Made by a program: the position numbers and the translations under genes
NCBI GenBank assembly: GCA_016199745.1
Contig: JACQFZ010000028.1
Location: 1-64,000 of the forward strand
Length of the DNA stretch: 64,000 bases
Direction of reading: 5' to 3'
Source of the DNA: Gammaproteobacteria bacterium
Lineage (GTDB): Bacteria; Pseudomonadota; Gammaproteobacteria; Acidiferrobacterales; Sulfurifustaceae
Notes under the pieces: model-generated
Databases searched by the model: none
Seen by the model: only the letters and a program-made list of their open reading frames with translations
Told to the model about the DNA's origin: nothing
In this document: piece after piece, positions 1 to 64,000 of the stretch
Layout: every line of letters begins with the position of its first letter
Numbering within the stretch: position 1 is the stretch's first letter

Positions 1-48
1 ACAAGAACGCGTTGCGACGACGGCGGCGCCCCTGTCGGATCCACCGTT

Positions 49-972
49 CTAGGAAAATACCTCGTGCCGGTTTCTGTTTCCGACGAATTCGCTCAGGCGC
101 TTGCCAGCATTTAGGCGCGGATTTGGACCGCCACTAACAACGCTTCGCGTCCCGAGAACAACGTTCCCCGAGAAGCCCCCATCCAGCACTCGCAGTTCCA
201 CTTCACGACAGCCACGGAACAGGTAGCGCACGAGACGATGATCGGTATCACTGAGCGCGATCGGGTCGAGCACGCGAACTTCGGGATGTTTGTGACTGAA
301 GCCAATGAGGGGTGTCTCTTCGTCACGCCCACCAAGATACTCGATGAATTCACCCACCGAAGGAATCACGCTCACGCCAAGAATACGCTCCATTTGATCG
401 AGCGCGATGAAGTGATTTTCCCGAGAAGAACTCGCGGTTAGTGCCGAACAGACGGCAAGCTGGAAATTCGGATAACGACTACGCAGGTCGTAGGCGAGAA
501 AGGTTATCTTCGCTTCTGTCCACACGCCCATGAGGCCGATCTGCACAACCTGATCGCGATAGGTGTCCAGCACGGCGGCCAACTGAGCGCCGGTGAAATT
601 ACTCAGTGTTGTGGCATCGACAATCGTGAGCCGCTTGTCCTTGTTCAAGTTATCGGCAGAAAAAACGAACTCGGCACCAACGGTGTTTTTAATACAGTGA
701 TGACCGAATTGCTCTAGATGACTACGTTGCGTCGGATCAGACGGATCGTGCCAATCCCGCACATGAATGACTTCGAGGACTTGATCTGGCTGCGCATTGG
801 CCCATGCCATCATGCGCGCAACCGGACCCTCGGAAGGGTCCGCGCCGAGAAGACGCAACGATTCGTCATGCCCCACGTGGAGAGCGTTTGGCAACCCGTC
901 AAAACGGCCAATGGGCCCAACGAAATCGTTTTGCAGGCAATCGGTGATAAGAATGGAGCGAGCCGTCGACAT
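49..972 (-). CDS. Isochorismatase-like cysteine hydrolase with an extra C-terminal domain, last gene of the NAD operon
   Basis: 307 aa. The first ~205 residues are an isochorismatase/nicotinamidase-type alpha/beta fold: an early Asp in the ITDCLQNDF stretch and a WHD metal/acid motif near residue 75. The usual catalytic Cys position is less clear: the GLMGVWTEAKI stretch that should carry it has no Cys. Residues ~225-275 form an added segment ending in a GGFSGNVVLGTRS motif that resembles the start of the ternary-complex-associated domain TCAD9 of bacterial conflict proteins (from memory, unverified). The protein ends about 30 residues later in sequence that no longer looks like that domain, so the C-terminus may be truncated by a rearrangement at the window edge. 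It starts 9 bp after nadM ends, so it is probably co-transcribed with the NAD salvage genes. Substrate unknown. Confidence 0.7.
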   Translation of the reverse strand: MSTARSILITDCLQNDFVGPIGRFDGLPNALHVGHDESLRLLGADPSEGPVARMMAWANAQPDQVLEVIHVRDWHDPSDPTQRSHLEQFGHHCIKNTVGAEFVFSADNLNKDKRLTIVDATTLSNFTGAQLAAVLDTYRDQVVQIGLMGVWTEAKITFLAYDLRSRYPNFQLAVCSALTASSSRENHFIALDQMERILGVSVIPSVGEFIEYLGGRDEETPLIGFSHKHPEVRVLDPIALSDTDHRLVRYLFRGCREVELRVLDGGFSGNVVLGTRSVVSGGPNPRLNAGKRLSEFVGNRNRHEVFS

Positions 973-981
973 ATCTAATGA

Positions 982-2022
982 CTATTCCGTCGTTTCAAGA
1001 ACGTTAAGAAACCGATCGATGATATGCAAATGATCCTCGAAGATTGCTACTTCTCGATCGAGCAGTTCGTCAGTCGGAATCCAACGAGCAAACGCCGCGT
1101 CGTCGCTCGCTGTTATCGTTGGAAGCGTAGCGATATCCAAATCGAAAAAGAATGCATGCGCAATGGTCCGACCACGAACGCTTCGGTCCGGATGGTCAAA
1201 CACGGCGTGACCCGTCACAACTTCCTTCAGGACGTCACGCTCGATGCCGATCTTGGTTTCTTCATTCAATTCGCGGATTGTCGCATCGATCAAACGCTCT
1301 CTCTGATCGACAAATCCGCCCGGTAACGCCCACTGCCCCTTCCCGGGATGGCGGCCACGCTGGATGAGCAGGATGTGGTTCTTGGCGCGCACAACTGCAT
1401 CCACCGTAACGAATACCGGCGGATAGGGGGCAACGCTCCACGCCGACTTATACTGCTTCACGGTTTCGTGCTCAGCGGCCAGTTCGGCAAATTCGGCTGA
1501 TTGTTTGAAATGCTCCAAGAAACTCATGATAGATGGCGGAACCGACGTTTTAACGGATGAAATGTCGGTCACCGAGAACAACGAGCAACGCAAGTCGGTA
1601 GCGGAGATATTCGATTCGTTTTCGTGCGAAACGAACTGCCACTCGGGAAAATTCTTTAGATAATAAGACGAGTCATCTTTAGTATGTCCAATGATGCCGA
1701 CGGTGCTACGAAGGCCAATAGTTGAGGACACTGCCTTGCGTACTGCCGCCTCCCACTTTGCATCATCGTAGTAGTCACGCACCGAGCAGAACACGAGACG
1801 TGCAGAGGCCTGCGGCTCCGCCCCGTCTACCGCGGCTCGAATCATTTGTTCCCGTTCTGTATCCGAAAACGGATTTTTGATATTGCGTGCCCGGCGGGCC
1901 GAACCGAGCACGACGATGACTTTGTCGGACTGCTCAAGTGCTCGCCGCAGCACTACGAGATGCCCGTTATGGAACGGCTGGAAGCGCCCGATATAAATAA
2001 GGTAATCGAAGCGGTTCGTCAT
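982..2022 (-). CDS. nadM: Bifunctional NMN adenylyltransferase / Nudix hydrolase
   Basis: 346 aa, the length expected for NadM-Nudix fusions. The N-terminal half is a nucleotidyltransferase with GRFQPFHNGH near residue 12, the HxGH-type adenylyl-transfer motif. It joins NMN (or nicotinate mononucleotide) to ATP to make NAD or deamido-NAD. The C-terminal half (from ~residue 200) is a Nudix domain; its box runs from GGFVDQRERL to RELNEET, with all key Gly/Arg/Glu residues present, and in this family hydrolyses ADP-ribose. The gene overlaps nadE by 4 bp (2019-2022), so the two are translationally coupled. No separate NadD is visible in this operon, so this enzyme probably supplies the adenylyltransfer step between PncB and NadE. 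Confidence 0.93.
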   Translation of the reverse strand: MTNRFDYLIYIGRFQPFHNGHLVVLRRALEQSDKVIVVLGSARRARNIKNPFSDTEREQMIRAAVDGAEPQASARLVFCSVRDYYDDAKWEAAVRKAVSSTIGLRSTVGIIGHTKDDSSYYLKNFPEWQFVSHENESNISATDLRCSLFSVTDISSVKTSVPPSIMSFLEHFKQSAEFAELAAEHETVKQYKSAWSVAPYPPVFVTVDAVVRAKNHILLIQRGRHPGKGQWALPGGFVDQRERLIDATIRELNEETKIGIERDVLKEVVTGHAVFDHPDRSVRGRTIAHAFFFDLDIATLPTITASDDAAFARWIPTDELLDREVAIFEDHLHIIDRFLNVLETTE

Positions 2023-3728
2023 TTGCCGACGCTCCCGTAATCCGCGGCAATCGGCATCTGCCGCCCGTTACCAAAGGCCCGCGCCCGACAACGAATAATG
2101 GGCGGTGCCTGGCGGCGTTTGAACTCTGCGCGCGCCACCATCTGTAATACTTTTTGTATCAATTCGCCACGCCCGCTATCTCGCAGCTCTCGACTTAGAT
2201 TGCTCGCACGCTCGTACTCGTCCTTGCGCAAACGAGCACCTTCAATGTGAAGTTTTAGGATTTCATCGAGCACTGGATATGGCGGCAGTGAGTCCGTGTC
2301 CCTTTGATTCGGCGCAAGTTCCGCCGACGGCTCTTTGTCGAGAATCGCCCGTGGGATGATCTCGCGATCGTGTAACTCGTTGTAGTAACGTGCCAGCGCA
2401 TATACCTCGGTCTTATATAGATCGCCGATTAGGTTGAGGCCCCCATTCATATCTCCATAGAGCGTGGCATACCCCACCGACATCTCGCTCTTGTTGCCGG
2501 TGGATAGCACTAGGTGACCACAGTGATTCGAGAATTCCATGAGAATCGTGCCACGGATACGGGCCTGCACGTTCTCTTGCGTCAAGCGTGAGGAAGGCGC
2601 ACCGAAAGCATGATTGAACACCCCGTTGTACGTCTGAAACAACGTACCGATCTCATGACGATAAAGCTGCACATCCAGATTGCTGCATAACGCTTCTGAG
2701 TCCTTGACGCTCCCTTCGCTCGAATAAATCGATGGCATCGTAATCGCCTTGACGGCGTCCACGCCCAACGCATCCGCGGCCAACGCAAGCGTGAGCGCCG
2801 AGTCGATACCACCGGAGGATCCGACGACGACTCCTTTGAAACCTACCTTGTCTATGTAGTCGCGAAGCCCAAGGAGTATTTGCCGATAGTAAAACTCGGC
2901 ATCTCCGAGATACTTGGACACCGCATGCTCATATGGAGCGCTGTCATCGAAGAACTTTCCATCGAATCCGATCGTTTGCACCGCCTCTTGGAAGAGAGGA
3001 AGCTCGTGAACGACCCCGCTCCTGGGATCGACCAGAAATGACCCACCATCGAAAACGATCTGATCGTTGGCACCAACTTGGTTAACGTAGATCAACGGTA
3101 TGTTGTGGCGACGGGAAACGGCTGCGAATATTTCATGCCGCTGGCGTTGCTTGCCGACATTCGAGGGACTCGCATTGATGCTAACGACCAGATCGACCTT
3201 CGCCTGCGTCAACGTACGGACAGGATTTACCGGGTAGTCTCGTTCCTCGTCGTTCCAACCGTCTTCGCAGATCAGGAAGCCGACGCGCCGACCGTTGATC
3301 TCGACGACGGCGGCACGATTCTCGCCCGGCTCGAAGTGCCGTCGCTCGTCGAAGATGTTGTACGTCGGCAGCAATTGTTTGTCGTATGTCAGCTCAATGC
3401 ATCCATCACGGATGAACAGAAGACTGTTGTGCAACGGTTTGCCGACTCCCGTGTTGCGGGTAACAGCACCGATGACAATCGCCGCCCGCACCTTTTTCGA
3501 CAGTGCCAGAATCGATGCCAATGCGGCGTCCTGCCGAGATAGAAAATCGGGTTCTTCGACCAGATCCTGTGGATAGTACCCACTGACGGCAAGCTCCGAA
3601 AAAACGACGAGATCGGCGTCGGCTGCTTGCTGAATGGTGGTTTTGATCTTGCCGAGATTGCGCTCGTAATCACACAACCTGTAGTTGAGCTGAGCGAGCA
3701 CAATCTGAATCGGTTTGTTTGTACTCAT
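2019..3728 (-). CDS. nadE: Glutamine-dependent NAD+ synthetase
   Basis: 569 aa two-domain enzyme that amidates deamido-NAD to NAD with glutamine as nitrogen donor. Residues ~1-270 are a CN-hydrolase (nitrilase-like) glutaminase: the Glu of FSELAVSGYYP, a Lys in TYDKQLLPTYN, and the catalytic Cys in FLICEDGWN are all visible. Residues ~285-569 are the synthetase, with the PP-loop SSGGIDSALTLALAADALG. It lies 13 bp downstream of pncB and overlaps nadM by 4 bp, within one minus-strand operon. Length and motifs are those of the bacterial glutamine-dependent form rather than the short ammonia-dependent form. Confidence 0.95.
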   Translation of the reverse strand: MSTNKPIQIVLAQLNYRLCDYERNLGKIKTTIQQAADADLVVFSELAVSGYYPQDLVEEPDFLSRQDAALASILALSKKVRAAIVIGAVTRNTGVGKPLHNSLLFIRDGCIELTYDKQLLPTYNIFDERRHFEPGENRAAVVEINGRRVGFLICEDGWNDEERDYPVNPVRTLTQAKVDLVVSINASPSNVGKQRQRHEIFAAVSRRHNIPLIYVNQVGANDQIVFDGGSFLVDPRSGVVHELPLFQEAVQTIGFDGKFFDDSAPYEHAVSKYLGDAEFYYRQILLGLRDYIDKVGFKGVVVGSSGGIDSALTLALAADALGVDAVKAITMPSIYSSEGSVKDSEALCSNLDVQLYRHEIGTLFQTYNGVFNHAFGAPSSRLTQENVQARIRGTILMEFSNHCGHLVLSTGNKSEMSVGYATLYGDMNGGLNLIGDLYKTEVYALARYYNELHDREIIPRAILDKEPSAELAPNQRDTDSLPPYPVLDEILKLHIEGARLRKDEYERASNLSRELRDSGRGELIQKVLQMVARAEFKRRQAPPIIRCRARAFGNGRQMPIAADYGSVGK

Positions 3729-3741
3729 AAGCTCCTCCCGC

Positions 3742-4965
3742 TCAGGCAGCTTTCGGCGGCGCAGGAGACTGCACCCCGAAGACCTGCCTGAGATAGTTCA
3801 CAAATGTTTCGTTATCGCACAACGTTTTACCAGGCGTGTCCGATATCTTGGCCAGGGGATTTCCGTTGCAGCTCACGAGCTTCATGACGATGTTGAGCGG
3901 CTCCACGCCGAGGTCATTGGTGAGATTGGTGCCAATGCCGAAGCCAATCTTGGTGCGGTTCGCAAAGCGTCGATACAGCTCGATGGACTTCGGAATATCG
4001 AGCCCGTCCGAAAACGTCAGCATCTTGACGCCGGGATCGATGCGCAGCCTGTCGTAATGCGCGATCGCTTTTTCGCCCCATTCGAACGGATCACCCGAGT
4101 CGTGGCGCAGCCCGTCGAACAGTTTGCCGAAATAGAGATCGAAGTCGGCGAGGAACGCATCCATTCCGACAACGTCGGTAAGTGCGATACCGAGATCGCC
4201 GCGATATTCCTTCACCCAGTTCTCAAGCGCCATCTTCTGGAAGTCGCGTAAGCGATAACCGAAGGCCTGATGGGCCTGCAGATACTCGTGAGCCATGGTG
4301 CCGATGGGCACTAGGCCATAGCGACGCGCCATATCCACATTGCTCGTTCCCTTGAACAGTTGTGGTACTTCGTTAGCCAAGGTCGTGACGACTTCTTCAT
4401 GCCAATCACGATAAGCGCGCCGGCGCGTTCCGAAGTCGAAGACAAGATATGGATGACGATGCGCCGCCTCGTGGCTGAACGCCCTCAACATCTGTACTTT
4501 CGCTGCCAGACGTCGCCGACCTTCCGCGAGCAACTTGGCGTTGTCGAACTGGCTGGAATAAACCTCACTCACAATGGCAAGCACAAAAATCTCGAACAAC
4601 ATCACGTGCACGAGCGGTCCACGCGCCGTGATTTCCAACTCATCTGGGTTCGCTGGCGAAACACGTACGTTCAAAAAGCGCCGGCGAAACTGGAAGAGGT
4701 CGAGAAAGTCGACGAAGTCGCTTTTTATGAACCTGAGCGTCCTCAAGTACGCGAGCTCTTCCGGTTGGAACCGCAGCGTACACAGATGATCGATCTGTGC
4801 CTCAATTTCGTTCTTGAACGAAGCAAGCGATATGTTCGAGCGATTCCGACATTTGAATCGATACTCGCCTTCTGCTCCGGGAAAATGATGCAGATACACC
4901 TGGAGCATCGTGAACTTATAAAGGTCGGTGTCGAGTAAACTCTTGATGATTGGTTTTAGTTTCAT
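3742..4965 (-). CDS. pncB: Nicotinate phosphoribosyltransferase
   Basis: 407 aa. Converts nicotinate plus PRPP to nicotinate mononucleotide in the Preiss-Handler salvage path. The N-terminus reads KPIIKSLLDTDLYKFTMLQ, typical of PncB, and the C-terminal part has the phosphate-binding LTFSDGLDIPKS and GIGTNLTNDLG stretches. The frame is open further upstream, but I place the start at 4965 because a GGAAGG ribosome-binding site lies just before this ATG, the conserved protein begins there, and a longer start would overlap pncA. It follows pncA by 29 bp and precedes nadE by 13 bp, in the order of the pathway. Confidence 0.95.
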   Translation of the reverse strand: MKLKPIIKSLLDTDLYKFTMLQVYLHHFPGAEGEYRFKCRNRSNISLASFKNEIEAQIDHLCTLRFQPEELAYLRTLRFIKSDFVDFLDLFQFRRRFLNVRVSPANPDELEITARGPLVHVMLFEIFVLAIVSEVYSSQFDNAKLLAEGRRRLAAKVQMLRAFSHEAAHRHPYLVFDFGTRRRAYRDWHEEVVTTLANEVPQLFKGTSNVDMARRYGLVPIGTMAHEYLQAHQAFGYRLRDFQKMALENWVKEYRGDLGIALTDVVGMDAFLADFDLYFGKLFDGLRHDSGDPFEWGEKAIAHYDRLRIDPGVKMLTFSDGLDIPKSIELYRRFANRTKIGFGIGTNLTNDLGVEPLNIVMKLVSCNGNPLAKISDTPGKTLCDNETFVNYLRQVFGVQSPAPPKAA

Positions 4966-4994
4966 ACATCCTTCCATTCGCTTTTCACCGACGT

Positions 4995-5864
4995 TCAATT
5001 CGCAAGAAAACTCGCCGATGTCGCGGTTCTCATGCCACGTGCGGTTAGTTCCGCCAAGAAATCCTCGCCCAATTTTTCGAAACCACCGACCGAGCTCGTG
5101 CAATCGGTTAGCAAGACGAGCTTATGCACATCTTTCGGCGGAAGCTTGTTCGCGATATCACGAACGGTGTTCGCCACACAGTGCGACAGTGCCTCACCGG
5201 CGATCACGACCTGGTCGGCCTGCGACAACACTTCGATCAAGCGGCGGTTCAGCTCCGTACCGGGATCGTTCGGATCCGGTACTTCCGCTTGAATAGCCGA
5301 ATAGTGCTCAGTATTAGGATTCGTTCCCTTAGTAACGAAATCGACGAGCTTGAGCGATTTGCGGGCCCAACGATCCAGTGACGCTTTCACCACTGCGTGT
5401 ACATTGTGGCCCCAAGAGCCGATCAAGCAGTGTTCCGGCCATACCACCAACAAGTAGCGCTTATTAGCCTCCAACGCTTCGACATAGCTGAGACTGTGTG
5501 CCTGTCGTGCTGCATCGCGTGCGCGCCATTTGTCATTTCGGACGTCGTCGGCGGTGATTACAGTGAAGGGTGCCGGCGCGTTTCCGGCGGCATCACTCCA
5601 CCAAGTTGGGTGCGCGATATCGATCGGATTGTGCGAATCGAGCGTGACATGAATTTGATCGAGCTTGTCGCCGACGCGATCAATGAACGTCGCCAAGCGA
5701 GTCATGTCACTATGCGCGCCGGTAACCGGTAACGCCGGTCGCGCGACGGGCTGCGCCTTACCTGCGGCAACGCTCTTGGCATCAACCGGTAATACCGTAT
5801 CCGGGATATCGCAGAAATCGTTCTGCGGATCGATTACCAGTAACTGAAGTTTTTTGTTATTCAT
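4995..5864 (-). CDS. pncA: Nicotinamidase
   Basis: 289 aa, longer than the ~210 aa E. coli enzyme. Deamidates nicotinamide to nicotinate, the first step of the salvage path encoded here. The catalytic Asp is in LLVIDPQNDFC (near residue 12), the metal-binding Asp/His set is in TLDSHNPIDIAHP, and the nucleophilic Cys is in GEALSHCVANT near residue 233. A Lys in the middle region completes the usual triad. Extra length comes from insertions around residues 30-50 and 80-140. I chose ATG 5864, which follows a GGGGGAAT Shine-Dalgarno, over an upstream in-frame start. Sits between the NAD-kinase-like gene (61 bp gap) and pncB. Isochorismatase-family relatives with other amides as substrates exist, but the context supports nicotinamide. 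Confidence 0.88.
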   Translation of the reverse strand: MNNKKLQLLVIDPQNDFCDIPDTVLPVDAKSVAAGKAQPVARPALPVTGAHSDMTRLATFIDRVGDKLDQIHVTLDSHNPIDIAHPTWWSDAAGNAPAPFTVITADDVRNDKWRARDAARQAHSLSYVEALEANKRYLLVVWPEHCLIGSWGHNVHAVVKASLDRWARKSLKLVDFVTKGTNPNTEHYSAIQAEVPDPNDPGTELNRRLIEVLSQADQVVIAGEALSHCVANTVRDIANKLPPKDVHKLVLLTDCTSSVGGFEKLGEDFLAELTARGMRTATSASFLAN

Positions 5865-5915
5865 GACATTCCCCCTTTTCTCTTGTTTCACCAACTACTC
5901 ATTGCGCTGCAAGCA

Positions 5916-5934
5916 CCGGCATCTTTTATGCCGG
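5916..5934 (-). other. Intercistronic hairpin
   Basis: Perfect 7-bp stem (CCGGCAT / ATGCCGG) with a 5-nt loop covering the stop codon of the NAD-kinase-like gene. No T-run follows, so it looks more like an mRNA stability or processing structure than a terminator. Confidence 0.4.
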
Positions 5935-6903
5935 CATAACCAGGTTCGCCTTTTTTTCGGCGACCCGTATCGTTGCACTTAAGCCGGCCGTGAAAGCGAG
6001 ATAGTCGGCTTCGACGCCGTCACTGAAGATCACTCCGTTTTCTGCCATTCGTGATGTGAGCACTAACGGTTTGTCACGCGTAATAACGCCATAAACGATG
6101 TTGGCGCCGGTAGTCTTGCTCGGCCACGGTTCACGCACGGCATAAATCAACTTGTCCTCGTTCCACGCAAAGCGTCCGCCATTTGGAGGCGGCGTCACTT
6201 TCCCGCCAAATCCCTGCACTATTCGCGCGGCACCCGCATAGACAGACCGGAGCCAACCCGTCGACCCGGCACCTGTCGAAATCAGAATGCCGCTCGAGGA
6301 ATGCTCTTCCGTTTGCTTTCCATGAGCGATCCGGTAACGCGCCGACACATGTGAACGCGCTCCCACAAACAGATCGTTGAACGCTAGCAAGTGCTGACCG
6401 TCGTTCAATCGCGCCTCCGCCATCGTGATCGCTTGTACGCGAGCGTTTCCCAATATCGTCGCATTCAGCCCACGTTCAAGCTCACGAATCGTGAAAGGAA
6501 GAAGCACGCCTTCGACCTCGTTCGGGTCCGGATTGACCGCGATGATCGGCTGACTCTCCAAATACTTCGCCGTATTGACCACCAGCCCGTCGGGTCCCAC
6601 TGTAATCACCGCGTCGTCCTCACCGAATGCAAACTGAGGGAGGAACGCGCGATCGATCACTTGATGCTTCACCCCTGACGGTACGAGGCGGCGCACTCCA
6701 TCCAATGCAGCGTGATAACGCTGATGTGCGGCCTCGATCGGCGCGAAATCCTGTCCAGCGTGCTCGAGGTAAAACTTCGCCTGGCCGGTCGTATTGAAAC
6801 GAGCAACCAACTCTTCGAGCAACGTCTTGCGTGTCACGATCACGACTTTCTCGCGTCGTGCTCGCAAGACTTTGTTGGGAGATTTCGCAGCAACCGTGTT
6901 CAC
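5926..6903 (-). CDS. NAD kinase-like protein
   Basis: 325 aa. Resembles the NAD kinase/diacylglycerol kinase superfamily: an N-terminal Rossmann-like part, then AVITVGPDGLVVNTAKYL where NAD kinases have GGDGT, a FNDLFVGARSHVSARYRI stretch matching the NE/D region, and GILISTGAGSTGW matching the conserved C-terminal SxPTGSTAY-type substrate loop. The Gly-Asp-Gly core of the first motif is altered (GPDGL), so catalytic activity on NAD is plausible but not certain. If active it would take the NAD made by the neighbouring genes to NADP. Overlaps the upstream SPFH gene by 4 bp. Confidence 0.75.
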   Translation of the reverse strand: MNTVAAKSPNKVLRARREKVVIVTRKTLLEELVARFNTTGQAKFYLEHAGQDFAPIEAAHQRYHAALDGVRRLVPSGVKHQVIDRAFLPQFAFGEDDAVITVGPDGLVVNTAKYLESQPIIAVNPDPNEVEGVLLPFTIRELERGLNATILGNARVQAITMAEARLNDGQHLLAFNDLFVGARSHVSARYRIAHGKQTEEHSSSGILISTGAGSTGWLRSVYAGAARIVQGFGGKVTPPPNGGRFAWNEDKLIYAVREPWPSKTTGANIVYGVITRDKPLVLTSRMAENGVIFSDGVEADYLAFTAGLSATIRVAEKKANLVMPA

Positions 6904-7796
6904 TTTTTATCTCCCATTTTCTTGTTGCCGCTTGCTACCCAACCGACAAGCTGGCCGAGCATGTCAGGCGTGATACTGAGATTGCCGATTTGGCCGCCTG
7001 CAGTCGCCCACTCCTTGAGCGCGAGTCCGATTAGTACCTGAGGCTCAAGTTCGCCATAAGGACTGAGCTTCAGTTCTTCGGCCTTGGCGTCTGCCTCTGC
7101 GACTGCCAGACGATTCCTTACCTGAGTGTCGACGAGCGCCTTTCTCTGGTTTTCGAGCTCGACATCCGTATCCATTTCACGCTCCTTGATGCGCCGCTCT
7201 TCTTCCACCGCGTTGGCGCGGCGAGCGTAAATGGCCTGATCCGCCTTCTGCTGAAGTGCCTCGCGATAATCGGCTTCCAGCGCTTTTTTCATCTCCGGCG
7301 TCGTTGCTACAGATGTGAAGTGCAAGCCTTCGATGACCACACCGAACGACTTCAGCATCTGTTCTTCATTCACCTTGGTAAGAACCTTTGCCGCAAGGTC
7401 TTTCACCTTGGTGAGCGCTTGCTCTAACGGCAAGTCGAGGACATGTGCACGGGTGGCGGCCTGCACGATATTAATCAACCGATTCGCTAGTTTCTCCGGA
7501 TCTTTGCTCTTGTAGTTACGAGTCCGCAGATCGATCGTGTAGTCGAGCGACTTGGCTGCCTCACACGGTGCCGTCAACCGATAAGCGAGACTTCCTTGAA
7601 TCGCGACAGCCTGAAAATCCTTGGTGGTCTCGTTGGAGATGAACTGCGCATCTTGCGTCACGACCGGAACGAGCGCGATCGATGTGTTGTACGGCATGTA
7701 CCAGAACGCGAGACCAGTGCCATCCTTGATCACTTCACCACGGCGATAGCGAATCACGTGTACGTTAGGTTCGCCTTTGAAATATCTGATTGTCAT
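6900..7796 (-). CDS. SPFH/Band 7 domain protein without a membrane anchor
   Basis: 298 aa. Residues ~10-190 look like an SPFH (stomatin/prohibitin/flotillin) domain; residues ~180-235 are a charged coiled coil rich in Glu, Arg and Ala (KKALEADYREALQQKAD onward), as usual after SPFH domains. Unlike stomatins there is no N-terminal hydrophobic segment, so it is probably a cytosolic or peripherally bound scaffold. It is the second gene of the NAD operon, 30 bp after nrtR and overlapping the NAD-kinase-like gene by 4 bp, which ties it to NAD metabolism. Its role there is unknown; it could organise the salvage enzymes. Confidence 0.8.
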   Translation of the reverse strand: MTIRYFKGEPNVHVIRYRRGEVIKDGTGLAFWYMPYNTSIALVPVVTQDAQFISNETTKDFQAVAIQGSLAYRLTAPCEAAKSLDYTIDLRTRNYKSKDPEKLANRLINIVQAATRAHVLDLPLEQALTKVKDLAAKVLTKVNEEQMLKSFGVVIEGLHFTSVATTPEMKKALEADYREALQQKADQAIYARRANAVEEERRIKEREMDTDVELENQRKALVDTQVRNRLAVAEADAKAEELKLSPYGELEPQVLIGLALKEWATAGGQIGNLSITPDMLGQLVGWVASGNKKMGDKK

Positions 7797-7826
7797 ATGC
7801 GCCTCTGCGATGAATTATTTGATGAG

Positions 7827-8492
7827 TTATTTTATGAAAGTCACTTTTCCCGGATTCTTGACCCGATAAAGTTTGGCCGGCCGGTGTATGCCCCCGCGAC
7901 GCTCTTCGTCGGTCTCTTCGATCTGTTCCAACGCGAGCACCCATTTCCTGAAATTGCGCTTGTCCATCTCTTCTTGCAGGATGATTTCATAAACCTCCTG
8001 CAGCTCGGACAACGTGAACTTCTCGGGCATGAAGGCGAACGCGATCGTGGAGTAATCGAGCTTCGCCACGAGACGTTGATGCGCCATCTTCACGATCTCC
8101 GCATGATCGAAGGCGAGGGGCGGCAGTTCCTCCATCCCAAACCAGCCCACCGCTTCCGCGTCCGTCGCAGCGCGAAGCTGCAACTTGTCGGACGGAATGA
8201 GCGCGTAGTAAGCGACGGTAATAACTCGCTCGCGCGGATCGCGATCCGGCTTCCCCAACGTGTAGAGCTGTTCTAGATACACGCCTGCCACACCGGTCTC
8301 CTCTTCGAGCTCCCGCCGAGCGGCCTCATCCAAACCCTCCTCCATCTGAACGAAGCCGCCCGGCAGTGCCCACTTCCCCCGATAGGGCTCCCCACCGCGT
8401 CGGATCAGCAGGAGCTTCAATTTCCGATCGCGGATCGTGAAGATCACGATGTCGGTGGTGATGGCCGGGTGGGGATATTCGTATTGATACAT
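7827..8492 (-). CDS. nrtR: NrtR-type Nudix transcriptional regulator of NAD metabolism
   Basis: 221 aa. The N-terminal ~145 residues are a Nudix domain with the box beginning GGFVQMEEGLDEAARRELEE; the C-terminal ~75 residues (EKFTLSELQEVYEIILQEEMDKRNFRKWVL) form the winged-helix part typical of NrtR. In characterised members the Nudix domain senses ADP-ribose and the winged helix represses NAD biosynthesis genes. Here it heads an operon of NAD salvage genes and has two perfect palindromes directly upstream of its start, consistent with autoregulation. ATG at 8492 is the only plausible start. Confidence 0.9.
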   Translation of the reverse strand: MYQYEYPHPAITTDIVIFTIRDRKLKLLLIRRGGEPYRGKWALPGGFVQMEEGLDEAARRELEEETGVAGVYLEQLYTLGKPDRDPRERVITVAYYALIPSDKLQLRAATDAEAVGWFGMEELPPLAFDHAEIVKMAHQRLVAKLDYSTIAFAFMPEKFTLSELQEVYEIILQEEMDKRNFRKWVLALEQIEETDEERRGGIHRPAKLYRVKNPGKVTFIK

Positions 8493-8503
8493 AGCCTGGC
8501 TAT

Positions 8504-8524
8504 TTAGTGTTTGTATGACACTAA
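8504..8524. promoter_or_regulatory. Candidate NrtR operator 1
   Basis: Perfect palindrome TTAGTGT-N7-ACACTAA, 12 bp upstream of the nrtR start codon. Together with operator 2 it forms a tandem pair with a 23-bp centre-to-centre distance (about two helix turns). Confidence 0.75.
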
Positions 8525-8526
8525 CA

Positions 8527-8547
8527 ATAGTGTACTAGTAACACTAT
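8527..8547. promoter_or_regulatory. Candidate NrtR operator 2
   Basis: Perfect palindrome ATAGTGT-N7-ACACTAT with the same 7-bp arms and 7-bp spacer as operator 1, only 2 bp away. The shared AGTGT/ACACT half-site makes one binding protein for both likely; the adjacent nrtR product is the natural candidate. Confidence 0.75.
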
Positions 8548-9136
8548 GTCAAGCATGCGCCTGGTCGCCAAGCCGATGCTCCACTAGGCAGGGGCGATAC
8601 GATTGTTCCTTTGGATCGGGAAGAAAAATCAGGGCTCCGTTGAGGAAGGCCGAAAGTGCCCAACGCGGGAGTAGATATAGGGAGTAGATGATGGTGTTCA
8701 CTGCTCGGAACCTGCCGTGCATACACACGCTCGCAAGTCCAAGTAGAACAAAGACTATTTCTGATGAGATTAGTGGCGGAGATGCTGTATTCTGCTGGAA
8801 TTACTGGCAATTACTGCGGGTTGCTCTCAGTTTGAATATCAAAAAACCCAGCAAAGGCGTGAACGGTGGATGCGAAAACTATTGGCCGCGGACAACGGGA
8901 GGTGTCCGCTGTCATTAATCTCGACAGCTTTTTCAACAATTGCCACAGTCCACGCTACTAACTAACTCCGATCGGGCCGGCCCGGCAGACTTCTTGAGGA
9001 GATGCGAAGGCGGGGGCTCTCCCCTCTGCCCGGTCAAATGGGCCACCAAATTCGCTACATAACTGACCTAATTCCGGTGTCAGCTCCCATTCAAAGTGAA
9101 AGCCCCTTGCGAGCAAAGGTACGATGGCTCTGCTAT
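8548..9136. other. Gene-free region
   Basis: About 590 bp between the NAD operon promoter and the VapBC promoter. Short open frames exist on both strands but none has a ribosome-binding site or a recognisable product. I see no RNA gene. Confidence 0.5.
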
Positions 9137-9160
9137 GATATACATGAAATTATGTATATC
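9137..9160. promoter_or_regulatory. Candidate VapB autoregulatory operator
   Basis: Perfect inverted repeat GATATACAT-N6-ATGTATATC, ending 16 bp before the antitoxin start codon and overlapping a TATGAT -10-like sequence at 9134-9139. Placement is typical for a toxin-antitoxin operator. Confidence 0.6.
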
Positions 9161-9176
9161 TACCGGAGGTAACTCC

Positions 9177-9410
9177 ATGCAAGTTTCCAAATGGGGCAAT
9201 AGCTTGGCGCTGCGCTTGCCCGCGGCGATTGTCGAGGCGCTGGAGCTCAAGGAAGGCGATGACATCGAGATTCACGTGGCGGGCGCTCGCGAGTTTGGGG
9301 TAAAGAAGTCGCCCGGGCGGCATGAACTGCTGGCGCGGCTACGAAAGTATCGGGGACGGTTGCCCGCGGATTTCAAGTTTGATCGGCTCGATGCCAATAC
9401 CCGGCGTTAA
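9177..9410 (+). CDS. vapB: VapB-type antitoxin (AbrB/MazE fold)
   Basis: 77 aa. Starts MQVSKWGNSLALRLPAAIV, the swapped-hairpin AbrB/MazE DNA-binding domain, followed by a basic C-terminal tail that normally wraps the toxin. I chose ATG 9177 because a GGAGGT Shine-Dalgarno sits 7 bp before it and the conserved domain begins there; an in-frame start further upstream would run through the palindromic operator. The stop overlaps the toxin start by 20 bp, so the pair is translationally coupled. Confidence 0.88.
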   Translation: MQVSKWGNSLALRLPAAIVEALELKEGDDIEIHVAGAREFGVKKSPGRHELLARLRKYRGRLPADFKFDRLDANTRR

Positions 9411-9801
9411 TGTATTTTTCGATTCTAACGTCGTGTTGTATTTGCTCTCGGGCGATGCGGCGAAGGCGGATAGAGCAGAGACGCTGCTAGCAGACGGCGG
9501 CGTCGTCAGTGTGCAAGTATTAAACGAGATCGCCAACGTCGCGCGGCGCAAACTCGGCATGACGTGGGTCGAAGTGGGTGAAATCCTGACACAAGTACGT
9601 ACCGTCTGCCGGGTCGAAGCGTTGACCGTCGAGACGCACCTGCGCGGCATCGAAGTCGCCGAGCGCCACGGTTTCTCCGTCTATGACGCGATGATCATCG
9701 CTAGCGCGCTCGAGGCCGGATGCCAAACGCTTTACACGGAAGATCTTCAGGACGGTCAGAAGATCGAGGACATACTGACCGTTCGAAATCCTTTTCGGTA
9801 A
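9391..9801 (+). CDS. vapC: VapC-type PIN-domain ribonuclease toxin
   Basis: 136 aa. PIN domain with the four expected acidic positions: Asp in VFFDSNVVLYLL, Glu in LNEIANVARRK, Asp in SVYDAMIIASAL, and the C-terminal TEDLQDG acid pair. Such proteins are Mg-dependent RNases that cleave tRNA or rRNA when not held by VapB. ATG 9391 is chosen because it gives the normal N-terminus just ahead of the first Asp strand and overlaps vapB by 20 bp; the frame is open upstream but that part is read-through of vapB. The pair looks intact. Confidence 0.9.
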   Translation: MPIPGVNVFFDSNVVLYLLSGDAAKADRAETLLADGGVVSVQVLNEIANVARRKLGMTWVEVGEILTQVRTVCRVEALTVETHLRGIEVAERHGFSVYDAMIIASALEAGCQTLYTEDLQDGQKIEDILTVRNPFR

Positions 9802-9986
9802 ATTGCCGCTTGCTGTGCTCCTCACCGATTCCCTGGAAGTCGACAAAAATCTTCCTGAAAGCAATGCAGACAGCTGCAGGAATTAATACCACTTTCTTCG
9901 TTAACTGTAGAGGTTACTGCCATTTCGAACGTACTTTCGGCTGCCCAACCGGCGAAAAATATCGATAAAATCAAAGTGGTCCTCTG

Positions 9987-10328
9987 ATGAAAAAGCCGTT
10001 CTGCGGTTCTTTTTGGGAAGGCCGCCCGACTGCCAATCTAATGCTGTCGTTGGCCTACACGTCCGACGCCGCCTGGAACGAGTCGTTTTGGAAGCGTGCT
10101 GACTTCGACAAGTTGTTGTCCATGGCGCGCGTCGAGCTCGACCCAGCCAAGCGCAAACAGATGTACCACGACCTGCAGGCAATGGTGGTCGATGACAGCG
10201 GCGAGATCATTCCGATGTTCAACGACACCATCGATGCCGGTGCAGTGAAGGTGAAGGGATTCGTCCCATCACCGTTGTCGCAGATGGGCGGTGGCCTCGC
10301 GCCGCAGAAGGTTTGGCTAGACGTTTAA
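9987..10328 (+). pseudogene. 3' remnant of an extracellular peptide-binding protein (SBP family 5)
   Basis: About 113 codons matching only the C-terminal end of ABC-transporter dipeptide/oligopeptide-binding proteins (SBP_bac_5): the LAYTSDAAWNESFW stretch, LDPAKRKQMYHDLQAMV and the closing IIPMFNDTIDA...VKGFVP segment. Full-length members have ~500 aa; the first four fifths, with signal peptide, are missing, and an in-frame stop lies seven codons upstream. No permease or ATPase gene is adjacent. A decayed gene. Confidence 0.75.
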
Positions 10329-10382
10329 GTTGATCGACTGAACGCGCCGACCCGTTCTCACGAGCCGGCGCATTTTTGCACC

Positions 10383-10481
10383 TTACCGATAGGCTCTCCC
10401 GCGTTGCCCGCGCAGGTGCTCATAAAAGAACCGGATCATTTCGTGCGTGGCATCGGGACCTTTAGGATCGGTATAAATCAT
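10383..10481 (-). pseudogene. Possible 3' remnant of an alpha/beta hydrolase
   Basis: A 32-codon open stretch, IYTDPKGPDATHEMIRFFYEHLRG, resembles the C-terminal end of PHB-depolymerase/LpqC-like or related hydrolases (DAT..M..FF..H). No start or body of the gene precedes it. Weak evidence, based on memory of the family ending. Confidence 0.3.
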
Positions 10482-10643
10482 GTGCGGTCATAAACGCCTC
10501 GTTACCATCCTGAAGCCATCTGTACGGATGGTATCTCGTTAGAGGACGCCACTAGAGGTTTGTTCAGCGAAGTGTAAAAACAAAATTTATCGGGGATCTT
10601 CGGCACAACAAACAAGGAGGAAATAAAATTCGCGTATGAGAAT

Positions 10644-10676
10644 GTAGCCTGGAGGGAGCGCCGCGAAATCCGGGGA
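10644..10676 (+). repeat. Degenerate REP-like GTAGCC...ATCCGG element
   Basis: GTAGCCTGGAGGGAGCG then CCGCGAAATCCGGGG: a degenerate copy of the widespread proteobacterial intergenic repeat of the type GTAGCCCGGATGGAGCGAAG..AATCCGGG, with CCTGGA/ATCCGGG as the stem. Recognised by memory. Confidence 0.45.
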
Positions 10677-10689
10677 GTTTTAATCCAGA

Positions 10690-10722
10690 ATAAAGAGCGC
10701 GAACCCTACGGCCCGCGCCCTA
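10690..10722 (-). terminator. Candidate rho-independent terminator of the lipoprotein gene
   Basis: Read on the minus strand, GGGCGCG and CGCGCTC (one G-T pair) enclose an 11-13 nt loop and are followed by TTTATTCT. It lies about 20 bp after the stop of the lipoprotein gene. Confidence 0.5.
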
Positions 10723-10741
10723 TGTAACTACAACAACCGGC

Positions 10742-11731
10742 TTACAAATCTACCCAATTGCCGGTCAATGTCGTCTCGTAACCGCCGATGCCGTCGGCAT
10801 CTACCTGCAGCTGATAAGTACCATCGCTGTTGGCGATCAACCGTGCATTGCTACCGTTCGCGCCGGTAATAATAAGACTGCCCGACGACGGATAATTTTG
10901 ACCGGTGTTGACATGGAACGCCATCGGCGTTTGCACATCCACATAGCCCGACGACGGATGATAGAAGCGACCGGAGTCGATGCGCACTTCCGTATAACTG
11001 CCAAAATCACCGACTGTTAGCACTACGTTCTCGCCGCGGCAAACGACACCGCTGGCATCACGAATATTAAAAGTTTGCGTGACAGCAATAGCGGCGCCGG
11101 TGTCCGAGAACGAAATTTGCGTCGAGGCTTGAATAACGTAACTGTCGCCGTCGTCCGTTACGCTGAGACTGGTCATGCTGGCACTGAGCGAGATCATATC
11201 GTCGGTAGCGACATTAAACCGACCGGAGAACGATATCGCGCCGGAAACGGATTGAACGAATTCGTCGCAATAGTTAGTAAATGTCAGCGAGCCGCTAAAA
11301 TTTCCGGTGCTGTCGTTATAGTTGACGCTCGATCGCACCGTACCGCCGCAACTACCGGCGATCTCATCCTGCTGCACCGCCGCTGTTGCTTGGCTCGGCA
11401 CCGATTTCACGTCGATCTTGTCGATCGTACGCTCAAGCAAATTCGCTAAGATCAACGAACGCTGCTTAATCGTCGTCGGCGCAACACTCGCCGTAACGCT
11501 GGCCAACCCGTTGGTGCCACCACCAACGGCGCTGCCGGAATGATAAGCACTACCGGAAAGCGCACGTGCATTGCTGCTGCTAACACTCGCCTGCGTGGTA
11601 GCACCGGAATATTCAACGCCACTGGCAGGAGCATCACCGTCGTCGCTGCCACCACCACCGCCGCCACCACAGCCGATCAATCCCAGCATCAATACAGAAA
11701 TACTGAAACGACGAAGTAAATCGTTTTGCAT
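10742..11731 (-). CDS. Predicted secreted lipoprotein, unknown function
   Basis: 329 aa from ATG 11731, which follows a strong GGGGAGGTG Shine-Dalgarno; the longer upstream frame is rejected. The N-terminus MQNDLLRRFSISVLMLGLIGC is a type II signal peptide with lipobox LIGC, and the mature part begins with a Gly/Ser/Asp-rich linker (CGGGGGGGS). The rest (from ~residue 70) is rich in Ser, Thr, Asp and beta-strand patterns, with one internal Cys pair, suggesting an all-beta extracytoplasmic domain. I recognise no family. The gene stands alone with its own candidate terminator. Confidence 0.8.
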   Translation of the reverse strand: MQNDLLRRFSISVLMLGLIGCGGGGGGGSDDGDAPASGVEYSGATTQASVSSSNARALSGSAYHSGSAVGGGTNGLASVTASVAPTTIKQRSLILANLLERTIDKIDVKSVPSQATAAVQQDEIAGSCGGTVRSSVNYNDSTGNFSGSLTFTNYCDEFVQSVSGAISFSGRFNVATDDMISLSASMTSLSVTDDGDSYVIQASTQISFSDTGAAIAVTQTFNIRDASGVVCRGENVVLTVGDFGSYTEVRIDSGRFYHPSSGYVDVQTPMAFHVNTGQNYPSSGSLIITGANGSNARLIANSDGTYQLQVDADGIGGYETTLTGNWVDL

Positions 11732-12225
11732 ACAGCACCTCCCCGTTATCGCTATTGTTGATTCAGGCCAGTGGACCGACCCGTTAAAAGCCCATATATT
11801 AGTGCCGCATTTTGCGTGGCGGCACACAGGTGAAACAAGTGACTGGTAGGACAGTCCCGACGAGCGGGCGTCTGGAGACAGAAATAGAGGGGCACCGCGC
11901 AAAGCGGCCGGCACGACTGCCGTGGTGCTTACGCGTGAGGAGACAGCGTGTCGGGCTCCTTGGGGCCAATGACTCAGGTTTCGCCGCTCAAATCTGAGAG
12001 TTGAATGTAGTTACTGATTAGTTCATTAACAAACGCATCGCCGAGTCGAAAACCGCCGAGCAGCGCACGAGTTCTTTCCCAAAGATCCACGCGGAATCGC
12101 ACTGCTCAGTGCCTATCAACACATCATCGACACCTAAAACGTCGTCAGCGACGTGACCAAGAGCGTTCATCACTACCCCAGTCGGTACAGGCACGCCGCG
12201 ACGACGTTCCAGCCAACAGCGCTGC
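11732..12225. other. Gene-free region with short inverted repeats
   Basis: About 490 bp. The part from 11880 to 11990 has several short GC-rich inverted repeats (for example CACG..CGTG around 11915-11935) that could be structured RNA or a decayed repeat, but I cannot match it to a known class. The open frame 12018-12299 on the minus strand is not convincing. Confidence 0.35.
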
Positions 12226-13533
12226 TCACTCGACGGTGAAGCTATCCTGGATATGGACCGGATGATACTTGGGCACGCGGCCCTGGCCGCCCAGACCATC
12301 GCCAGGATCTACGCTCGGGATGGGAGCGGTGGCGATTTTTATACCGACGCTCAGCGGCATGTTATGTCGGTGCGGTGTGTGTTGAGAAAACGTCGGCTCC
12401 GTAAAGCCCAGTTCGGTGTACGTGCCTGAAATAACCATCGCGTGGTCGATGGCGCCGTCGTAGTGGCCGTTCGGATCCCAGTCGACAAACACCAAGTCGC
12501 CCAGCTCGAGATTCCAGATATCGAGGTTGCCATCATCCGACGGCCAGATTCCCTTCTTCTCCCCACGCTTCGAGTTGCTTGCATAGTCAAAGAGCCAAGA
12601 CGCCACCGACCAAGTCTGCGACGGTCCTCGGAGACCCCACAGGTCAGGTGACCAGTTCACTGGGTTGTCATTTGCCCAGCCATCATGGATTGGCCAGCCG
12701 CCGGCGGCCAGAACCTGCGAGGCGAAGTCCGTGCAATCGTTATCCTGGCGTGCCATATCGTAGGCGGGGTTATATAGATCTTCCACCTCACCATTGGACA
12801 ACTGGATACTACCGGACCAAGCGTTCGCATAGGCCGCGGCCGCCTTCCGATCGTACCAACCGGACGCGGCGGCCGGCGCTAATGCAACAGCCGGAGCGGG
12901 ATCGCCAATGGGTACGGCAGCGGTTTCGGGCGCGCCGGTCACTGCGGCCATGCGCGTGCGCTTGTTCATGATCTCGGTGCTAGGTATCGGCGCATAGGCA
13001 ACGTCGACGATGCTCCAGGTTTTGTCCTTGCGTTCCAACTTAACCACATAGACATCGCTAAGCGAGGACTCGCCCACCGAAGCGAAGTTCCATGTAAGGG
13101 CCGTCCCAACAGTGACGGTCGCGGTCGCTGTGTTGCCGTGTAACCTGACGTTGTTTTTCCGCGCCAGACCCGTCTGCACCGCAACAGCTTGTAGCCCTCT
13201 CTCGCTCACGATCTGCTCGGCTACCGTGGCAATCGCGGACGCCTGTCGTATCGGCTGCGCCTCCACCTGACCACTCGCTAGTTTGCCTTCCGCTAAGGCT
13301 GAAGATTCCGCGGCGACCCAACCCTTATCTCGGGCCACGAAATATTCCCGAACGAGCTGCATGATCTGCGCCTTCTGCCCGTTGTAATGTTCTGATTCCA
13401 CTTGTTTCTCGGCAGCTGGAATTTCATCAGCTAAAGCACTCGACAATGTCACATCGCAAGTGATGATTGAGAGCGATGCAAATACGATACTGAGTATCGA
13501 TCGACCTGGTAACTCATTACAAAAAATACGCAT
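12226..13533 (-). CDS. Exported protein with an amidase (Amidase_6-like) domain
   Basis: 435 aa. The N-terminus has a basic start and a hydrophobic stretch (SILSIVFASLSIITCDVTLSSALA), a likely signal peptide. Residues ~50-190 form a helical then SnoaL/NTF2-like region. From ~residue 225 the sequence YDRKAAAAYANAWSG, QDNDCTDFASQVLAAGGWP, LGDLVFVDW and DHAMVISG matches the Amidase_6 family: Cys in DCTDFASQ and His in DHAMV would be the catalytic pair of an NlpC/P60-like fold. These domains are best known from Gram-positive secreted proteins, so its presence in a gammaproteobacterial degraded region is odd and may reflect transfer. Substrate unknown. Confidence 0.75.
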   Translation of the reverse strand: MRIFCNELPGRSILSIVFASLSIITCDVTLSSALADEIPAAEKQVESEHYNGQKAQIMQLVREYFVARDKGWVAAESSALAEGKLASGQVEAQPIRQASAIATVAEQIVSERGLQAVAVQTGLARKNNVRLHGNTATATVTVGTALTWNFASVGESSLSDVYVVKLERKDKTWSIVDVAYAPIPSTEIMNKRTRMAAVTGAPETAAVPIGDPAPAVALAPAAASGWYDRKAAAAYANAWSGSIQLSNGEVEDLYNPAYDMARQDNDCTDFASQVLAAGGWPIHDGWANDNPVNWSPDLWGLRGPSQTWSVASWLFDYASNSKRGEKKGIWPSDDGNLDIWNLELGDLVFVDWDPNGHYDGAIDHAMVISGTYTELGFTEPTFSQHTPHRHNMPLSVGIKIATAPIPSVDPGDGLGGQGRVPKYHPVHIQDSFTVE

Positions 13534-13714
13534 CGGCTACTCCAAGTTAGTAATTGAAAAATATTCAACAGAGAGACGTGCAGCGGCGAGAAAAATAAGA
13601 GATGGCATACCCCGCAAGTATCTAAGTGCACCTTGGAAGAAGCACGACACACTTTCAATCTATACGAAGGTCGGTACAGCAATGCTGTATGAACCGATCG
13701 ATCGATATTGTCGA

Positions 13715-14008
13715 CTAATGCTCTGTAGTATTACTTCGCACCCTCAAACGCCGCCACCCACTCATTCCCGGCAGCAGCTCCGGATTTTCTCCGTTCACCT
13801 GCGCGACTAGCGATATCGACTGGCTCACCGGATCAATACGCGCACCGAGTCGCACAACGCGTGCACGGTAGCCGCGACCGAGTTTGTCGACGTTCACGTT
13901 GAAGCGGCTGCCGACTTTGAGCCATGCGAGCCATTTGGAGGGGAGGTCGACTTTCCGACGACGTTCCTGATCAGACTTCAGGCGTTCGATGGCGAACGTT
14001 ATAAGCAC
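13715..14008 (-). pseudogene. 3' remnant of a HlyD/RND periplasmic adaptor
   Basis: About 97 codons matching only the C-terminal beta-barrel region of membrane fusion proteins: SKWLAWLKVGSRFNVNVD, then ARVVRLGARIDPVSQSISL and ELLPGMSG. Full members have 300-400 aa and begin with a signal and lipoyl domain, all missing here. The last ~13 codons have also drifted. It points away from the intact efflux operon at 14.1 kb and is not its missing part, because that operon has its own HlyD. Confidence 0.6.
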
Positions 14009-14090
14009 CTCGCTCTAAAGGGCGACAAAAGCTCGCCGTCGACAAGGGCAACTATTCTTGCTGTCCACCAAATCGAGTGATACCTTGGTC

Positions 14091-14116
14091 AATAATTAAT
14101 CATTTGTTTAATTATT
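14091..14116. promoter_or_regulatory. Candidate operator of the TetR-family regulator
   Basis: Perfect 9-bp inverted repeat AATAATTAA-N8-TTAATTATT, flanked by a slightly offset TGGT/ACCA pair, immediately before the regulator start codon. Likely the autoregulatory site of the downstream TetR protein. Confidence 0.6.
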
Positions 14117-14124
14117 ACCATTGC

Positions 14125-14799
14125 ATGACTGCAGCAACCAAAACGGGTAAGCACCGTGCCCTAATACGCCGCCGACCCGGCCGCCCGAGCGGTACGGACC
14201 ACGCGCATGAAGTACGCACCGCACTGCTGACTGCGTCGCGGAAACTATTCGCTGAACGCGATTTCAAGTCGGTGTCGGTGCGCGACATTGCGCGCGCGGC
14301 CAGGGTCAACGAGGCGATGGTGCATTACCACTTTAAGAATAAGCAGGGGCTTTATCGGGCGATGCTGCAGGAGACCATCGGGCCGATCGTGCGCCAGATC
14401 CAGGCGGTTATCGCCGATCCGCCGGCCAACAGCGAATCGAGCTTGCCGCCGCTGATGCGAGCCATGATGACAATGTTTGCCCGCGATCCCTGGGTACCTC
14501 GACTCATCGTGCGCGAGGTGCTGGGGCACGAAGGACCATTCCGCGAAATGTTCATCCGTGACTTCGCTTCGCAGGGCGGCGGTCGCTTGCCGACGTTGCT
14601 GACATTGGAAATCGGCCAAGGGCGGATTCGGTCGGATCTGGATGTCACCCTCGGGGCGTTATCGGTGCTGGCACTGTGCATATTCCCCTTCATCGCCTTA
14701 CCCGTTGCCGAGCGCGTGTTGAATTTTGAAATGACGGACGAACTGGTCGAGCGTCTGATTGAGCATACGCAACGACTTTTTTACAAAGGCGCGAGTTAA
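14125..14799 (+). CDS. TetR/AcrR-family regulator (CecR-like) of the efflux operon
   Basis: About 224 aa from ATG 14125, right after the candidate operator; the frame is open to 14077 but that would read through the palindrome. Residues ~25-75 form the TetR helix-turn-helix: ALLTASRKLFAERDFKSVSVRDIARAARVNEAMVHYHFKNKQGLYRAML. The C-terminal helical domain resembles the CecR/YbiH type. In E. coli CecR controls the ybhGFSR ABC efflux genes; the same gene classes follow here, starting with 1-bp overlap, so it is most likely the local repressor of the whole operon. Confidence 0.88.
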   Translation: MTAATKTGKHRALIRRRPGRPSGTDHAHEVRTALLTASRKLFAERDFKSVSVRDIARAARVNEAMVHYHFKNKQGLYRAMLQETIGPIVRQIQAVIADPPANSESSLPPLMRAMMTMFARDPWVPRLIVREVLGHEGPFREMFIRDFASQGGGRLPTLLTLEIGQGRIRSDLDVTLGALSVLALCIFPFIALPVAERVLNFEMTDELVERLIEHTQRLFYKGAS

Positions 14800-16343
14800 T
14801 GAAACCGATCGGCGCTGACGTTGCGACCAAGGATATGAAGATGAGTATATTAAGAATGGTCCTGGTGCGAGGACTGGCGACGCTGCCGGCGTGGTTCGGG
14901 GCCGGATGCGCGGTCGGCCCGGACTTTCGCCAACCGGAGGCACCGACGGTAGCGAGCTACACCTCATCGTCGATGCCAGACGCCACCACGAGTTCGCCCG
15001 GCTTCGCCGGTGCCGCGCAACGGCTGGTCGTTGGCGATGACATTCCCGCTCAGTGGTGGGAGTTGTTTCACTCCGACCCGCTGAACGAGCTGATACGCCG
15101 CGGATTGGCCGACAGTCCATCGTTAGCCGCAGCCCAGGCACGACTGCGCCAGGCGCAGGAAAATCTACGCGCCGAAGACGGCCGGCAATCGCCGAACGTC
15201 GACGCCTCGCTGACGGCAACACGTCAGCGCTTCTCGCCCTCCACCATCGGCCAGCCCGGACCTTCGAGCGTGTTCAACCTTTATAACGCGTCGGTCGAGG
15301 TGTCATACGCCTTCGATGTCGCCGGCGGTGTGCAACGCGAGCTCGAAGCCTTGCAGTCGGAAGTCAGCTATCAGCAGTTCCAATTAGAAGCAGCGCATCT
15401 GGCGTTGGCGTCCAACATCGTCACGACCGCGATCAAGGAAGCGTCGCTGCGGGCGCAGATCCAAGCGACCCAAGAAATCATCGCCGCCCAACAAGCGCAG
15501 TTCGACATTAGCCAACGCCAGTTCAAGCTAGGCGGCGCGACACGAGCGGATGTGATCACACAACGCACCGAGCTTTCACAAGTACAAGCCACACTGCCGG
15601 CGCTGAACAAAGAGCTGTTCCTTGCACGTCACCAATTGGCGGCGTTGACCGGCAAATTTCCGAACGACGCCGCGTTACCGGAATTTACCCTCGCCTCGCT
15701 GGCGTTGCCGCAAGCACTGCCGCTCAGCGTGCCGTCGGCATTGGTACGCCAACGCCCGGATATTCGCGGCGCCGAGGCGCTCTGGCGCCAAGCGAACGCG
15801 CGCGCCGGTGTCGCCGCGGCCAATTTATATCCACGCATCACTCTCACCGGCAGCTATGGATCGCAAGCGAACAACGCCGGCGACTTGTTCACCGGTCCGA
15901 GCACGGTCTGGAATTTCGGGGCGGCGTTATTGCAACCCATTTTTCACAACGGTGAACTGAGCGCGCGCCATCGAGCGGCGCTCGCCGGTTACGAGCAAGC
16001 GGGCGCGCTTTATCGCGACACCGTGCTGCGCGCCTTTCAAAACGTCGCCGACACGCTGCGCGCACTCGAGGCGGATGCCGACACCCTTAAAGCGCAGACC
16101 GAAACCGATTCGCTGGCGCGCGAATCCTTGGACTTGGTGCACAAGCAACATCGGCTCGGCGCGACCACCACCCTGGTGTTGCTCGACGCGCAGCGCCGTT
16201 ACCAGCAAGTGCACGTCGGCTTGATCCAAGCACAAGCGGCGCGGTACGCCGACACCGCGGCGCTGTTCCAAGCGCTGGGCGGCGGCTGGTGGAACCGCGC
16301 AACGCCGACTGACACGACATCCGTTACGGAAAATAAGCCATGA
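14799..16343 (+). CDS. Outer-membrane efflux lipoprotein, NodT/OprM family
   Basis: 514 aa (an internal ATG at 14835 would give 502). After a short hydrophobic segment the AGCAVGPDFRQPEAP motif marks the lipobox Cys and the usual start of NodT-type mature proteins. Two OEP repeats follow, with the expected long helices (PQALPLSVPSALVRQRPDI and the conserved YPRITLTGSYG). It should trimerise into the outer-membrane exit duct for the ABC-2 pump encoded downstream. The start codon overlaps the tetR stop by 1 bp and the end overlaps the HlyD gene by 4 bp. Confidence 0.92.
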   Translation: MKPIGADVATKDMKMSILRMVLVRGLATLPAWFGAGCAVGPDFRQPEAPTVASYTSSSMPDATTSSPGFAGAAQRLVVGDDIPAQWWELFHSDPLNELIRRGLADSPSLAAAQARLRQAQENLRAEDGRQSPNVDASLTATRQRFSPSTIGQPGPSSVFNLYNASVEVSYAFDVAGGVQRELEALQSEVSYQQFQLEAAHLALASNIVTTAIKEASLRAQIQATQEIIAAQQAQFDISQRQFKLGGATRADVITQRTELSQVQATLPALNKELFLARHQLAALTGKFPNDAALPEFTLASLALPQALPLSVPSALVRQRPDIRGAEALWRQANARAGVAAANLYPRITLTGSYGSQANNAGDLFTGPSTVWNFGAALLQPIFHNGELSARHRAALAGYEQAGALYRDTVLRAFQNVADTLRALEADADTLKAQTETDSLARESLDLVHKQHRLGATTTLVLLDAQRRYQQVHVGLIQAQAARYADTAALFQALGGGWWNRATPTDTTSVTENKP

Positions 16344-17095
16344 AGCAACCTCCGAAGATATTTCTCGTCGTCATCGCGGTGCTATTGATCGGCGCCGCGG
16401 TCGGCATGGTGTATTGGTTGGCGCGTGCACCGTTCCGCTATGCCGGCACCCTAGAGGCGACCAAGGTCGACCTATCGGCGCGCTTAGCCGCGGCGATCGA
16501 TCAATTTCCGGTACGTGAAGGCGACGCCGTCAAACGCGGACAAACGCTGGTGACGCTCGGTTGCGAGGACTACAAAGTGACGGCGCGCTTGGCGCGCGAA
16601 ACGTACGAACGCAATGTGAAGTTGGCGCACATCGGCTCGGTCAGCGCCGAGACTATGGATCAAGTACGCAGCCGCAAAGAAGACGCGGACGTACGCCTGG
16701 CGTGGTGCACGATCGATGCGCCGATCGACGGAAAAGTGCTGACGCGTTATCACGAGCCGGGCGAATGGGTGAGCCCGGGAACCAAAATTCTCACGCTGGC
16801 CAACATTCGCAACATCTGGGCTTACGTGTATGTCCCGCAACCCGTGGTGGCGCGGCTCAGCGCTGGCATGAAGCTCAAGGGTTACCTGCCGGAACTGAAC
16901 AATCGCGAGTTCGACGGCGTGATCGAGAAGATCAACGACGAGGCCGAGTTCACACCGAAGAATGTGCAGACCCGATCGGAGCGCGAGCGTTTGGTGTTCG
17001 GCGTCAAAGTCAGCTTCCGCGAAGCCAACGCCGACGAAATCTTGAAACCGGGCATGACCATTGAAGTCGAGTTGCCGCTACCGCCGGCGCCATGA
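16340..17095 (+). CDS. HlyD/YbhG-type periplasmic adaptor, short form
   Basis: 251 aa. N-terminal inner-membrane anchor (FLVVIAVLLIGAAVGMVYWLA), a lipoyl half (YAGTLEATKVDLSARLAAAI...VREGDAVKRGQTLVTL), then a very short helical hairpin (~45 residues), the second lipoyl half (APIDGKVLTRYHEPGEWVSPG) and a beta-barrel. E. coli YbhG has ~330 aa; the shortage is mainly in the coiled-coil hairpin that contacts the outer-membrane duct. Links the ABC-2 permeases to the NodT protein. Overlaps both neighbours by 4 bp. Confidence 0.9.
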   Translation: MKQPPKIFLVVIAVLLIGAAVGMVYWLARAPFRYAGTLEATKVDLSARLAAAIDQFPVREGDAVKRGQTLVTLGCEDYKVTARLARETYERNVKLAHIGSVSAETMDQVRSRKEDADVRLAWCTIDAPIDGKVLTRYHEPGEWVSPGTKILTLANIRNIWAYVYVPQPVVARLSAGMKLKGYLPELNNREFDGVIEKINDEAEFTPKNVQTRSERERLVFGVKVSFREANADEILKPGMTIEVELPLPPAP

Positions 17096-17826
17096 CGAAT
17101 CTGATTTCCATTCACGTCGATGACGTGCGCAAAAAGCTCGGGCCGAACCAGGCGCTCGCCGGCCTCACGCTGCATTTCGCCGAAGGCCGAATGCACGGCT
17201 TGATCGGCCCGGAAGGCGCCGGCAAAACAACGCTTATGCGCACGCTGATCGGGCTACTCAAACCGGATGCCGGCAACATCGCCTTTACCGAAAACGGTAA
17301 TCCGGTGTCGCTCGGGCAAGTGCGCGACCGCATCGCCTACATGCCGCAACAGCAAAGCCTGTACCCGGATCTGTCGATCGGCGAGCATCTCGATTTTTTT
17401 CAAACGTTGTATCAAATTTCGCCGACCGCGTACCAAGCGCGTCGCCAAGAACTGTTGGCAATCACTCGACTCGAACCGTTTGTGGATCGCGCCGCCGGCA
17501 AACTCTCCGGCGGCATGTACAAGAAGCTCGGCTTGATGTGCGCGCTGCTGCGCTCGCCGGAAGTGATTCTGCTCGACGAACCCACCAACGGCGTCGATCC
17601 CATCAGTCGGCGCGAGTTCTGGGAATTGCTTTATCGTCTCGCCGACCAAAAGTTGCTCATCATCGTCGCCACCGCTTACATGGACGAGGCCGAACGCTGC
17701 TCGGAAGTTCACCTCATCGATGCCGGCCGGCAAATGGCCGAAGGCGAGCCACGCGAGCTGCTGCGGCGCGTCGGTGTGCGCAGCTTCGACGAGTTGTTTC
17801 TCAAACACGCGACTATCGCGTCATGA
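17092..17826 (+). CDS. ABC transporter ATPase 1 (YbhF N-half-like)
   Basis: 244 aa. Walker A GPEGAGKTTL, Q-loop MPQQQSLYPDLS, signature LSGGMYKKLGL, Walker B VILLDEPTNGVDP, and the switch region where the His is replaced (IIVATAYMDEAE). In E. coli YbhF two such domains are fused in one chain; here they are separate genes overlapping by 4 bp. Energises drug or metabolite export with the two permeases downstream. Confidence 0.92.
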   Translation: MTNLISIHVDDVRKKLGPNQALAGLTLHFAEGRMHGLIGPEGAGKTTLMRTLIGLLKPDAGNIAFTENGNPVSLGQVRDRIAYMPQQQSLYPDLSIGEHLDFFQTLYQISPTAYQARRQELLAITRLEPFVDRAAGKLSGGMYKKLGLMCALLRSPEVILLDEPTNGVDPISRREFWELLYRLADQKLLIIVATAYMDEAERCSEVHLIDAGRQMAEGEPRELLRRVGVRSFDELFLKHATIAS

Positions 17827-18749
17827 CTAGCGAACCCGCGGTCGACGTTAAAAATTTGTCGGTCAAGTTCGGTGACTTCACCGCCGTCGACAACGTCACG
17901 TTCTCGGTCAATCGCGGCGAGATATTCGGCTTTCTCGGCGCCAACGGCGCCGGCAAGACGACGACGATTCGCGTGCTGTGCGGTCTGCTACGACCGAGCG
18001 CTGGCGATGTCAGCGTCGCCGGCGTCAACTTCGACAAGGGCGAGATGGCGATCAAGAGCAAGGTCGGCTACATGTCGCAGCGCTTCACGCTGTACGACGA
18101 CCTGACGATCGAAGAAAACCTCAGCTTCATGGCCAGCCTGCGCAAACTCGAAGAGCAAACCTATCGCCAGCGCCGCGATTTCATTCTCGAATTTATTTCG
18201 CTTCAATTGCCATTGACGTCGCTAGTGAAGAACCTGCCGGGTGGCGTGAAGCAGCAGGTGTCGCTGGCGGCGTCGATTTTGCACGACCCGGAAATTGTTT
18301 TTCTAGACGAGCCCACCGCCGGCGTAACGCCGGCGGCGCGGGCGCGCTTTTGGGCGTTGATCCAAGAGTTGGCGAAGCAGCACAAAACTATTTTCGTGAC
18401 GACGCATTACATGGACGAAGCCGAGCAGTGCCAACGCATCGCCCTCATGCGCTCCGGGCGGATCATCGCGCTCGACACGCCGGCGAACCTGAAGCGGCAA
18501 GCATTTCCACAGCAACTGTACGAGCTCGAGCCGATCAAAAAAATCAGCTACGCCGATATTGCCGAGCTCAAACAACATTCCGCCATCGAGTATTTCGAAC
18601 CGTACGGATTGCGCTTCCACGTGGCATTTCGCCGTTCTACGGACGCGGAGGCACTGCAACAAACCTTGCACCGCGACTTCGAGATCCGGCCGATCGCGGC
18701 GACGCTGGAAGACGTGTTTATCAAACGCGTCGAGGAGCAAGCGACGTGA
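17823..18749 (+). CDS. ABC transporter ATPase 2 (YbhF C-half-like)
   Basis: 308 aa from ATG 17823, which overlaps the previous stop as ATGA; the frame is open further upstream but that part is out-of-phase read-through of ATPase 1. Walker A GANGAGKTTT, signature changed to LPGGVKQQVSLA, Walker B IVFLDEPTAGVTP, switch His in FVTTHYMDEAEQ. The last ~90 residues form the C-terminal extension common in ABC-2 exporters. Partner of ATPase 1; the degenerate signature suggests asymmetric ATP sites. Confidence 0.92.
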   Translation: MTSEPAVDVKNLSVKFGDFTAVDNVTFSVNRGEIFGFLGANGAGKTTTIRVLCGLLRPSAGDVSVAGVNFDKGEMAIKSKVGYMSQRFTLYDDLTIEENLSFMASLRKLEEQTYRQRRDFILEFISLQLPLTSLVKNLPGGVKQQVSLAASILHDPEIVFLDEPTAGVTPAARARFWALIQELAKQHKTIFVTTHYMDEAEQCQRIALMRSGRIIALDTPANLKRQAFPQQLYELEPIKKISYADIAELKQHSAIEYFEPYGLRFHVAFRRSTDAEALQQTLHRDFEIRPIAATLEDVFIKRVEEQAT

Positions 18750-18798
18750 ATCAAGATTTTCATAGGCGTCCAAGGACAGGGCATGAGCTTCGTTCAAA

Positions 18799-19010
18799 TA
18801 CCCCCACCCTAACTATTCCCGCCCGGTGCGCGCAACGACAGCGCGCCCGTTCAGCGGCGCGAGTGTCCACTGGACACTCGCGAAAACTCCGCTTCACCCC
18901 CCGCAACCGCGGGGGAGGGGATAAAAAGGAACGAGCGCGGGATTTTGCAATCCTGTTACTACAACTCCGTCCCTCCCCCGCTTCGCGGGGGAGGGCTAGG
19001 GTGGGTGTCA
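18799..19010. repeat. 210-bp repeat element inserted in the efflux operon
   Basis: Bounded by imperfect inverted repeats (ACCCCCACCCTAAC at the left; the right end, reverse-complemented, matches 12 of 14). Inside are a 12-bp perfect hairpin at about 18859-18883, a C-rich stem CCCCCCGC/GCGGGGGAGG near 18895-18920 and a CCCTCCCCCGC/GCGGGGGAGGG stem at 18971-18995. It fills the only gap in the operon: all other junctions overlap by 1-4 bp. Related copies lie at 47147-47345 and 57189-57230. Confidence 0.75.
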
Positions 19011-19025
19011 TAGGGAAAATCTGAA

Positions 19026-20141
19026 ATGAAATTCCTCTGGCAACGCGCCGGCGCCATCGCCAAAAAAGAAACTCGCCACGTATTGCGCGATCCGTTCACG
19101 CTCGCGTTGTCGATCGGCTTGCCGGTGTTCATGGTGTTCGTTTTCGGCTTCGCCATCGAGTTCAACGTCAAAGACATTCATCTGGCGGTGCACGACGCCG
19201 ATCGCAGCCAGGCATCGCGTCGCTTGATCGACACCTTCGGTAGCTCACACTACTTCGTTATCGACAACATCGCGTCGCCGGACTTGGCGCTGCGCAGTAT
19301 CGCCGGCGAGCGCGATCGGGCGGCGCTCATTATCCCGGCAGGCTTCGAGCAGGATCTGCTGGCCAGCCGGCGCGCACGCGCGCAGGTTTTGCTCGACGGT
19401 TCCGACAATTCCACGGTCGGCCCGATCCTGAGCTACGTCGCGTCGATTCAAACCATCGCCGGCAAACGCATCGCTAACTTCGATCCGCCAACACCGATCG
19501 ACTTCAAAACGCGCTACCTGTTTAACGCCGAGCTCAACAGCCGCTGGTTCATCATTCCCGGGCTGGCGGTGGTGGTCATGGCGATCTTGTCGGTGCTGCT
19601 GACGGCACTGACGGTCGCACGCGAATGGGAGAACGGCTCGATGGAATTATTGTTGTCGACGCCGACGCAACCGCTGGAAATCATCGTCGGCAAACTCGCG
19701 CCGTATGCGGTGCTCGGTCTTACCGCGGTCGCGTTCGTTTATCTCATTTCACGCACCGTGTTCGGCGTGCCGTTCGTTGGCAGCCATCTGGTTTTCTTGG
19801 CGGGCTGTATTCTGTTCCTGGCCACTTATCTCGCACAGGGGTTGCTGATTTCGGTCGTCACCCGCAAGCAACAGATCGCCATGCAAATTGCCATCATGTC
19901 GGGCCTGCTACCGGCGCAATTGCTCTCCGGTTTTATTTTTCCGATCGAGAGCATGCCGACTTTTTTTCAGTACTTCACGATGATCCTGCCGGCGCGCTGG
20001 TTCATGACTATCGCTCGCGAATCGTACCTCAAAGGCTCGACATTTCTCGACATGGCCGGCCCGTTCCTGGCGCTCGCGATCTTGTGCACGATCATGATCG
20101 TGCTCGCGACCAGTAAATTCAAAAAGGATCTGGAGCCATGA
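19026..20141 (+). CDS. ABC-2 type permease 1 (YbhS-like)
   Basis: 371 aa. Begins KKETRHVLRDPFTLALSIGLPVFMVFVFGFAIEF, the typical ABC-2 cytosolic helix and first membrane span, then a ~140-residue periplasmic domain, and five more spans from ~residue 170 (for example IPGLAVVVMAILSVLLTAL and AVLGLTAVAFVYLIS). The EWENGSMELLLSTPTQPLEIIVGK motif is the ABC-2 coupling region. Forms the membrane pore with the next gene. Separated from its ATPase by the 276-bp stretch that holds a repeat element. Confidence 0.92.
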   Translation: MKFLWQRAGAIAKKETRHVLRDPFTLALSIGLPVFMVFVFGFAIEFNVKDIHLAVHDADRSQASRRLIDTFGSSHYFVIDNIASPDLALRSIAGERDRAALIIPAGFEQDLLASRRARAQVLLDGSDNSTVGPILSYVASIQTIAGKRIANFDPPTPIDFKTRYLFNAELNSRWFIIPGLAVVVMAILSVLLTALTVAREWENGSMELLLSTPTQPLEIIVGKLAPYAVLGLTAVAFVYLISRTVFGVPFVGSHLVFLAGCILFLATYLAQGLLISVVTRKQQIAMQIAIMSGLLPAQLLSGFIFPIESMPTFFQYFTMILPARWFMTIARESYLKGSTFLDMAGPFLALAILCTIMIVLATSKFKKDLEP

Positions 20142-21241
20142 TGTCGACCCTACGGGGATTTTTGCGCAAAGAGTTCAAGCAAGCGTTGCGCGACCCACGC
20201 ATGCGCATCCTGCTGTTCGTGGCGCCGCTGATCCAACTGACGCTGTTCGGCTTCGCCATTTCCAACGACGTTAAGAATATACGGCTGTGGGCGCAGCCGA
20301 CCGCCGGCGACACCGTGTTGCGTGACATTTACCAGCGTAGCATCGCCAGCGGACGCTTCGTGCCGGCCAGCATCGACCGTAATACCGATCCGTTCGATTT
20401 GCTGCGCGCCGGCAAAATCGATGTGGCGCTGGTGCCGCCGCCCGGCGGTCTCACGCGCGCACTCGGGCGCGGGCGCGCCGATCTGCAAGTGTTGATCGAC
20501 GCCACCAACGTCATCCAGGCGCAATCGATCGAGGCTTACTTGCGGAGTATTTCGGCGTTGGCGCTAACCGACAACGCTCACATCGTCGCCGCCGAGACAC
20601 CGATTCAACTCGATAGCCGTGTGCTCTACAACCCGACGCTCGAAACCTCGCACTTCATGATTCCGGGCGTGATGTGCATGCTGATGTGCATGATGTCGAT
20701 CATCCTCACGAGCATGTCGATCACGCGCGAAAAGGAAACCGGCACGTTCGAGATGTTGATCTCGGCGCCGGTGACAGCGTCCGAGATCATCTTCGGTAAA
20801 ACGATTCCTTACGTCGTTCTCGGCATGAGCAATCTGCCGCTGATTCTCGGCGTCGCTGTGCTCGGCTTCGGCGTGCCGGTACGCGGTTCGCTGCTAGTGC
20901 TGACGCTGGCGGCGTTCGCTTTCGTCTGCACCGCCGTCGCCATCGGCACACTGATCTCGACCATCGCCCGCAATCAACAACAGTCCATGCTCGCCGGATT
21001 TTTGTTTTTGTTTCCGGCGATCTTGCTGTCTGGATTAATGTTCCCGCTGGAAAATATGCCGGAAGTGCTGAAGTGGGTTTCCTACCTCGACCCGCTGTCG
21101 CATTTTCTCGGGCTGCTGCGCAACATCATGCTGAAGGGCGGCGAACCGTTGTTCGTCGCGCAACACGTCGGTGTGCTGCTGTTGATGGCGGCGCTATCGG
21201 TGTTTTTTAGCTTTAAGCGATTCCACACGACGCTGCAATAA
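20138..21241 (+). CDS. ABC-2 type permease 2 (YbhR-like)
   Basis: 367 aa, paralogue of permease 1 with the same plan: FLRKEFKQALRDPRMRILLF, first span, periplasmic domain, then five spans including VMCMLMCMMSIILTSMSI and the coupling motif REKETGTFEMLISAPVTASEIIFGK. Overlaps permease 1 by 4 bp. Ends 23 bp from the convergent GGDEF-EAL gene, with no clear terminator between them. Confidence 0.92.
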   Translation: MMSTLRGFLRKEFKQALRDPRMRILLFVAPLIQLTLFGFAISNDVKNIRLWAQPTAGDTVLRDIYQRSIASGRFVPASIDRNTDPFDLLRAGKIDVALVPPPGGLTRALGRGRADLQVLIDATNVIQAQSIEAYLRSISALALTDNAHIVAAETPIQLDSRVLYNPTLETSHFMIPGVMCMLMCMMSIILTSMSITREKETGTFEMLISAPVTASEIIFGKTIPYVVLGMSNLPLILGVAVLGFGVPVRGSLLVLTLAAFAFVCTAVAIGTLISTIARNQQQSMLAGFLFLFPAILLSGLMFPLENMPEVLKWVSYLDPLSHFLGLLRNIMLKGGEPLFVAQHVGVLLLMAALSVFFSFKRFHTTLQ

Positions 21242-21264
21242 CCTAGGCACGGGCGCTGGGTCGG

Positions 21265-24240
21265 CTACGAGATCGACCGCTTGCTCGCGCGCGCGGATTG
21301 CCAAGCAGGTTCGGGGCGGGATCCATTGCTGCTTGGCAGAATCCTTTCGACCTGCGTCGCCGGTACCGGTGCACTAAAGAGATAGCCCTGGATAGCATGG
21401 CAGCCGCAGTGCTTCACGAAATCGAGATCGGTTTGTGCTTCCACGCCTTCGGCGACGATATACAAGTTCAGGCGCTGCGCCATGTCGACAATGCCGGCAT
21501 ACAGTTCGCCGGCACGCGGATCGGCAACGCTGATGAGAAACGATCGGTCGATCTTGACGACGTCGACCGGGAAATCCTTGATATAGCTCAAGCCCGAGTA
21601 GCCGATACCGAAATCATCGATGGCGATGCGAATGCCGATCTCGCGCAGCTGCTGCAGCGTGCGCTGCGCGACCGAAGGGTCGTGCATGATGGCGCTCTCG
21701 GTGATCTCCAGCTCCAATCGGTTCGGTGCCAATCCCGTCTCCAGCAATACCTCGCGTACCTGATCGACGATGTCGGCGTGCCGTAGTTGTATCGCCGACA
21801 GATTGACGGCGATGCGGCCGACGCCGAAACCAGCATCCGACCATGCCTTGGCTTGCCGACAGCTTGCGCGCAACACCCACCTGCCGAGACCATGAATGAG
21901 GCCGGTCTGCTCGGCGATGGGAATCAATTCCGCCGGCGGGATGGGACCAAGCTGCGGATGTGGCCAACGCAACAGTGCTTCCCACGAGACGATCTCGCCG
22001 GTGCGCAGATCCTGCTGCGGCTGGAAATGCAGCACGAATTGATCGTTGTCGAGCGCCTGCTGTAGCTCACCGACGATGCGCGCGCGCCGCATCGAACTCA
22101 CGTGCATTTCGTCTGAGTAGAATTCACAACGCTCGTCGCGGTGACGCTCCTGCGCGTAGTAACGCGCCGCCGCCGCGTTCTTGAGCAACATCTCCGGCGT
22201 GTCGCCGCCTTCCGGCGTCAGCGCGACGCCGATCGAAACGCCGACTTCGATCATGTGGCCGTGCATTTCGAGCGGCTGCGACAGCGCGCGGAAAATACGA
22301 TTGAGCAACGAGCGCACCTCGTCTTTGCCGGCGATGCCGCTGATAACGATACCGATCTCATCGAGCCGCAGACGCGACACCCGCCACCCGAATTTACCGG
22401 CACTAGCTGCTGCATCAATCTGGCGCAGCTCGTCTTGCAACCGATTGCCAATGACTTGCAGCAACGTATCGCCGACGCTGGCACCCAGCGTATCGCTGAC
22501 GCGGCGAAACTGGTTCGGTACGAGCGACATGACAGCGACGCTCTTATGGGTTTGCCGGTGGCCTTCGCGCAATGCGCGCTCCATCCAGTCGATAAATTCC
22601 ATACGCTGCATGATCGTCGATGCGCCGCTCGCGGAAAGCGCCTGCTCCATGGGCGCCGGCGTAATGCGTTGCGAAGCGTCCAAGACGCTGCTTAAACCGA
22701 CGCGCTCGCCGGCACGGCGCAGGCTTGGTTGCAGATCGGCCGGCGCTTCGATGGCGCTGCTCCATTGAACGACCCGGTTGCGGCCGGTCGATTTGGCCGC
22801 GTATAGCGCCTGATCGGCCTGGGTAATGAGACCGCTGCTGGTGTTGACGCCGGATTGCGCCGACGACAGGCCGACGCTGATCGTGACGGCGAGTTCGCTA
22901 CCGAAACGCAACGTCGACTTCTCTTCGATCGCGCGGCAAAGTCGTTGGCCAATGACGTCCGCCTGAAAAACATCCAAACCGGGCAACACGACGCAGAATT
23001 CTTCACCGCCGTAGCGGCAGATCGAGCCACTATCGTCGACCAGCGACTGGATATTCTCCGCCACCCAATGCAGCACCTTATCGCCGATATCATGGCCGAA
23101 GCGGTCGTTGATCAACTTGAAATAATCGATATCGATCATGAGACAGGACAGCGCCATGCCTTCGGTCTCGGTCTTACCGCACAACGGCTCGAACATGGCG
23201 AAGAAGGCGCGGCGGTTGAGACAGCCGGTGAGCGGATCGCGCGTGGCGAGTTGATAGAGCTCTTCGTTCTTATTCTTGATTTCGCGCTCGGACTCTTTGA
23301 GCAGATCGATCGTGCTGTTCAATTCCTGGTTCTTCTTCTCGAGCGCGGTAACGTCGTCGAATGTGACGATCGCGCCGCGCGGTTGGTGGCGCTCGTCCAG
23401 TATCGGCGTGCTGTTGATCACGAACACTTGGGTCTCACCTTGACCACTGGCGGCGAGCCGCAAAAACGCGCGCGCTTGCGTCTCACCGGCGGTCAGCGTC
23501 TGCGCCCACGGCAATATTTTCGGCTTCGACTTCTCGACGGCGTCGAGCCATTCGAGCTGTGCTGCCTTTATACCGATCAAGGCATCGGCGGAACGCCCGC
23601 ACTTTTGCGCGAACACGGCATTGGCGAGGACGATGAAGCCGTCGCGATCGAGAATCAGCACGCCTTCGGCCAGCGCATCGAACGCCGAGCGGATGCGCTG
23701 CGGAATCGTTCCGCGCGGGTCGAGCTCGCGTAACGCCCGTCGCAACGTCACATAGAAAATGCCGAGCCCGATCATGCCGGTGAACAACGCCAACCCCCAA
23801 ACCGAATGACGTAGCCAACCGAGCACACCTTGATATACCGGCGCAAAACTGACCTCGACCGCGCCCCAACGCTGCTCGCCGGCAAACACCGGCACCAACA
23901 CGTGCGTCAATGTCGATCGATCCGTGTCCGGCGGCGACCAGTATTTCGCATGCTCCGGCGTTTCGCTGAAGATGCTGCCGTCGGCCCGACGTATCGCTGC
24001 CGACAGCACGTCCGGATTGCGCGTCGCAAAAACATCCAACGTCTGCTTCACCAGATCAATGTCCGAACGAGTGACGGCGATCGATAGCTGCACGGCGAGC
24101 GACTCGCAACTGCGCTTGCGAATTTCGAGCGCGGCAAATCGAGCGTCGGGGACGAAGCCGGCGAGATCGGCAAACAGCACTAGGCTCACGGTGATGAGCG
24201 CCATGCTGAGCGTCAAACGAAAAGTCGGTGACAGGCGCAT
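21265..24240 (-). CDS. Membrane-bound GGDEF-EAL c-di-GMP enzyme with PAS domain
   Basis: 991 aa from ATG 24240. The frame is open to 24465, but the conserved start MRLSPTFRLTLSMALITVS overlaps the stop of the giant gene as TGATG, so translation is coupled. Order: TM (res ~10-30), periplasmic sensor (~30-150), TM (~150-170), PAS (~190-330), active GGDEF with GGEEF near residue 410, a second, degenerate GGDEF (LRLDEIG in place of the motif, ~550-690), and EAL (~720-960) with EALLRW, ITESAIMHD and DDFGIGYS intact. It can probably both make and break c-di-GMP, or sense one and do the other. Its coupling to the giant surface-protein gene suggests a LapD-like or local signalling role. Confidence 0.93.
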   Translation of the reverse strand: MRLSPTFRLTLSMALITVSLVLFADLAGFVPDARFAALEIRKRSCESLAVQLSIAVTRSDIDLVKQTLDVFATRNPDVLSAAIRRADGSIFSETPEHAKYWSPPDTDRSTLTHVLVPVFAGEQRWGAVEVSFAPVYQGVLGWLRHSVWGLALFTGMIGLGIFYVTLRRALRELDPRGTIPQRIRSAFDALAEGVLILDRDGFIVLANAVFAQKCGRSADALIGIKAAQLEWLDAVEKSKPKILPWAQTLTAGETQARAFLRLAASGQGETQVFVINSTPILDERHQPRGAIVTFDDVTALEKKNQELNSTIDLLKESEREIKNKNEELYQLATRDPLTGCLNRRAFFAMFEPLCGKTETEGMALSCLMIDIDYFKLINDRFGHDIGDKVLHWVAENIQSLVDDSGSICRYGGEEFCVVLPGLDVFQADVIGQRLCRAIEEKSTLRFGSELAVTISVGLSSAQSGVNTSSGLITQADQALYAAKSTGRNRVVQWSSAIEAPADLQPSLRRAGERVGLSSVLDASQRITPAPMEQALSASGASTIMQRMEFIDWMERALREGHRQTHKSVAVMSLVPNQFRRVSDTLGASVGDTLLQVIGNRLQDELRQIDAAASAGKFGWRVSRLRLDEIGIVISGIAGKDEVRSLLNRIFRALSQPLEMHGHMIEVGVSIGVALTPEGGDTPEMLLKNAAAARYYAQERHRDERCEFYSDEMHVSSMRRARIVGELQQALDNDQFVLHFQPQQDLRTGEIVSWEALLRWPHPQLGPIPPAELIPIAEQTGLIHGLGRWVLRASCRQAKAWSDAGFGVGRIAVNLSAIQLRHADIVDQVREVLLETGLAPNRLELEITESAIMHDPSVAQRTLQQLREIGIRIAIDDFGIGYSGLSYIKDFPVDVVKIDRSFLISVADPRAGELYAGIVDMAQRLNLYIVAEGVEAQTDLDFVKHCGCHAIQGYLFSAPVPATQVERILPSSNGSRPEPAWQSARASKRSIS

Positions 24241-27200
24241 CAGCCGATCTCGTCGGTATCGGTGGCTGCGCCCGGGCGCACCGGAAACAATTTGCGTAAC
24301 GCGCGCTCGCGGTGATCGTGCATGACGGCGAGATGCTCCTTGGTCGCTTCCTCGCGTTCGTTTTTGCGACGCCGACGGGCGAGGATCGGCAATGGATCGA
24401 AACGGTTCCACAGCGGTGTCGTCGCGATCAGGCTCGCGGCCAGGGCGCCGCCGCGCAGGATCCAAGAAATAAAGCCGACGGTGAGAATGGCGCCGCTGAA
24501 TGTCGTGGCGCTCGTAAACAGCGGCGTTGAACCTTCGCGCAACTGTGTGCGCATATCGTCGAGCGCGCGACCGAGGGCGTTGAACGAATGCACGTTGCCG
24601 GGAGCTGGTATCGACGAAGCCGTCACCGGACCCCTTGACGAAACGGATGCGGTGAACGACGCGCTCGCGTTTACGTCAGGCACCATCGACGCCGTTCGCT
24701 GGGTGGCGGCGAGACTCGGGTTTGAGGTCGGTTTCGCGCTAGGCAGTGGCCGCCATGTGCTGACATAGGGAACATCGGTCGTTACACCGCCGTCGACTCC
24801 CATCACCGGTGGCGTTGATGGCGCCGGCGAACTTATCGGCGCCGGCGGTACCGGCGCTCCGCCGTTTACCGGCGGCGCTGGTGACGTGACCGGATCCGGC
24901 GGGATGACGAGCGTCACTGTGATCGCGAAGCTCGATCCGACCATAGCGCCGCTGCCGTCGGCGACGATGAAACCAAAAACGTCAGTCGCCGCGGTCGTAT
25001 TGTTGTGGCGATAGCTCACTCGATTGGCGTTGAGATCCGCTTGCGTAAACGTGTCATTGAGGCCTAAAGCAACACCGTCGAGCTGCAACACACCCGCTGT
25101 CGGCAACGCCGTCAGCGTGTAAACCAATTGCACGTCGCTGTTATCAACGTCGGTGGTCGCGAGCTGCAGCGGTGTTACCGTCGCGTTCGCACCTTGGAGC
25201 AGCGTCAGCCCGGTATTCGTCGCCAGCACCGGCGCATCGTTCACCGGTGTCACGTCGATCGTCAGCCGGTTCGGGCTGGCGGCGAAGCACGCGCTTTGAT
25301 CGCACACCGAGAACCTAATGCTCGCATAGGCAACACCGTTCGCATTTGCCGCCGACGTGTAGACGAAATTACCGGCGACCAGGTCGGCCGCGGTGACGAT
25401 TTGTCCGGCGCTGACCGCCGCGCCGGCGAGTGTCAGCGTACCGTTCACCGGCAACATATCGATGCGCACCGCGCTCAAGCTGTCGCCGACGTCGGCATCA
25501 TTGAAACCGAAGTCAGTAACGTCGAACACATACGCGACGTCTTCAGCGGTTGTGATAGTGGCGTCGCTGCCGGTAGGTGCGGTGTTGGCAGTCGCGACAC
25601 TGACGCTGATCGCTTGCATGTCGGTACCGCCGTTACCGTCGGCGACTTGCACGGTGACGTCGTAGATATTGTCGGCACCAACATCGGTGGGTGTACCGAA
25701 GATCGGCGCGACGACGAAAACCAACGCGCCGGTCGTACTGTCGATCGCAAAGTGCGCGGCATCGGCGCCACCGACGATCGAATAGGTCAGCGTCGGCGCT
25801 GGCACGTCGACGTCGGTGGCGGTAACGGTGGTGACGGCGGTGGTGCCCTCGGCCACCGAAATTGCTGCCGTCGCGGCGGCGCCGTTCGAGGTGATCACCG
25901 GCGTATCGTTGACCGCGGTGATCACGATTGACGCCGTTTCGGTCGTGCTCGAGAACGAGGAGCTACCGCCGTTGACCGAGGTATTGGCGAGCGCGCCGTT
26001 GGCGCCGGTCGTCCGGTCCCAGGCGCGGAACGTGAGCACGTCGGAAACGGTGCCGTTGAAATCGGCGGCCGGTCGGAAATAGAGGCGGGTGTTGGCATCG
26101 GCGGCGAGCAGCCGCGCGTTGGTGTTGCTGACCGCGCCTAAGTTCAACCAATTCGCGCCGCCGTCAGTCGTGTACCACCAGTCGGTTGTGAACCCGGTAA
26201 AGCCATAGGTGGTATCGGCGCCGGTGACGGCGATGCCGAGCAAAGCGCCGGCGTCGGGATCGCTGATGTTGTCGATTTGGCCGCTCGGGCTGGCGAAATC
26301 AACCAGACTCGAGACCAAGGTGCCGACAGCGCCGACCGGGGCCGGCGAATCTTCGTTCTCGGTGCTGAGCACCGGCGAGTTCGCGTAGGCGTAGCGCTGC
26401 ATGAACACGCCATCGTTATCGCCGCTGCCGTTGCCATTCCACACCACCACCATATGACCGATGTCATCGACGGCGATGCGGGCGTTTTGTTGATTGCCGG
26501 AGGTCGTCGAGCTAACGCGCGTCTCACCGCTGATCGCGTTGCCACTGGCGTCGTACTCGTGCAGGTACACACCGTAACCGCTGCCGTCTTGGTTGATGCT
26601 TTGCCAAGCGATAACGAAGCCGCCGGAGGAACGCATCGTCACCGTCGGATATTGCTGCCAATCGGCGGTCGTTACATTAACCAGGAACTCGCTGCCCTGG
26701 GCGGCACCGGCTGAGTTGTAGCATTGGGCGCAGATGCCCCAACCATCGCCGTCATTGTTTCGGCTGTGCCACGTCACCACGAAGTTGCCGGTGGCGTCCA
26801 TCGCCACCGCCGCGTCCATCTGATCGTTGGCGGTGGTGGTATTGACGCGGAACTCGCCGCCTTGGGCGACACCGGCAGCGTTATAGCGCTGTGCATAGAC
26901 GCCCCAACCGCTGCCGTCATTGCTTTGCCAGACAACGACAAAATTGCCGACGCTGTCCATCGCCACCACCGGAACGGATTGCCCATTGATCGTGGTATTG
27001 ACGCGGAACTCGCCGCCTTGGGCGACACCGGCAGCGTTATAGCGCTGTGCGTAGACGTTGTAACGCAGACCGAGATCCAGATTGGTCCAGGCGATGACAA
27101 AGTTGCCGCTGGCATCGATCGCGATCGAAGGAGTGCTCTGATCTCCTACCGTCGTGGTATTGACGCGGAATTCCCCGCCTTGCGCCACGCCGGCGGCGTT

Positions 27201-30200
27201 GTAGCGTTGCGCATAGACGCCGTAAAGGCTGCCGTCTTGACTCCAACTTTGCCAGGCGATGACAAAGTTACCGCTGGCAGCCAATGCAATCGTTGGCGCA
27301 AACTGATTGTTTGCCGTCGTCGTATTGACCTGGAACTCACCGCCTTGCGCGACGCCGGCCGCGTTGTAACGTTGGGCAAAGATGCCGGCGCCATTGGCGT
27401 CGGCCGCACTCCAAGTCACGACATAATTGCCGTTGGCATCCATCGCCACGGTTCCGCCGCTTTGCGAATTAGCTGTCGTGGTGTTTACCCGGGTCTCACC
27501 GCCTTGCGTGGTCGGCACCAACGACGGCGCCTCGTTGGCATCGGTTACGGTCACGCTGATCTGTTGGGTGTCGGTGCTGCCGTTACCGTCGGATACCTGT
27601 ACCGTCACGTCGTAGACGTTGTCGGTGTTGGCATCTGACGGCACTTCGAAGTTGGGTGCAACGGCGAAGGTCAAGACGCCGGTCACGCTGTCGATGCTAA
27701 AGCGCAAACCATCGGCACCGCCGACGATCGAGTAGCTGAGCGTATTCGCCGGCACGTCGACGTCGGTCGCGGTAACCGTGGTCACGGTGTTTGTGTTCTC
27801 AGCGACCGATATCGCGGCGGTAACGCCGCCGCCGTTTGAAGTAATTACCGGCGCATCGTTGACGGCGTTGACCACCACGTCAACGGTGCCAATAGCAATT
27901 GAGAACGCGGTCGAGCCACCGCACACGACGGTGTTGGCCAGCCCACCGTTGCTGCCGCTCGTTTGATCCCAAGCGCGAAAGTCGAGTGCGGCACCGACAG
28001 CGCCGTTGAAATTGGCGGTGGATTGATAGTAGACACGGGTGTTGGCGTCGGCGGAGAGCAGACGAGCGTTGGTGAAAGTACCGCCTAACGCGAGCCAGTT
28101 GGTACCACCGTCGGTCGTATACCACCAGTTGCCGCTGCCGATATCCGCGTAGGTCACGGCGATGCCAAGCAAGGCGCCGGCGTCCTGTTCGGTGACGTTG
28201 TCAACTTGACCGCTTGGGCTAGCGAAGTCGACGAGACTCGATACCAACGTGCCGACCGCGCCGGACGGCGCCAGCGCGTCTTCATTTACCGTGACCGATA
28301 TCAATTTACTGGGATCGAGCACCGGCGCGTCGTTGACGGCAGTCACGACCACCGAGGCGGTGTCGGTCACCATCGAGAAGGCGGTGGCACCGCCATTGCT
28401 CGAAGCGTCTGCCAACGCGCCGTTGCTGCCGGTCGTTTGATCCCACGCGCGGAACGTCAGCGCTGGCGCAATCGTGCCGTTGAAATTGGCGCTGGGCCGG
28501 AAATAAATCCGCGTGTTGGCGGCGGCGGCGAGTTGACGCGCGTTGCTGTCACTCACCGCGCCTAACGCCAACCAGTTGCTGCCACCATCGGTCGTGTACC
28601 ACCAGGTACCGTTGCTGGTATCGGCGGCGGTCACGGCGATGCCGAGCACGGCGCCGCTGTCGCGATCTAATACGTTGTCGACTTGACCGCTCGGACTGGC
28701 GAAGTCGACGAGACTCGAGACTAACGTGCCGACCGCGCCGGACGGCGCCGGCGCGTCTTCGTTAAGCGTCATTGTCGGCGGCGTCCGCGAATAATCGTAA
28801 CGCCGCATGAAGATGCCGTCGGCATCGCCGCTGCCGTTGCCGCTCCAAACGATGACCGCGCGACCGGTGTCGTCCACGGCAACACTGGGACTTAACTGCC
28901 AGCCTGAGGTGGTGGCGTTAACCAGTGTCTCACCGGTGAGCGCGTTGCCGGCGGCGTCATACTTGCGTGTGTAGATGCCATAGCCGCTGCCGTCTTGCTG
29001 ATCGCTGGCCCAGGCGACGATAAAACCGCCGGAGGGCAACATGGCGATGGCACTGCTTGTCTGATCGTTGTTGGTGGTGACGTTGATGCGGAACTCCGCG
29101 CCCTGGGCGACACCCGCGCTGTCGTAACGCTGTGCATAAATGCCCATGCCGCTGCCGTCCTGACCGGCGCTAGACCAGACGACGACGAAGTTGCCGCCGG
29201 CTTCCATCGCCACCGACGGCAGCTGTTGATTGTTGGCGGTCGTGGTGTTGACGAGGAACTCGCTGCCTTGGGCAACGCCGGCGGCGTTGTAGCGCTGCGC
29301 GTAGATACCATCGCCGCTGCCGTCTTGCCCAGTACTGCTCCAAACAATGACGAAGTTGCCGCTGGCATCGATCGCCACTTTGGCACTTGATTGATTGCCG
29401 GCAGTCGTAGTGTTGGCGCGGAACTCGCCGCCTTGGGCAACACCGGCGGCGTTGTAGCGCCGTGCGTAGACGCCGGTTCCGCCGCTGTCCGGACTTTCCC
29501 AAACGACGATGAAGTTGCCGCTGGCATCCATCGCGATCGATGGAAGTTGTTGGTCGTTCGCGGTGGTAACGTTGACGCGAAACTCGCTACCTTGGGCAAC
29601 GCCGCTGCTGTTGTAGCGCTGCGCGTAAATGCCATTGCCGCTGCCGTCTTGCAGAAAGCTCTCCCAGACAATGACGAAGTTGCCGCTGGCATCCATCGCC
29701 ACCGCCGGGAATGCCTGATTGTTGGCGGTGGTGGTATTGACGAGGAACTCCGCTCCCTGGGCGACGCCGACGGAATTGAAGCGCTGTGCGTAAATACCGT
29801 AGCTGCTACCGTCGTGGTTAAAGCTCATCCAGGTGACGACGTAATTGCCATTGGCATCCATCGCCACATTCTTATTGCCGCCCATGTCTTGGGTATCGGT
29901 CGTGACGGTGTTCACCCGCATCTCGCCGAAGGTAATCTCCGGCGCATCATTCACGGCCGTCACGGTAACGGGAACAGTGTCGGTGGCGCTCGAAAATTCC
30001 GTGGTGCCACCATTGATGGAGGTACCGCTGTACGTGCCGTTGCTACCCGCGGTTTGATCCCAGGCGTGGAACGTCAGCCCGGCGGCGATCGTGCCGATGA
30101 AGTCGGCGTTCGGTTGGAAATAGATCCGCGTGTTGGCGTCAGCCGCGAGTTGAAGCGCGTTGTCGGTGGTCACCGCTCCTAACGCAAACCAATTCGTGCC

Positions 30201-32789
30201 GCCATCGGTCGTGTACCACCACGCACCGTTGCTGGTATCGACGGCAGTCACGGCAATGCCGAACAACGCACCGCTATCGGCGTCACTGACGTTCGCCAAC
30301 GGCATACCGTTGGTGACGAGATTCGATACCAATGTGCCGACGGCGCCAACCGGTACCGGCGCGCCTTCACTCACCGCGTTCAACGCCGGCGACTTGGTGT
30401 TGTCGAGCACCGGTGCATCGTTGACGGCGTTGACGGTAACGTAAGCATTGACCGCGTATTGCGAGATGGCGGAATTACCGCCGCGCCCAGTGGTATCGGC
30501 CAGCCCGCCATTGCTGCCCGTCGTCTGGTCCCAGGCGAGCAGCATCATGGAGGCGGTACCGTTGAAATTAGCGGTCGGCCGGAAATAGACGCGGGTATTG
30601 GCGTCGGCCGCGAGCAGGCGTGCGCTCGTGCCGCTGACGGTATCTAAAGAGAGCCAATTGGTACCACCGTCGGTGGTGTACCACCACGTACCGTTGGTGG
30701 TATCGGTGTAAGCCACGGCGATGCCGAGCAACGCACCGGGGTCGTTGTCGATGACGTTATCGACCTGGCCCAACGGATTGTCAAAGTCGACGAGATCGGA
30801 GACCAACGTACCGACGGCACCAACGGGCGCCGGCGCGTCTTCGTTGATCGAATTCAGTAACGGCGTCTGCGTGGTGATGAGGAACGGCGCGATGTTATGC
30901 GTGTAGCGTTGCATGGCAACGTCTATGGAGTCGCTGTGCCAGACGACCACCAGTTGGCCGTCGTCATTCACGGCAACGCTCGCGTTCCTCTGATCGCCGA
31001 CGGTCGTGGTGTTGACCAGCGTTTCACCGGTGAGCGGATTGCCGGCGGTATCGTACTCGCGCAGGTATATGCCGGCTTGATCGCCATCCTGATTCCAACT
31101 GTCCCAGGTCACGTAGAAACCGTCGGTCCGGCGCATCGATACCGACGGATTGCTCTGGGCCGAGGCGGTCGTGGCGTTGATTTGAAATTCACTGCCTTGG
31201 GCAACGCCGTTGTAGTTGTAGCGTTTGCCGTAAATACCGCTGCCACTGCCGTCTTGGTTATCGCTGGTCCAAACGACGACGAAGTTGCCGAGGGCATCCA
31301 TCGACACCGACGGGTTGTACTGATTATCGGCGGTGGTGGTGTTGACGCGGAACTCGCTGCCTTGGGCGACACCGCTGCTGTTGTAGCGTTGCCCATAGAC
31401 GCCGTAGCCGCTGCCGTCTTGGTTCGCGCTGTTCCAAACGATGACAAAATTGCTGACATCGTTCATCGCGATCGCCGGCGTGTCCTGAACGTTCAGGGTG
31501 GTGGTGTTGACCCGGAACTCGCCGCCTTGGGCGACGCCGTTGGCGTCGTAGCGTTGGGCATAAATACCGCCGCCGCTGCCGTCCTGATTGTCGCTGCACC
31601 AGGCGATGACGAAGTTGCCGCCGGGGCCTGTAGCGATCGCCGGCTGCATCTGGTTGTCGGCCTGCGTGGTGTTAACGATGAACTCACCGCCTTGGGCGAC
31701 GCCGTTGGCGTCGTAACGCTGCGCGTAGATGGTGCCGATGACGGTGGGATCGACATTGTCGCCGTACCAGGCGACGACGAAATCGCCATTAGCACCCATG
31801 GCAACTGACGGCGACATCTGGTTGTTGAACGTCGTCGTGTTAACTCGGAACTCAGCGCCTTGGGCGACACCGCTGGCGTCGTAACGCTGCGCGTAGACGC
31901 CATTACCGCTGCCGTCTTTAACGCTGTCTTGCCATACCACGACAGAGTTGCCGTTGCTATCGATGGCAACGTTGCGTGTCTGACTCACGATAGTGCCGGT
32001 GCCGGGTCCACCGGTGTCGACCTGGGTCTCACCGCCGTCGGTCGTGACCGCCAGCAGGCCTTGCCAACTCGCTTGCAGCGCCGCGCTCGGCGCCACGGTC
32101 GTTTCGATCGCGCCGCTATCGACTTCGAGCAACCAATCGCCGCCGAGCGCGTGCGCACCGGTGGCGTCATCGCTGGCGGCGACGTCGGCGCCGGTAAAAC
32201 GGCTCAGCGCGTCGATCAGCACATGACCGTTCGGCGTCGCTGCGACATCGCAGCCATAGAGCATGATGTCGGCGTCGTCGGTAAATGCATTGCGCCACTG
32301 TTGAATCGCGCCGGCATTGTCGAACAGCGTATTGGCGTCGAGTTCGGTGGCACCGAGCTCGACGGTGCCGGCGCGGCCGTGCGAGATGATGTGCAGCGCC
32401 GACAGATCGTGGCGATCGGCGAGCGCGTCGCTGACCTGCTGGATGCCGTCGCGCGTCGGATCGAGCACGACGATATCGATCGAGCGTCCATCCGTGCGCG
32501 GACCGAGGAGATCGGAAACGATTTGGCCATAATCGCTAACACGCGGATCGATCAGCACCAGTTCCTTGCGCGCCTCGACGGCAGCGGCGGCGCTGGTCGA
32601 GGACGACGGCGCGAATGCAGCGAGATCGATCGATTGGATGATGGCGGGTTCGATGACGGGCGTCGCATCAACGACGAGACCGCTCACGTCGGCGGACAAC
32701 AGCAAACGCGATTCGAGCTCTTCGAATCGCGGACCACCGACCCTGGCACCATCAACATCCCTGCGCTTGTTATGTTTCTTGAAAGGCAT
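24240..32789 (-). CDS. Giant LEPRxLL/DUF4347 surface protein with propeller and cadherin-like repeats
   Basis: 2849 aa. Basic N-terminus, then LESRLLLSADVSGL at residues 25-38, a variant of the LEPRxLL signal. Residues ~70-220 are DUF4347 (LVLIDPRVSDYGQIVSDLL; ALHIISHGRAGTVELG; ADIMLYGCDVAAT). Three blocks of seven ~53-aa repeats follow (res ~250-628, ~953-1330, ~1760-2131), each unit of the form GNFVVVWxSxxQDGSGxGIYAQRYNxxGVAQGxEFRVNTTT. Between and after them are five ~145-aa NEDAPAPVGAVG units and two cadherin-like domains (~1647-1754, ~2299-2404), then ~270 residues of VCBS/cadherin-like sequence, a Pro-rich linker (~2560-2600), one membrane span (res ~2765-2795, TVGFISWILRGGALAASL) and a basic tail with NRFDPLPILARRRRK. 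A large adhesin-like protein, probably exported by the genes upstream. No RTX C-terminal signal is present. Confidence 0.9.
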   Translation of the reverse strand: MPFKKHNKRRDVDGARVGGPRFEELESRLLLSADVSGLVVDATPVIEPAIIQSIDLAAFAPSSSTSAAAAVEARKELVLIDPRVSDYGQIVSDLLGPRTDGRSIDIVVLDPTRDGIQQVSDALADRHDLSALHIISHGRAGTVELGATELDANTLFDNAGAIQQWRNAFTDDADIMLYGCDVAATPNGHVLIDALSRFTGADVAASDDATGAHALGGDWLLEVDSGAIETTVAPSAALQASWQGLLAVTTDGGETQVDTGGPGTGTIVSQTRNVAIDSNGNSVVVWQDSVKDGSGNGVYAQRYDASGVAQGAEFRVNTTTFNNQMSPSVAMGANGDFVVAWYGDNVDPTVIGTIYAQRYDANGVAQGGEFIVNTTQADNQMQPAIATGPGGNFVIAWCSDNQDGSGGGIYAQRYDANGVAQGGEFRVNTTTLNVQDTPAIAMNDVSNFVIVWNSANQDGSGYGVYGQRYNSSGVAQGSEFRVNTTTADNQYNPSVSMDALGNFVVVWTSDNQDGSGSGIYGKRYNYNGVAQGSEFQINATTASAQSNPSVSMRRTDGFYVTWDSWNQDGDQAGIYLREYDTAGNPLTGETLVNTTTVGDQRNASVAVNDDGQLVVVWHSDSIDVAMQRYTHNIAPFLITTQTPLLNSINEDAPAPVGAVGTLVSDLVDFDNPLGQVDNVIDNDPGALLGIAVAYTDTTNGTWWYTTDGGTNWLSLDTVSGTSARLLAADANTRVYFRPTANFNGTASMMLLAWDQTTGSNGGLADTTGRGGNSAISQYAVNAYVTVNAVNDAPVLDNTKSPALNAVSEGAPVPVGAVGTLVSNLVTNGMPLANVSDADSGALFGIAVTAVDTSNGAWWYTTDGGTNWFALGAVTTDNALQLAADANTRIYFQPNADFIGTIAAGLTFHAWDQTAGSNGTYSGTSINGGTTEFSSATDTVPVTVTAVNDAPEITFGEMRVNTVTTDTQDMGGNKNVAMDANGNYVVTWMSFNHDGSSYGIYAQRFNSVGVAQGAEFLVNTTTANNQAFPAVAMDASGNFVIVWESFLQDGSGNGIYAQRYNSSGVAQGSEFRVNVTTANDQQLPSIAMDASGNFIVVWESPDSGGTGVYARRYNAAGVAQGGEFRANTTTAGNQSSAKVAIDASGNFVIVWSSTGQDGSGDGIYAQRYNAAGVAQGSEFLVNTTTANNQQLPSVAMEAGGNFVVVWSSAGQDGSGMGIYAQRYDSAGVAQGAEFRINVTTNNDQTSSAIAMLPSGGFIVAWASDQQDGSGYGIYTRKYDAAGNALTGETLVNATTSGWQLSPSVAVDDTGRAVIVWSGNGSGDADGIFMRRYDYSRTPPTMTLNEDAPAPSGAVGTLVSSLVDFASPSGQVDNVLDRDSGAVLGIAVTAADTSNGTWWYTTDGGSNWLALGAVSDSNARQLAAAANTRIYFRPSANFNGTIAPALTFRAWDQTTGSNGALADASSNGGATAFSMVTDTASVVVTAVNDAPVLDPSKLISVTVNEDALAPSGAVGTLVSSLVDFASPSGQVDNVTEQDAGALLGIAVTYADIGSGNWWYTTDGGTNWLALGGTFTNARLLSADANTRVYYQSTANFNGAVGAALDFRAWDQTSGSNGGLANTVVCGGSTAFSIAIGTVDVVVNAVNDAPVITSNGGGVTAAISVAENTNTVTTVTATDVDVPANTLSYSIVGGADGLRFSIDSVTGVLTFAVAPNFEVPSDANTDNVYDVTVQVSDGNGSTDTQQISVTVTDANEAPSLVPTTQGGETRVNTTTANSQSGGTVAMDANGNYVVTWSAADANGAGIFAQRYNAAGVAQGGEFQVNTTTANNQFAPTIALAASGNFVIAWQSWSQDGSLYGVYAQRYNAAGVAQGGEFRVNTTTVGDQSTPSIAIDASGNFVIAWTNLDLGLRYNVYAQRYNAAGVAQGGEFRVNTTINGQSVPVVAMDSVGNFVVVWQSNDGSGWGVYAQRYNAAGVAQGGEFRVNTTTANDQMDAAVAMDATGNFVVTWHSRNNDGDGWGICAQCYNSAGAAQGSEFLVNVTTADWQQYPTVTMRSSGGFVIAWQSINQDGSGYGVYLHEYDASGNAISGETRVSSTTSGNQQNARIAVDDIGHMVVVWNGNGSGDNDGVFMQRYAYANSPVLSTENEDSPAPVGAVGTLVSSLVDFASPSGQIDNISDPDAGALLGIAVTGADTTYGFTGFTTDWWYTTDGGANWLNLGAVSNTNARLLAADANTRLYFRPAADFNGTVSDVLTFRAWDRTTGANGALANTSVNGGSSSFSSTTETASIVITAVNDTPVITSNGAAATAAISVAEGTTAVTTVTATDVDVPAPTLTYSIVGGADAAHFAIDSTTGALVFVVAPIFGTPTDVGADNIYDVTVQVADGNGGTDMQAISVSVATANTAPTGSDATITTAEDVAYVFDVTDFGFNDADVGDSLSAVRIDMLPVNGTLTLAGAAVSAGQIVTAADLVAGNFVYTSAANANGVAYASIRFSVCDQSACFAASPNRLTIDVTPVNDAPVLATNTGLTLLQGANATVTPLQLATTDVDNSDVQLVYTLTALPTAGVLQLDGVALGLNDTFTQADLNANRVSYRHNNTTAATDVFGFIVADGSGAMVGSSFAITVTLVIPPDPVTSPAPPVNGGAPVPPAPISSPAPSTPPVMGVDGGVTTDVPYVSTWRPLPSAKPTSNPSLAATQRTASMVPDVNASASFTASVSSRGPVTASSIPAPGNVHSFNALGRALDDMRTQLREGSTPLFTSATTFSGAILTVGFISWILRGGALAASLIATTPLWNRFDPLPILARRRRKNEREEATKEHLAVMHDHRERALRKLFPVRPGAATDTDEIG
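26390..27515 (-). repeat. Third block of seven ~53-aa repeats
   Basis: In-gene tandem array with ~160-bp period. Seven units can be counted by their W-S/N-G core (from TWSAADANG to VWNGNGSGDNDG). One unit carries CAQCYNS in place of YAQRYN. Confidence 0.8.
28795..29935 (-). repeat. Second block of seven ~53-aa repeats
   Basis: Same unit as the other two blocks, seven copies from TWMSFNHDG to VWSGNGSGDADG. The last copy in each block is the more divergent one, as expected for a closing propeller blade. Confidence 0.8.
30905..32045 (-). repeat. First block of seven ~53-aa repeats
   Basis: Seven copies from VWQDSVKDG to VWHSDSIDV. The first unit starts with ETQVDTGGPG, which can supply the outer strand missing from the last unit (Velcro closure). 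Confidence 0.8.
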
Positions 32790-32825
32790 GCTGACAAGAA
32801 GCTGTGCGTCGGGTTTACGACTCTG

Positions 32826-32843
32826 CTTGCAATGTCTATGCCT
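32826..32843 (-). promoter_or_regulatory. Candidate sigma-54 promoter of the giant surface-protein gene
   Basis: Minus strand AGGCATAGACATTGCAAG: GG (-24) and GC (-12) separated by the required 10 bases, with TTGCA at -12. Predicted start of transcription near 32817, about 28 bp before the start codon. A palindrome CCATGA-TT-TCATGG lies upstream at 32863-32876 and could bind an activator. Confidence 0.6.
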
Positions 32844-32938
32844 TTTGCCTCCGGGCGTAACCCCATGATTTCATGGAGCGGCTGTTGCCGACGCTGATGG
32901 GGAATAGCCGAATAGCGTCTGTTTTCCGACGCGTTAGG

Positions 32939-33661
32939 TCAGTGCGGGGCAAAACGCACTTTGCAGCGTAACCCGCTGGGAATCGCCTGGGTTGGGTTCG
33001 GAATTTCAAGACGGACGGCGAACGTGCCGCTGGCGCCATCGATCACTTTGTCGACGACGGTAACGGTCGCATTCAACGGCCCGACGCTGCCGAGCTCGGG
33101 TTGCACCTGCGCGCTCATTCCTTTTTGAATTTGTCCGAACGCGGATGCCGGCAACACCAGCTCGATGCGCAACGGATTGATCTGCACGAGCTTGAGGATG
33201 GTCTTGTCTTTCACCGATTCGCCCGGCGACAAATAGCGCTCGGCGACGACACCGCTGATCGGACTACGGATGATGCGCAGATTGAGCGTCTCGCGCGCGT
33301 GGCGCATTTGCTGCTCGCTTATCCGCGCGTTGGCATCGGCTTCGTCTTTATCGCTGAACGGAATCGCGTTCTTGGCATACAGCTGTTGCGCGCGCGATTG
33401 CTTGCGCTTGTCGAACTCGGACTTGGTCTCGGCCAGCGCCAACGCCGCCTCCTCAACACCGGCGCGCAACTTGACCAGCTCCTGACCTTGCTTAACGACG
33501 GCGCTGCGATCGACCGCGATTGATTCGATAACGCCGTCGACCGAACTGCGTAGCTCCACGGTCATGTTCGGTTCAATGAGACCTTCGAACTCGGATATCG
33601 GCGGCGCGGCGAACGCGTTGGTCGCGAGTAGCAACCACAAATAGAATCCTAGGCGCTGCAT
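32939..33661 (-). CDS. Periplasmic HlyD-type adaptor of the surface-protein secretion locus
   Basis: 240 aa from ATG 33661, with a signal peptide (MQRLGFYLWLLLATNAFA) and no transmembrane anchor. Then lipoyl half 1 (FEGLIEPNMTVELRSSVDGVIESIAVDRSAVVKQGQELVKL), a short hairpin (~95-135), lipoyl half 2 (SPISGVVAERYLSPGESV) and a beta-barrel (LVQINPLRIELVLPASAFGQI). The longer upstream frame is just the inverted repeat of the DUF559 element. It is the third HlyD-like polypeptide in this locus and sits between the SecA-like gene and the giant gene. Probably bridges an inner-membrane component and TolC. Confidence 0.88.
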   Translation of the reverse strand: MQRLGFYLWLLLATNAFAAPPISEFEGLIEPNMTVELRSSVDGVIESIAVDRSAVVKQGQELVKLRAGVEEAALALAETKSEFDKRKQSRAQQLYAKNAIPFSDKDEADANARISEQQMRHARETLNLRIIRSPISGVVAERYLSPGESVKDKTILKLVQINPLRIELVLPASAFGQIQKGMSAQVQPELGSVGPLNATVTVVDKVIDGASGTFAVRLEIPNPTQAIPSGLRCKVRFAPH

Positions 33662-33665
33662 CTTA

Positions 33666-34130
33666 TTACTCACTCCCCTCTCCCGCTTGCGGGAGAGGGG
33701 TTGGGGGAGAGGGCGTCCGCTGCTCAACCACCCCCTCTCCCCTTACCCCTCCCCCCAAGGGGGGAGGGGAATCGGGTTCGTTCGGATTTATCGATGAGAT
33801 CGGTTGTACCGCTAGATGAATTGCCTCCAACACAGCCTCCGTCCGTTGCAACACGTCATGATTCCAAAACCGAAGCACGCGATATCCCTGTAAATGCAAC
33901 GACGCATCTCGACGCCGATCCGATTCGGCGTTTTCTTGATGTTGGCCACCGTCTACTTCGATAATCAGTTGGTGTTCATGGCAGACGAAATCGACGATAT
34001 AACCGCCTATAGGCTTCTGCCGTTTGAATTTCAGACCCAGGAAACGATGCGCACGCAGGTGATACCACAGACGCTGTTCAGCATCGGTTTGGTCGCATCT
34101 GAGTTTTTTGGCATTTTCGATTAACGACAT
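33666..34130 (-). CDS. DUF559 endonuclease-like protein carried by a mobile repeat element
   Basis: About 154 aa from ATG 34130 (MSLIENAKKLRCDQTDAEQRLWYHLR). DUF559 proteins have a PD-(D/E)xK/Vsr-like fold; here IGGYIVDFVCHEHQLIIEVDGGQH gives the Asp...Glu-x-Asp catalytic pattern. The reading frame runs on into the right-hand inverted repeat (TPSPPTPLPQAGEG), so the repeat encodes the C-terminus. It is inserted between the SecA-like and HlyD genes, has no functional link to secretion, and is best read as a selfish element. The frame is also open upstream through the other repeat, but that part is not conserved. Confidence 0.8.
   Translation of the reverse strand: MSLIENAKKLRCDQTDAEQRLWYHLRAHRFLGLKFKRQKPIGGYIVDFVCHEHQLIIEVDGGQHQENAESDRRRDASLHLQGYRVLRFWNHDVLQRTEAVLEAIHLAVQPISSINPNEPDSPPPLGGGVRGEGVVEQRTPSPPTPLPQAGEGSE
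33672..33712. repeat. Left inverted repeat of the DUF559 element
   Basis: About 40 bp; its reverse complement matches 34131-34171 at about 38 of 40 positions. Each arm is itself a hairpin (TCTCCCGC/GCGGGAGA). Confidence 0.8.
33729..33770. repeat. Internal C-rich hairpin, second repeat family
   Basis: CCCCCTCTCCCCTTACCCC followed by CTCCCCCC/GGGGGGAG. Nearly the same as 47303-47344, where GCAA replaces part of the loop. Confidence 0.65.
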
Positions 34131-34171
34131 TTCCCTCTCCCCCCACCTCTCTCCCGCAAGCGGGAGAGGGG
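34131..34171. repeat. Right inverted repeat of the DUF559 element
   Basis: Pairs with 33672-33712 (see there). Ends ~15 bp before the stop codon of the SecA-like gene. Confidence 0.8.
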
Positions 34172-34185
34172 ATATAAATACGAAT

Positions 34186-36237
34186 CTATTCAGCGCGGCC
34201 GGAGAACGCCATGCGCTCGTCGCGGCGTTCGTCATCGCGCAGCAACGCGCGGCGTGCGCGGCGATGACGGTGCTCGGCAAGCTGCTGCGCTAACCAGACA
34301 AAACCAGCGCCGAGCCACGTTGGAATCATCGACACGGTGCGGCGCGTGAACCACCGCGGCCAATTCCCTAACTGTAGTCGGATCACGTCGTCTTCGAGCG
34401 AGCCGAAAACTTCATAACTGCCCGGGTCGCCCTGACGCGCGCAGCGGCCGATCAATTGGCGGTCGACGCGGCGCGAGTCGTTAGGCGCGCACAAGATCAC
34501 ATGCAATCCGCCGCGCGCACTGACCTGCTCAGCCAGAACGATGTCGGTTCCGCGGCCAGCCATATTGGTCGCGATCGTTACCTGCGCGGTCTGGCCGGCG
34601 CGGGCGACGATCGCGGCCTCGTCAGCATCTTGGCGGGCGTTGAGTATTTGGTGAACGACGCCGGCGCTATTAAGTAAGGCACTGAGTTGCTCCGACTCGA
34701 CCAACGTGCGCGTACCGACGAGCACCGGCCGGCCGGCGGCGTGCTCGCGCTGAATCGCCTGCACGATTGCCGGCCACTTATCGGCGGCACGTCGAAAATA
34801 GTGCGCACCGCTCGTACGCAACTGACTTGGCCGGTGCCGCGGTACTGTCACGACCGATAGGCCGTATACGCGACGCAACTCGCCGCCCACTTCGCGCAGC
34901 GTGCCCGACATACCCGCGAGTCGCAGATAACGCTGAAAGAAACGCTGATAGCTGATGCGCGCGAGCGGTTGCGGCGGCGCGCTCGGCGGCAGTCCTTCTT
35001 TAACCTCGATCATCTGCTGCAGTCCCTGCTCCCACGAGCGATCCGGTAATGTGCGGCCGGTGTGCTCGTCGATGATTTCGACACGGCCGTTGCGCACCAA
35101 GTAATGCCGGTCGCGCTGATATAAATGACGCGCAGCTAACGCCTGCTCGGTCAGCGCTTCGCGCTTGCGTTGATCGGCCCAGACACTACCGAGCGGGCGA
35201 CCGATCTCAGCCAGTCGACGGGCACCGTTGCGGGTTAAGGCGATACGTCGCGCGGTTTCATCCAGCGTGAAATCGTGACCCGGTTGTAGTTGCTCGGCGA
35301 GCCAGAGCGCCGGTCGGTAGTGCTCGGCAAAACCGTTGTCGCCGCCAGCACCGGCGAGAATCAAGGGTGTGCGCGCTTCGTCGACGAAAATACTGTCGGC
35401 CTCGTCGACGATGGCGAAGTAGAGTCCGCGCAACAGTAGTTGCTCGGTACGACGTTCGCCGGTGCAGAGCGCGCTCAATTGCAAACGCAGCTCGTCGACA
35501 TCACCACCGAGCGTCAGTCGATCGCGCAAGTAATCGAACACCAGTTGTTGGCTAGTGCAGTAGGTAATATCGGCGGCATACGCCGTGCGCCGCTCGCGCG
35601 TGGCGACGTCGGCGGTGACGACGCCAACGCTCAGCCCGAAGCGCCGGTAAATCGGCGCCATCAGTTCCGCATCACGCCGCGCTAGGTAGTCGTTGACGGT
35701 CACAATGTGCACCGGAATGCCAGCGAGCGCGGCGGTGCAAGCCGCGAGCGTGGCCGTGAGGGTCTTACCTTCGCCGGTTACCATCTCGGCAAGCAGGCCG
35801 TCGAGTAGCGCCCAACCGGCAATAACTTGTTGGTCGTGGTGTCGTAACCCGAGCGTGCGCTGCGTCAACTCGCGCACCGTGGCGAACGCGCAGGCAATGT
35901 TTTCCGGTGACAGATGCGCGCGCCACAATCGCCGGCGCAACGCTTGGATCCAGCGTTCCATGTCCGGCTCATTCAGTTGCCGCAGCGCTCGATCGTAGCG
36001 TTCGAGCTCGCGCAAGAATGCCGGCCACTGTCGAACGCGCGCGGCGCGCGGCGGATGCAGCGGTAGCAATAGGCGCTCGAGCGTGCGTTCAAGGCGTTCG
36101 TCAGCGGCAAGACGGCGTTGCGGATAAAGACCAAAGCGCACGCCGGGCCGCAGGAACGGCCGTGCTCGCGCCGCGAACCGCGCGGTGATTTCCGCGGGGT
36201 CGAGCGGCGCTGACGACGGCGTGGGCGCGGAGCTCAT
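34186..36237 (-). CDS. Divergent SecA-like translocase ATPase
   Basis: 683 aa from ATG 36237, against ~900 aa for housekeeping SecA. DEAD-type motor present: EMVTGEGKTLTA (Walker A, ~residue 155), TVNDYLARRDAELM, VDEADSIFVDEARTPLI (Walker B, ~275), GMSGTLREV, NMAGRGTDIVLAEQ and QLIGRCARQGDPG (~595), where SecA normally has QLRGRAGRQGDPG. The wing/scaffold C-terminal third and zinc-binding tail are absent; instead there is a short C-terminal region with a hydrophobic patch (MIPTWLGAGFVWLAQQLAE) and an Arg-rich end. It sits 14 bp after the M50 gene. Most likely a dedicated motor for export of the giant LEPRxLL protein, not the general SecA. Confidence 0.9.
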   Translation of the reverse strand: MSSAPTPSSAPLDPAEITARFAARARPFLRPGVRFGLYPQRRLAADERLERTLERLLLPLHPPRAARVRQWPAFLRELERYDRALRQLNEPDMERWIQALRRRLWRAHLSPENIACAFATVRELTQRTLGLRHHDQQVIAGWALLDGLLAEMVTGEGKTLTATLAACTAALAGIPVHIVTVNDYLARRDAELMAPIYRRFGLSVGVVTADVATRERRTAYAADITYCTSQQLVFDYLRDRLTLGGDVDELRLQLSALCTGERRTEQLLLRGLYFAIVDEADSIFVDEARTPLILAGAGGDNGFAEHYRPALWLAEQLQPGHDFTLDETARRIALTRNGARRLAEIGRPLGSVWADQRKREALTEQALAARHLYQRDRHYLVRNGRVEIIDEHTGRTLPDRSWEQGLQQMIEVKEGLPPSAPPQPLARISYQRFFQRYLRLAGMSGTLREVGGELRRVYGLSVVTVPRHRPSQLRTSGAHYFRRAADKWPAIVQAIQREHAAGRPVLVGTRTLVESEQLSALLNSAGVVHQILNARQDADEAAIVARAGQTAQVTIATNMAGRGTDIVLAEQVSARGGLHVILCAPNDSRRVDRQLIGRCARQGDPGSYEVFGSLEDDVIRLQLGNWPRWFTRRTVSMIPTWLGAGFVWLAQQLAEHRHRRARRALLRDDERRDERMAFSGRAE

Positions 36238-36251
36238 CGGCTGGCGGCCAT

Positions 36252-38393
36252 TTAGTCGGCAACTTGGCGCAGCAATTGACGGCGCAACGCGCGCTGCCAA
36301 CGAAACACCAACGGTTCGTAACCGTGGTCGAAGCGCGCGTAAACACGCGTGCCGATGCGGGTCCAGGCAACGTCGGCCGGCAACGCCAGATCGATTTGAA
36401 AAATCGGCTCGCGCGTGCGCATGCCCGACTCATCGAGCGGATCGACCGTAATACCGTTCGGTGCCGCGAGCGCGCGGCTCGGTAGTCGATCGATAGCGCC
36501 ACCGACTTGGCGCAACAGGTGCGCCGCCACTTCCGCGCCCGGCGCGTCGGCCGGCATGATCGTGACGGCGCGCGTGTCGCGGCGAATCGAGCCGATGTCG
36601 GCTTGCCGCACGACGATGCGCGCGGTGAGCGCGTTCCGATCGACGACGAAACCGATGACCTCGCCTTGTTTGACGAAGCGTCCCGGCAAATTTGTGGCGT
36701 CGGGAATTACCAACGTACCGGCGGTACCGGCACGGAGAATTTGCTCGGCGGCACGCTCGCGCAGACGCGCCAATGTTCCATCGGCGGCCCGCAGCTGTTG
36801 CTGCATGCCGGCGGCGGCAACGCGATCGGTCTCGATCAGCGCGTAGTAGCGCCGCTCAAGCTCGCGCTGCTCGGCCTCGAGCGCACGCAATTGCAATTCG
36901 ACGTCGGGATCGACAATACGCACGAGCGCGTCGCCCGGCTGCACCGCGCTGGCGTCGGCCAGCAGCACTTCCTCGACGAAACCATCGGCACCCGCGCGAA
37001 CTTGGGCTTGCTCCGGCAACCACACCACACCGACCGCGTGCGTCGACAGCGGCAACGGCAGCGCAATCAACGCTAGCAACAACATCGCCGCACCGCCGAA
37101 CGCCGTCAGTAGCGCGCGCCGCCGCTGACCTTGTAGCAACGGACTACGCAATACGAAGCGCGCGCCGTTGAACAACGGATGCGCGACCTGCACGACCAAC
37201 AGCCACAGCGCGAGCGCGATGCCGAGCACGAGGTAGCTGGAACTCAAATATAAAACGACGGCGATGCCGATACCGATGCGGTAAACGAACGCTGCCAAAC
37301 CGTAGACGATGAACCAGCCGCGCTCGCCGGCGACACTGACCGGCGATTCCGTGGTACGCAAACCAAACAAATAGCGTTGCGCGAGATAAGCGTAATAACG
37401 CGTGGCGCGTGCACCGAGTCCGGGGATACCGATGGCGTCGGTCAGCACGTAGTAGCCGTCGTAGCGCAGCAGCGGATTGCCGTTGAACAACGCCGTCGAC
37501 ACACCGCCAATCAACATGAGGTCGAGCGCGATGTCGCGCACGACGCCGGGTTGCAGCACGATCCACGCGAACAACGCCAACGCGGCGATGAAAAGCTCGA
37601 CGCCGACACCAGCGGCGGCGACGATCATGCGCCGTTGCCGCTCAGGAAATGCCGACGCCGCCGACGCGTTCACATAAGGTACCGGCACGAACACGAGCAA
37701 CATCAGGCCGACTTCGTGTACCGCGCCGCCCCACACTTTAGTGGCGCAGGCATGGCCGAGCTCATGCACTGTCTTCACCAACGGGTAGAGCGCGGCCAAC
37801 AACCATAAGTTATTCGGCGTCAGCGCCTGATCGGCGGCATGCGCGGCGATGGCCGGGCCGTGCTTGAGCGCGAGCAGCGCGGCGACGGCGACCGTCGCCA
37901 GCCACACGATCGCAAACGTCCTACTGAAGAGCGGCCTAACCCACGGCAGCGCCCGCTGCAAGAATCGATCGGGATCGAACAGCGGTAACCGCAGTGACAA
38001 CGGATTCAACATCAGATTACGCCAACGATGGCGTGCAGCTCGTTGCTGGCGCTCGAATAACGCGGCGGTGTCGGGCGGTAAATCGCCCAACAACAGATCG
38101 GCCGCATGCAGTTGGCTGAGTAACTGAATGACTTGTGTCTGCGTCGGCGCAGCATCGCCGAGCTCGGCGACGGCGCGCTGGCAAATCTGCTCGACCGTGA
38201 GCACACCATCCATCGGCGCGATCAACGCTTCGGCGTCACGATTAAAGCGATATTGACGGCCGGCGGCGGTGTCTTCGAGCACGCACCAGGCGCCGTCACG
38301 GTAGTGATGCCGATGCACACGCGCGTGCGGCGGCAATCGCGGGCGTAGCTTAGCGACGCGATACCAGTGGGGACTGAATAACGGTTCAGCCAT
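36252..38393 (-). CDS. PqqD-like / M50 zinc protease / lipoyl-HlyD fusion membrane protein
   Basis: 713 aa from ATG 38393 (AAGGGA Shine-Dalgarno). Residues ~35-115 look PqqD-like (WCVLEDTAAGRQYRFNRDAEALI...QVIQLLSQLHAADLL), a fold used to bind leader peptides. Then come several membrane spans with an M50 site-2 protease core: HELGH near residue 210 and NGNPLLRYDGYYVL near 305 supply the zinc ligands (His, His, Asp). After a last span (ALLTAFGGAAMLLLALIALPL) the C-terminal ~250 residues are lipoyl/hairpin/beta-barrel of a HlyD adaptor (QVRAGADGFVEEVLLADASAVQPGDALVRI). So recognition, possible cleavage and periplasmic bridging are joined in one chain. Role in handling the giant protein is inferred from context. 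Confidence 0.88.
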   Translation of the reverse strand: MAEPLFSPHWYRVAKLRPRLPPHARVHRHHYRDGAWCVLEDTAAGRQYRFNRDAEALIAPMDGVLTVEQICQRAVAELGDAAPTQTQVIQLLSQLHAADLLLGDLPPDTAALFERQQRAARHRWRNLMLNPLSLRLPLFDPDRFLQRALPWVRPLFSRTFAIVWLATVAVAALLALKHGPAIAAHAADQALTPNNLWLLAALYPLVKTVHELGHACATKVWGGAVHEVGLMLLVFVPVPYVNASAASAFPERQRRMIVAAAGVGVELFIAALALFAWIVLQPGVVRDIALDLMLIGGVSTALFNGNPLLRYDGYYVLTDAIGIPGLGARATRYYAYLAQRYLFGLRTTESPVSVAGERGWFIVYGLAAFVYRIGIGIAVVLYLSSSYLVLGIALALWLLVVQVAHPLFNGARFVLRSPLLQGQRRRALLTAFGGAAMLLLALIALPLPLSTHAVGVVWLPEQAQVRAGADGFVEEVLLADASAVQPGDALVRIVDPDVELQLRALEAEQRELERRYYALIETDRVAAAGMQQQLRAADGTLARLRERAAEQILRAGTAGTLVIPDATNLPGRFVKQGEVIGFVVDRNALTARIVVRQADIGSIRRDTRAVTIMPADAPGAEVAAHLLRQVGGAIDRLPSRALAAPNGITVDPLDESGMRTREPIFQIDLALPADVAWTRIGTRVYARFDHGYEPLVFRWQRALRRQLLRQVAD

Positions 38394-38418
38394 GCGTATT
38401 CCCTTCAAAAACAGTCGC

Positions 38419-38445
38419 CTCTCCCCGGTGGTTTTCGGGGGAGAG
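38419..38445 (-). other. Intercistronic hairpin between the GAF-HlyD and M50 genes
   Basis: CTCTCCCC/GGGGAGAG 8-bp stem with a ~10-nt loop in the 64-bp gap; five T's follow some 8 bases later on the minus strand. Could attenuate or process the operon mRNA. Confidence 0.3.
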
Positions 38446-38457
38446 AGTTTGCTAGCG

Positions 38458-40206
38458 CTACGGCAACCATGACCACCACTTCAAGCGCAGCCAGTTAATG
38501 AGCGAGCGTGTCCAGATGGAAATCAATTGCCGCGAGTCGATATCGATTTTGGCGATGCCTTGCATGCCGGGGCGTAAATAATTCAGCGGTTTGTCGAGCT
38601 TGGCCTCGACCCGGAAATAATTGGCATGCGCATCCGTGCTCGCCACCGGCGTGATGCGCTCGACCACGATCGCCAGCGCCTCGTCCGGCATCGCCGTCAA
38701 CGTCAGCCGTCCGCGTTGACCGGCGCGCACGTCGGCAATATCGGTTTCATCGACTTTCAAGATCACGCGGTAGTCATCGAGCGGCGCCAGCTTGAACAGC
38801 ACTTGCCCGCGTTCGACCGGCGAGCCGAGCGCTTGGCTGAAGTCGCCGCTGATAACGATGCCGTCGAACGGTGCGATCAGCTGCGCCCGACCGAGCTGCT
38901 TCTCGGTGAGCGCGAGTTGCGATTCGGCTTGCGCTAGCTGTGCGTTCAGCACGCCGATTTGGATGCGGTCATGCTCGGCGAGCGCGCGCCGATATTCCTG
39001 CAACACCTGCTCCTGCTTCGCCGACCACTTCAGCTGTTCGAGTTTGAGATCGCGGTCGTCCAGCGCCGCGAGCACCGCACCTTGGGTGACGACATCGCCC
39101 GGCCGCGCGCTGACGCTTTGCAGAAATCCTTTTTGCGGCGCGGCGACGATGCGTTCGATACGTCCTTCGAGCAACGCGTCGGCGGTGACTTGATACTGAC
39201 CGGAAATGACCGTCAGCAGCACTAACAGCAAGACGACCGATCCGCCACCGAGCTTGGTAAGTAAATGTCCCGGGCCGAACCAACGTTGCCATTGCGCGTG
39301 CGCCGCATCGCCGATCATCGACAGTAATCCACGATCCTCGGAACGACGTAATTGCAAAATCGGGCCAACGAGCAGCGCAATCTGCTCGAACAAACGCGCG
39401 TTGTCGGCGTCCCACGACGATTGCGCGGCACTGCGCTCGAATGTCAGCGCACCGAGCAAGCTCTGCCGATGATGCAACGGGATCGTGCAGATCGCGCTGC
39501 TTTGTTGCCAGCGCGCGAGTTCGGCATGCGCGATCGGGACGCGGGTGTTCGGCACCGGCGGATGCAACACGGTGGTCTCGTGTTCAAGCGCTTCGTCCAT
39601 TGCCGCTTCGAGTTGCCGCGCGAGCTGCTGCCGTTGCGAGAAGCCGGCGTTGTTGGCGAGCGCTTGCAGCTTGATATGGCGACCGTGGATCACGCCGAGG
39701 CTAACGCGATCGCAACCAAGTCGTGCCGCCAGCTCGGTCACGAGCGTGGTCGCCGCCGCCGCAAACGAATCGGCCGTCAAGCAGGCGGCGACCAGGTCGA
39801 GCACAGCGCCCAATTGCTCGGTGCGTTTCGGTGTTGCCGGCAATTCGAGTTGGTCGAGCCATAAACTGCCGACCTGCAACATTTGCGCAAGCGGTGCGCG
39901 TTGCTCATTCGTCAGGCGTGGAACCTCGAACACAACGGCACCGTAAATTTTTCCATCGCGCACGAGCGGCGCCGCGAGCATTTCATGTTCGCTGTCGTTG
40001 CCGGCGGCGAACAAAAATTGGCCGTGCTGAATCGCGCCGCGCGCGGCGGCGGTCATGACCGGGCTAACGGCGTAGTCCGCCGGCGACACTGCCGTCGCCG
40101 TGCAGCTGCCATCGGCTGCGCCGACAAAAACGACCCCTTTGGCCGTGGCGTCGATAAGCCGGCACTGAACCGAAAGCCAATGGTTTACGGGGGCGCTCCC
40201 TAGCAT
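38458..40206 (-). CDS. GAF-domain / HlyD adaptor fusion, first gene of the secretion operon
   Basis: 582 aa. Residues ~10-115 and ~130-290 look like two cytosolic GAF-type sensor domains (for example LGCDRVSLGVIHGRHIKLQALAN and ICTIPLHHRQSLLGALTFE). A single span at ~320-342 (GGSVVLLLVLLTVISGQYQV) leads into the periplasmic HlyD part: lipoyl halves around ALLEGRIERIVAAPQKGFLQSV and LIAPFDGIVISGDFSQALGSPV, hairpin between, and a beta-barrel ending in YLRPGMQGIAKIDI. A fused sensor-adaptor is unusual and suggests that export is gated by a cytosolic ligand. First gene after a sigma-54 promoter at 40245-40261. Confidence 0.88.
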   Translation of the reverse strand: MLGSAPVNHWLSVQCRLIDATAKGVVFVGAADGSCTATAVSPADYAVSPVMTAAARGAIQHGQFLFAAGNDSEHEMLAAPLVRDGKIYGAVVFEVPRLTNEQRAPLAQMLQVGSLWLDQLELPATPKRTEQLGAVLDLVAACLTADSFAAAATTLVTELAARLGCDRVSLGVIHGRHIKLQALANNAGFSQRQQLARQLEAAMDEALEHETTVLHPPVPNTRVPIAHAELARWQQSSAICTIPLHHRQSLLGALTFERSAAQSSWDADNARLFEQIALLVGPILQLRRSEDRGLLSMIGDAAHAQWQRWFGPGHLLTKLGGGSVVLLLVLLTVISGQYQVTADALLEGRIERIVAAPQKGFLQSVSARPGDVVTQGAVLAALDDRDLKLEQLKWSAKQEQVLQEYRRALAEHDRIQIGVLNAQLAQAESQLALTEKQLGRAQLIAPFDGIVISGDFSQALGSPVERGQVLFKLAPLDDYRVILKVDETDIADVRAGQRGRLTLTAMPDEALAIVVERITPVASTDAHANYFRVEAKLDKPLNYLRPGMQGIAKIDIDSRQLISIWTRSLINWLRLKWWSWLP

Positions 40207-40244
40207 GCGATCCGAGACGAGATGCGTGTAATTGGCTAGTTAAA

Positions 40245-40261
40245 TTGCAAAGCCCGTGCCT
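40245..40261 (-). promoter_or_regulatory. Candidate sigma-54 promoter of the secretion operon
   Basis: Minus strand AGGCACGGGCTTTGCAA, an almost perfect -24/-12 sequence (GGCACGG-N3-TTGCA, GG-to-GC spacing 12). Predicted transcription start near 40235, ~29 bp before the GAF-HlyD start. Confidence 0.7.
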
Positions 40262-40271
40262 ATTTGCACGG
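40254..40271. promoter_or_regulatory. Inverted repeat between the divergent promoters
   Basis: CCGTGC-N6-GCACGG overlaps the -24 element of the minus-strand promoter and lies 13 bp upstream of the plus-strand one. Could be a regulator site or chance symmetry of the GGCACGG motif. Confidence 0.35.
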
Positions 40272-40282
40272 CAAGCGGCAAA

Positions 40283-40299
40283 TGGCATGGATTCTGCTT
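40283..40299 (+). promoter_or_regulatory. Candidate sigma-54 promoter of the tolC-like gene
   Basis: TGGCATGGATTCTGCTT: GG and GC correctly spaced by 10 bases, -24 TGGCAT good, -12 CTGCT one base from consensus. Predicted start near 40309, ~60 bp before the start codon. Confidence 0.6.
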
Positions 40300-40368
40300 T
40301 CGCACGGGGTAACCGGAGATTTATCCGCCGACCATCTTTAGACAACAACTGATAAGGGAATCAGCGAG

Positions 40369-41691
40369 ATGTGGCGTAAGGCAGTGCTAGTCGTGGCTTC
40401 CTGCTTCGTCGTTTTCACACCGGCTTGGTCGGCCGGTGCACCTGGCTTACCCGAAATTTATGCACTGGCGCTGCAGAAAGCGCCGGAAATGCGAGCCGCC
40501 GCGGCAGCGTTCGCCGCTACCGATGCGGCACGCAGTCAGAGTTTGCGCGCGTTGCTGCCATCGCTGTCGGCAAGCGCGGAATCGGCCAAGAACCGGCAAG
40601 ACGTGCTCGAGACCGGCGTGGGTAACACCGGCGAATTTCGCTTCGACAGCAATACCTACACCCTGACCTTGCGCCAGCCGGTGTTTCGCCGCGACTTGTT
40701 CACGCATATTGACCAAACGACGGCGCAGATCACGCAGGCGCAAGCGGAGTACCGCGCCGTGCAGCAAGCCTTTATCGTGCGTGTTGCTGAACGCTATTTC
40801 GAGGTTCTGGCAGCACAAGATAATCTCGAATTTGCACGCGCGGATCGCACGGCGGTGGCACGTCAGCTTGAACAAATCCGCGTGCGCCACAGCATCGGCG
40901 TCGGCGCACTCACCGATTTACGCGAAGTCGAAGCGAGTCACGATCTCGCGATCACGCAAGAGATCGATGCCGAGTCGCGTTTGACCAGCGCCGAAGAAGC
41001 GTTACGCGAGCTTAGCGACAACTATCCGCAGCCGTTGCGCCGGCTCAACATCGAAATCCCGTTGCTCGCCCCCGAGCCGGCAACGCTCGATGCGTGGAGC
41101 CGACTGGCCGAGCAGGAAAATCAAAAACTGCTCGCCGCCACCGGTGCGGCGCGCGTGGCCGAACAGGAAATCGCTCGTCAGCGCGCCGGTCACTACCCTT
41201 CGCTCGATCTGGTCGCGACGTCGTCGAAAACAGAGAGCGGTGGGCGTTTCGGCGACAGCGATATCAAGGACAACGCGATTGCGCTGCAGCTCAACGTACC
41301 GCTGTACTCGGGCGGCCAGATCAGCGCGCAAGTACGTGAAGCCCAGGAACGTTACACCGAAGCCCGTGAGCGCGCCGAGCAGCAACGGCGCGCCGTGATC
41401 CGCCAAACCAGCGACGCTTACCGCGCCGTGATCGCCAGCATCAGCCGCGTCGGCGCACTAACGCGCTCGATCGCTTCGACCGAAGCGGCACTCGATGCTG
41501 TCGAAACCGGATTCCAGGCGGGAACACGCACGGCGGTCGACGTTCTTGGCGCGAAGCGGACGCTACTGCGCACCCAACGCGACCATGCAGCCGCGCACTA
41601 CACCTATATATTGAATACCTTGCGCCTTAAGGAGGCGGTCGGCACATTGTCACAAGCGGACATAACAGCACTCGCCGGCTGGTTCAATTAA
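40369..41691 (+). CDS. TolC-family outer-membrane channel
   Basis: 440 aa. Signal peptide ending ...FTPAWSA-GAPG, then two OEP repeats as in type I secretion channels: LPEIYALALQKAPEMRAAAAA, LRQPVFRRDLFTHIDQTTAQI, and the second half with LQLNVPLYSGGQISAQVREAQERY and GFQAGTRTAVDVLGAKR. Transcribed divergently from the GAF-HlyD/M50/SecA operon, sharing a 162-bp intergenic region with back-to-back sigma-54 promoters, so it should be the outer-membrane exit of the same system. No ABC exporter accompanies it. It differs from the lipidated NodT protein at 14.8 kb in having no lipobox. Confidence 0.92.
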   Translation: MWRKAVLVVASCFVVFTPAWSAGAPGLPEIYALALQKAPEMRAAAAAFAATDAARSQSLRALLPSLSASAESAKNRQDVLETGVGNTGEFRFDSNTYTLTLRQPVFRRDLFTHIDQTTAQITQAQAEYRAVQQAFIVRVAERYFEVLAAQDNLEFARADRTAVARQLEQIRVRHSIGVGALTDLREVEASHDLAITQEIDAESRLTSAEEALRELSDNYPQPLRRLNIEIPLLAPEPATLDAWSRLAEQENQKLLAATGAARVAEQEIARQRAGHYPSLDLVATSSKTESGGRFGDSDIKDNAIALQLNVPLYSGGQISAQVREAQERYTEARERAEQQRRAVIRQTSDAYRAVIASISRVGALTRSIASTEAALDAVETGFQAGTRTAVDVLGAKRTLLRTQRDHAAAHYTYILNTLRLKEAVGTLSQADITALAGWFN

Positions 41692-41882
41692 CTTCCTGCC
41701 ACCTTGTCGGTCGCGGCACCTCTACCGTCGCCTGTCGTTGGTCATTCCCGGTAACGACAACTTCACGGTCGCCCGTACGGCAACCTGTTGAAGGAGTATG
41801 CCTAACTTAACGGCGCTTACCGTAAACTAGGGCGATCAATAAAAATCCGCTTTTTAAAAATGACCGGGCCGACGACTACCCC

Positions 41883-42212
41883 ATGAGCGCCACTATCTAT
41901 CAATTAGTGTTGACTACCTGCCCCAATATCGAGTTGGCGGAACGCATCGCGCACGCGCTGATCGAGGAACAGCTGGCCGCTTGCGTCAACATTCTGCCGC
42001 CGATGCGGTCGATCTATCGCTGGCGTGGACAAGTAGAGTCGGCCAACGAGCAATTGTTGATCATCAAATCCTGCGTGTCCGACTACGTCGCTTTGGAAAA
42101 ACGCATTCGGGTGCTGCATTCTTATGAACTTCCCGAGATTATTGCCGTCCCAATTACCGGCGGCTTGCCGGCCTATCTCGCTTGGATCGAGAATCCTGAC
42201 CATATTCCATGA
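41883..42212 (+). CDS. cutA: Divalent cation tolerance protein CutA
   Basis: 109 aa, normal CutA1 length. LVLTTCPNIELAERIAHALIEEQLAACVNILPPMRSIYRWRGQVE is the family core, and the protein ends with the usual PVTGGLPAYLAWI-type sequence. A small PII-like trimer linked to copper/divalent cation tolerance. Overlaps dsbD by 4 bp; cutA-dsbD is a common gammaproteobacterial pair. Confidence 0.95.
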   Translation: MSATIYQLVLTTCPNIELAERIAHALIEEQLAACVNILPPMRSIYRWRGQVESANEQLLIIKSCVSDYVALEKRIRVLHSYELPEIIAVPITGGLPAYLAWIENPDHIP

Positions 42213-44053
42213 CCCAATATCTCGCTTGCCTGCTGTTGCTGTTCACCGTTGCCGTACAGGCAGCGCCGGAAGCATCGCCCGTTACCGCTAACTCATCGAC
42301 GCCGGGCTCGCTGCTAAAGACATTCAGTTCAGGCAATAGCGCCGAGCCGGTGGATCCGGAACAAGCGTTCCGGGTGAACGTCACGGCTGCTGGGCCGAAC
42401 GAGCTGTTGCTGCGTTTTACCATTGCCGATTGCTGCTACCTGTATCGCGATAAGACCAAGATCGAATTGGCAACATCGGCATCGGCGGCGCCGACGCTCG
42501 GCAAATACGAACTCCCGCCGGGTACGCCGAAAGCGGATGAATTTATCGGTAGCACCGCGGTATACCACCATTCCTTCGAATTGCGCGTGCCGATCAACGG
42601 CCTAACGCAACCGAGCGGTGCGGCGCTTAGGGTGACCTACCAAGGCTGTGCCGAGACACCGGTCGCCATTTGTTATGCGCCGATCACGAAAACGTTTGCG
42701 CTCGATTCGCTCGACAACGCCTTGAGCCCATCGCCGACGCCACCACCCGCAAACGGAAAATTCCTGCTCTATCTGCTCGGCGCGTTCGGCTTCGGCATGC
42801 TCCTGACTTTTACACCGTGCGTATTGCCGATGGTGCCGATTCTCTCCAGCGCCATCGTCGGCTCGGGCGATAAAAAGTTGACCAAGCTCGAAGGCGGTCT
42901 GCTCTCTTATAGCTATGTCGTCGGCACCGCCGTGACCTACACCGTCGCCGGCGCGCTCGCCGGCGCGAGCGGCGAACATCTACAAGCCTATTTCCAAAAC
43001 CCCTGGGCTATCGGCACGTTCACGGCAATTTTGGGGGTGCTGGCATTGTCGATGTTCGGTTTTTTCGAGCTGCAGATACCCGGCTTTATCCAGTCGTTCC
43101 TGCATCATCACAGTCATCACGTGCACCAACGCAGCCGGCATTTGCGCGGCGGTGCGTACTTCGGCGTGTTCGTCCTCGGACTGCTGTCGGCGCTTATCGT
43201 CGGCGCGTGCGCCACACCGATCTTGCTGACCGTGCTCGGGGCGGCGATGCAGACCCACGACCCGGTGCTTGGCGGTAGTCTGATGTTCGCGTTGGCGCAT
43301 GGGCAGGGCGTATTTCTCGTATTGCTCGGTGTGGGCGCGAGCTTTCTGTTGCCGAAGGTCGGCACCTGGATGGAGACGATCAAGCATGTCTTCGGTGCGA
43401 TGTTGATCGCCGTCGCCATCTACTTGCTCGGCGCACTGCCGGCGGTGCCGGTGCTGATGTTGTGGGGCACATTCTTCATCGTCAGCGGCGTTTATCTCGG
43501 TGCCAACCAACGACTGCCCGATAACGCCAGTGGCTGGCGTTATTTATGGAAAGGTCTCGGCACGGTGTTATTGATCTGGGGCATACTGGCGTTAGTGGGC
43601 GGCTTCGCCGGCGAACGCGATGTGCTCCATCCGTTGCCGACCCATTGGCAAACCGCCGCCGTTAACAACCCAGCCGGCGCCGTCGTTGAAACAACTCGCT
43701 TCATCCGTGTGCGCAACGTCGCCGATCTCGAGCAACACTTGGCGCAAGCCAAAGCCGCCGGTCGGCCGGTAGTCGTCGATTACTATGCCGACTGGTGCAC
43801 CGACTGCGTACGGATGGAAGGCACCACCTTTCGCAACCCGGACGTCCAAAAAGCGCTGAAGAACGTGGTCGCGCTCCAAGCCGACATCACCGAAAACAGC
43901 CATTCAGAAATTCAGGCGCTGAAGCAGCGCTTCGGTATCTATGCACCACCCGCCATGGTGTTCATCGATGCCAGCGGTCAGGAACGACGCGAATTGCTGG
44001 TGTATGGCTTTCAATCGACCACCGAGCTGCTAGCGCGGCTCGGCAAAATCTAA
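42209..44053 (+). CDS. dsbD: Thiol:disulfide interchange protein DsbD
   Basis: 614 aa. Signal peptide; periplasmic alpha domain (res ~40-170) with Cys in DCCYLYRDKT and YQGCAETPVAICY; a central membrane domain of about eight spans with FTPCVLPMVPILSSAI and GACATPILLTVLGAA carrying the two membrane Cys; and a C-terminal thioredoxin domain with YADWCTDCVRME. Moves reducing power from cytosolic thioredoxin to the periplasm. Follows cutA with 4-bp overlap and precedes a TlpA-like gene by 4 bp. Confidence 0.95.
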   Translation: MTQYLACLLLLFTVAVQAAPEASPVTANSSTPGSLLKTFSSGNSAEPVDPEQAFRVNVTAAGPNELLLRFTIADCCYLYRDKTKIELATSASAAPTLGKYELPPGTPKADEFIGSTAVYHHSFELRVPINGLTQPSGAALRVTYQGCAETPVAICYAPITKTFALDSLDNALSPSPTPPPANGKFLLYLLGAFGFGMLLTFTPCVLPMVPILSSAIVGSGDKKLTKLEGGLLSYSYVVGTAVTYTVAGALAGASGEHLQAYFQNPWAIGTFTAILGVLALSMFGFFELQIPGFIQSFLHHHSHHVHQRSRHLRGGAYFGVFVLGLLSALIVGACATPILLTVLGAAMQTHDPVLGGSLMFALAHGQGVFLVLLGVGASFLLPKVGTWMETIKHVFGAMLIAVAIYLLGALPAVPVLMLWGTFFIVSGVYLGANQRLPDNASGWRYLWKGLGTVLLIWGILALVGGFAGERDVLHPLPTHWQTAAVNNPAGAVVETTRFIRVRNVADLEQHLAQAKAAGRPVVVDYYADWCTDCVRMEGTTFRNPDVQKALKNVVALQADITENSHSEIQALKQRFGIYAPPAMVFIDASGQERRELLVYGFQSTTELLARLGKI

Positions 44054-44057
44054 CGCT

Positions 44058-44603
44058 ATGTCATCGCGCCATCTTCGTTATGCGTTGTTCGCCACCATTG
44101 CCGTCGCCGGGATTGCCACCGGCTTTTGGGTCGCGACGCTCTTTAAGCCGGCGCCCGAGCTAGCGCCGGCAACACCGCCTAGCGATTTTGCGCTGCCCGA
44201 TATCGACGGCTATTCACACCATCTGTCGGAATGGCGCGGCAAAGTCGTCCTGCTTAATTTCTGGGCAAGTTGGTGCGCACCCTGTCGCGACGAAATCCCG
44301 CTACTTAAGAACATGCAGACACGCTATGCCGCTCAAGGTCTGCAAATCGTTGGGATTGCCATTGACGACGAGGAGGCAGTAACCGAGTTTCAGGAAAAAA
44401 TACACTTCAACTACCCCATTCTAATCGGTGAAATCGAGGCCCTTGATCTCCTGGCGCCTTATGGAAATCCTAGCGGCTCGCTTCCCTTCAGCGTCGTCTT
44501 GGATCATGCCGGCCAGGTTGTCAGCCGCAAGCTAGGGTCGTATCGCGCCCCCGAGCTGGAAACCGCCATAAAAGCAGCCCTTGCTCGCAAACAAACGCCT
44601 TAA
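44058..44603 (+). CDS. TlpA/ResA-type membrane-anchored thioredoxin
   Basis: 181 aa. One N-terminal span (ALFATIAVAGIATGFWVATLF), then a periplasmic thioredoxin fold with FWASWCAPCRDEIPLL as the active site and the cis-Pro region SLPFSVVLD. Likely reduced by DsbD next door and serving cytochrome c maturation or periplasmic thiol reduction. Same operon as cutA-dsbD. Confidence 0.92.
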   Translation: MSSRHLRYALFATIAVAGIATGFWVATLFKPAPELAPATPPSDFALPDIDGYSHHLSEWRGKVVLLNFWASWCAPCRDEIPLLKNMQTRYAAQGLQIVGIAIDDEEAVTEFQEKIHFNYPILIGEIEALDLLAPYGNPSGSLPFSVVLDHAGQVVSRKLGSYRAPELETAIKAALARKQTP

Positions 44604-44739
44604 AGCCCGCTCTTGTAGCGATCTTCGGCTATCTCGAATTTAATGTCGGTAAAGCAGGCCGGTGCTGGACAACGTGTCCGCTGCCGGGCAGAATGCCTCG
44701 CGATCTTAACCCGTCAAACGTCCGGGAAATGCTCCGATC

Positions 44740-45183
44740 ATGGCAGAACTGCTGGTACTGAACGGACCCAATCTCAACCTCCTGGGCACCCGCGAGCCTC
44801 AACATTACGGCACCGCGACGCTGGATCAGATCGGCAAGCGTCTCACTGAGCAGGCAAAGACCGCCGGTCATCAGCTGCAGTGCTTTCAAAGCAATGCCGA
44901 ACACGCCCTAATCGACCGGGTTCATCAGGCAGCCACCGACGGTGTGATGTTCATCATCTTGAACCCGGCGGCCTATACCCATACCAGCGTCGCCTTACGC
45001 GACGCATTAGCAGCCACGCGCATTCCTTTTATCGAAGTCCATCTCTCGAACGTTTACGCGCGTGAACCGTTTCGCCGCCATTCTTATTTCTCCGACCTGG
45101 CAGTCGGCGTGATTTCCGGTCTCGGTGCCCAGGGTTACGAATTGGCCCTCGCTGCCGCTATCGAACGAATTAAAAAACCCTAA
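44740..45183 (+). CDS. aroQ: Type II 3-dehydroquinate dehydratase
   Basis: 147 aa. [21 protein letters not shown] is the type II signature with catalytic Tyr and Arg; [20 protein letters not shown] and [20 protein letters not shown] complete the active site. Dehydrates 3-dehydroquinate in the shikimate pathway. Located upstream of accBC, the usual gammaproteobacterial order. Confidence 0.96.
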
Positions 45184-45331
45184 GCAGCGGCCAAGCAACG
45201 AACACGTATAGGTTCGTTTCGGTGCGCTGTTAGCCGCGAATCAAAGGCTGGGGTTCGACGAAGATTCAGGTGTCGCTGCCCCGAATGGCAGACGAACGAC
45301 GATAACGGGGTAACCTTTTTTGGAGTTATTC

Positions 45332-45784
45332 ATGGACATACGAAAAGTTAAAAAACTGATCGAAATGCTGGAGGAGTCCAGCCTCGCCGAGATCGAAATC
45401 CGCGAGGGCGAAGAATCTATTCGCATTAGCCGTGCGAGCTCGGTCGGCCACCCGCAAATCGTCGCCGCGGCAACGTCGGTAATAGCAGCCGCCGCACCGG
45501 CAGTTAGCAACGGAGGCGCCGGAGAAGGCCCACACTCGCTGGTAAATTCGGGACAGTCGGTAACGTCGCCGATGGTCGGCATTTTCTACCGCAGCCCAAG
45601 CCCGGGCGCGAAGCCGTTCGTCGAAATCGGCAGCGAGGTTAAAGTCGGTCAACCGCTGTGCATCATCGAGGCGATGAAGATGATGAACCAGATCGAGTCG
45701 GATAAGGCCGGCATCGTCAAAGCGATCCTCAAAGAAAACGGTCAGCCGGTAGAGTTTGGCGAACCGTTGTTCGTCATCGAATAG
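45332..45784 (+). CDS. accB: Biotin carboxyl carrier protein of acetyl-CoA carboxylase
   Basis: 150 aa from ATG 45332 ([16 protein letters not shown]), after a TGGAG ribosome-binding site. Ala/Pro-rich linker at ~55-75, then the biotinyl domain with the biotin-accepting Lys in IIEAMKMMN. Carries the carboxyl group between AccC and the AccAD transferase at the first step of fatty acid synthesis. 10 bp before accC. Confidence 0.96.
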
Positions 45785-45794
45785 TCCCGCCCCC

Positions 45795-47135
45795 ATGTTC
45801 GAAAAGATCGTGATTGCCAATCGCGGCGAGATCGCGCTGCGTATTCAACGTGCCTGCCGCATGCTCGGTATTAAAACCGTGGCGTTGTATTCGCAGGCCG
45901 ACCGCGACGCCAAATATGTCCGCCTCGCCGACGAGTCCGTTTGCATCGGCCCACCGCGAGCGCTGGACAGCTACCTTAATGTTCCGGCCGTCATCAGCGC
46001 CGCCGAGGTGACCGACGCCCAGGCGATCCACCCCGGCTACGGCTTCCTCGCCGAAAACGCCGATTTCGCCGAGCGCGTCGAGAAGAGCGGCTTTACCTTC
46101 ATCGGCCCGCGCGCCGAGACGATTCGCCTCATGGGCGACAAGATCTCGGCGATCAAAGCGATGAAGCGCGCCGGCATCCCGTGCGTGCCCGGCTCGGACG
46201 GGCCGCTGCCGAAAAACGACCGCGAGATTCTGCGTATCGCCACCCAGATCGGTTATCCCGTGATCATCAAGGCCACCGGCGGCGGCGGTGGCAAAGGCAT
46301 GCGCGTGGTCCATACCGAAGCGGCGCTGATTAACGCCGTCGCCATGACCAGCAACGAAGCCGGCGCTGCTTTCGGCAACGCTACGGTGTATCTGGAAAAG
46401 TACCTCGACAACCCGCGCCACATTGAATTCCAAGTACTGGCCGACACCCACGGCAATGCGATTCACTTGGGCGAACGCGATTGCTCGATGCAGCGGCGCC
46501 ACCAGAAGGTGGTCGAGGAATCGCCGGCACCCGGTCTACCGGAAAAGCTACGCATTCGCATCGGCGAACGTTGTGCCGAGGCCTGCCGCCGCATCGGTTA
46601 TCGCGGCGCGGGAACCTTCGAGTTTTTATTTCAGGACGGTGAGTTTTATTTCATCGAAATGAACACACGCGTGCAGGTCGAGCACCCGGTCACAGAGATG
46701 GTCACCGGCGTCGACATCGTCCGCGAGCAAATCCTGATCGCCGCCGGCGAGAAACTGAGCTACCGGCAGAAAGACATCGCCTGGCGCGGCCACGCCATCG
46801 AATGCCGCATCAACGCCGAAGACCCGCGCAACTTCACGCCGTCACCCGGCCGCATCGTGCAGTACCACCCGCCCGGCGGCCCGGGCGTGCGCGTCGATTC
46901 ACATGTCTACAACAACTACGTCGTGCCGCCGTACTACGACTCGATGATCGGCAAGGTCATCACCTTCGGCGAGACACGCGACATCGCGTTAGCGCGTATG
47001 CGCGTGGCGTTGTCGGAGATGGTGATCGACGGAATTAAGACCAACATCCCGCTGCATCAAGACATCCTCACCGACACGCACTTCATCGATGGCGGGACCA
47101 ACATTCATTATTTAGAAAAGAAGTTGGGGCTGTAA
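45795..47135 (+). CDS. accC: Biotin carboxylase subunit of acetyl-CoA carboxylase
   Basis: 446 aa from ATG 45795 ([24 protein letters not shown]). ATP-grasp enzyme with [11 protein letters not shown] phosphate loop, [25 protein letters not shown] and [17 protein letters not shown], all intact. Carboxylates biotin on AccB using bicarbonate and ATP. Overlapping frames upstream are accB read-through. Confidence 0.97.
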
Positions 47136-47146
47136 CTCGGCGCTCA

Positions 47147-47345
47147 AATGAGCGTCTCCCTCCCCCCTTGCGGGAGGTGAGGCGGAGTTTTCGCGAACAC
47201 ACTTAACGTGTGTTCGCGCCGCCGAACGGGTGCAGATGATTTTTCTGTACCCAGGTGGGAATACAACAAGGGAGAGGGGGATCATCTTTAGGAGCCTACT
47301 AAGCCCCCTCTCCCCTGCCCCCTCCCCCGCAAGGGGGGAGGGGAA
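47147..47345. repeat. C-rich repeat element with covarying hairpin (second copy)
   Basis: Fills the space between the convergent accC and ppc genes. Holds a hairpin CGCGAACACAC-TTAAC-GTGTGTTCGCG (about 47191-47218) flanked by GCGGAGTTTT, and a terminal CCCCCTCTCCCC...GGGGGGAGGGG stem. Read on the minus strand, the part from 47225 to 47165 aligns with 18846-18905 in the efflux-operon element. Confidence 0.75.
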
Positions 47346-47349
47346 CCTG

Positions 47350-50145
47350 CTAACCACTATTTCGCAGACCGGTGGCGATGCCGTTGATCGTCAACAATAT
47401 CGCCTGCTTCACGCCATCATCTGTCTCACCCGCGCGGAAGCGGCGCAACAACGTCACCTGCAAGTGATTCAACGGATCGATGTACGGCGAGCGACCGCGG
47501 AAGCTGCGCGCGAGCATGGGATTACTTTGCAGCAGCTCGCGTTGGCCGGTGATCGCCAGCAAGTGCTGCACTGTCAGATGCCACTCGGCTTGGATGCGAC
47601 CGAAGACGTGATCGCGCAACGCTAAATCGTCGACCAACTCGGCGTAGCGCGAGGCGATACCGAGGTCGGACTTCGCCAGCACCATATCCATGTTCGACAA
47701 CAACACGCGGAAGAACGGCCAACGGGCATGCATCTCGCGCAGCAGCGACAACGCGTTGTCGCCGTAGCGATTGACCAGCGATTGCACGGCAGTTCCAAAA
47801 CCGTACCAACCCGGCAACATCACGCGCGATAACGACCAACTGAAAACCCAAGGGATCGCCCGCAGATCTTCGATGCGATCGGACTTCTTGCGCGACACCG
47901 GCCGGCTGCCGATGTTGAGATCGGCCATTTCCGCGATCGGCGTTGCCGTGCGGAAAAATTTGGTGAAGTCGGGCGTCTCGTACACCAAGCCGCGGTACGC
48001 CGTGAACGCGGTCTCGCTCATTTGTTCGAGCGTCGTATGATACGCCGCAAAGTCGTCGCTCTCGGCATGGTTCAGTAACGTTGTCTCGAGCGTGGCAGCG
48101 ATCAACGTTTCTAAATTGCGCCGGCCGATTTCGGTGTCGGCATATTTACTGGCGATCACCTCACCCTGTTCGGTGATGCGGATCTGGCCGTTGACGCTGC
48201 CCGGCGGTTGCGCACAAATGCCTTGGTAGCTCGGGCCGCCGCCGCGGCCGACAGTGCCGCCGCGGCCATGGAACAGCCGCAGCTCGACGCCGTGACGCGC
48301 GAAGACTTCCACCAATGTCGCCTCGGCCTTGTACAACTCCCAGTTGGCGGTGAGAAAACCACCGTCCTTGTTGCTGTCGGAGTAACCGAGCATGACTTCC
48401 TGCACGTTGCCGCGGCTGTGCAGCAACTGCCGATACACCGGCATGCCCAACAACTCATCCATGATCGGACCGCAACCACGCAGGTCGGCGATGGTTTCGA
48501 ACAACGGAATGATGTTCATGTCGAGCTGCGGCTCGGTGCCCGGGCGCAGCAAGCCGACTTCCTTGAGCATCAGCGCCACTTCGAGCATGTCGCTGACGCC
48601 GTCGGCTTTCGAAATGATGTAGTTCGGCAACGCCACTTTGCCGTAACGCCGGTGCAGATCGGCAGCGGTATCGAAGATCACCAGCTCTTTGGTCGTGTCC
48701 TCGCTGTACGGCAGATACGGCGAGCGCAGCGGCCGCGACGTGCTGATTTCCTGCAACAACCAGCGACAACGATCGGCCTCGGGCAACGCCGAATAATCGG
48801 CGCTGCTATTGGCTTGGCGGAATAGCTCGCTCACGACTTGCTCGTGCACGCCGCTGTGTTGGCGCATGTCGAGCGGCGCCAAATGGAAGCCGAACACCTG
48901 CGCCGCGCGCCGCAGATGGCGCAAGCGACCGCGGGCGATGCGCTGACCGCCGTTGCGTTCGAGCGAGTCGGCGACGACGTCGAGATCGCGTACGAATTCG
49001 CCGGCATCGGCGTAAGGCGTCGCTTCCGCCAGCGCGCGGCGCTCGACCGATTGTTGATCGAGCTTTTGTAACGTGGCCGCCAAGCGTGCATAGACGCCGA
49101 CCAACGCCCGCCGATATGGCTCGTCCAAACGATGGTCCGACGGATCGGGTGAGATCTGCGACAACCGCTCGAGCTCGGGACTGATCGCCGCCAGCTTCCG
49201 GCCCATACTGAGCTCGGCGCCGAGCTGATGCACTTCACCTAAATAATGTTCGAGCGCCACCGTCGACTGCCGGCGCATAGCGTGACGCGTCATGTCTTGG
49301 GTGACGTACGGATTGCCGTCGCGATCGCCGCCGATCCAACTGCCGAGGCGCAACACCGGCGACAGTTTGAAGGTGGGATCGCTCAAGTGCGCAGCGAGGC
49401 GATCTTCGACTTCAGCGTGCAACCGCGGTACTTCGCGCAGGAATGTGTAGCGGTAATAAGCCAGGCCGTTTTCGATTTCGTCCGGTACGGTCAGGCGCGC
49501 GGTGCGTAGAATGCGCGTCTGCCACAGCGTCAGCACCACGCGCCGCAGTACTTCTTCGTTCTCGTGCAACTCTTCGAGCGAGAAGTTCATGCGATCGCGC
49601 AACGCCAGCAAGCGCGCGATCTCGCGTTGCGAATCGAGAATGCTCTTGCGCTGCACTTCGGTCGGATGCGCCGTCAGCACCGGCGCAATCAGCGCGTGGT
49701 CGAAGAATGCCGTCAACGCCGACTTGTCTATACCGGCCACGCGCACACGCGTCAGCGCCAACTCCAACGTGCCATCGCGCGCCGGCGAGCCGGCATCTTG
49801 GTGCACGCGCCGGCGGCGGTTGCGATGTAAGTCCTCGGCAATGTTGGCGAGTTGCGAGAAGAAACTGAACGCCCGCACCACCGAGATGACGGTGCCAACA
49901 CTCAAATTATCGAGCGTCTCGTTGAGCTCGCGCCGGGCAACCGCATCGCTGTCGCGGCGGAAGCGAATCGCCATTTGCCGGATGCGTTCGATGCGCTCGA
50001 ACATCTCCGCGCCCTGCTGCTCGCGAACGGTGTCGCCGAGCAACCGCCCCAACAGGCGGATGTCCTCGCGCAACGGCGTGTCTTTGTCAGTCGGCGCCAA
50101 AAGTGACGGCGTGGCGTATTTCGGAGTAACGGGATTGGTGCTCAT
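47350..50145 (-). CDS. ppc: Phosphoenolpyruvate carboxylase
   Basis: 931 aa, normal length. Carboxylates PEP to oxaloacetate to refill the TCA cycle. Catalytic motifs present: VLTAHPTEVQRKS (His), LGYSDSNKDGGFLTANW (Lys region) and FHGRGGTVGRGGGP (Gly-rich loop), and the C-terminal ...LLTINGIATGLRNSG end. Monocistronic, convergent to accC. Confidence 0.97.
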   Translation of the reverse strand: MSTNPVTPKYATPSLLAPTDKDTPLREDIRLLGRLLGDTVREQQGAEMFERIERIRQMAIRFRRDSDAVARRELNETLDNLSVGTVISVVRAFSFFSQLANIAEDLHRNRRRRVHQDAGSPARDGTLELALTRVRVAGIDKSALTAFFDHALIAPVLTAHPTEVQRKSILDSQREIARLLALRDRMNFSLEELHENEEVLRRVVLTLWQTRILRTARLTVPDEIENGLAYYRYTFLREVPRLHAEVEDRLAAHLSDPTFKLSPVLRLGSWIGGDRDGNPYVTQDMTRHAMRRQSTVALEHYLGEVHQLGAELSMGRKLAAISPELERLSQISPDPSDHRLDEPYRRALVGVYARLAATLQKLDQQSVERRALAEATPYADAGEFVRDLDVVADSLERNGGQRIARGRLRHLRRAAQVFGFHLAPLDMRQHSGVHEQVVSELFRQANSSADYSALPEADRCRWLLQEISTSRPLRSPYLPYSEDTTKELVIFDTAADLHRRYGKVALPNYIISKADGVSDMLEVALMLKEVGLLRPGTEPQLDMNIIPLFETIADLRGCGPIMDELLGMPVYRQLLHSRGNVQEVMLGYSDSNKDGGFLTANWELYKAEATLVEVFARHGVELRLFHGRGGTVGRGGGPSYQGICAQPPGSVNGQIRITEQGEVIASKYADTEIGRRNLETLIAATLETTLLNHAESDDFAAYHTTLEQMSETAFTAYRGLVYETPDFTKFFRTATPIAEMADLNIGSRPVSRKKSDRIEDLRAIPWVFSWSLSRVMLPGWYGFGTAVQSLVNRYGDNALSLLREMHARWPFFRVLLSNMDMVLAKSDLGIASRYAELVDDLALRDHVFGRIQAEWHLTVQHLLAITGQRELLQSNPMLARSFRGRSPYIDPLNHLQVTLLRRFRAGETDDGVKQAILLTINGIATGLRNSG

Positions 50146-50318
50146 GAGTAATAGTAGAACGCATCAGCGCTTGCCGCGCCAACCTAATCACCGCCTCAAC
50201 GAACCCACTTCCCCTGCCCTTGGGGGAGCGGAGACGCGCACCGGACAGCAACTCGGCTCAAACTCGCGATACGATCACGGGCCCTCGGTAAGTAAGCAGG
50301 TACGATAAGATACGCACT

Positions 50319-51200
50319 ATGCCCTGGATACAACTGACACTTCCCGTCACCGCCGAACAGACGGAGACGGCCACCGAAGCGCTGGAAGAATGCGGCGCTA
50401 TTTCCGTTACCCTGCAAGATGCCGCCGGCGAGATCGTGATCGAAACTCAGTGGCAACAGACGCCATTGTGGTCGAAAGTGCAGGTGACGGCGCTGTACGC
50501 GGAAGACGCCGACCTTGATGGAATACGACAGACGTTGGCGCGGTATCTGGCGCTCGACCACCTGCCGGCGTTCTCGGTCGAGCGGGTCGACGATCAAAAT
50601 TGGGCACACGCCTGGAAGGCGCAGTACAAACCCCTATCCATGGGCGGCCGCCTGTGGATCTGCCCGAGTTGGTGCGAGCCGCCGGAACCGGAGGCGGTCA
50701 ACATCATTCTCGACCCCGGCATGGCCTTCGGCACCGGTACGCACCCGACGACGGCATTCTGCCTGCGGTGGCTGGCGGAACAGGATCTGCGCGACAAGAT
50801 CGTGCTCGATTACGGCTGTGGCTCGGGCATCCTGGCGATCGCGGCATTGAAGCTCGGCGCCCGTGGGGCCTGGGCTGCCGACATCGACGAGCAAGCGCTG
50901 ACGGTCACGCGCGAAAACGCCGAACGCAACGGTGTCACCGATCGGTTACATATCCTGCTGCCATCGGCCCTGCCGACCGATTGCACCGCCGATCTGGTGT
51001 TAGCGAATATTCTCGCCGGCGCCCTCATTGAGCTCGCGCCGGCGCTAACGGACTACACGCGGCCGGGCGGCAGCCTCGCCTTGAGCGGCATACTGACGGA
51101 ACAAGCAGCGGAAGTTGGGGCACACTATTCGAAATACTTCGACCTGCAGCAACGCGAGCATGAGGGATGGGCATTGCTCGCCGGCGCTAAGCGCTTGTAA
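50319..51200 (+). CDS. prmA: Ribosomal protein L11 methyltransferase
   Basis: 293 aa. N-terminal substrate domain (MPWIQLTLPV), then a Rossmann methyltransferase with LDYGCGSGILAIAALKLGA, and LANILAGALIELAP as the NPPF-like motif region. Trimethylates L11. First gene of the prmA-DUF3426-dusB-fis order. Confidence 0.95.
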   Translation: MPWIQLTLPVTAEQTETATEALEECGAISVTLQDAAGEIVIETQWQQTPLWSKVQVTALYAEDADLDGIRQTLARYLALDHLPAFSVERVDDQNWAHAWKAQYKPLSMGGRLWICPSWCEPPEPEAVNIILDPGMAFGTGTHPTTAFCLRWLAEQDLRDKIVLDYGCGSGILAIAALKLGARGAWAADIDEQALTVTRENAERNGVTDRLHILLPSALPTDCTADLVLANILAGALIELAPALTDYTRPGGSLALSGILTEQAAEVGAHYSKYFDLQQREHEGWALLAGAKRL

Positions 51201-51226
51201 GCCGTACTAGCGATACTCAAGCCACC

Positions 51227-52021
51227 ATGTACACCCGCTGCCCCGAGTGCCATACCGCTTTCCGCGTCACCGTGGCGCAATTGAAGGCGCGCGATGGATT
51301 GGTCCGCTGCGGCCGCTGCGCGGCCGTGTTCCGCGCCGATTTGCGATTGTTTGCCGCACCATCGACGGCGAGCAGCATCGAGGAAATTACCCCGCCGGCA
51401 CCACCCCCGGCGATAGCGCCGGCCGAGTCCCGCAACGACAGCACATCTACCGCGATCGAACCGACGGTGGAACCGGCGGAGATACCGATCATCTCCGAGC
51501 TGTCGCTGTTTTTTCCGAGACCGAAACGGTCGGTGCATCCGGCACTCTGGACGACTGTTATTGGCGCGCTGCTGCTGCTGTTGGCGATACAGTTCGTCTA
51601 TTTCTACCGCGATGAGATCGCCCAGGTAGCGCAATTAAAATTTGCGATGACGAAATTTTGCAGTTGGTTGAACTGCGAAATCATGCCGTCGAGAACACAG
51701 ACCACCCCCGAATTGCTGCAAACAACCATCGCGCCACACCCGCGTTACGCCAACATCTTGCGCATCCGTGCGTCACTGGTAAATCGCGCCGATAAAGTCC
51801 AACCACTACCGTTAATGGAAGTCAGCTTGACCGGCAGCGACGGTGCGCTATTGGCGCGCCGCAGCTTCGGACCCAATGAATACCTCGCACCACCAGCGGA
51901 CATGCAATCGCTGACGCCGAACGTCGCCGTTCATGTGTTGCTCGAAGTCAGCAACCCCGATAGCAAGGCAAGTGGATACGAAATCAAACTGTTTCCGTCG
52001 GGATTAGGCACCCACCATTGA
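51227..52021 (+). CDS. MJ0042 zinc-ribbon / DUF3426 membrane protein
   Basis: 264 aa. The N-terminus MYTRCPECHTAFRVTVAQLK...VRCGRCAAVFRAD is a CxxC/CxxC zinc ribbon; a Pro-rich stretch follows (~45-85), one span at ~105-125 (VIGALLLLLAIQFVYFY), and a C-terminal DUF3426 domain outside. Conserved next to prmA and dusB in gamma- and betaproteobacteria; function unknown. Confidence 0.88.
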   Translation: MYTRCPECHTAFRVTVAQLKARDGLVRCGRCAAVFRADLRLFAAPSTASSIEEITPPAPPPAIAPAESRNDSTSTAIEPTVEPAEIPIISELSLFFPRPKRSVHPALWTTVIGALLLLLAIQFVYFYRDEIAQVAQLKFAMTKFCSWLNCEIMPSRTQTTPELLQTTIAPHPRYANILRIRASLVNRADKVQPLPLMEVSLTGSDGALLARRSFGPNEYLAPPADMQSLTPNVAVHVLLEVSNPDSKASGYEIKLFPSGLGTHH

Positions 52022-52129
52022 TCTGCTGCCGGTGTGCGTCGGCAAAAAACAACAATCATGCTCTTCCACCCGCAGATTATTTCTGGTTATGATTCCGCCC
52101 CCGCCCGCACTGGCTAGCAAAGATCCGAC

Positions 52130-53125
52130 ATGAGAATCGGACCTTACACGTTAAGGAATCATCTCTTTGTCGCGCCTATGGCCGGTGTTACCGATCGGCC
52201 GTTCCGACAATTGTGCAAACGTCTTGGCGCCGGCATGGCCGCGTCGGAGATGGTTTCGTCCAATTCGCTGCTCTGGGGTAGCGACAAGACGCGTCGTCGC
52301 GCCGATCACGCCGGTGAGGACGAACCGCGCACGGTACAAATCGCCGGCGCCGAACCGGCGATGATGGCCGAAGCGGCGAAGCTGAACGTCGACCGCGGAG
52401 CGCAGATCATCGACATCAACATGGGTTGCCCGGCCAAGAAAGTTTGCAACGTGATGGCCGGCTCGGCGCTGCTACAGCACGAAGCATTGGTCGCGCACAT
52501 TCTCACGGCGGTGGTAAAAAGCGTCGATGTACCGGTGACATTAAAAATCCGCACCGGCTGGGATCGCGCGCACAAGAACGGCGTGACGATCGCGCGCATC
52601 GCCGAAGACTGCGGCATTCAATCGCTCGCCGTGCACGGGCGCACGCGCGCCGATCTTTACCAAGGCGACGCCGAATACGAAACCATCGCCGCCATCAAAG
52701 CGGCGATCAAAATTCCAGTGATCGCTAACGGCGATATCACCACACCGGAAAAAGCCGCGGCGGTGCTGAAACAAACCGGTGCCGATGGCGTCATGATCGG
52801 CCGCGCGGCCCAGGGAAACCCGTGGATTTTCCGGGAAATTTGGCACTATTTACAGACCGGCGAGCAGCTGCCATCACCGCCGGTGACCGAAGTGCGCGAC
52901 ACGCTGCTCGATCATCTGGCCAATCTGTACGCGTTTTACGGCGACTACACCGGCGTGCGCATGGCGCGCAAACATATTTCTTGGTACAGCAAAGGACTGA
53001 TCGGTGGCGCCGCGTTTCGCAATCGCGTGAATCGCGTCGAGACCATCGACGAACAACTGGCATTGATCCGCGAATTTTTCGATCGGCAATTGCACGGTCC
53101 GATCGCCACCGAGCTCGCCGCATGA
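52130..53125 (+). CDS. dusB: tRNA-dihydrouridine synthase B
   Basis: 331 aa FMN TIM-barrel. VAPMAGVTDRPFRQLCKRLGA, INMGCPAKKVCNVMAGSALL (active-site Cys), VHGRTRADLYQG and IANGDI are family motifs. Reduces a specific uridine in the tRNA D-loop. Overlaps fis by 4 bp, the classical dusB-fis operon. Confidence 0.95.
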   Translation: MRIGPYTLRNHLFVAPMAGVTDRPFRQLCKRLGAGMAASEMVSSNSLLWGSDKTRRRADHAGEDEPRTVQIAGAEPAMMAEAAKLNVDRGAQIIDINMGCPAKKVCNVMAGSALLQHEALVAHILTAVVKSVDVPVTLKIRTGWDRAHKNGVTIARIAEDCGIQSLAVHGRTRADLYQGDAEYETIAAIKAAIKIPVIANGDITTPEKAAAVLKQTGADGVMIGRAAQGNPWIFREIWHYLQTGEQLPSPPVTEVRDTLLDHLANLYAFYGDYTGVRMARKHISWYSKGLIGGAAFRNRVNRVETIDEQLALIREFFDRQLHGPIATELAA

Positions 53126-53361
53126 AAGAAAAGAAAATCCTGCTGTCGACCCACGTTAAGAATTCTCTCGAACGGTATTTTCACGACTTAGACGGTGAGA
53201 AAACCACCGGCGTTTACGACATGGTCATGGCTGAAGTCGAGCGGCCGCTGCTCGAGGCGGTCATGCGTCACGTCAAGAGCAACCAATGTCGCGCCGCCGA
53301 GCTGCTCGGCATCAATCGCAACACCTTGCGTAAGAAGCTTAAGCTCTACAAGCTTAATTAA
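53122..53361 (+). CDS. fis: Fis nucleoid protein
   Basis: 79 aa from ATG 53122 ([20 protein letters not shown]), overlapping the dusB stop by 4 bp; the longer frame upstream is read-through of dusB. The N-terminal beta-hairpin region is shorter than in E. coli (98 aa); the C-terminal helix-turn-helix is intact ([20 protein letters not shown]). Bends DNA and activates stable RNA promoters. Confidence 0.95.
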
Positions 53362-53438
53362 TCGTAAATTGGCGCTTCCTGCGCCGCCGTGCCTCGGCTA
53401 TAACGTCGATGCACATTCCATTAAAAGCTACAGACAAT

Positions 53439-55010
53439 ATGACGATCATCAAACGCGCCCTCATTAGCGTGTCGGATAAAAGCGGCGTTGCCGATTTCGC
53501 GCGCGCGCTGGCGGCACGCGGCATTGAAATTATTTCCACCGGCGGCACCGCCCGCTTGCTCGCGACCAGCGGCATTCGAGTTGTCGAAGTATCGGAGCAC
53601 ACCGGTTTTCCGGAAATGCTCGACGGTCGGGTGAAGACGCTGCATCCGCGCATTCACGGCGGCGTGCTCGCGCGGCGCGACGACGAGGCCCACATGCAAG
53701 CGCTACGCTCGCATGACATTCCGACGATCGATCTGGTCGTGGTCAATCTTTATCCGTTCGAGCAAACCGTGGCGCAACCGAATTGCGCGTTCGAAGATGC
53801 GATCGAAAATATCGACATCGGCGGACCGACGCTGTTGCGCGCGGCAGCGAAGAATCATGCCGCAATTACCGTTGTCGTCGATCATCACGATTATCGCTTG
53901 GTGCTCGATGAGTTACGCACGAACAGCGGTCAAGTCGGCGACGCGACGCGCTTTCGGTTAGCGGTAAAAGCGTTCGAGCACACGGCGCGCTACGACGGCG
54001 CCATTGCCAATTATCTCGGTACCCTCAGCGCTGACGGTGCGCGCCGTGACTTTCCGCGTACGTTCAATGTGCAATGGGATCACGCGCTAGATTTACGTTA
54101 CGGCGAGAATCCGCATCAGCGGGCGGCGTTTTACATCGAGCGTCAACCGCCAGCGGGATCGATTGCGGCGGCGCGTCAGTTGCAAGGCAAAGAACTGTCG
54201 TACAACAACATCGCCGACGCCGACGCCGCGCTCGAATGCGTCAAATCATTCGACGCGCCGGCCTGCGTGATCGTGAAGCATGCCAACCCGTGCGGCGTCG
54301 CCGTCGCGGCCAATCTGTACGATGCTTACGACCGTGCCTACGTCACCGATCCGACATCGGCGTTTGGCGGCATCATCGCCTTCAACCGCGCGCTCGACGC
54401 CGCCACGGCCAAAGAGATCCTCGCGCGCCAGTTCGTCGAAGTGATTATCGCGCCGACGATCGACCCGGCGGCGCTGACAGCGTTGGCCGACAAGGCCAAT
54501 GTGCGTGTACTGGAATGCGGCGAAGCGTCGCCGAAAACGACCGCCGGCTGGGACATCAAACGGGTACAAGGCGGCATCCTTGTTCAAGATTTCGATCACG
54601 CCTCGCTCAAGCCCGGCGACCTCAAGGTAGTCACCCGCCGGCAACCGACCGAAGCGGAAATGGGCGATTTGCGGTTCGCCTGGAAAGTCGTCAAATTCGT
54701 CAAATCCAACGCCATCGTCTATGGCAAAGACAACCGCACGATCGGCGTCGGCGCCGGCCAAATGAGCCGGGTCTACAGCAGCCGCATCGCCTCGATCAAA
54801 GCGCACGACGCCGGCCTCGACGTTCGCGGCAGCGTAATGGCCTCGGATGCATTTTTCCCGTTTCGCGATGGACTGGATCAAGCGGCGGAAGCCGGTATTA
54901 CCGCGGTGATTCAGCCTGGCGGCTCGCTACGCGATGAAGAAATTATCGCCGCCGCCAACGAGCATAAAATCGCTATGATTTTCACCGGCATGCGCCACTT
55001 CCGACACTAA
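53439..55010 (+). CDS. purH: Bifunctional AICAR formyltransferase / IMP cyclohydrolase
   Basis: About 523 aa from ATG 53439 ([16 protein letters not shown]); an in-frame ATG at 53409 is possible and neither has a strong ribosome-binding site. N-terminal MGS-like cyclohydrolase ([30 protein letters not shown]) and C-terminal formyltransferase ([19 protein letters not shown]). Catalyses the last two steps of IMP synthesis. Followed by purD. Confidence 0.96.
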
Positions 55011-55101
55011 AAAAGTGACGCATTAGGCCTGGTCGGATGGCAAGAACTTGGCCTATTATGAAAGCGATCCCTAGCGGCTTTCGTTTTGCTAATAATTAGT
55101 T

Positions 55102-56394
55102 ATGCAAATCCTTGTCATCGGTAGCGGCGGCCGCGAACACGCGCTGGCGTGGAAACTAGCGCAATCGCCCAAGGTCGATCACGTTTATATCGCCCCCGGC
55201 AATGCCGGCTCGGCGTTGGAACCCGGCTGCGAACATCTGCGAATCAACGCCGATGATATCGACGCGCTCGCCCGCTTCGCCCACGAACGCGAAGTCGCAT
55301 TCACCATCGTCGGCCCCGAGGCGCCGCTGGTAGCCGGCATCGTCGATCGCTTCCGGGCCGATGGTTTACGCGTCTTCGGCCCGACCCAAGCCGCCGCCCA
55401 GCTCGAAGGCTCCAAAGCCTTCAGCAAAGACTTCCTCGCCCGCCATCGCATTCCAACCGCCGCTTACCAAACCTTCACCGACAGCAGCGCTGCCATTGCT
55501 TACGTCAAAAAGATGGGTGCGCCGATCGTAATCAAGGCGGACGGTTTAGCCGCCGGCAAGGGTGTGGTGGTGGCCCAGACCGAGGCCGAGGCGATCGGCG
55601 CCGTAAAGGATATGCTCGAAGCCAATGCCTTCGGCGACGCCGGCGCACGCGTCGTCATCGAGGAATTTCTGGCGGGCGAAGAGGCCAGCTTCATGGTCAT
55701 GGTCGATGGCCAGCACATCCTGCCGCTCGCTACCTCGCAAGATCACAAACGTGCCAACGACAACGACGAAGGCCCGAACACCGGCGGCATGGGCGCGTAC
55801 TCGCCGGCACCGGTGGTAACGCCCGAGATTCACGCGCGCATCATGCGTGACATCATCGAACCGACCGTGCGCGGCATGGCGGCGGAAGGACGCGCTTACA
55901 CCGGTTTCCTCTACGCCGGACTGATGATCGGCAGCGACGATACGCCCAAAGTGATCGAATTCAACTGCCGTTTAGGCGACCCCGAAACCCAGCCCATTTT
56001 GATGCGGTTGCGCTCGGATCTGGTCGAGTTGGTCGAGGCCGCCGTCGACGGCCGGCTCGATCGCGTCCAGGCGCAGTGGGACCCACGGCCGGCGCTCGGT
56101 GTGGTCATGACCGCTGCAGGTTATCCGGGCAATTATCCCAAGGGCGAACCGGTCGGCGATCTGCCGCCCGACACCGCCGACTGCAAGGTTTTTCACGCCG
56201 GTACCATTTATAAAAACGGGCTGATCGTCACTAACGGCGGCCGAGTGTTGTGTGTCACCGCCCTCGGCGATACAGTCGGCGCCGCACAACAACGCGCATA
56301 CGACGCCGTGCGCCGCATTCGCTGGACTCACATGCATTACCGCACTGATATCGGTTACCGCGCGATCACGCGCGAAAAAGCCAAAAAAGCGTAG
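55102..56394 (+). CDS. purD: Phosphoribosylamine-glycine ligase
   Basis: 430 aa ATP-grasp. MQILVIGSGGREHALAWKLAQSP start, IKADGLAAGKGVVVAQT phosphate loop, EEFLAGEEASFMVMVDG, the PNTGGMGAYSPAP motif and IEFNCRLGDPETQ. Joins glycine to phosphoribosylamine. Last gene of the purHD unit. Confidence 0.96.
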   Translation: MQILVIGSGGREHALAWKLAQSPKVDHVYIAPGNAGSALEPGCEHLRINADDIDALARFAHEREVAFTIVGPEAPLVAGIVDRFRADGLRVFGPTQAAAQLEGSKAFSKDFLARHRIPTAAYQTFTDSSAAIAYVKKMGAPIVIKADGLAAGKGVVVAQTEAEAIGAVKDMLEANAFGDAGARVVIEEFLAGEEASFMVMVDGQHILPLATSQDHKRANDNDEGPNTGGMGAYSPAPVVTPEIHARIMRDIIEPTVRGMAAEGRAYTGFLYAGLMIGSDDTPKVIEFNCRLGDPETQPILMRLRSDLVELVEAAVDGRLDRVQAQWDPRPALGVVMTAAGYPGNYPKGEPVGDLPPDTADCKVFHAGTIYKNGLIVTNGGRVLCVTALGDTVGAAQQRAYDAVRRIRWTHMHYRTDIGYRAITREKAKKA

Positions 56395-56485
56395 GCACCC
56401 CGATCAGCCGTCGTTGTGGTCACTTTCGCGCAGGCGGGAATGACGAACCTGCGCTTATTAGTTGGGGCCTCCTTAGCCACCGACC

Positions 56486-56609
56486 CGAATGGCACTTAAC
56501 TTAAGGAAGTCCTGAATAAGCCATGTAGGATGGGCACAACCCATCGTTGTCATATCTTGATGGGCTACGCCCATCCTACAATCGCAACCTCCTTAAGTAA
56601 GAGCCATTG
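56486..56609. mobile_element. MITE-like element with nested inverted repeats
   Basis: About 124 bp between purD and purE. Outer imperfect inverted repeat (AATGGCACTTAACTTAAGG at 56488-; partner 56588-56608) and inner perfect 12-bp arms TGTAGGATGGGC/GCCCATCCTACA at 56524-56580. Flanked by a direct repeat GCCACCGACC (56476-56485 and 56610-56619), a candidate target duplication. No coding capacity. The inner arm type is a common proteobacterial repeat. Confidence 0.7.
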
Positions 56610-56658
56610 GCCACCGACCTCTTAATCGATCATTTAATTTTTAGGAACACACAACATC

Positions 56659-57171
56659 ATGACCAAACCCTTCGTCGCTATCCTCATGGGTTCGGATTCC
56701 GATCTCGACACCATGCAGTCCGCCATCGAAATACTCGACAAGCTCGGCATCGACCGCGAAGTGCGCGTGCTGTCGGCACATCGCACACCGGACGCAACCC
56801 ACGCGTTCGTGAAAGATGCGGACAAGCGTGGTTGCACCGCCTTCATCGCCGCCGCGGGCATGGCGGCGCATCTCGCCGGCACGGTCGCAGCGCTGACGGT
56901 GAAACCGGTGATCGGCGTGCCGATCGAATCGGGGCCGCTCAAAGGTCAGGACGCGTTGTTGTCGACCGTGCAAATGCCCGGCGGCATTCCGGTCGCGTGC
57001 GTTGCTATCGGCAAGGCCGGTGCTAAGAACGCTGCCTATCTAGCCGCGCAGATCATGGCGACCACCGATAGCGCGCTGGCGCAAAAGCTGCTCGATGAGC
57101 GCAAAGCGAACGCCGCTGAGATCGCCGCTAAGGACAAAGCGGTACGCGAGCGTTTTAATACGCGCGCTTGA
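56659..57171 (+). CDS. purE: N5-carboxyaminoimidazole ribonucleotide mutase
   Basis: 170 aa. [16 protein letters not shown] (substrate loop), SAHRTPD (catalytic His) and [14 protein letters not shown] are the class I PurE motifs. Moves the carboxyl group to make CAIR. The usual partner purK is not next to it; tsaC follows instead. Confidence 0.95.
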
Positions 57172-57188
57172 CCCTACTGCCATACTAA

Positions 57189-57230
57189 CCGCCCCCACCC
57201 TAGCCCGCCCCCGCTGCGCAGGGTAGGGAA
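57189..57230. repeat. Fragment of the C-rich repeat family
   Basis: CCCCCACCCTAGCCCGCCCC then CGCTGCGCAGGG: resembles the reverse complement of the right end of the 18.8-kb element. Only one end is present. Confidence 0.5.
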
Positions 57231-57253
57231 CAGGAAACGGCAATAGAAAACTC

Positions 57254-59978
<2,725 letters not shown>

Positions 59979-60128
59979 CGCCCCTCCCTTTATTTGGCGC
60001 GGAACTCCGCGCGTATCTTAGGGCAAGCGGCACCGCCGCGCCCAGCCCGCGTGCGTCCTTCTGACCAGCGCAGGCAATCGCTACAATGAACGGTATTCGT
60101 AACTTCTAAAATTCTAAAAGGAAATCAC

Positions 60129-60530
60129 GTGGACGAGAATCAGTTGCCACAAGACATCGAACCGACATTACGTATCGTGCCAATGCCGAAGGATACCAAT
60201 TCCGCCGGCGATATTTTCGGCGGCTGGATTATGTCATGGGTCGATGTCGCCGGCGCCATCGCCGCCCAACGCCGGTCCAAGGGCCGCGTCGCCACCGTTG
60301 CCGTCAACGCTTTTCAATTCAAGAAGCCGGTATATGTCAGCGACGTCGTTAGCTTTTACGCTAAAGTCGAGCACGTCGGCAACACCTCGTTGACGATAGG
60401 CGTGCGCGTGTATGCGCAACGCGGTTGGCGCGATAAAAACCATGACGAATCTGTGCTGGTGACCGATGCGACGCTGACCTACGTCGCGCTCGATGCGCAG
60501 GGCAAAAAGCGGTCGGTGCCGACAAGTTAG
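60129..60530 (+). CDS. yciA: Acyl-CoA thioesterase, YciA type
   Basis: 133 aa, GTG start behind AAAAGGAAA. Single hotdog domain: RIVPMPKDTNSAGDIFGGWIMSWVDVAGAIAA holds the conserved Asn-x-x-Gly-Asp-x-F-G-G-W motif and active-site Asp. Hydrolyses acyl-CoA esters. Monocistronic. Confidence 0.93.
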   Translation: MDENQLPQDIEPTLRIVPMPKDTNSAGDIFGGWIMSWVDVAGAIAAQRRSKGRVATVAVNAFQFKKPVYVSDVVSFYAKVEHVGNTSLTIGVRVYAQRGWRDKNHDESVLVTDATLTYVALDAQGKKRSVPTS

Positions 60531-60755
60531 CTTTTATGCTTGATGGTCCTATCGTAAGCAGGGTTCTTTTCCCGCAAGGGAAGAATGAGGAGGGATATTT
60601 ACAGTATGGTTAAGACCCCTTCGCTCTTGTCCTCTCCTAATGCAACGGACCCCACCCCCTTACCCAACGCGCGTTACCAATTTCTGAGACTGTCCGAATA
60701 TTTTTCTTATACGCTTGCTGCGTAGAGCCGCGGTTGAGCGGGCGCTGCGAACTAA

Positions 60756-61205
60756 CTACTGAGTAAGACCTACGGAACCTTCGACTGTCGGTTTGCTGCT
60801 AGCGGTTCCGGGAATTGGCAACACCACGCCATCTTGCGTCACGGGCGGAATATTTTCAAAAAGAATGCCCTGGCCGACCATTACGTTTCCGGTATTAGCC
60901 ATATTCCAGATGGTGTCGGCGTTTCCGCCAAAGAAGTCAGAAACGTTACTCTCACCAAAATACTTATTATCGAAATTCCGATACAAGCGGGCGAAGCTTG
61001 GCGCTTCCATCTCCGAATTTAACAAGCGCTGATAGCGGCGTGCGTCGTAATACTCAAGGCGGTAGGTATCATCCGGACTGCAGCCTGCGTATTTAAGGTT
61101 GTCGCCGCCGTAGAGAAACAACACAACGCCAACGACGAGACCCAATGTCAAAAGCTTCCCTTTGTGCTTAGCAATAATTCTTAACACGGTGACAAGGTCT
61201 TCCAT
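60756..61205 (-). CDS. Hypothetical protein with one membrane span, partner of a DUF6402-like gene
   Basis: 149 aa. N-terminal amphipathic part then a span at ~18-35 (LLTLGLVVGVVLFLYGG); the rest (from ~40) is hydrophilic with Tyr/Asp-rich sequence RLEYYDARRYQRLLN and a Pro-rich C-terminus, presumably outside the membrane. I recognise no family. Stop of the upstream gene is 2 bp away, so the two are one operon. AT-richer than its neighbours. Confidence 0.75.
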   Translation of the reverse strand: MEDLVTVLRIIAKHKGKLLTLGLVVGVVLFLYGGDNLKYAGCSPDDTYRLEYYDARRYQRLLNSEMEAPSFARLYRNFDNKYFGESNVSDFFGGNADTIWNMANTGNVMVGQGILFENIPPVTQDGVVLPIPGTASSKPTVEGSVGLTQ

Positions 61206-61207
61206 GA

Positions 61208-62062
61208 CTACACCTCCAACACCAGCGGCTGGAGCAACCGCTCACGATGGACGTCGGAGTAGATAACGAAGTCCCCACCTCGACCGTATTTATCTTGATA
61301 GCTTCGAAAATCGTCGTTCTGCACGGCGTATAGCCGCTCTGCCGGCTCGTCTTCCTTGTTGGCGTACTTCTCTTCTATCTCAATATCCCACCGCAGCTGT
61401 ACACCACGGGCAACACCTTGAAAGCCCCAATAGCCAAGAGGCTGCGATATAAGATCAGTCGCGTCATCGTTGAAGTCGTAAGTGTCTCGCAGGTACACAC
61501 CGACCGCGTCTATGGCGATGCGATTGCGTCTGGGCTTGAGTGGCGTAACTATGCCGGTGACCGCCAGCTTTAGAACCGCTTTGCCCATTGCACCGTAAAA
61601 GTCGTCGAGTGGGTCGGAGAGGCTACCTACTTCGATTCGATTGACTTGGCAGGTTTTGTCTAGCACTTTGCCGGGTTGAGAAAGGTCTCCAAAGCGCCAG
61701 GGCGAAGTATTAGTTGGATTTACCGGAACGATAAGCTCCCGTAGCCGGTTTAGCCCCGCTGGCGTTTTCCAACCGTTAAAAAGTTGCTGATAAGCCTTGT
61801 TCACGCGCGAAAACCCTAGTGCCCACTTCATCGTCACGATTTGCTCATCGATATGGAAAGCCGACATCGTTCGCGGATCGGTTTTCCCTTCTTTGACACT
61901 CTGGGGCATCTCGTACACGGAATTCGCAAACCACCGTCGCATGACTTTGGCAGCAACCGGCCAACCTAACCTCTTATCCATTACGTCGGGAATGTCAGTA
62001 ATTCGGAAGACCCTAACTTTCTCTGGTTTGGCAACCTTGGCGGTGGCCTCTGCGGAAGACAT
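61208..62062 (-). CDS. DUF6402-like protein
   Basis: 284 aa, no signal peptide or span. The centre and end, PLGYWGFQGVARGVQLRWDIE, NDDFRSYQDKYGRGGDFVIYSDV, match my memory of the DUF6402 family, which is found in accessory gene sets of Proteobacteria, often near type VI secretion or polymorphic-toxin genes. No VgrG, PAAR or toxin gene is visible here. The neighbouring genes have higher GC, so the pair may be acquired. Function unknown. Confidence 0.65.
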   Translation of the reverse strand: MSSAEATAKVAKPEKVRVFRITDIPDVMDKRLGWPVAAKVMRRWFANSVYEMPQSVKEGKTDPRTMSAFHIDEQIVTMKWALGFSRVNKAYQQLFNGWKTPAGLNRLRELIVPVNPTNTSPWRFGDLSQPGKVLDKTCQVNRIEVGSLSDPLDDFYGAMGKAVLKLAVTGIVTPLKPRRNRIAIDAVGVYLRDTYDFNDDATDLISQPLGYWGFQGVARGVQLRWDIEIEEKYANKEDEPAERLYAVQNDDFRSYQDKYGRGGDFVIYSDVHRERLLQPLVLEV

Positions 62063-62353
62063 AGCAAAATCCCTTTGTTGTTATGTGAGGCGGATATCTT
62101 GCCTGGAACTATGCCGTATTTGGTAGACACTTTAAGTACGATTTAATTTGCCGGGCGCCTCACTCGGGCGGTACAACTCTCACAAACGATCGATCAGCTC
62201 AGTAACGGATCCCGGTGCGCGCATTACATCACTGCCCGGACAAGATAACCGCTCAACGCACAGGCTGATAGATAGGCGCAATTCTCCCTTCAGAGCAGAC
62301 ATGAATCTTCTTCTCGCAAATCGGTGTGGAACCCCTAGAAACAGGAGGAGATC
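62063..62353. other. Intergenic region, nothing recognised
   Basis: About 290 bp, AT-richer, likely holding the promoter of the DUF6402-like pair. No gene or RNA seen. Confidence 0.4.
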
Positions 62354-63109
62354 CTAACCCTTCTTCAACGACTCCATAAACGGCGTAATGAAGTCCATCG
62401 GCAACGGAAATACGATGGTCGACGTGCGTTCGTTAGCGATGCCCGCCAACGTCTGTAAATAACGCAGCTGCAGCGCCTGCGGACTACGGCTGATCTGCTC
62501 GGCAGCCAGAACCAGTTTCTCCGCCGCTTGCAGCTCACCTTCGGCGTGAATGACTTTCGACCGGCGGGCACGCTCGGCCTCCGCCTGCTGCGCAATCGCC
62601 CGCACCATGGTGGGATCGATGTCGACGTGCTTTATCTCGACGCTCGTGACTTTGATACCCCAGGCGTCGGTCGCCGAATCGAGAATGCGTTGAATATCGG
62701 TGTTGAGCTTATCGCGCTCGGCCAGCATTTCGTCGAGCTCGTGCTTGCCTAACACCGAGCGCAGCGTCGTCTGCGCCAATTGACTGGTGGCAGCGTAGTA
62801 GTCTTCGACCTGAATGATGGCGCGCTGCGGTTCGATCACGCGAAAGTACAGCACCGCGCTCACCTTCACCGACACGTTGTCACGCGAGATGACGTCTTGC
62901 GGTGGCACGTCCATGACGATGGTGCGCAAATCGACCTTCACCACCTGCTGCACGCCCGGGATGATCAACACCAGCCCTGGGCCCTTTACCTTCCAAAAGC
63001 GCCCAAGCATAAACACAACGCCGCGCTCGTATTCACGAAACACGCGAATCGCCGATATCACAATGAGCGCCAACAGCGCGACCACAAATCCCCACGTCGT
63101 AATTACCAT
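62354..63109 (-). CDS. Slipin/stomatin-like SPFH membrane protein
   Basis: 251 aa from ATG 63109 ([38 protein letters not shown]). N-terminal hairpin span, SPFH domain (~25-180) with [30 protein letters not shown], then a short coiled coil and C-terminal [15 protein letters not shown]. Pairs with the NfeD protease gene ending 1 bp upstream; in archaea such NfeD proteases cleave the stomatin C-terminus. Distinct from the anchorless SPFH protein in the NAD operon. Confidence 0.94.
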
Positions 63110-63110
63110 A

Positions 63111-64000
63111 TCAACGACCCTCCGTTTGTTCCGGCTCAACTCTCAACGTTAGACCGTCGATACCGACGACCCGTATCCGCTGTCCGTTCGTTACCGGCGC
63201 TGATGTAAGCGCCTGCCACTCTTCGCCACGCACACGTACGCGGCCCCGTTCGACGAATGCCTCAAGCGCTTCGCCGATTAAATCGATCATCTGTTCGCGG
63301 CCGGACACTACCGCGCGCCGACTGGCGCGCAACGCCAACGTGACAATGCTGACGAACATCGCCGTGCTCAGTACGGCGGCAGCGGCGATCAGCTGCCAGG
63401 CGATGTCGTAACCTTCGACACCGCGGTCGAGCAGGATCACCGAACCAACGACGAAAGCGATGACACCGCCGATACCGAGCGCACCGAAGCTCGGCATGAA
63501 TACCTCAGCGACCATGAAAGCGATGCCGAGCATAATTAGACCGAGACCGGCGTAGTTGATCGGCAACACGTTGAAGGCGTACAGCGCCAGCAGCAAACAA
63601 ATGCCGCCGATCACGCCGGGCAAAACGAAACCGGGATTCCACAGCTCGAAAAACAAACCGTAGATACCCAGCATCATCAGGATGTAAGCGACGTTGGGGT
63701 CAGTGATGACCGAAAGAAATTTATTGCGCCAATCCGGCTCGAATGTTTGCAACTCGGCGCCGGTTAGCGCCAACCGAATTTTTTTGCCGCCGATATCGAC
63801 CACACGACCGTCGACCTTTTTCAGCAGGTCGGCGACATCGGTCGCGATCAAATCGGCCACCTTGAGACGCAGCGCCTCGCTCGCCGGTAACGATGCCGCG
63901 TCGCGTACCGCCTGCTCGGCCCATTCGACGTTACGACCGCGCATTTGCGCGAGCCCACGGATGTAAGCGATCGCATCGTTCAACACTTTATGGCTCATAG
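63111..64000 (-). CDS. NfeD-family membrane protein, ClpP-class serine protease (partial)
   Basis: Runs off the right edge; the ~295 visible residues are the C-terminal part. They begin near the end of the ClpP-like protease domain ([42 protein letters not shown]), followed by about five spans (from [21 protein letters not shown]) and a cytosolic OB-fold NfeD domain ([18 protein letters not shown]). The catalytic Ser/Lys would lie outside the window. Forms an operon with the slipin. Confidence 0.92.

Follow-up and report, generated by a model that had tools for sequence, protein, structure and literature searches.

A four-gene locus that is related to the type I secretion system (T1SS) and that encodes a SecA without the wing has been reported previously, and the M50 protein of that locus has been proposed to form a pore (Kamneva, Poudel & Ward, 2015; PMC4452313). 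The reported locus consists of genes for a GAF-HlyD protein, an M50-HlyD protein, a SecA_DEAD protein without the wing-scaffold, an HlyD protein and sometimes an outer-membrane channel. A locus of Methylobacterium extorquens AM1 (MexAM1_META1p2402 to 2399) is named there, and the broader role was called completely unknown in the same report. The main text of the report does not mention a PqqD domain, the LEPR motif or a giant substrate, and it holds neither a subtype that lacks SecA nor the pairing of an anchored giant protein with a c-di-GMP sensor.

The window (the whole stretch of 64,000 nucleotides that was analysed in this work) carries a locus of the same composition, and this locus belongs to the secondary-SecA/T1SS-related group. 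Since the four-gene cassette had already been described, what this analysis adds is the RRE domain of the M50 protein and the link between the cassette and giant proteins as candidate substrates, both of which are new here. No paper was found in the open-access, non-preprint literature that joins LEPR or PqqD to the locus or LEPR-XLL to an export machine, and LEPR-XLL is mentioned only in passing in the literature that was found. The cassette is common, with at least 586 relatives of the M50 protein identified in one scan of a one-genome-per-species collection, yet its substrate and its purpose were earlier reported as unknown (PMC4452313).

Gene order and spread of the cassette

The genes on the minus strand are arranged in the order GAF-HlyD, M50, SecA-like, DUF559, HlyD, giant and PAS-GGDEF-EAL sensor, and a TolC gene is divergent on the plus strand. 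The order GAF-HlyD, M50, SecA-like and HlyD recurs in nearly all of the 80 cassette loci that were kept out of the at least 586 M50 relatives. Judged by their record titles, those loci belong to Gamma-, Beta- and Alphaproteobacteria, Desulfobacterota, Nitrospirota, Myxococcota and Omnitrophota. The GAF-HlyD protein (582 aa; 38458..40206, minus strand) is encoded just upstream of the M50 protein, as it is in nearly all of the 80 loci. The HlyD-family adaptor (up to 262 aa; 32939..33727, minus strand) was identified by an HMM match. The TolC-family outer-membrane channel (40369..41691, plus strand) matches NCBIfam TIGR01844 with 311 bits against a cut-off of 225, and its gene is only sometimes part of the conserved cassette. 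No ABC exporter was found among the operon genes, and the locus does not qualify as a classical T1SS.

The truncated SecA-like ATPase (34186..36237, minus strand) was identified from domain matches and retains the motor domains. Its likely start is an ATG at 36237, although the mechanical open reading frame extends to a TTG at 36300. The family of this protein lacks the helical wing, the two-helix finger and the C-terminal linker, the counterpart of canonical residues about 650-901 being absent across 65 relatives, and its members are not full SecA proteins. The DUF559 endonuclease-like gene (33666..34280, minus strand) lies between the SecA-like and HlyD genes. This gene is probably an insertion outside the export system because no such gene was recognised in the usual cassette order. 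Repetitive peptides of the PLPxxGEG type are encoded at the ends of the DUF559 gene, as might be expected if a small repeat element had been inserted. A pair of neighbouring genes for ABC-2 type permease-like proteins (19026-21241, plus strand) apparently forms a separate drug-exporter cluster. A scan for promoters and terminators returned matches that were no more frequent than in shuffled sequence.

Domains of the M50 protein

The gene of the M50 protein (713 aa; 36252..38393, minus strand) begins with an ATG at 38393 and its stop codon ends at 36252, in exact agreement with the coordinates given in the first-pass annotation. The mechanical open reading frame begins at a TTG at 38408 and encodes 718 aa. 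The first-pass annotation had also placed a PqqD-like domain, an M50 protease and an HlyD adaptor in one chain, and this architecture is borne out by HMMs, a profile search and structure models.

The RRE/PqqD-like domain (N-domain) comprises about residues 7-108 (38070..38375, minus strand) and was identified by profile search, an AlphaFold2 model, Foldseek and VIA. The single sequence matches Pfam PF05402 (PqqD) with E=0.0017 and 19.1 bits, which is under the cut-off of 23.4, and the domain is therefore named PqqD-like and not filed as PqqD. The profile of 75 relatives, when compared with the whole PDB, has three PqqD entries as its top matches, namely 3g2b (E=4e-4), 5sxy (E=0.048) and 5vrd (E=0.43). 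In the model that AlphaFold2 predicts for residues 1-115 (pLDDT 85.8), strands lie at 24-31, 34-41 and 46-50 and helices at 52-58, 67-81 and 85-97, which is the beta-beta-beta-alpha-alpha-alpha order of RRE elements. The top six Foldseek matches of this model (5v1u, 5v1v and 6jx3; prob 1.00, E 0.007-0.09) are lasso-peptide B1 RRE domains that were crystallised with leader peptides. VIA-align gives a Z of 10.0 to 5v1v (87/88 residues aligned, 2.5 A), 9.2 to 6jx3, 8.6 to PqqD 5sxy and 6.8-8.2 to the RREs of LynD, NisB and PbtF, with NisB at 6.8. The three-strand, three-helix winged-helix RRE fold that is predicted by the model and found again by Foldseek and VIA upholds the earlier description of the N-terminal ~115 residues as PqqD-like. 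Winged-helix domains of other proteins also occur in the VIA list with similar Z because the fold is shared, so that the fold alone is no proof of leader binding. NO66, GdmN and Rv2067c were rejected as relatives of the N-domain, their VIA rows reflecting the common winged-helix architecture. When the relatives were searched for a true PqqD, as used in PQQ synthesis, no matches were returned, but the controls likewise returned none, so that this negative carries no weight.

The full-length model (pLDDT 87.2) consists of the RRE domain, then seven long helices, then the HlyD domain. The seven helices make up the M50 membrane region at about residues 158-444 (37062..37922, minus strand). This region scores 25.0 bits against Pfam PF02163, for which the cut-off is 27.2, whereas relatives score 27.3 (L075) and, in a distant subtype, up to 42. 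The zinc motif HELGH (residues 210-214; 37752..37766, minus strand) and the motif NPLLRYDGYY (residues 306-315; 37449..37478, minus strand), which holds the third zinc ligand D312, had been read as a complete M50 zinc site. That reading is confirmed, with H210, E211, H214, N306, P307 and D312 identical in 75/75 relatives. The HExxH motif and the Asp are also kept in nine distant relatives, and in the model HExxH and the Asp of NPxxxxDG both lie in helices of the membrane region, as in an M50 protein. The invariant zinc site fits an active protease.

The HlyD/membrane-fusion adaptor domain comprises about residues 446-694 (36312..37058, minus strand). It matches PF13437 above the cut-off and resembles MexA, AcrA and MacA in the full-length model, as would be expected from the C-terminal adaptor that was noted earlier. 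Since the number of predicted membrane helices is odd, the N-domain would lie in the cytosol and the HlyD domain in the periplasm.

Giant LEPR-XLL proteins and cassette subtypes

The giant protein of the locus (2849 aa; 24240..32789, minus strand) carries DUF4347 and cadherin-like repeats. Its leader (residues 1-34; 32688..32789, minus strand) consists of a basic stretch followed by FEE-LESRLLLSAD, and no Sec-type hydrophobic stretch was found in the leader sequence. This LEPR-XLL motif near the N-terminus, LESRLLLSAD, matches NCBIfam NF012209 (LEPR-8K), a family that is defined as a sequence motif, with 18.1 and 25.7 bits against the curated cut-off of 17. The leader logo of 52 sequences exhibits a K/R-rich stretch and then F/L-E-x-LEPR-x-LL-SAD, and the conservation ends after SAD. 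K/R makes up 30-45% at many positions before SAD and is near zero after it. Five positions of the logo were imposed by the search pattern, while E at -2 and S, A and D at +7 to +9 lie outside the pattern, although the HMM-selected sequences lean towards them.

The co-occurrence of the leader and the cassette was examined in 274 genomes of the class, where 21 genomes have the close full-length form of the M50 protein and 253 do not. LEPR matches are present in 16/21 cassette genomes and in 7/253 others (Fisher p=1.4e-16, for genomes that are mostly from different families and with kinship not fully removed). No LEPR match was returned for the other five cassette genomes. Three of these five (G094, G258 and G265) carry the C-terminal anchor described below, and there the motif was probably missed because the N-terminus had been lost at a contig break. 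LEPR matches are also present in 34/39 further cassette genomes, many of them in open frames of 4,000-14,390 residues. The motif is carried by all 12 giants with a visible N-terminus that were chosen solely by their position downstream of the cassette, one of them having IEPRVMMAAD. The M50 protein is thus tied to LEPR-XLL giants by co-occurrence far beyond chance. In one genome (G240), two M50 cassette proteins occur together with five LEPR giants, which are 5,806-14,112 residues long.

The giant ends with a hydrophobic anchor at about residues 2761-2803 (24381..24509, minus strand), for which the consensus is about GYVxWxxRGGxLxxSLLxxxPxWxxxDPLPIL. The anchor is present in 12/21 cassette genomes and in 1/253 others; it was not detected in 9/21 cassette genomes, and most of the giants that lie upstream of a cassette end without it. 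The membrane PAS-GGDEF-EAL sensor (991 aa; 21265..24240, minus strand) has an ATG that shares one base with the stop codon of the giant. A sensor related to this protein adjoins 11/13 anchored giants (L244-L250 and L252-L254 among the loci). This adjacency and the start/stop overlap suggest, by analogy, an anchored surface protein under c-di-GMP-linked control. The anchor was rejected as a universal substrate of the M50 protein on account of the nine cassette genomes that lack it.

M50 proteins that are more distantly related (E 1e-30 to 1e-61) form a further group, which also adjoins GAF-HlyD genes, HlyD genes and giants. The leaders of these giants read LEPRMMFDGA, LEQRVVLDAA or LEPRIMLDAA. 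The N-domains of the distant group align with the N-domain described here (hhalign prob 95%, E=2e-8), and their M50 site is intact, with HExxH and the Asp. No secondary SecA was found in eight genomes of the distant subtype, which have SecA of canonical length alone. The close form of the M50 protein occurs in Marinobacter F4216 (L111) together with a giant that has LEPRMLFSAD, and no secondary SecA was found there either. The leader type tracks the cassette type in the genomes examined, S/A-A-D occurring with the close form and D-G/A-A or D-A-N with the distant form. At L181-L189, distant systems of the PqqD-M50-HlyD type were observed with giants that carry LEPRxMFDGA or LEQRVVLDAA. An intermediate system (L186, 6599-12935) has M50, GAF-HlyD and HlyD proteins and a SecA-like protein that is divergent and shorter (571 aa), and a LEPR search in its genome returned no match.

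The first-pass annotation had suggested that the N-domain reads the leader of the giant and presents it to the protease or to SecA. The RRE fold and the co-occurrence with LEPR speak for the recognition of the leader. Hand-over to SecA cannot be the general role, since the distant subtype and Marinobacter F4216 keep the N-domain and a LEPR-like leader without a secondary SecA, and that part of the suggestion was discarded.

Proposed role and comparison with known systems

The conserved cassette is found nearly always with LEPR giants, and the M50 protein therefore probably recognises and trims them. We consider the chances about even that this protein serves in the inner membrane as the receptor and the leader protease of a machine that exports giant LEPR-XLL surface proteins without an ABC transporter. 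In the cytosol, the RRE-type N-domain would bind the freshly synthesised giant by its basic hE-x-LEPR-x-LL-SAD leader. The giant would then dock on a conduit made up of the M50 membrane part and the HlyD part, the GAF-HlyD and HlyD partners and the TolC channel; where the truncated SecA-like ATPase is present, it would be the motor. Cleavage of the leader by the M50 site, most likely at SAD or directly behind it, would commit the chain to export. We infer that the leader is bound and cleaved, and also the topology, the conduit and the sequence in which these events occur. A more tentative reading, to which we assign slightly less than an even chance, is that an RRE domain here receives the signal for general protein secretion. 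In this T1SS relative without an ABC exporter, it would read the N-terminal LEPR leader on proteins of up to about 14,000 residues and hand them to the fused intramembrane protease and adaptor. In a partial Mantel test that covered 49 genomes, the N-domain had no leader-specific signal (0.06, p=0.24), and the M50 core covaried weakly with the leader (0.16, p=0.03), so that the N-domain is not favoured over the M50 core. This result, the shared winged-helix fold, the systems that lack the SecA-like protein and the cassette genomes without a LEPR match count against the receptor-protease reading.

The main rival explanation takes the N-domain as a winged-helix assembly module that contacts the GAF-HlyD protein, dimerises or contacts the M50 core, while the leader is read elsewhere, perhaps by the M50 core. 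The Mantel result and the similar Z of unrelated winged-helix proteins agree with such a module, and three of the most conserved positions of the N-domain (Trp 10, 36 and 71) may have a structural role. However, the top six Foldseek matches are leader-bound RREs, and sequence profiles find PqqD first. The beta3 strand and the alpha3 helix are the leader-binding elements of known RREs, and both are more conserved in the N-domain than alpha2 (means of 3.1 and 2.7 vs 2.0 bits). We regard an assembly module as possible but rather unlikely.

The M50 part may instead be a membrane pore that does not cut and that replaces the absent ABC transporter, as proposed for the described locus (Kamneva, Poudel & Ward, 2015; PMC4452313). 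The operon genes without an ABC exporter agree with this proposal, but a pore would need neither the catalytic Glu nor the zinc ligands. These residues do not vary among 75/75 relatives and are retained by the distant subtype, which makes a mere pore improbable. Proteases of the site-2 type M50 family cut membrane helices. The protease could accordingly cut the C-terminal anchor of the giant and not its leader, with release controlled by the neighbouring c-di-GMP sensor. The enrichment of the anchor in cassette genomes and the sensor beside most anchored giants favour this explanation, yet the protease is invariant in all of the cassette genomes, including those in which the anchor is missing, and we see little chance that it holds. 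The protein was also considered as a maturation protease of RiPPs, of the daptide or epipeptide kind. The NCBIfam daptide_HExxH model matches residues 24-409 with E=1e-44, but its score of 153.2 bits is under the curated cut-off of 300, by which this identity was rejected. The operon has no recognised short precursor or RiPP-modifying enzyme and its partners are giants, which leaves a role in RiPP maturation highly improbable.

The daptide intramembrane metalloprotease NF041824 is similar to the M50 protein in that the two can be aligned across the N-domain as well as the M50 region. The joining of these two domains therefore probably predates both the daptide protease and the protein described here. 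The M50 protein differs from NF041824 in reaching only half of the cut-off score, in its extra HlyD domain and in its association with giants rather than with short precursors.

The locus shares TolC, HlyD, giant repeat proteins and a nearby c-di-GMP sensor with classical type I secretion and the Lap-type giant adhesins. The T1SS secretion signal is C-terminal, whereas the putative signal of the giants described here is N-terminal, and the operon differs further from a classical T1SS in having no ABC exporter. The pairing of the anchor and the sensor is analogous to that of Lap systems, but it is not of the Lap family.

The PqqD/RRE-type fold normally grips the leader of small peptides, and to our knowledge RRE domains have hitherto been described in pathways that make peptide natural products. 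The N-domain is similar to PqqD and to the RRE domains of TbiB1, NisB and LynD in fold and in sequence profile. It differs from them in that it is fused to a protease/export adaptor and is found with giants, and its leader binding is putative. If the receptor-protease reading is true, the LEPR-XLL giants gain an export route, the cassette gains a substrate, and RRE domains extend from peptide modification to protein secretion. An RRE outside RiPP pathways that serves as a secretion receptor would, if shown, be new among these systems.

Follow-up and report, generated by a model that had tools for sequence, protein, structure and literature searches.

A tandem-GAF HlyD-type adaptor encoded in a conserved gene set associated with giant LEPR-XLL proteins

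The window, i.e., the whole stretch of 64,000 nucleotides analyzed in this work, harbors on its minus strand a gene (GAF-HlyD) whose product is predicted to join two GAF domains, one membrane span, and a HlyD-type adaptor in the same polypeptide. The genes located 3' of it, all on the same strand, encode, in this order, a PqqD-M50-HlyD fusion (M50-HlyD), a SecA-like ATPase, a DUF559 protein, a small HlyD, a giant protein, and a PAS-GGDEF-EAL protein; the features and their coordinates are reported in Table 1. The product of the divergently oriented TolC-type gene reaches 311 bits with TIGR01844 (cut-off 225). The window also contains ABC-2 genes (within 17092-21241), to which a separate set of OMF and HlyD genes belongs (14799-17095).

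Table 1. Features of the locus and their positions in the window.
Feature	Position	Strand	Remarks
TM-sensor-TM-PAS-GGDEF-EAL protein	21265..24240	minus	GGEEF and EALLRW motifs; first ATG and giant-gene stop codon overlap
Giant protein, presumed cargo	24240..32789	minus	2849 aa; LEPR-XLL, DUF4347, cadherin-like repeats, C-terminal hydrophobic segment and basic tail
Small third HlyD-type adaptor	32939..33661	minus	ORF listed from 33727; ATG at 33661 chosen as start
SecA-like ATPase	34186..36237	minus	DEAD motor, preprotein cross-linking domain, second ATPase domain; without the SecA C-terminal third
PqqD-like domain, M50 intramembrane metalloprotease, and HlyD adaptor	36252..38393	minus	HELGH and NPLLRYDG motifs; starts 64 bp past GAF-HlyD
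GAF-GAF-TM-HlyD adaptor	38458..40206	minus	582 aa, ATG at 40206; GAF1 ~5-121, GAF2 ~125-292, span ~316-334, adaptor 335-560, W-rich C-terminal helix 561-580
TolC-type outer-membrane channel	40369..41691	plus	Divergent from the GAF-HlyD gene

The first-pass annotation, made from the letters alone, had read the protein as a tandem GAF followed by a single span and a HlyD adaptor, and this architecture was borne out by Pfam, hydropathy, and AlphaFold2. The Pfam matches above cut-off were GAF at residues 150-281 (E 2e-11), HlyD_3 at 443-547 (8e-19), and HlyD_D23 at 352-548 (2e-17); the hydropathy profile disclosed a single convincing membrane span, at 316-334, the weaker window at 132-150 (1.62) falling within a helix of GAF2. 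The AlphaFold2 model was obtained from an alignment of 72 rows (A2), i.e., the window protein, five relatives, and 66 of the 80 genome-contig loci described below, the other 14 being left out as partial matches or repeats of another row. Since its mean pLDDT is 90.3 but its pTM is 0.56, the domains can be regarded as sound and their relative placement cannot.

When compared with known structures, GAF2 (residues 125-292) matched GAF domains with a Z of up to 17.6 (3ci6, rmsd 2.9 over 151). The region of GAF1 (residues 1-124) matched no Pfam GAF model; modelled alone (pLDDT 89.0), it retrieved GAF-fold proteins at Z 13.8 (4mn7, rmsd 2.6 over 117) and 13.0 (3ci6), as well as IclR (Z 12.7) and Roadblock-type scaffolds (Z 11.9, 3kye), and, at the profile level, GAF1 aligned with GAF2 only weakly and locally (probability 66). 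On the basis of its model, GAF1 is a short, divergent GAF. The structure prediction suggested earlier for residues 1-300 returned, therefore, a GAF fold in both halves, and the possibility that the GAF call was an over-reading can be ruled out.

The PDB sequence search, Foldseek, and the structure comparison relate the adaptor half to MacA, EmrA, and MexA, with a Z of 17.4 to 9qgy chain G (a MacAB-TolC entry) and of 16.7 to 3fpp (E. coli MacA). With the whole protein, the PDB sequence search returned adaptors and a few weak unrelated rows (the same search with protein P0002 gave no match at 0.01), and Foldseek, run with the full model, retrieved adaptors only among the 50 matches listed. With 93.9 bits, the protein lies just below the curated cut-off (94.9) of TIGR01730, the RND adaptor subfamily. 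The claim that adaptors normally have no cytosolic domain turned out to be too strong, because PMC8277102 attributes "sizable cytoplasmic domains" to the adaptors that serve ABC, MFS, and type 1 systems; it is the tandem GAF that is unusual in an adaptor, and not the cytosolic part as such.

The comparison with related loci, also suggested earlier, revealed that the homologous fusion is widespread, judging from relatives, genome contigs, and a sample of 299 genomes taken together, so that a local oddity is ruled out. Among the 96 relatives searched, five others harbor the whole or near-whole fusion, with identities of 69 and 58% within the same family and then of 44, 35, and 28%, and in one more the gene is cut by the contig end; since the relatives carry the same fusion, it is not an annotation accident. 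In the genome contigs, at least 520 places were confirmed, and the best 80, ranked by similarity to the whole protein, were used as the conservation set. GAF-region homology (>40 bits) was found in 80/80 of them, a count that is biased towards the fusion by the ranking itself and from which the frequency of loci lacking the GAF part cannot be read. According to records and tree labels, the phyla represented among these 80 loci include Pseudomonadota, Thermodesulfobacteriota, Myxococcota, Nitrospirota, and Rokuibacteriota. Among the carriers, Thioclava pacifica (L073) and Geomonas paludis (L108) are cultured organisms.

The organization of the neighboring genes is conserved to a different extent. 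Within the best 80 loci, an M50-HlyD gene adjoins GAF-HlyD in 76 of the 77 testable cases, the SecA-like gene is the next one in 67/70, and a small HlyD follows the latter in 39 of the 57 loci with 1.2 kb of room, the window-like TolC gene being present in only 5/80. A genome of the same family as the window (L172) repeats the divergent TolC, GAF-HlyD, M50-HlyD, and SecA-like genes, followed by a DUF4347 giant gene. A DUF3467-type family, of which one member was confirmed, occurs in 28 of 87 compared stretches, and one ABC ATPase family from the clustering in only five of the 87. No ABC, RND, or MFS gene was seen among the conserved genes of the compared loci, nor was an inner-membrane pore identified. 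These data bear on the simplest reading of the protein, i.e., a common adaptor of the efflux or type 1 kind, with GAF domains gained by chance and an incidental neighborhood. The likeness of the adaptor half to MacA, EmrA, and MexA is what such a protein would show, but the gene order is kept across several phyla, the ABC-2 genes of the window have OMF and HlyD genes of their own, and the ABC ATPase family is rare in the compared stretches; this reading appears very improbable.

Concerning the neighbors, the PqqD-like domain of the M50-HlyD protein is recognized by PF05402 below the Pfam cut-off of 23.4 bits (19.1 bits, E 0.0017, in the window protein and 22.0 in that of locus L082), and Pfam M50 reaches 25.0 bits against a cut-off of 27.2; the HExxH and NPxxxxD[GA] motifs are kept in all the 70 M50 ORFs longer than 600 aa. 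The PqqD-M50 part aligns with the daptide protease model NF041824 over positions 2-366 of 379 (E 1e-44); with 153.2 bits against a cut-off of 300, the window protein is not a member of that family. According to PMC10036551, leader removal in daptides is the task of MpaP, an intramembrane peptidase that depends on an RRE; since the PqqD-M50 part aligns over nearly the whole model of this protease, M50-HlyD may be suspected of handling a leader as well.

The SecA-like protein matches PF07517, PF01043, and PF21090 above cut-off, and no further SecA Pfam model (C-terminal scaffold, wing, two-helix finger) was found up to E 0.1. Most of its PDB matches stop near position 642 of 704, corresponding to SecA ~550-590, and two extend to 691; 57 of 59 homologues end 78-94 residues past the start of the QLxGR motif. 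The missing C-terminal part of SecA is the one that holds the two-helix finger, which is why the way in which SecA normally acts on SecY may not apply to this ATPase. The giant protein passes the LEPR-XLL model NF012209 with 18.1 bits (cut-off 17), and with 25.7 bits in the genome search.

In order to assess how far LEPR-XLL and these genes occur together, 299 genomes of the window's phylum, at least 95% complete, were searched with thresholds of E up to 1e-30 for GAF-HlyD and up to 1e-40 for M50-HlyD. LEPR-XLL was found in 33 genomes, GAF-HlyD in 30, and M50-HlyD in 67, with the proviso that at most four (GAF-HlyD) and three (M50-HlyD) first-look candidates were scored per genome and that extra copies or absences may be wrong. 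LEPR-XLL and GAF-HlyD occur together in 25 genomes spanning 12 families, LEPR-XLL alone in eight, and GAF-HlyD alone in five (Fisher p 1e-24, shared ancestry ignored). Six of the 30 GAF-HlyD genomes (G174, G127, G314, G355, G116, and G134) match only from a profile residue of at least 117; in the strict count, limited to the 24 genomes with a match spanning the GAFs, the corresponding numbers are 22, 11, and two (p 4e-23, shared ancestry ignored). M50-HlyD is present in all the 33 LEPR-XLL genomes and in 34 of the 266 others (p 1.6e-25, shared ancestry ignored), as well as in all the 30 GAF-HlyD genomes (p 6e-23, shared ancestry ignored). As a side observation, 34 of the 299 genomes harbor M50-HlyD without LEPR-XLL.

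The same association was found outside this sample: among the 96 relatives, LEPR-XLL occurs in three, all of which are within the seven fusion carriers, the one cut by the contig end included (p 2e-4), and 12 of 17 further genomes behind the genome-contig loci pass the LEPR model. At the level of contigs, 27 of 45 LEPR hits share a contig with GAF-HlyD; 24 of these 27 are within 14 kb of it and three are far off, and in 15 the giant frame ends about 1 kb or less upstream of GAF-HlyD on the same strand, the ends being approximate since they were reckoned from open-frame lengths. The LEPR-XLL open frames reach 19,427 aa; the GAF-HlyD gene set accompanies, and probably exports, some of the largest bacterial proteins.

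The eight LEPR-XLL genomes without a GAF-HlyD match all carry M50-HlyD. One of them (G162) is cut short and resembles the arrangement of the window; the other seven represent a second type, in which M50-HlyD is accompanied by a shorter adaptor, i.e., a frame of 453-495 residues together with a small HlyD in G175, G246, G130, G157, G181, and G145, and an adaptor of 446 in G220. In these seven genomes only the ordinary SecA, and no SecA-like gene, was found; the SecA-like model gives ordinary SecA at most 584 bits, and the operon copies lie at 592-971 in six cases and at 574, 240, and 191 in three that are partial or divergent. The shorter adaptor has about 180 residues ahead of its span. Pfam GAF matched none of the six shorter adaptors scanned, and the profile comparison of GAF1 with their domain gave no match; the comparison (hhalign) of a ten-sequence alignment of the pre-span region with GAF2 gave a probability of 66 and an E of 5.5e-5, so that a single divergent GAF is possible in the shorter adaptor. 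Since the second type has this shorter adaptor and no SecA-like gene was found in it, the tandem GAF and the SecA-like ATPase are not needed for every LEPR-XLL protein.

Regarding the function of the GAF pair, the first-pass annotation had proposed that a small cytosolic ligand, possibly a cyclic nucleotide, gates the export channel directly, and had considered c-di-GMP an obvious candidate in the light of the companion GGDEF-EAL gene. Both domains do have a GAF fold, and the cargo and PAS-GGDEF-EAL genes overlap where the former ends. It is known that NKFDE is the signature of the cyclic-nucleotide-binding GAF domains, and its F-x3-D-E part is absent from GAF2 in the 72 rows of the alignment (columns 265, 269, and 270): the "D" column holds D in nine of the 72, and the next column holds V, I, or L in 62. 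The most conserved residues of GAF2 are E205 (72/72), S184 and E257 (71/72 each), and H227 (70/72), and a strongly conserved stretch surrounds AMDEAxDQ; the GAF2 of the window keeps E205, H227, and E257 and departs from the conserved residues with A184, N185, and H209. The conserved pattern is common to rows with and without a c-di-GMP label, 47 of the 72 GAF2 rows belonging to two clades without any labelled row (within these clades, L006/L037 and L060 have a GGDEF gene in the flank). The labelled loci do not form one clade in the tree, which requires nine changes against a mean of 10.4 after shuffling (in 62 of 500 shuffles the number was no higher), with the label assigned by genome and, in some rows, the GGDEF and GAF-HlyD genes located on different contigs. 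The binding of c-di-GMP or another cyclic nucleotide by these GAFs is, thus, not supported.

The relationship between the locus and c-di-GMP genes depends on where it is looked for. Eight GGDEF genes were seen in the 738 kb flanking the best 80 loci versus 4.1 expected (p 0.058), the expectation being derived from 700 GGDEF genes in 126 Mb; the genome of the window has 52 GGDEF matches, and the GGDEF-EAL neighbor could, on these numbers, be attributed to chance. This conclusion was reversed when the search was anchored to the C-terminus of the cargo. In a hand-picked set formed by the genome of the window and 29 others, the C-terminal segment of the window cargo recurs at 16 places outside the window, distributed over 12 of the 29; 15 of the 16 were read, and two proved too near an end, leaving 13 testable sites from 11 genomes, three of them from G393. 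A same-strand GGDEF and/or EAL gene lies within about 7.5 kb downstream at 10 of the 13 sites and in nine of the 11 genomes, with an expectation of about 0.04 GGDEF per site on the same 700 per 126 Mb; this test was designed once some examples had been seen, and one of these, L178, belongs to the 13 sites; without it the proportion is 9/12. No such gene was found within this distance at L182, L183, and L190, and the genomes of L182 and L190 carry a GGDEF gene elsewhere in the locus (L033 and L174). Seven of the 10 enzymes share the layout of the one in the window (TM, sensor, TM, PAS, and GGDEF, EAL being present or absent) and keep GGEEF; a further two belong to the response-regulator GGDEF-EAL proteins, which the last one, partly read, resembles.

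The c-di-GMP link is, therefore, weak around GAF-HlyD in general and strong for the cargo subclass of the window. Of the original suggestion, the part that stands is the conserved enzyme neighbor of the cargo, and the part that is not supported is the binding of c-di-GMP by the GAFs. A direct gating of the export channel through a GAF pair occupied by c-di-GMP or another cyclic nucleotide is unlikely: the F-x3-D-E residues are absent, the conserved residues of GAF2 are also found in rows outside the c-di-GMP-linked loci, GGDEF genes around GAF-HlyD show no clear excess, and the neighboring enzymes could work through other receptors. An alternative is that the pair is a protein-protein module and no sensor at all, docking the SecA-like ATPase or driving the oligomerization of the adaptor. 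The short, divergent, and also Roadblock-like GAF1, the ATPase gene that so regularly follows the GAF-HlyD/M50-HlyD pair, and the conserved AMDEAxDQ stretch would all fit; but the second type keeps a shorter cytosolic domain, weakly aligned to GAF2, in the lack of a SecA-like gene, and four fusion-bearing genomes (G242, G355, G104, and G403) keep the tandem GAF with no SecA-like gene found at E 1e-40. This module appears a serious, though minority, option, and both a ligand sensor and a docking module are kept as readings of the GAF pair.

On the whole, the predicted folds and gene associations make it fairly likely that GAF-HlyD is one of the adaptors in an exporter that spans the envelope and is dedicated to giant LEPR-XLL proteins. 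Starting from the observed folds, gene order, co-occurrence, and neighbors, a direction of export, a recognition step, a cleavage, and a gating can be proposed as follows. The N-terminal LEPR-XLL segment of the cargo, which is positioned where a leader would sit, might be the address, and its cytosolic recognition would probably fall to the PqqD-like domain of M50-HlyD, much as RiPP systems recognize their leader peptides. The cargo chain might be fed or pushed by the SecA-like ATPase, and the HlyD parts of the adaptors might build a conduit across the periplasm that leads to a TolC-type channel. The M50 active site would cut either the leader or the C-terminal membrane segment of the cargo, since this hydrophobic segment with its basic tail is an equally good M50 substrate. 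The tandem GAF would act on the cytosolic face as a control or docking module, where contact with a ligand or a partner, transmitted through helices 267-310 to the span, would decide when the conduit engages the cargo or the ATPase. In the cargo subclass of the window, the PAS-GGDEF-EAL protein may subject the production, retention, or release of the giant surface protein to c-di-GMP, a signal that need not enter through the GAFs.

Some data speak against such an exporter. The support for it consists entirely of association and homology, and related genomes do not count as independent samples; LEPR hits are lacking in five of the 30 GAF-HlyD genomes, and GAF-HlyD hits in eight of the 33 LEPR-XLL genomes; moreover, the window-like TolC gene is found at few loci and the PqqD-like domain scores below cut-off. 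In the literature searched, the locus was not found described (subscription papers and preprints lay outside the search, so that a description there is possible); nothing was found on HlyD with a GAF domain, a SecA-like protein, a site-2 protease, or giant genes, nor on PqqD with M50 or on giant proteins with SecA; and the papers found to name LEPR-XLL mention it only in passing, with no account of its role or of the export of these giants. The locus is apparently an undescribed, conserved export locus for giant proteins.

Were the exporter real, LEPR-XLL would serve as the address for export and the operon as the export machine; a sensor within the adaptor would let the cytosol control export directly, and a SecA-like motor lacking the C-terminal third of SecA would represent a new use of the SecA ATPase. 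The occurrence of M50-HlyD in every LEPR-XLL genome of the sample makes the exporter idea testable now. The broader proposal of a new secretion system, in which a cut-down SecA-like ATPase replaces the ABC exporter, an adaptor-fused protease serves as leader or release peptidase, the tandem-GAF adaptor provides the cytosolic gate, giant LEPR-XLL proteins are the cargo across several phyla, and a c-di-GMP circuit is co-encoded in one subclass, is put forward tentatively, its chances being somewhat short of even.

Several components of the locus recall known systems and depart from them. GAF-HlyD resembles the MacA/EmrA-type adaptors in its lipoyl, barrel, and short alpha-hairpin parts, in its one N-terminal span, and in the TolC-type gene adjoining it in the window, but it differs from them in the approximately 300 cytosolic residues of the tandem GAF and in its partners, an M50-adaptor fusion and a SecA-like ATPase, no ABC, RND, or MFS gene being seen in the conserved set. 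A TolC-type channel gene in the window is also what the locus shares with type 1 secretion, although it occurs in only the five loci mentioned above. The M50-HlyD protein has the order of the daptide leader peptidase MpaP, a PqqD/RRE-like domain followed by M50, and aligns over almost the whole NCBIfam model, but it is fused to a HlyD adaptor, scores below the family cut-off, and has a giant protein rather than a short peptide as its presumed substrate. The ATPase shares with SecA and SecA2 the Walker A, the DEAD-type motif, MAGRGTDI, and the preprotein cross-linking domain; unlike them, it mostly loses homology at the point given above, the rest of SecA being missing. Finally, the LapA/LapD/LapG system is a case of c-di-GMP control of a giant adhesin, and the locus shares with it a giant surface-type protein, an envelope channel, and a coupled membrane GGDEF-EAL protein with an inter-span segment. 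Unlike LapD, the GGDEF-EAL protein of the window keeps the GGEEF and EAL motifs (and reaches 154.7 against a cut-off of 1020 with the LapD model NF045673); the protease is of the M50 intramembrane type, and no type 1 ABC gene was seen in the conserved set.

Further gene families occur near some GAF-HlyD operons, i.e., those encoding the tandem-GAF adaptor. Many GAF-HlyD genes have on their 5' side a gene for a DUF3467-type protein about 118 residues long; such ORFs, among them L037:4606-4959, occur in 28 of the 87 stretches compared, and none was noticed in the window operon. A SapC-type family, whose assignment was confirmed by Pfam for two of its members, adjoins the operon at five loci (L061:8523-9350, L090, L093, L095, and L107). 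In the window, inverted repeats of 40 nt that show 95% complementarity lie on either side of the DUF559 gene embedded in the operon, and it is likely that gene and repeats together represent a mobile cassette.

Features in the window and in stretches from other genomes
Feature	Location	Description
DUF559 gene	window 33674-34172	between SecA-like gene and small HlyD gene
Cargo C-terminal segment	window 24243-24752	hydrophobic, then DPLP and basic tail
TetR, OMF, HlyD, and ABC-2 efflux cluster	window 14077-21241, plus strand	separate cluster
Second system type	L133, L134, L136-L140, L143, L146	small HlyD, mid-size adaptor, and M50-HlyD

Twelve other genomes contain the C-terminal segment of the cargo, the presumed exported LEPR-XLL protein, at a total of 16 places, and a GGDEF/EAL gene usually follows it. 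An EAL ORF, L178:392-1687, lies 3' of the GGDEF gene; by eye, its N-terminal sequence looks like a cyclic-nucleotide-binding domain. In genome G154, the open frame that carries the LEPR-XLL motif (G154:C115:112865) is 19,427 residues long and stops about 1 kb from a GAF-HlyD match.

As for the second system type, no SecA-like gene was found within its stretches, and some of the genomes bearing it also harbor the GAF-HlyD type.
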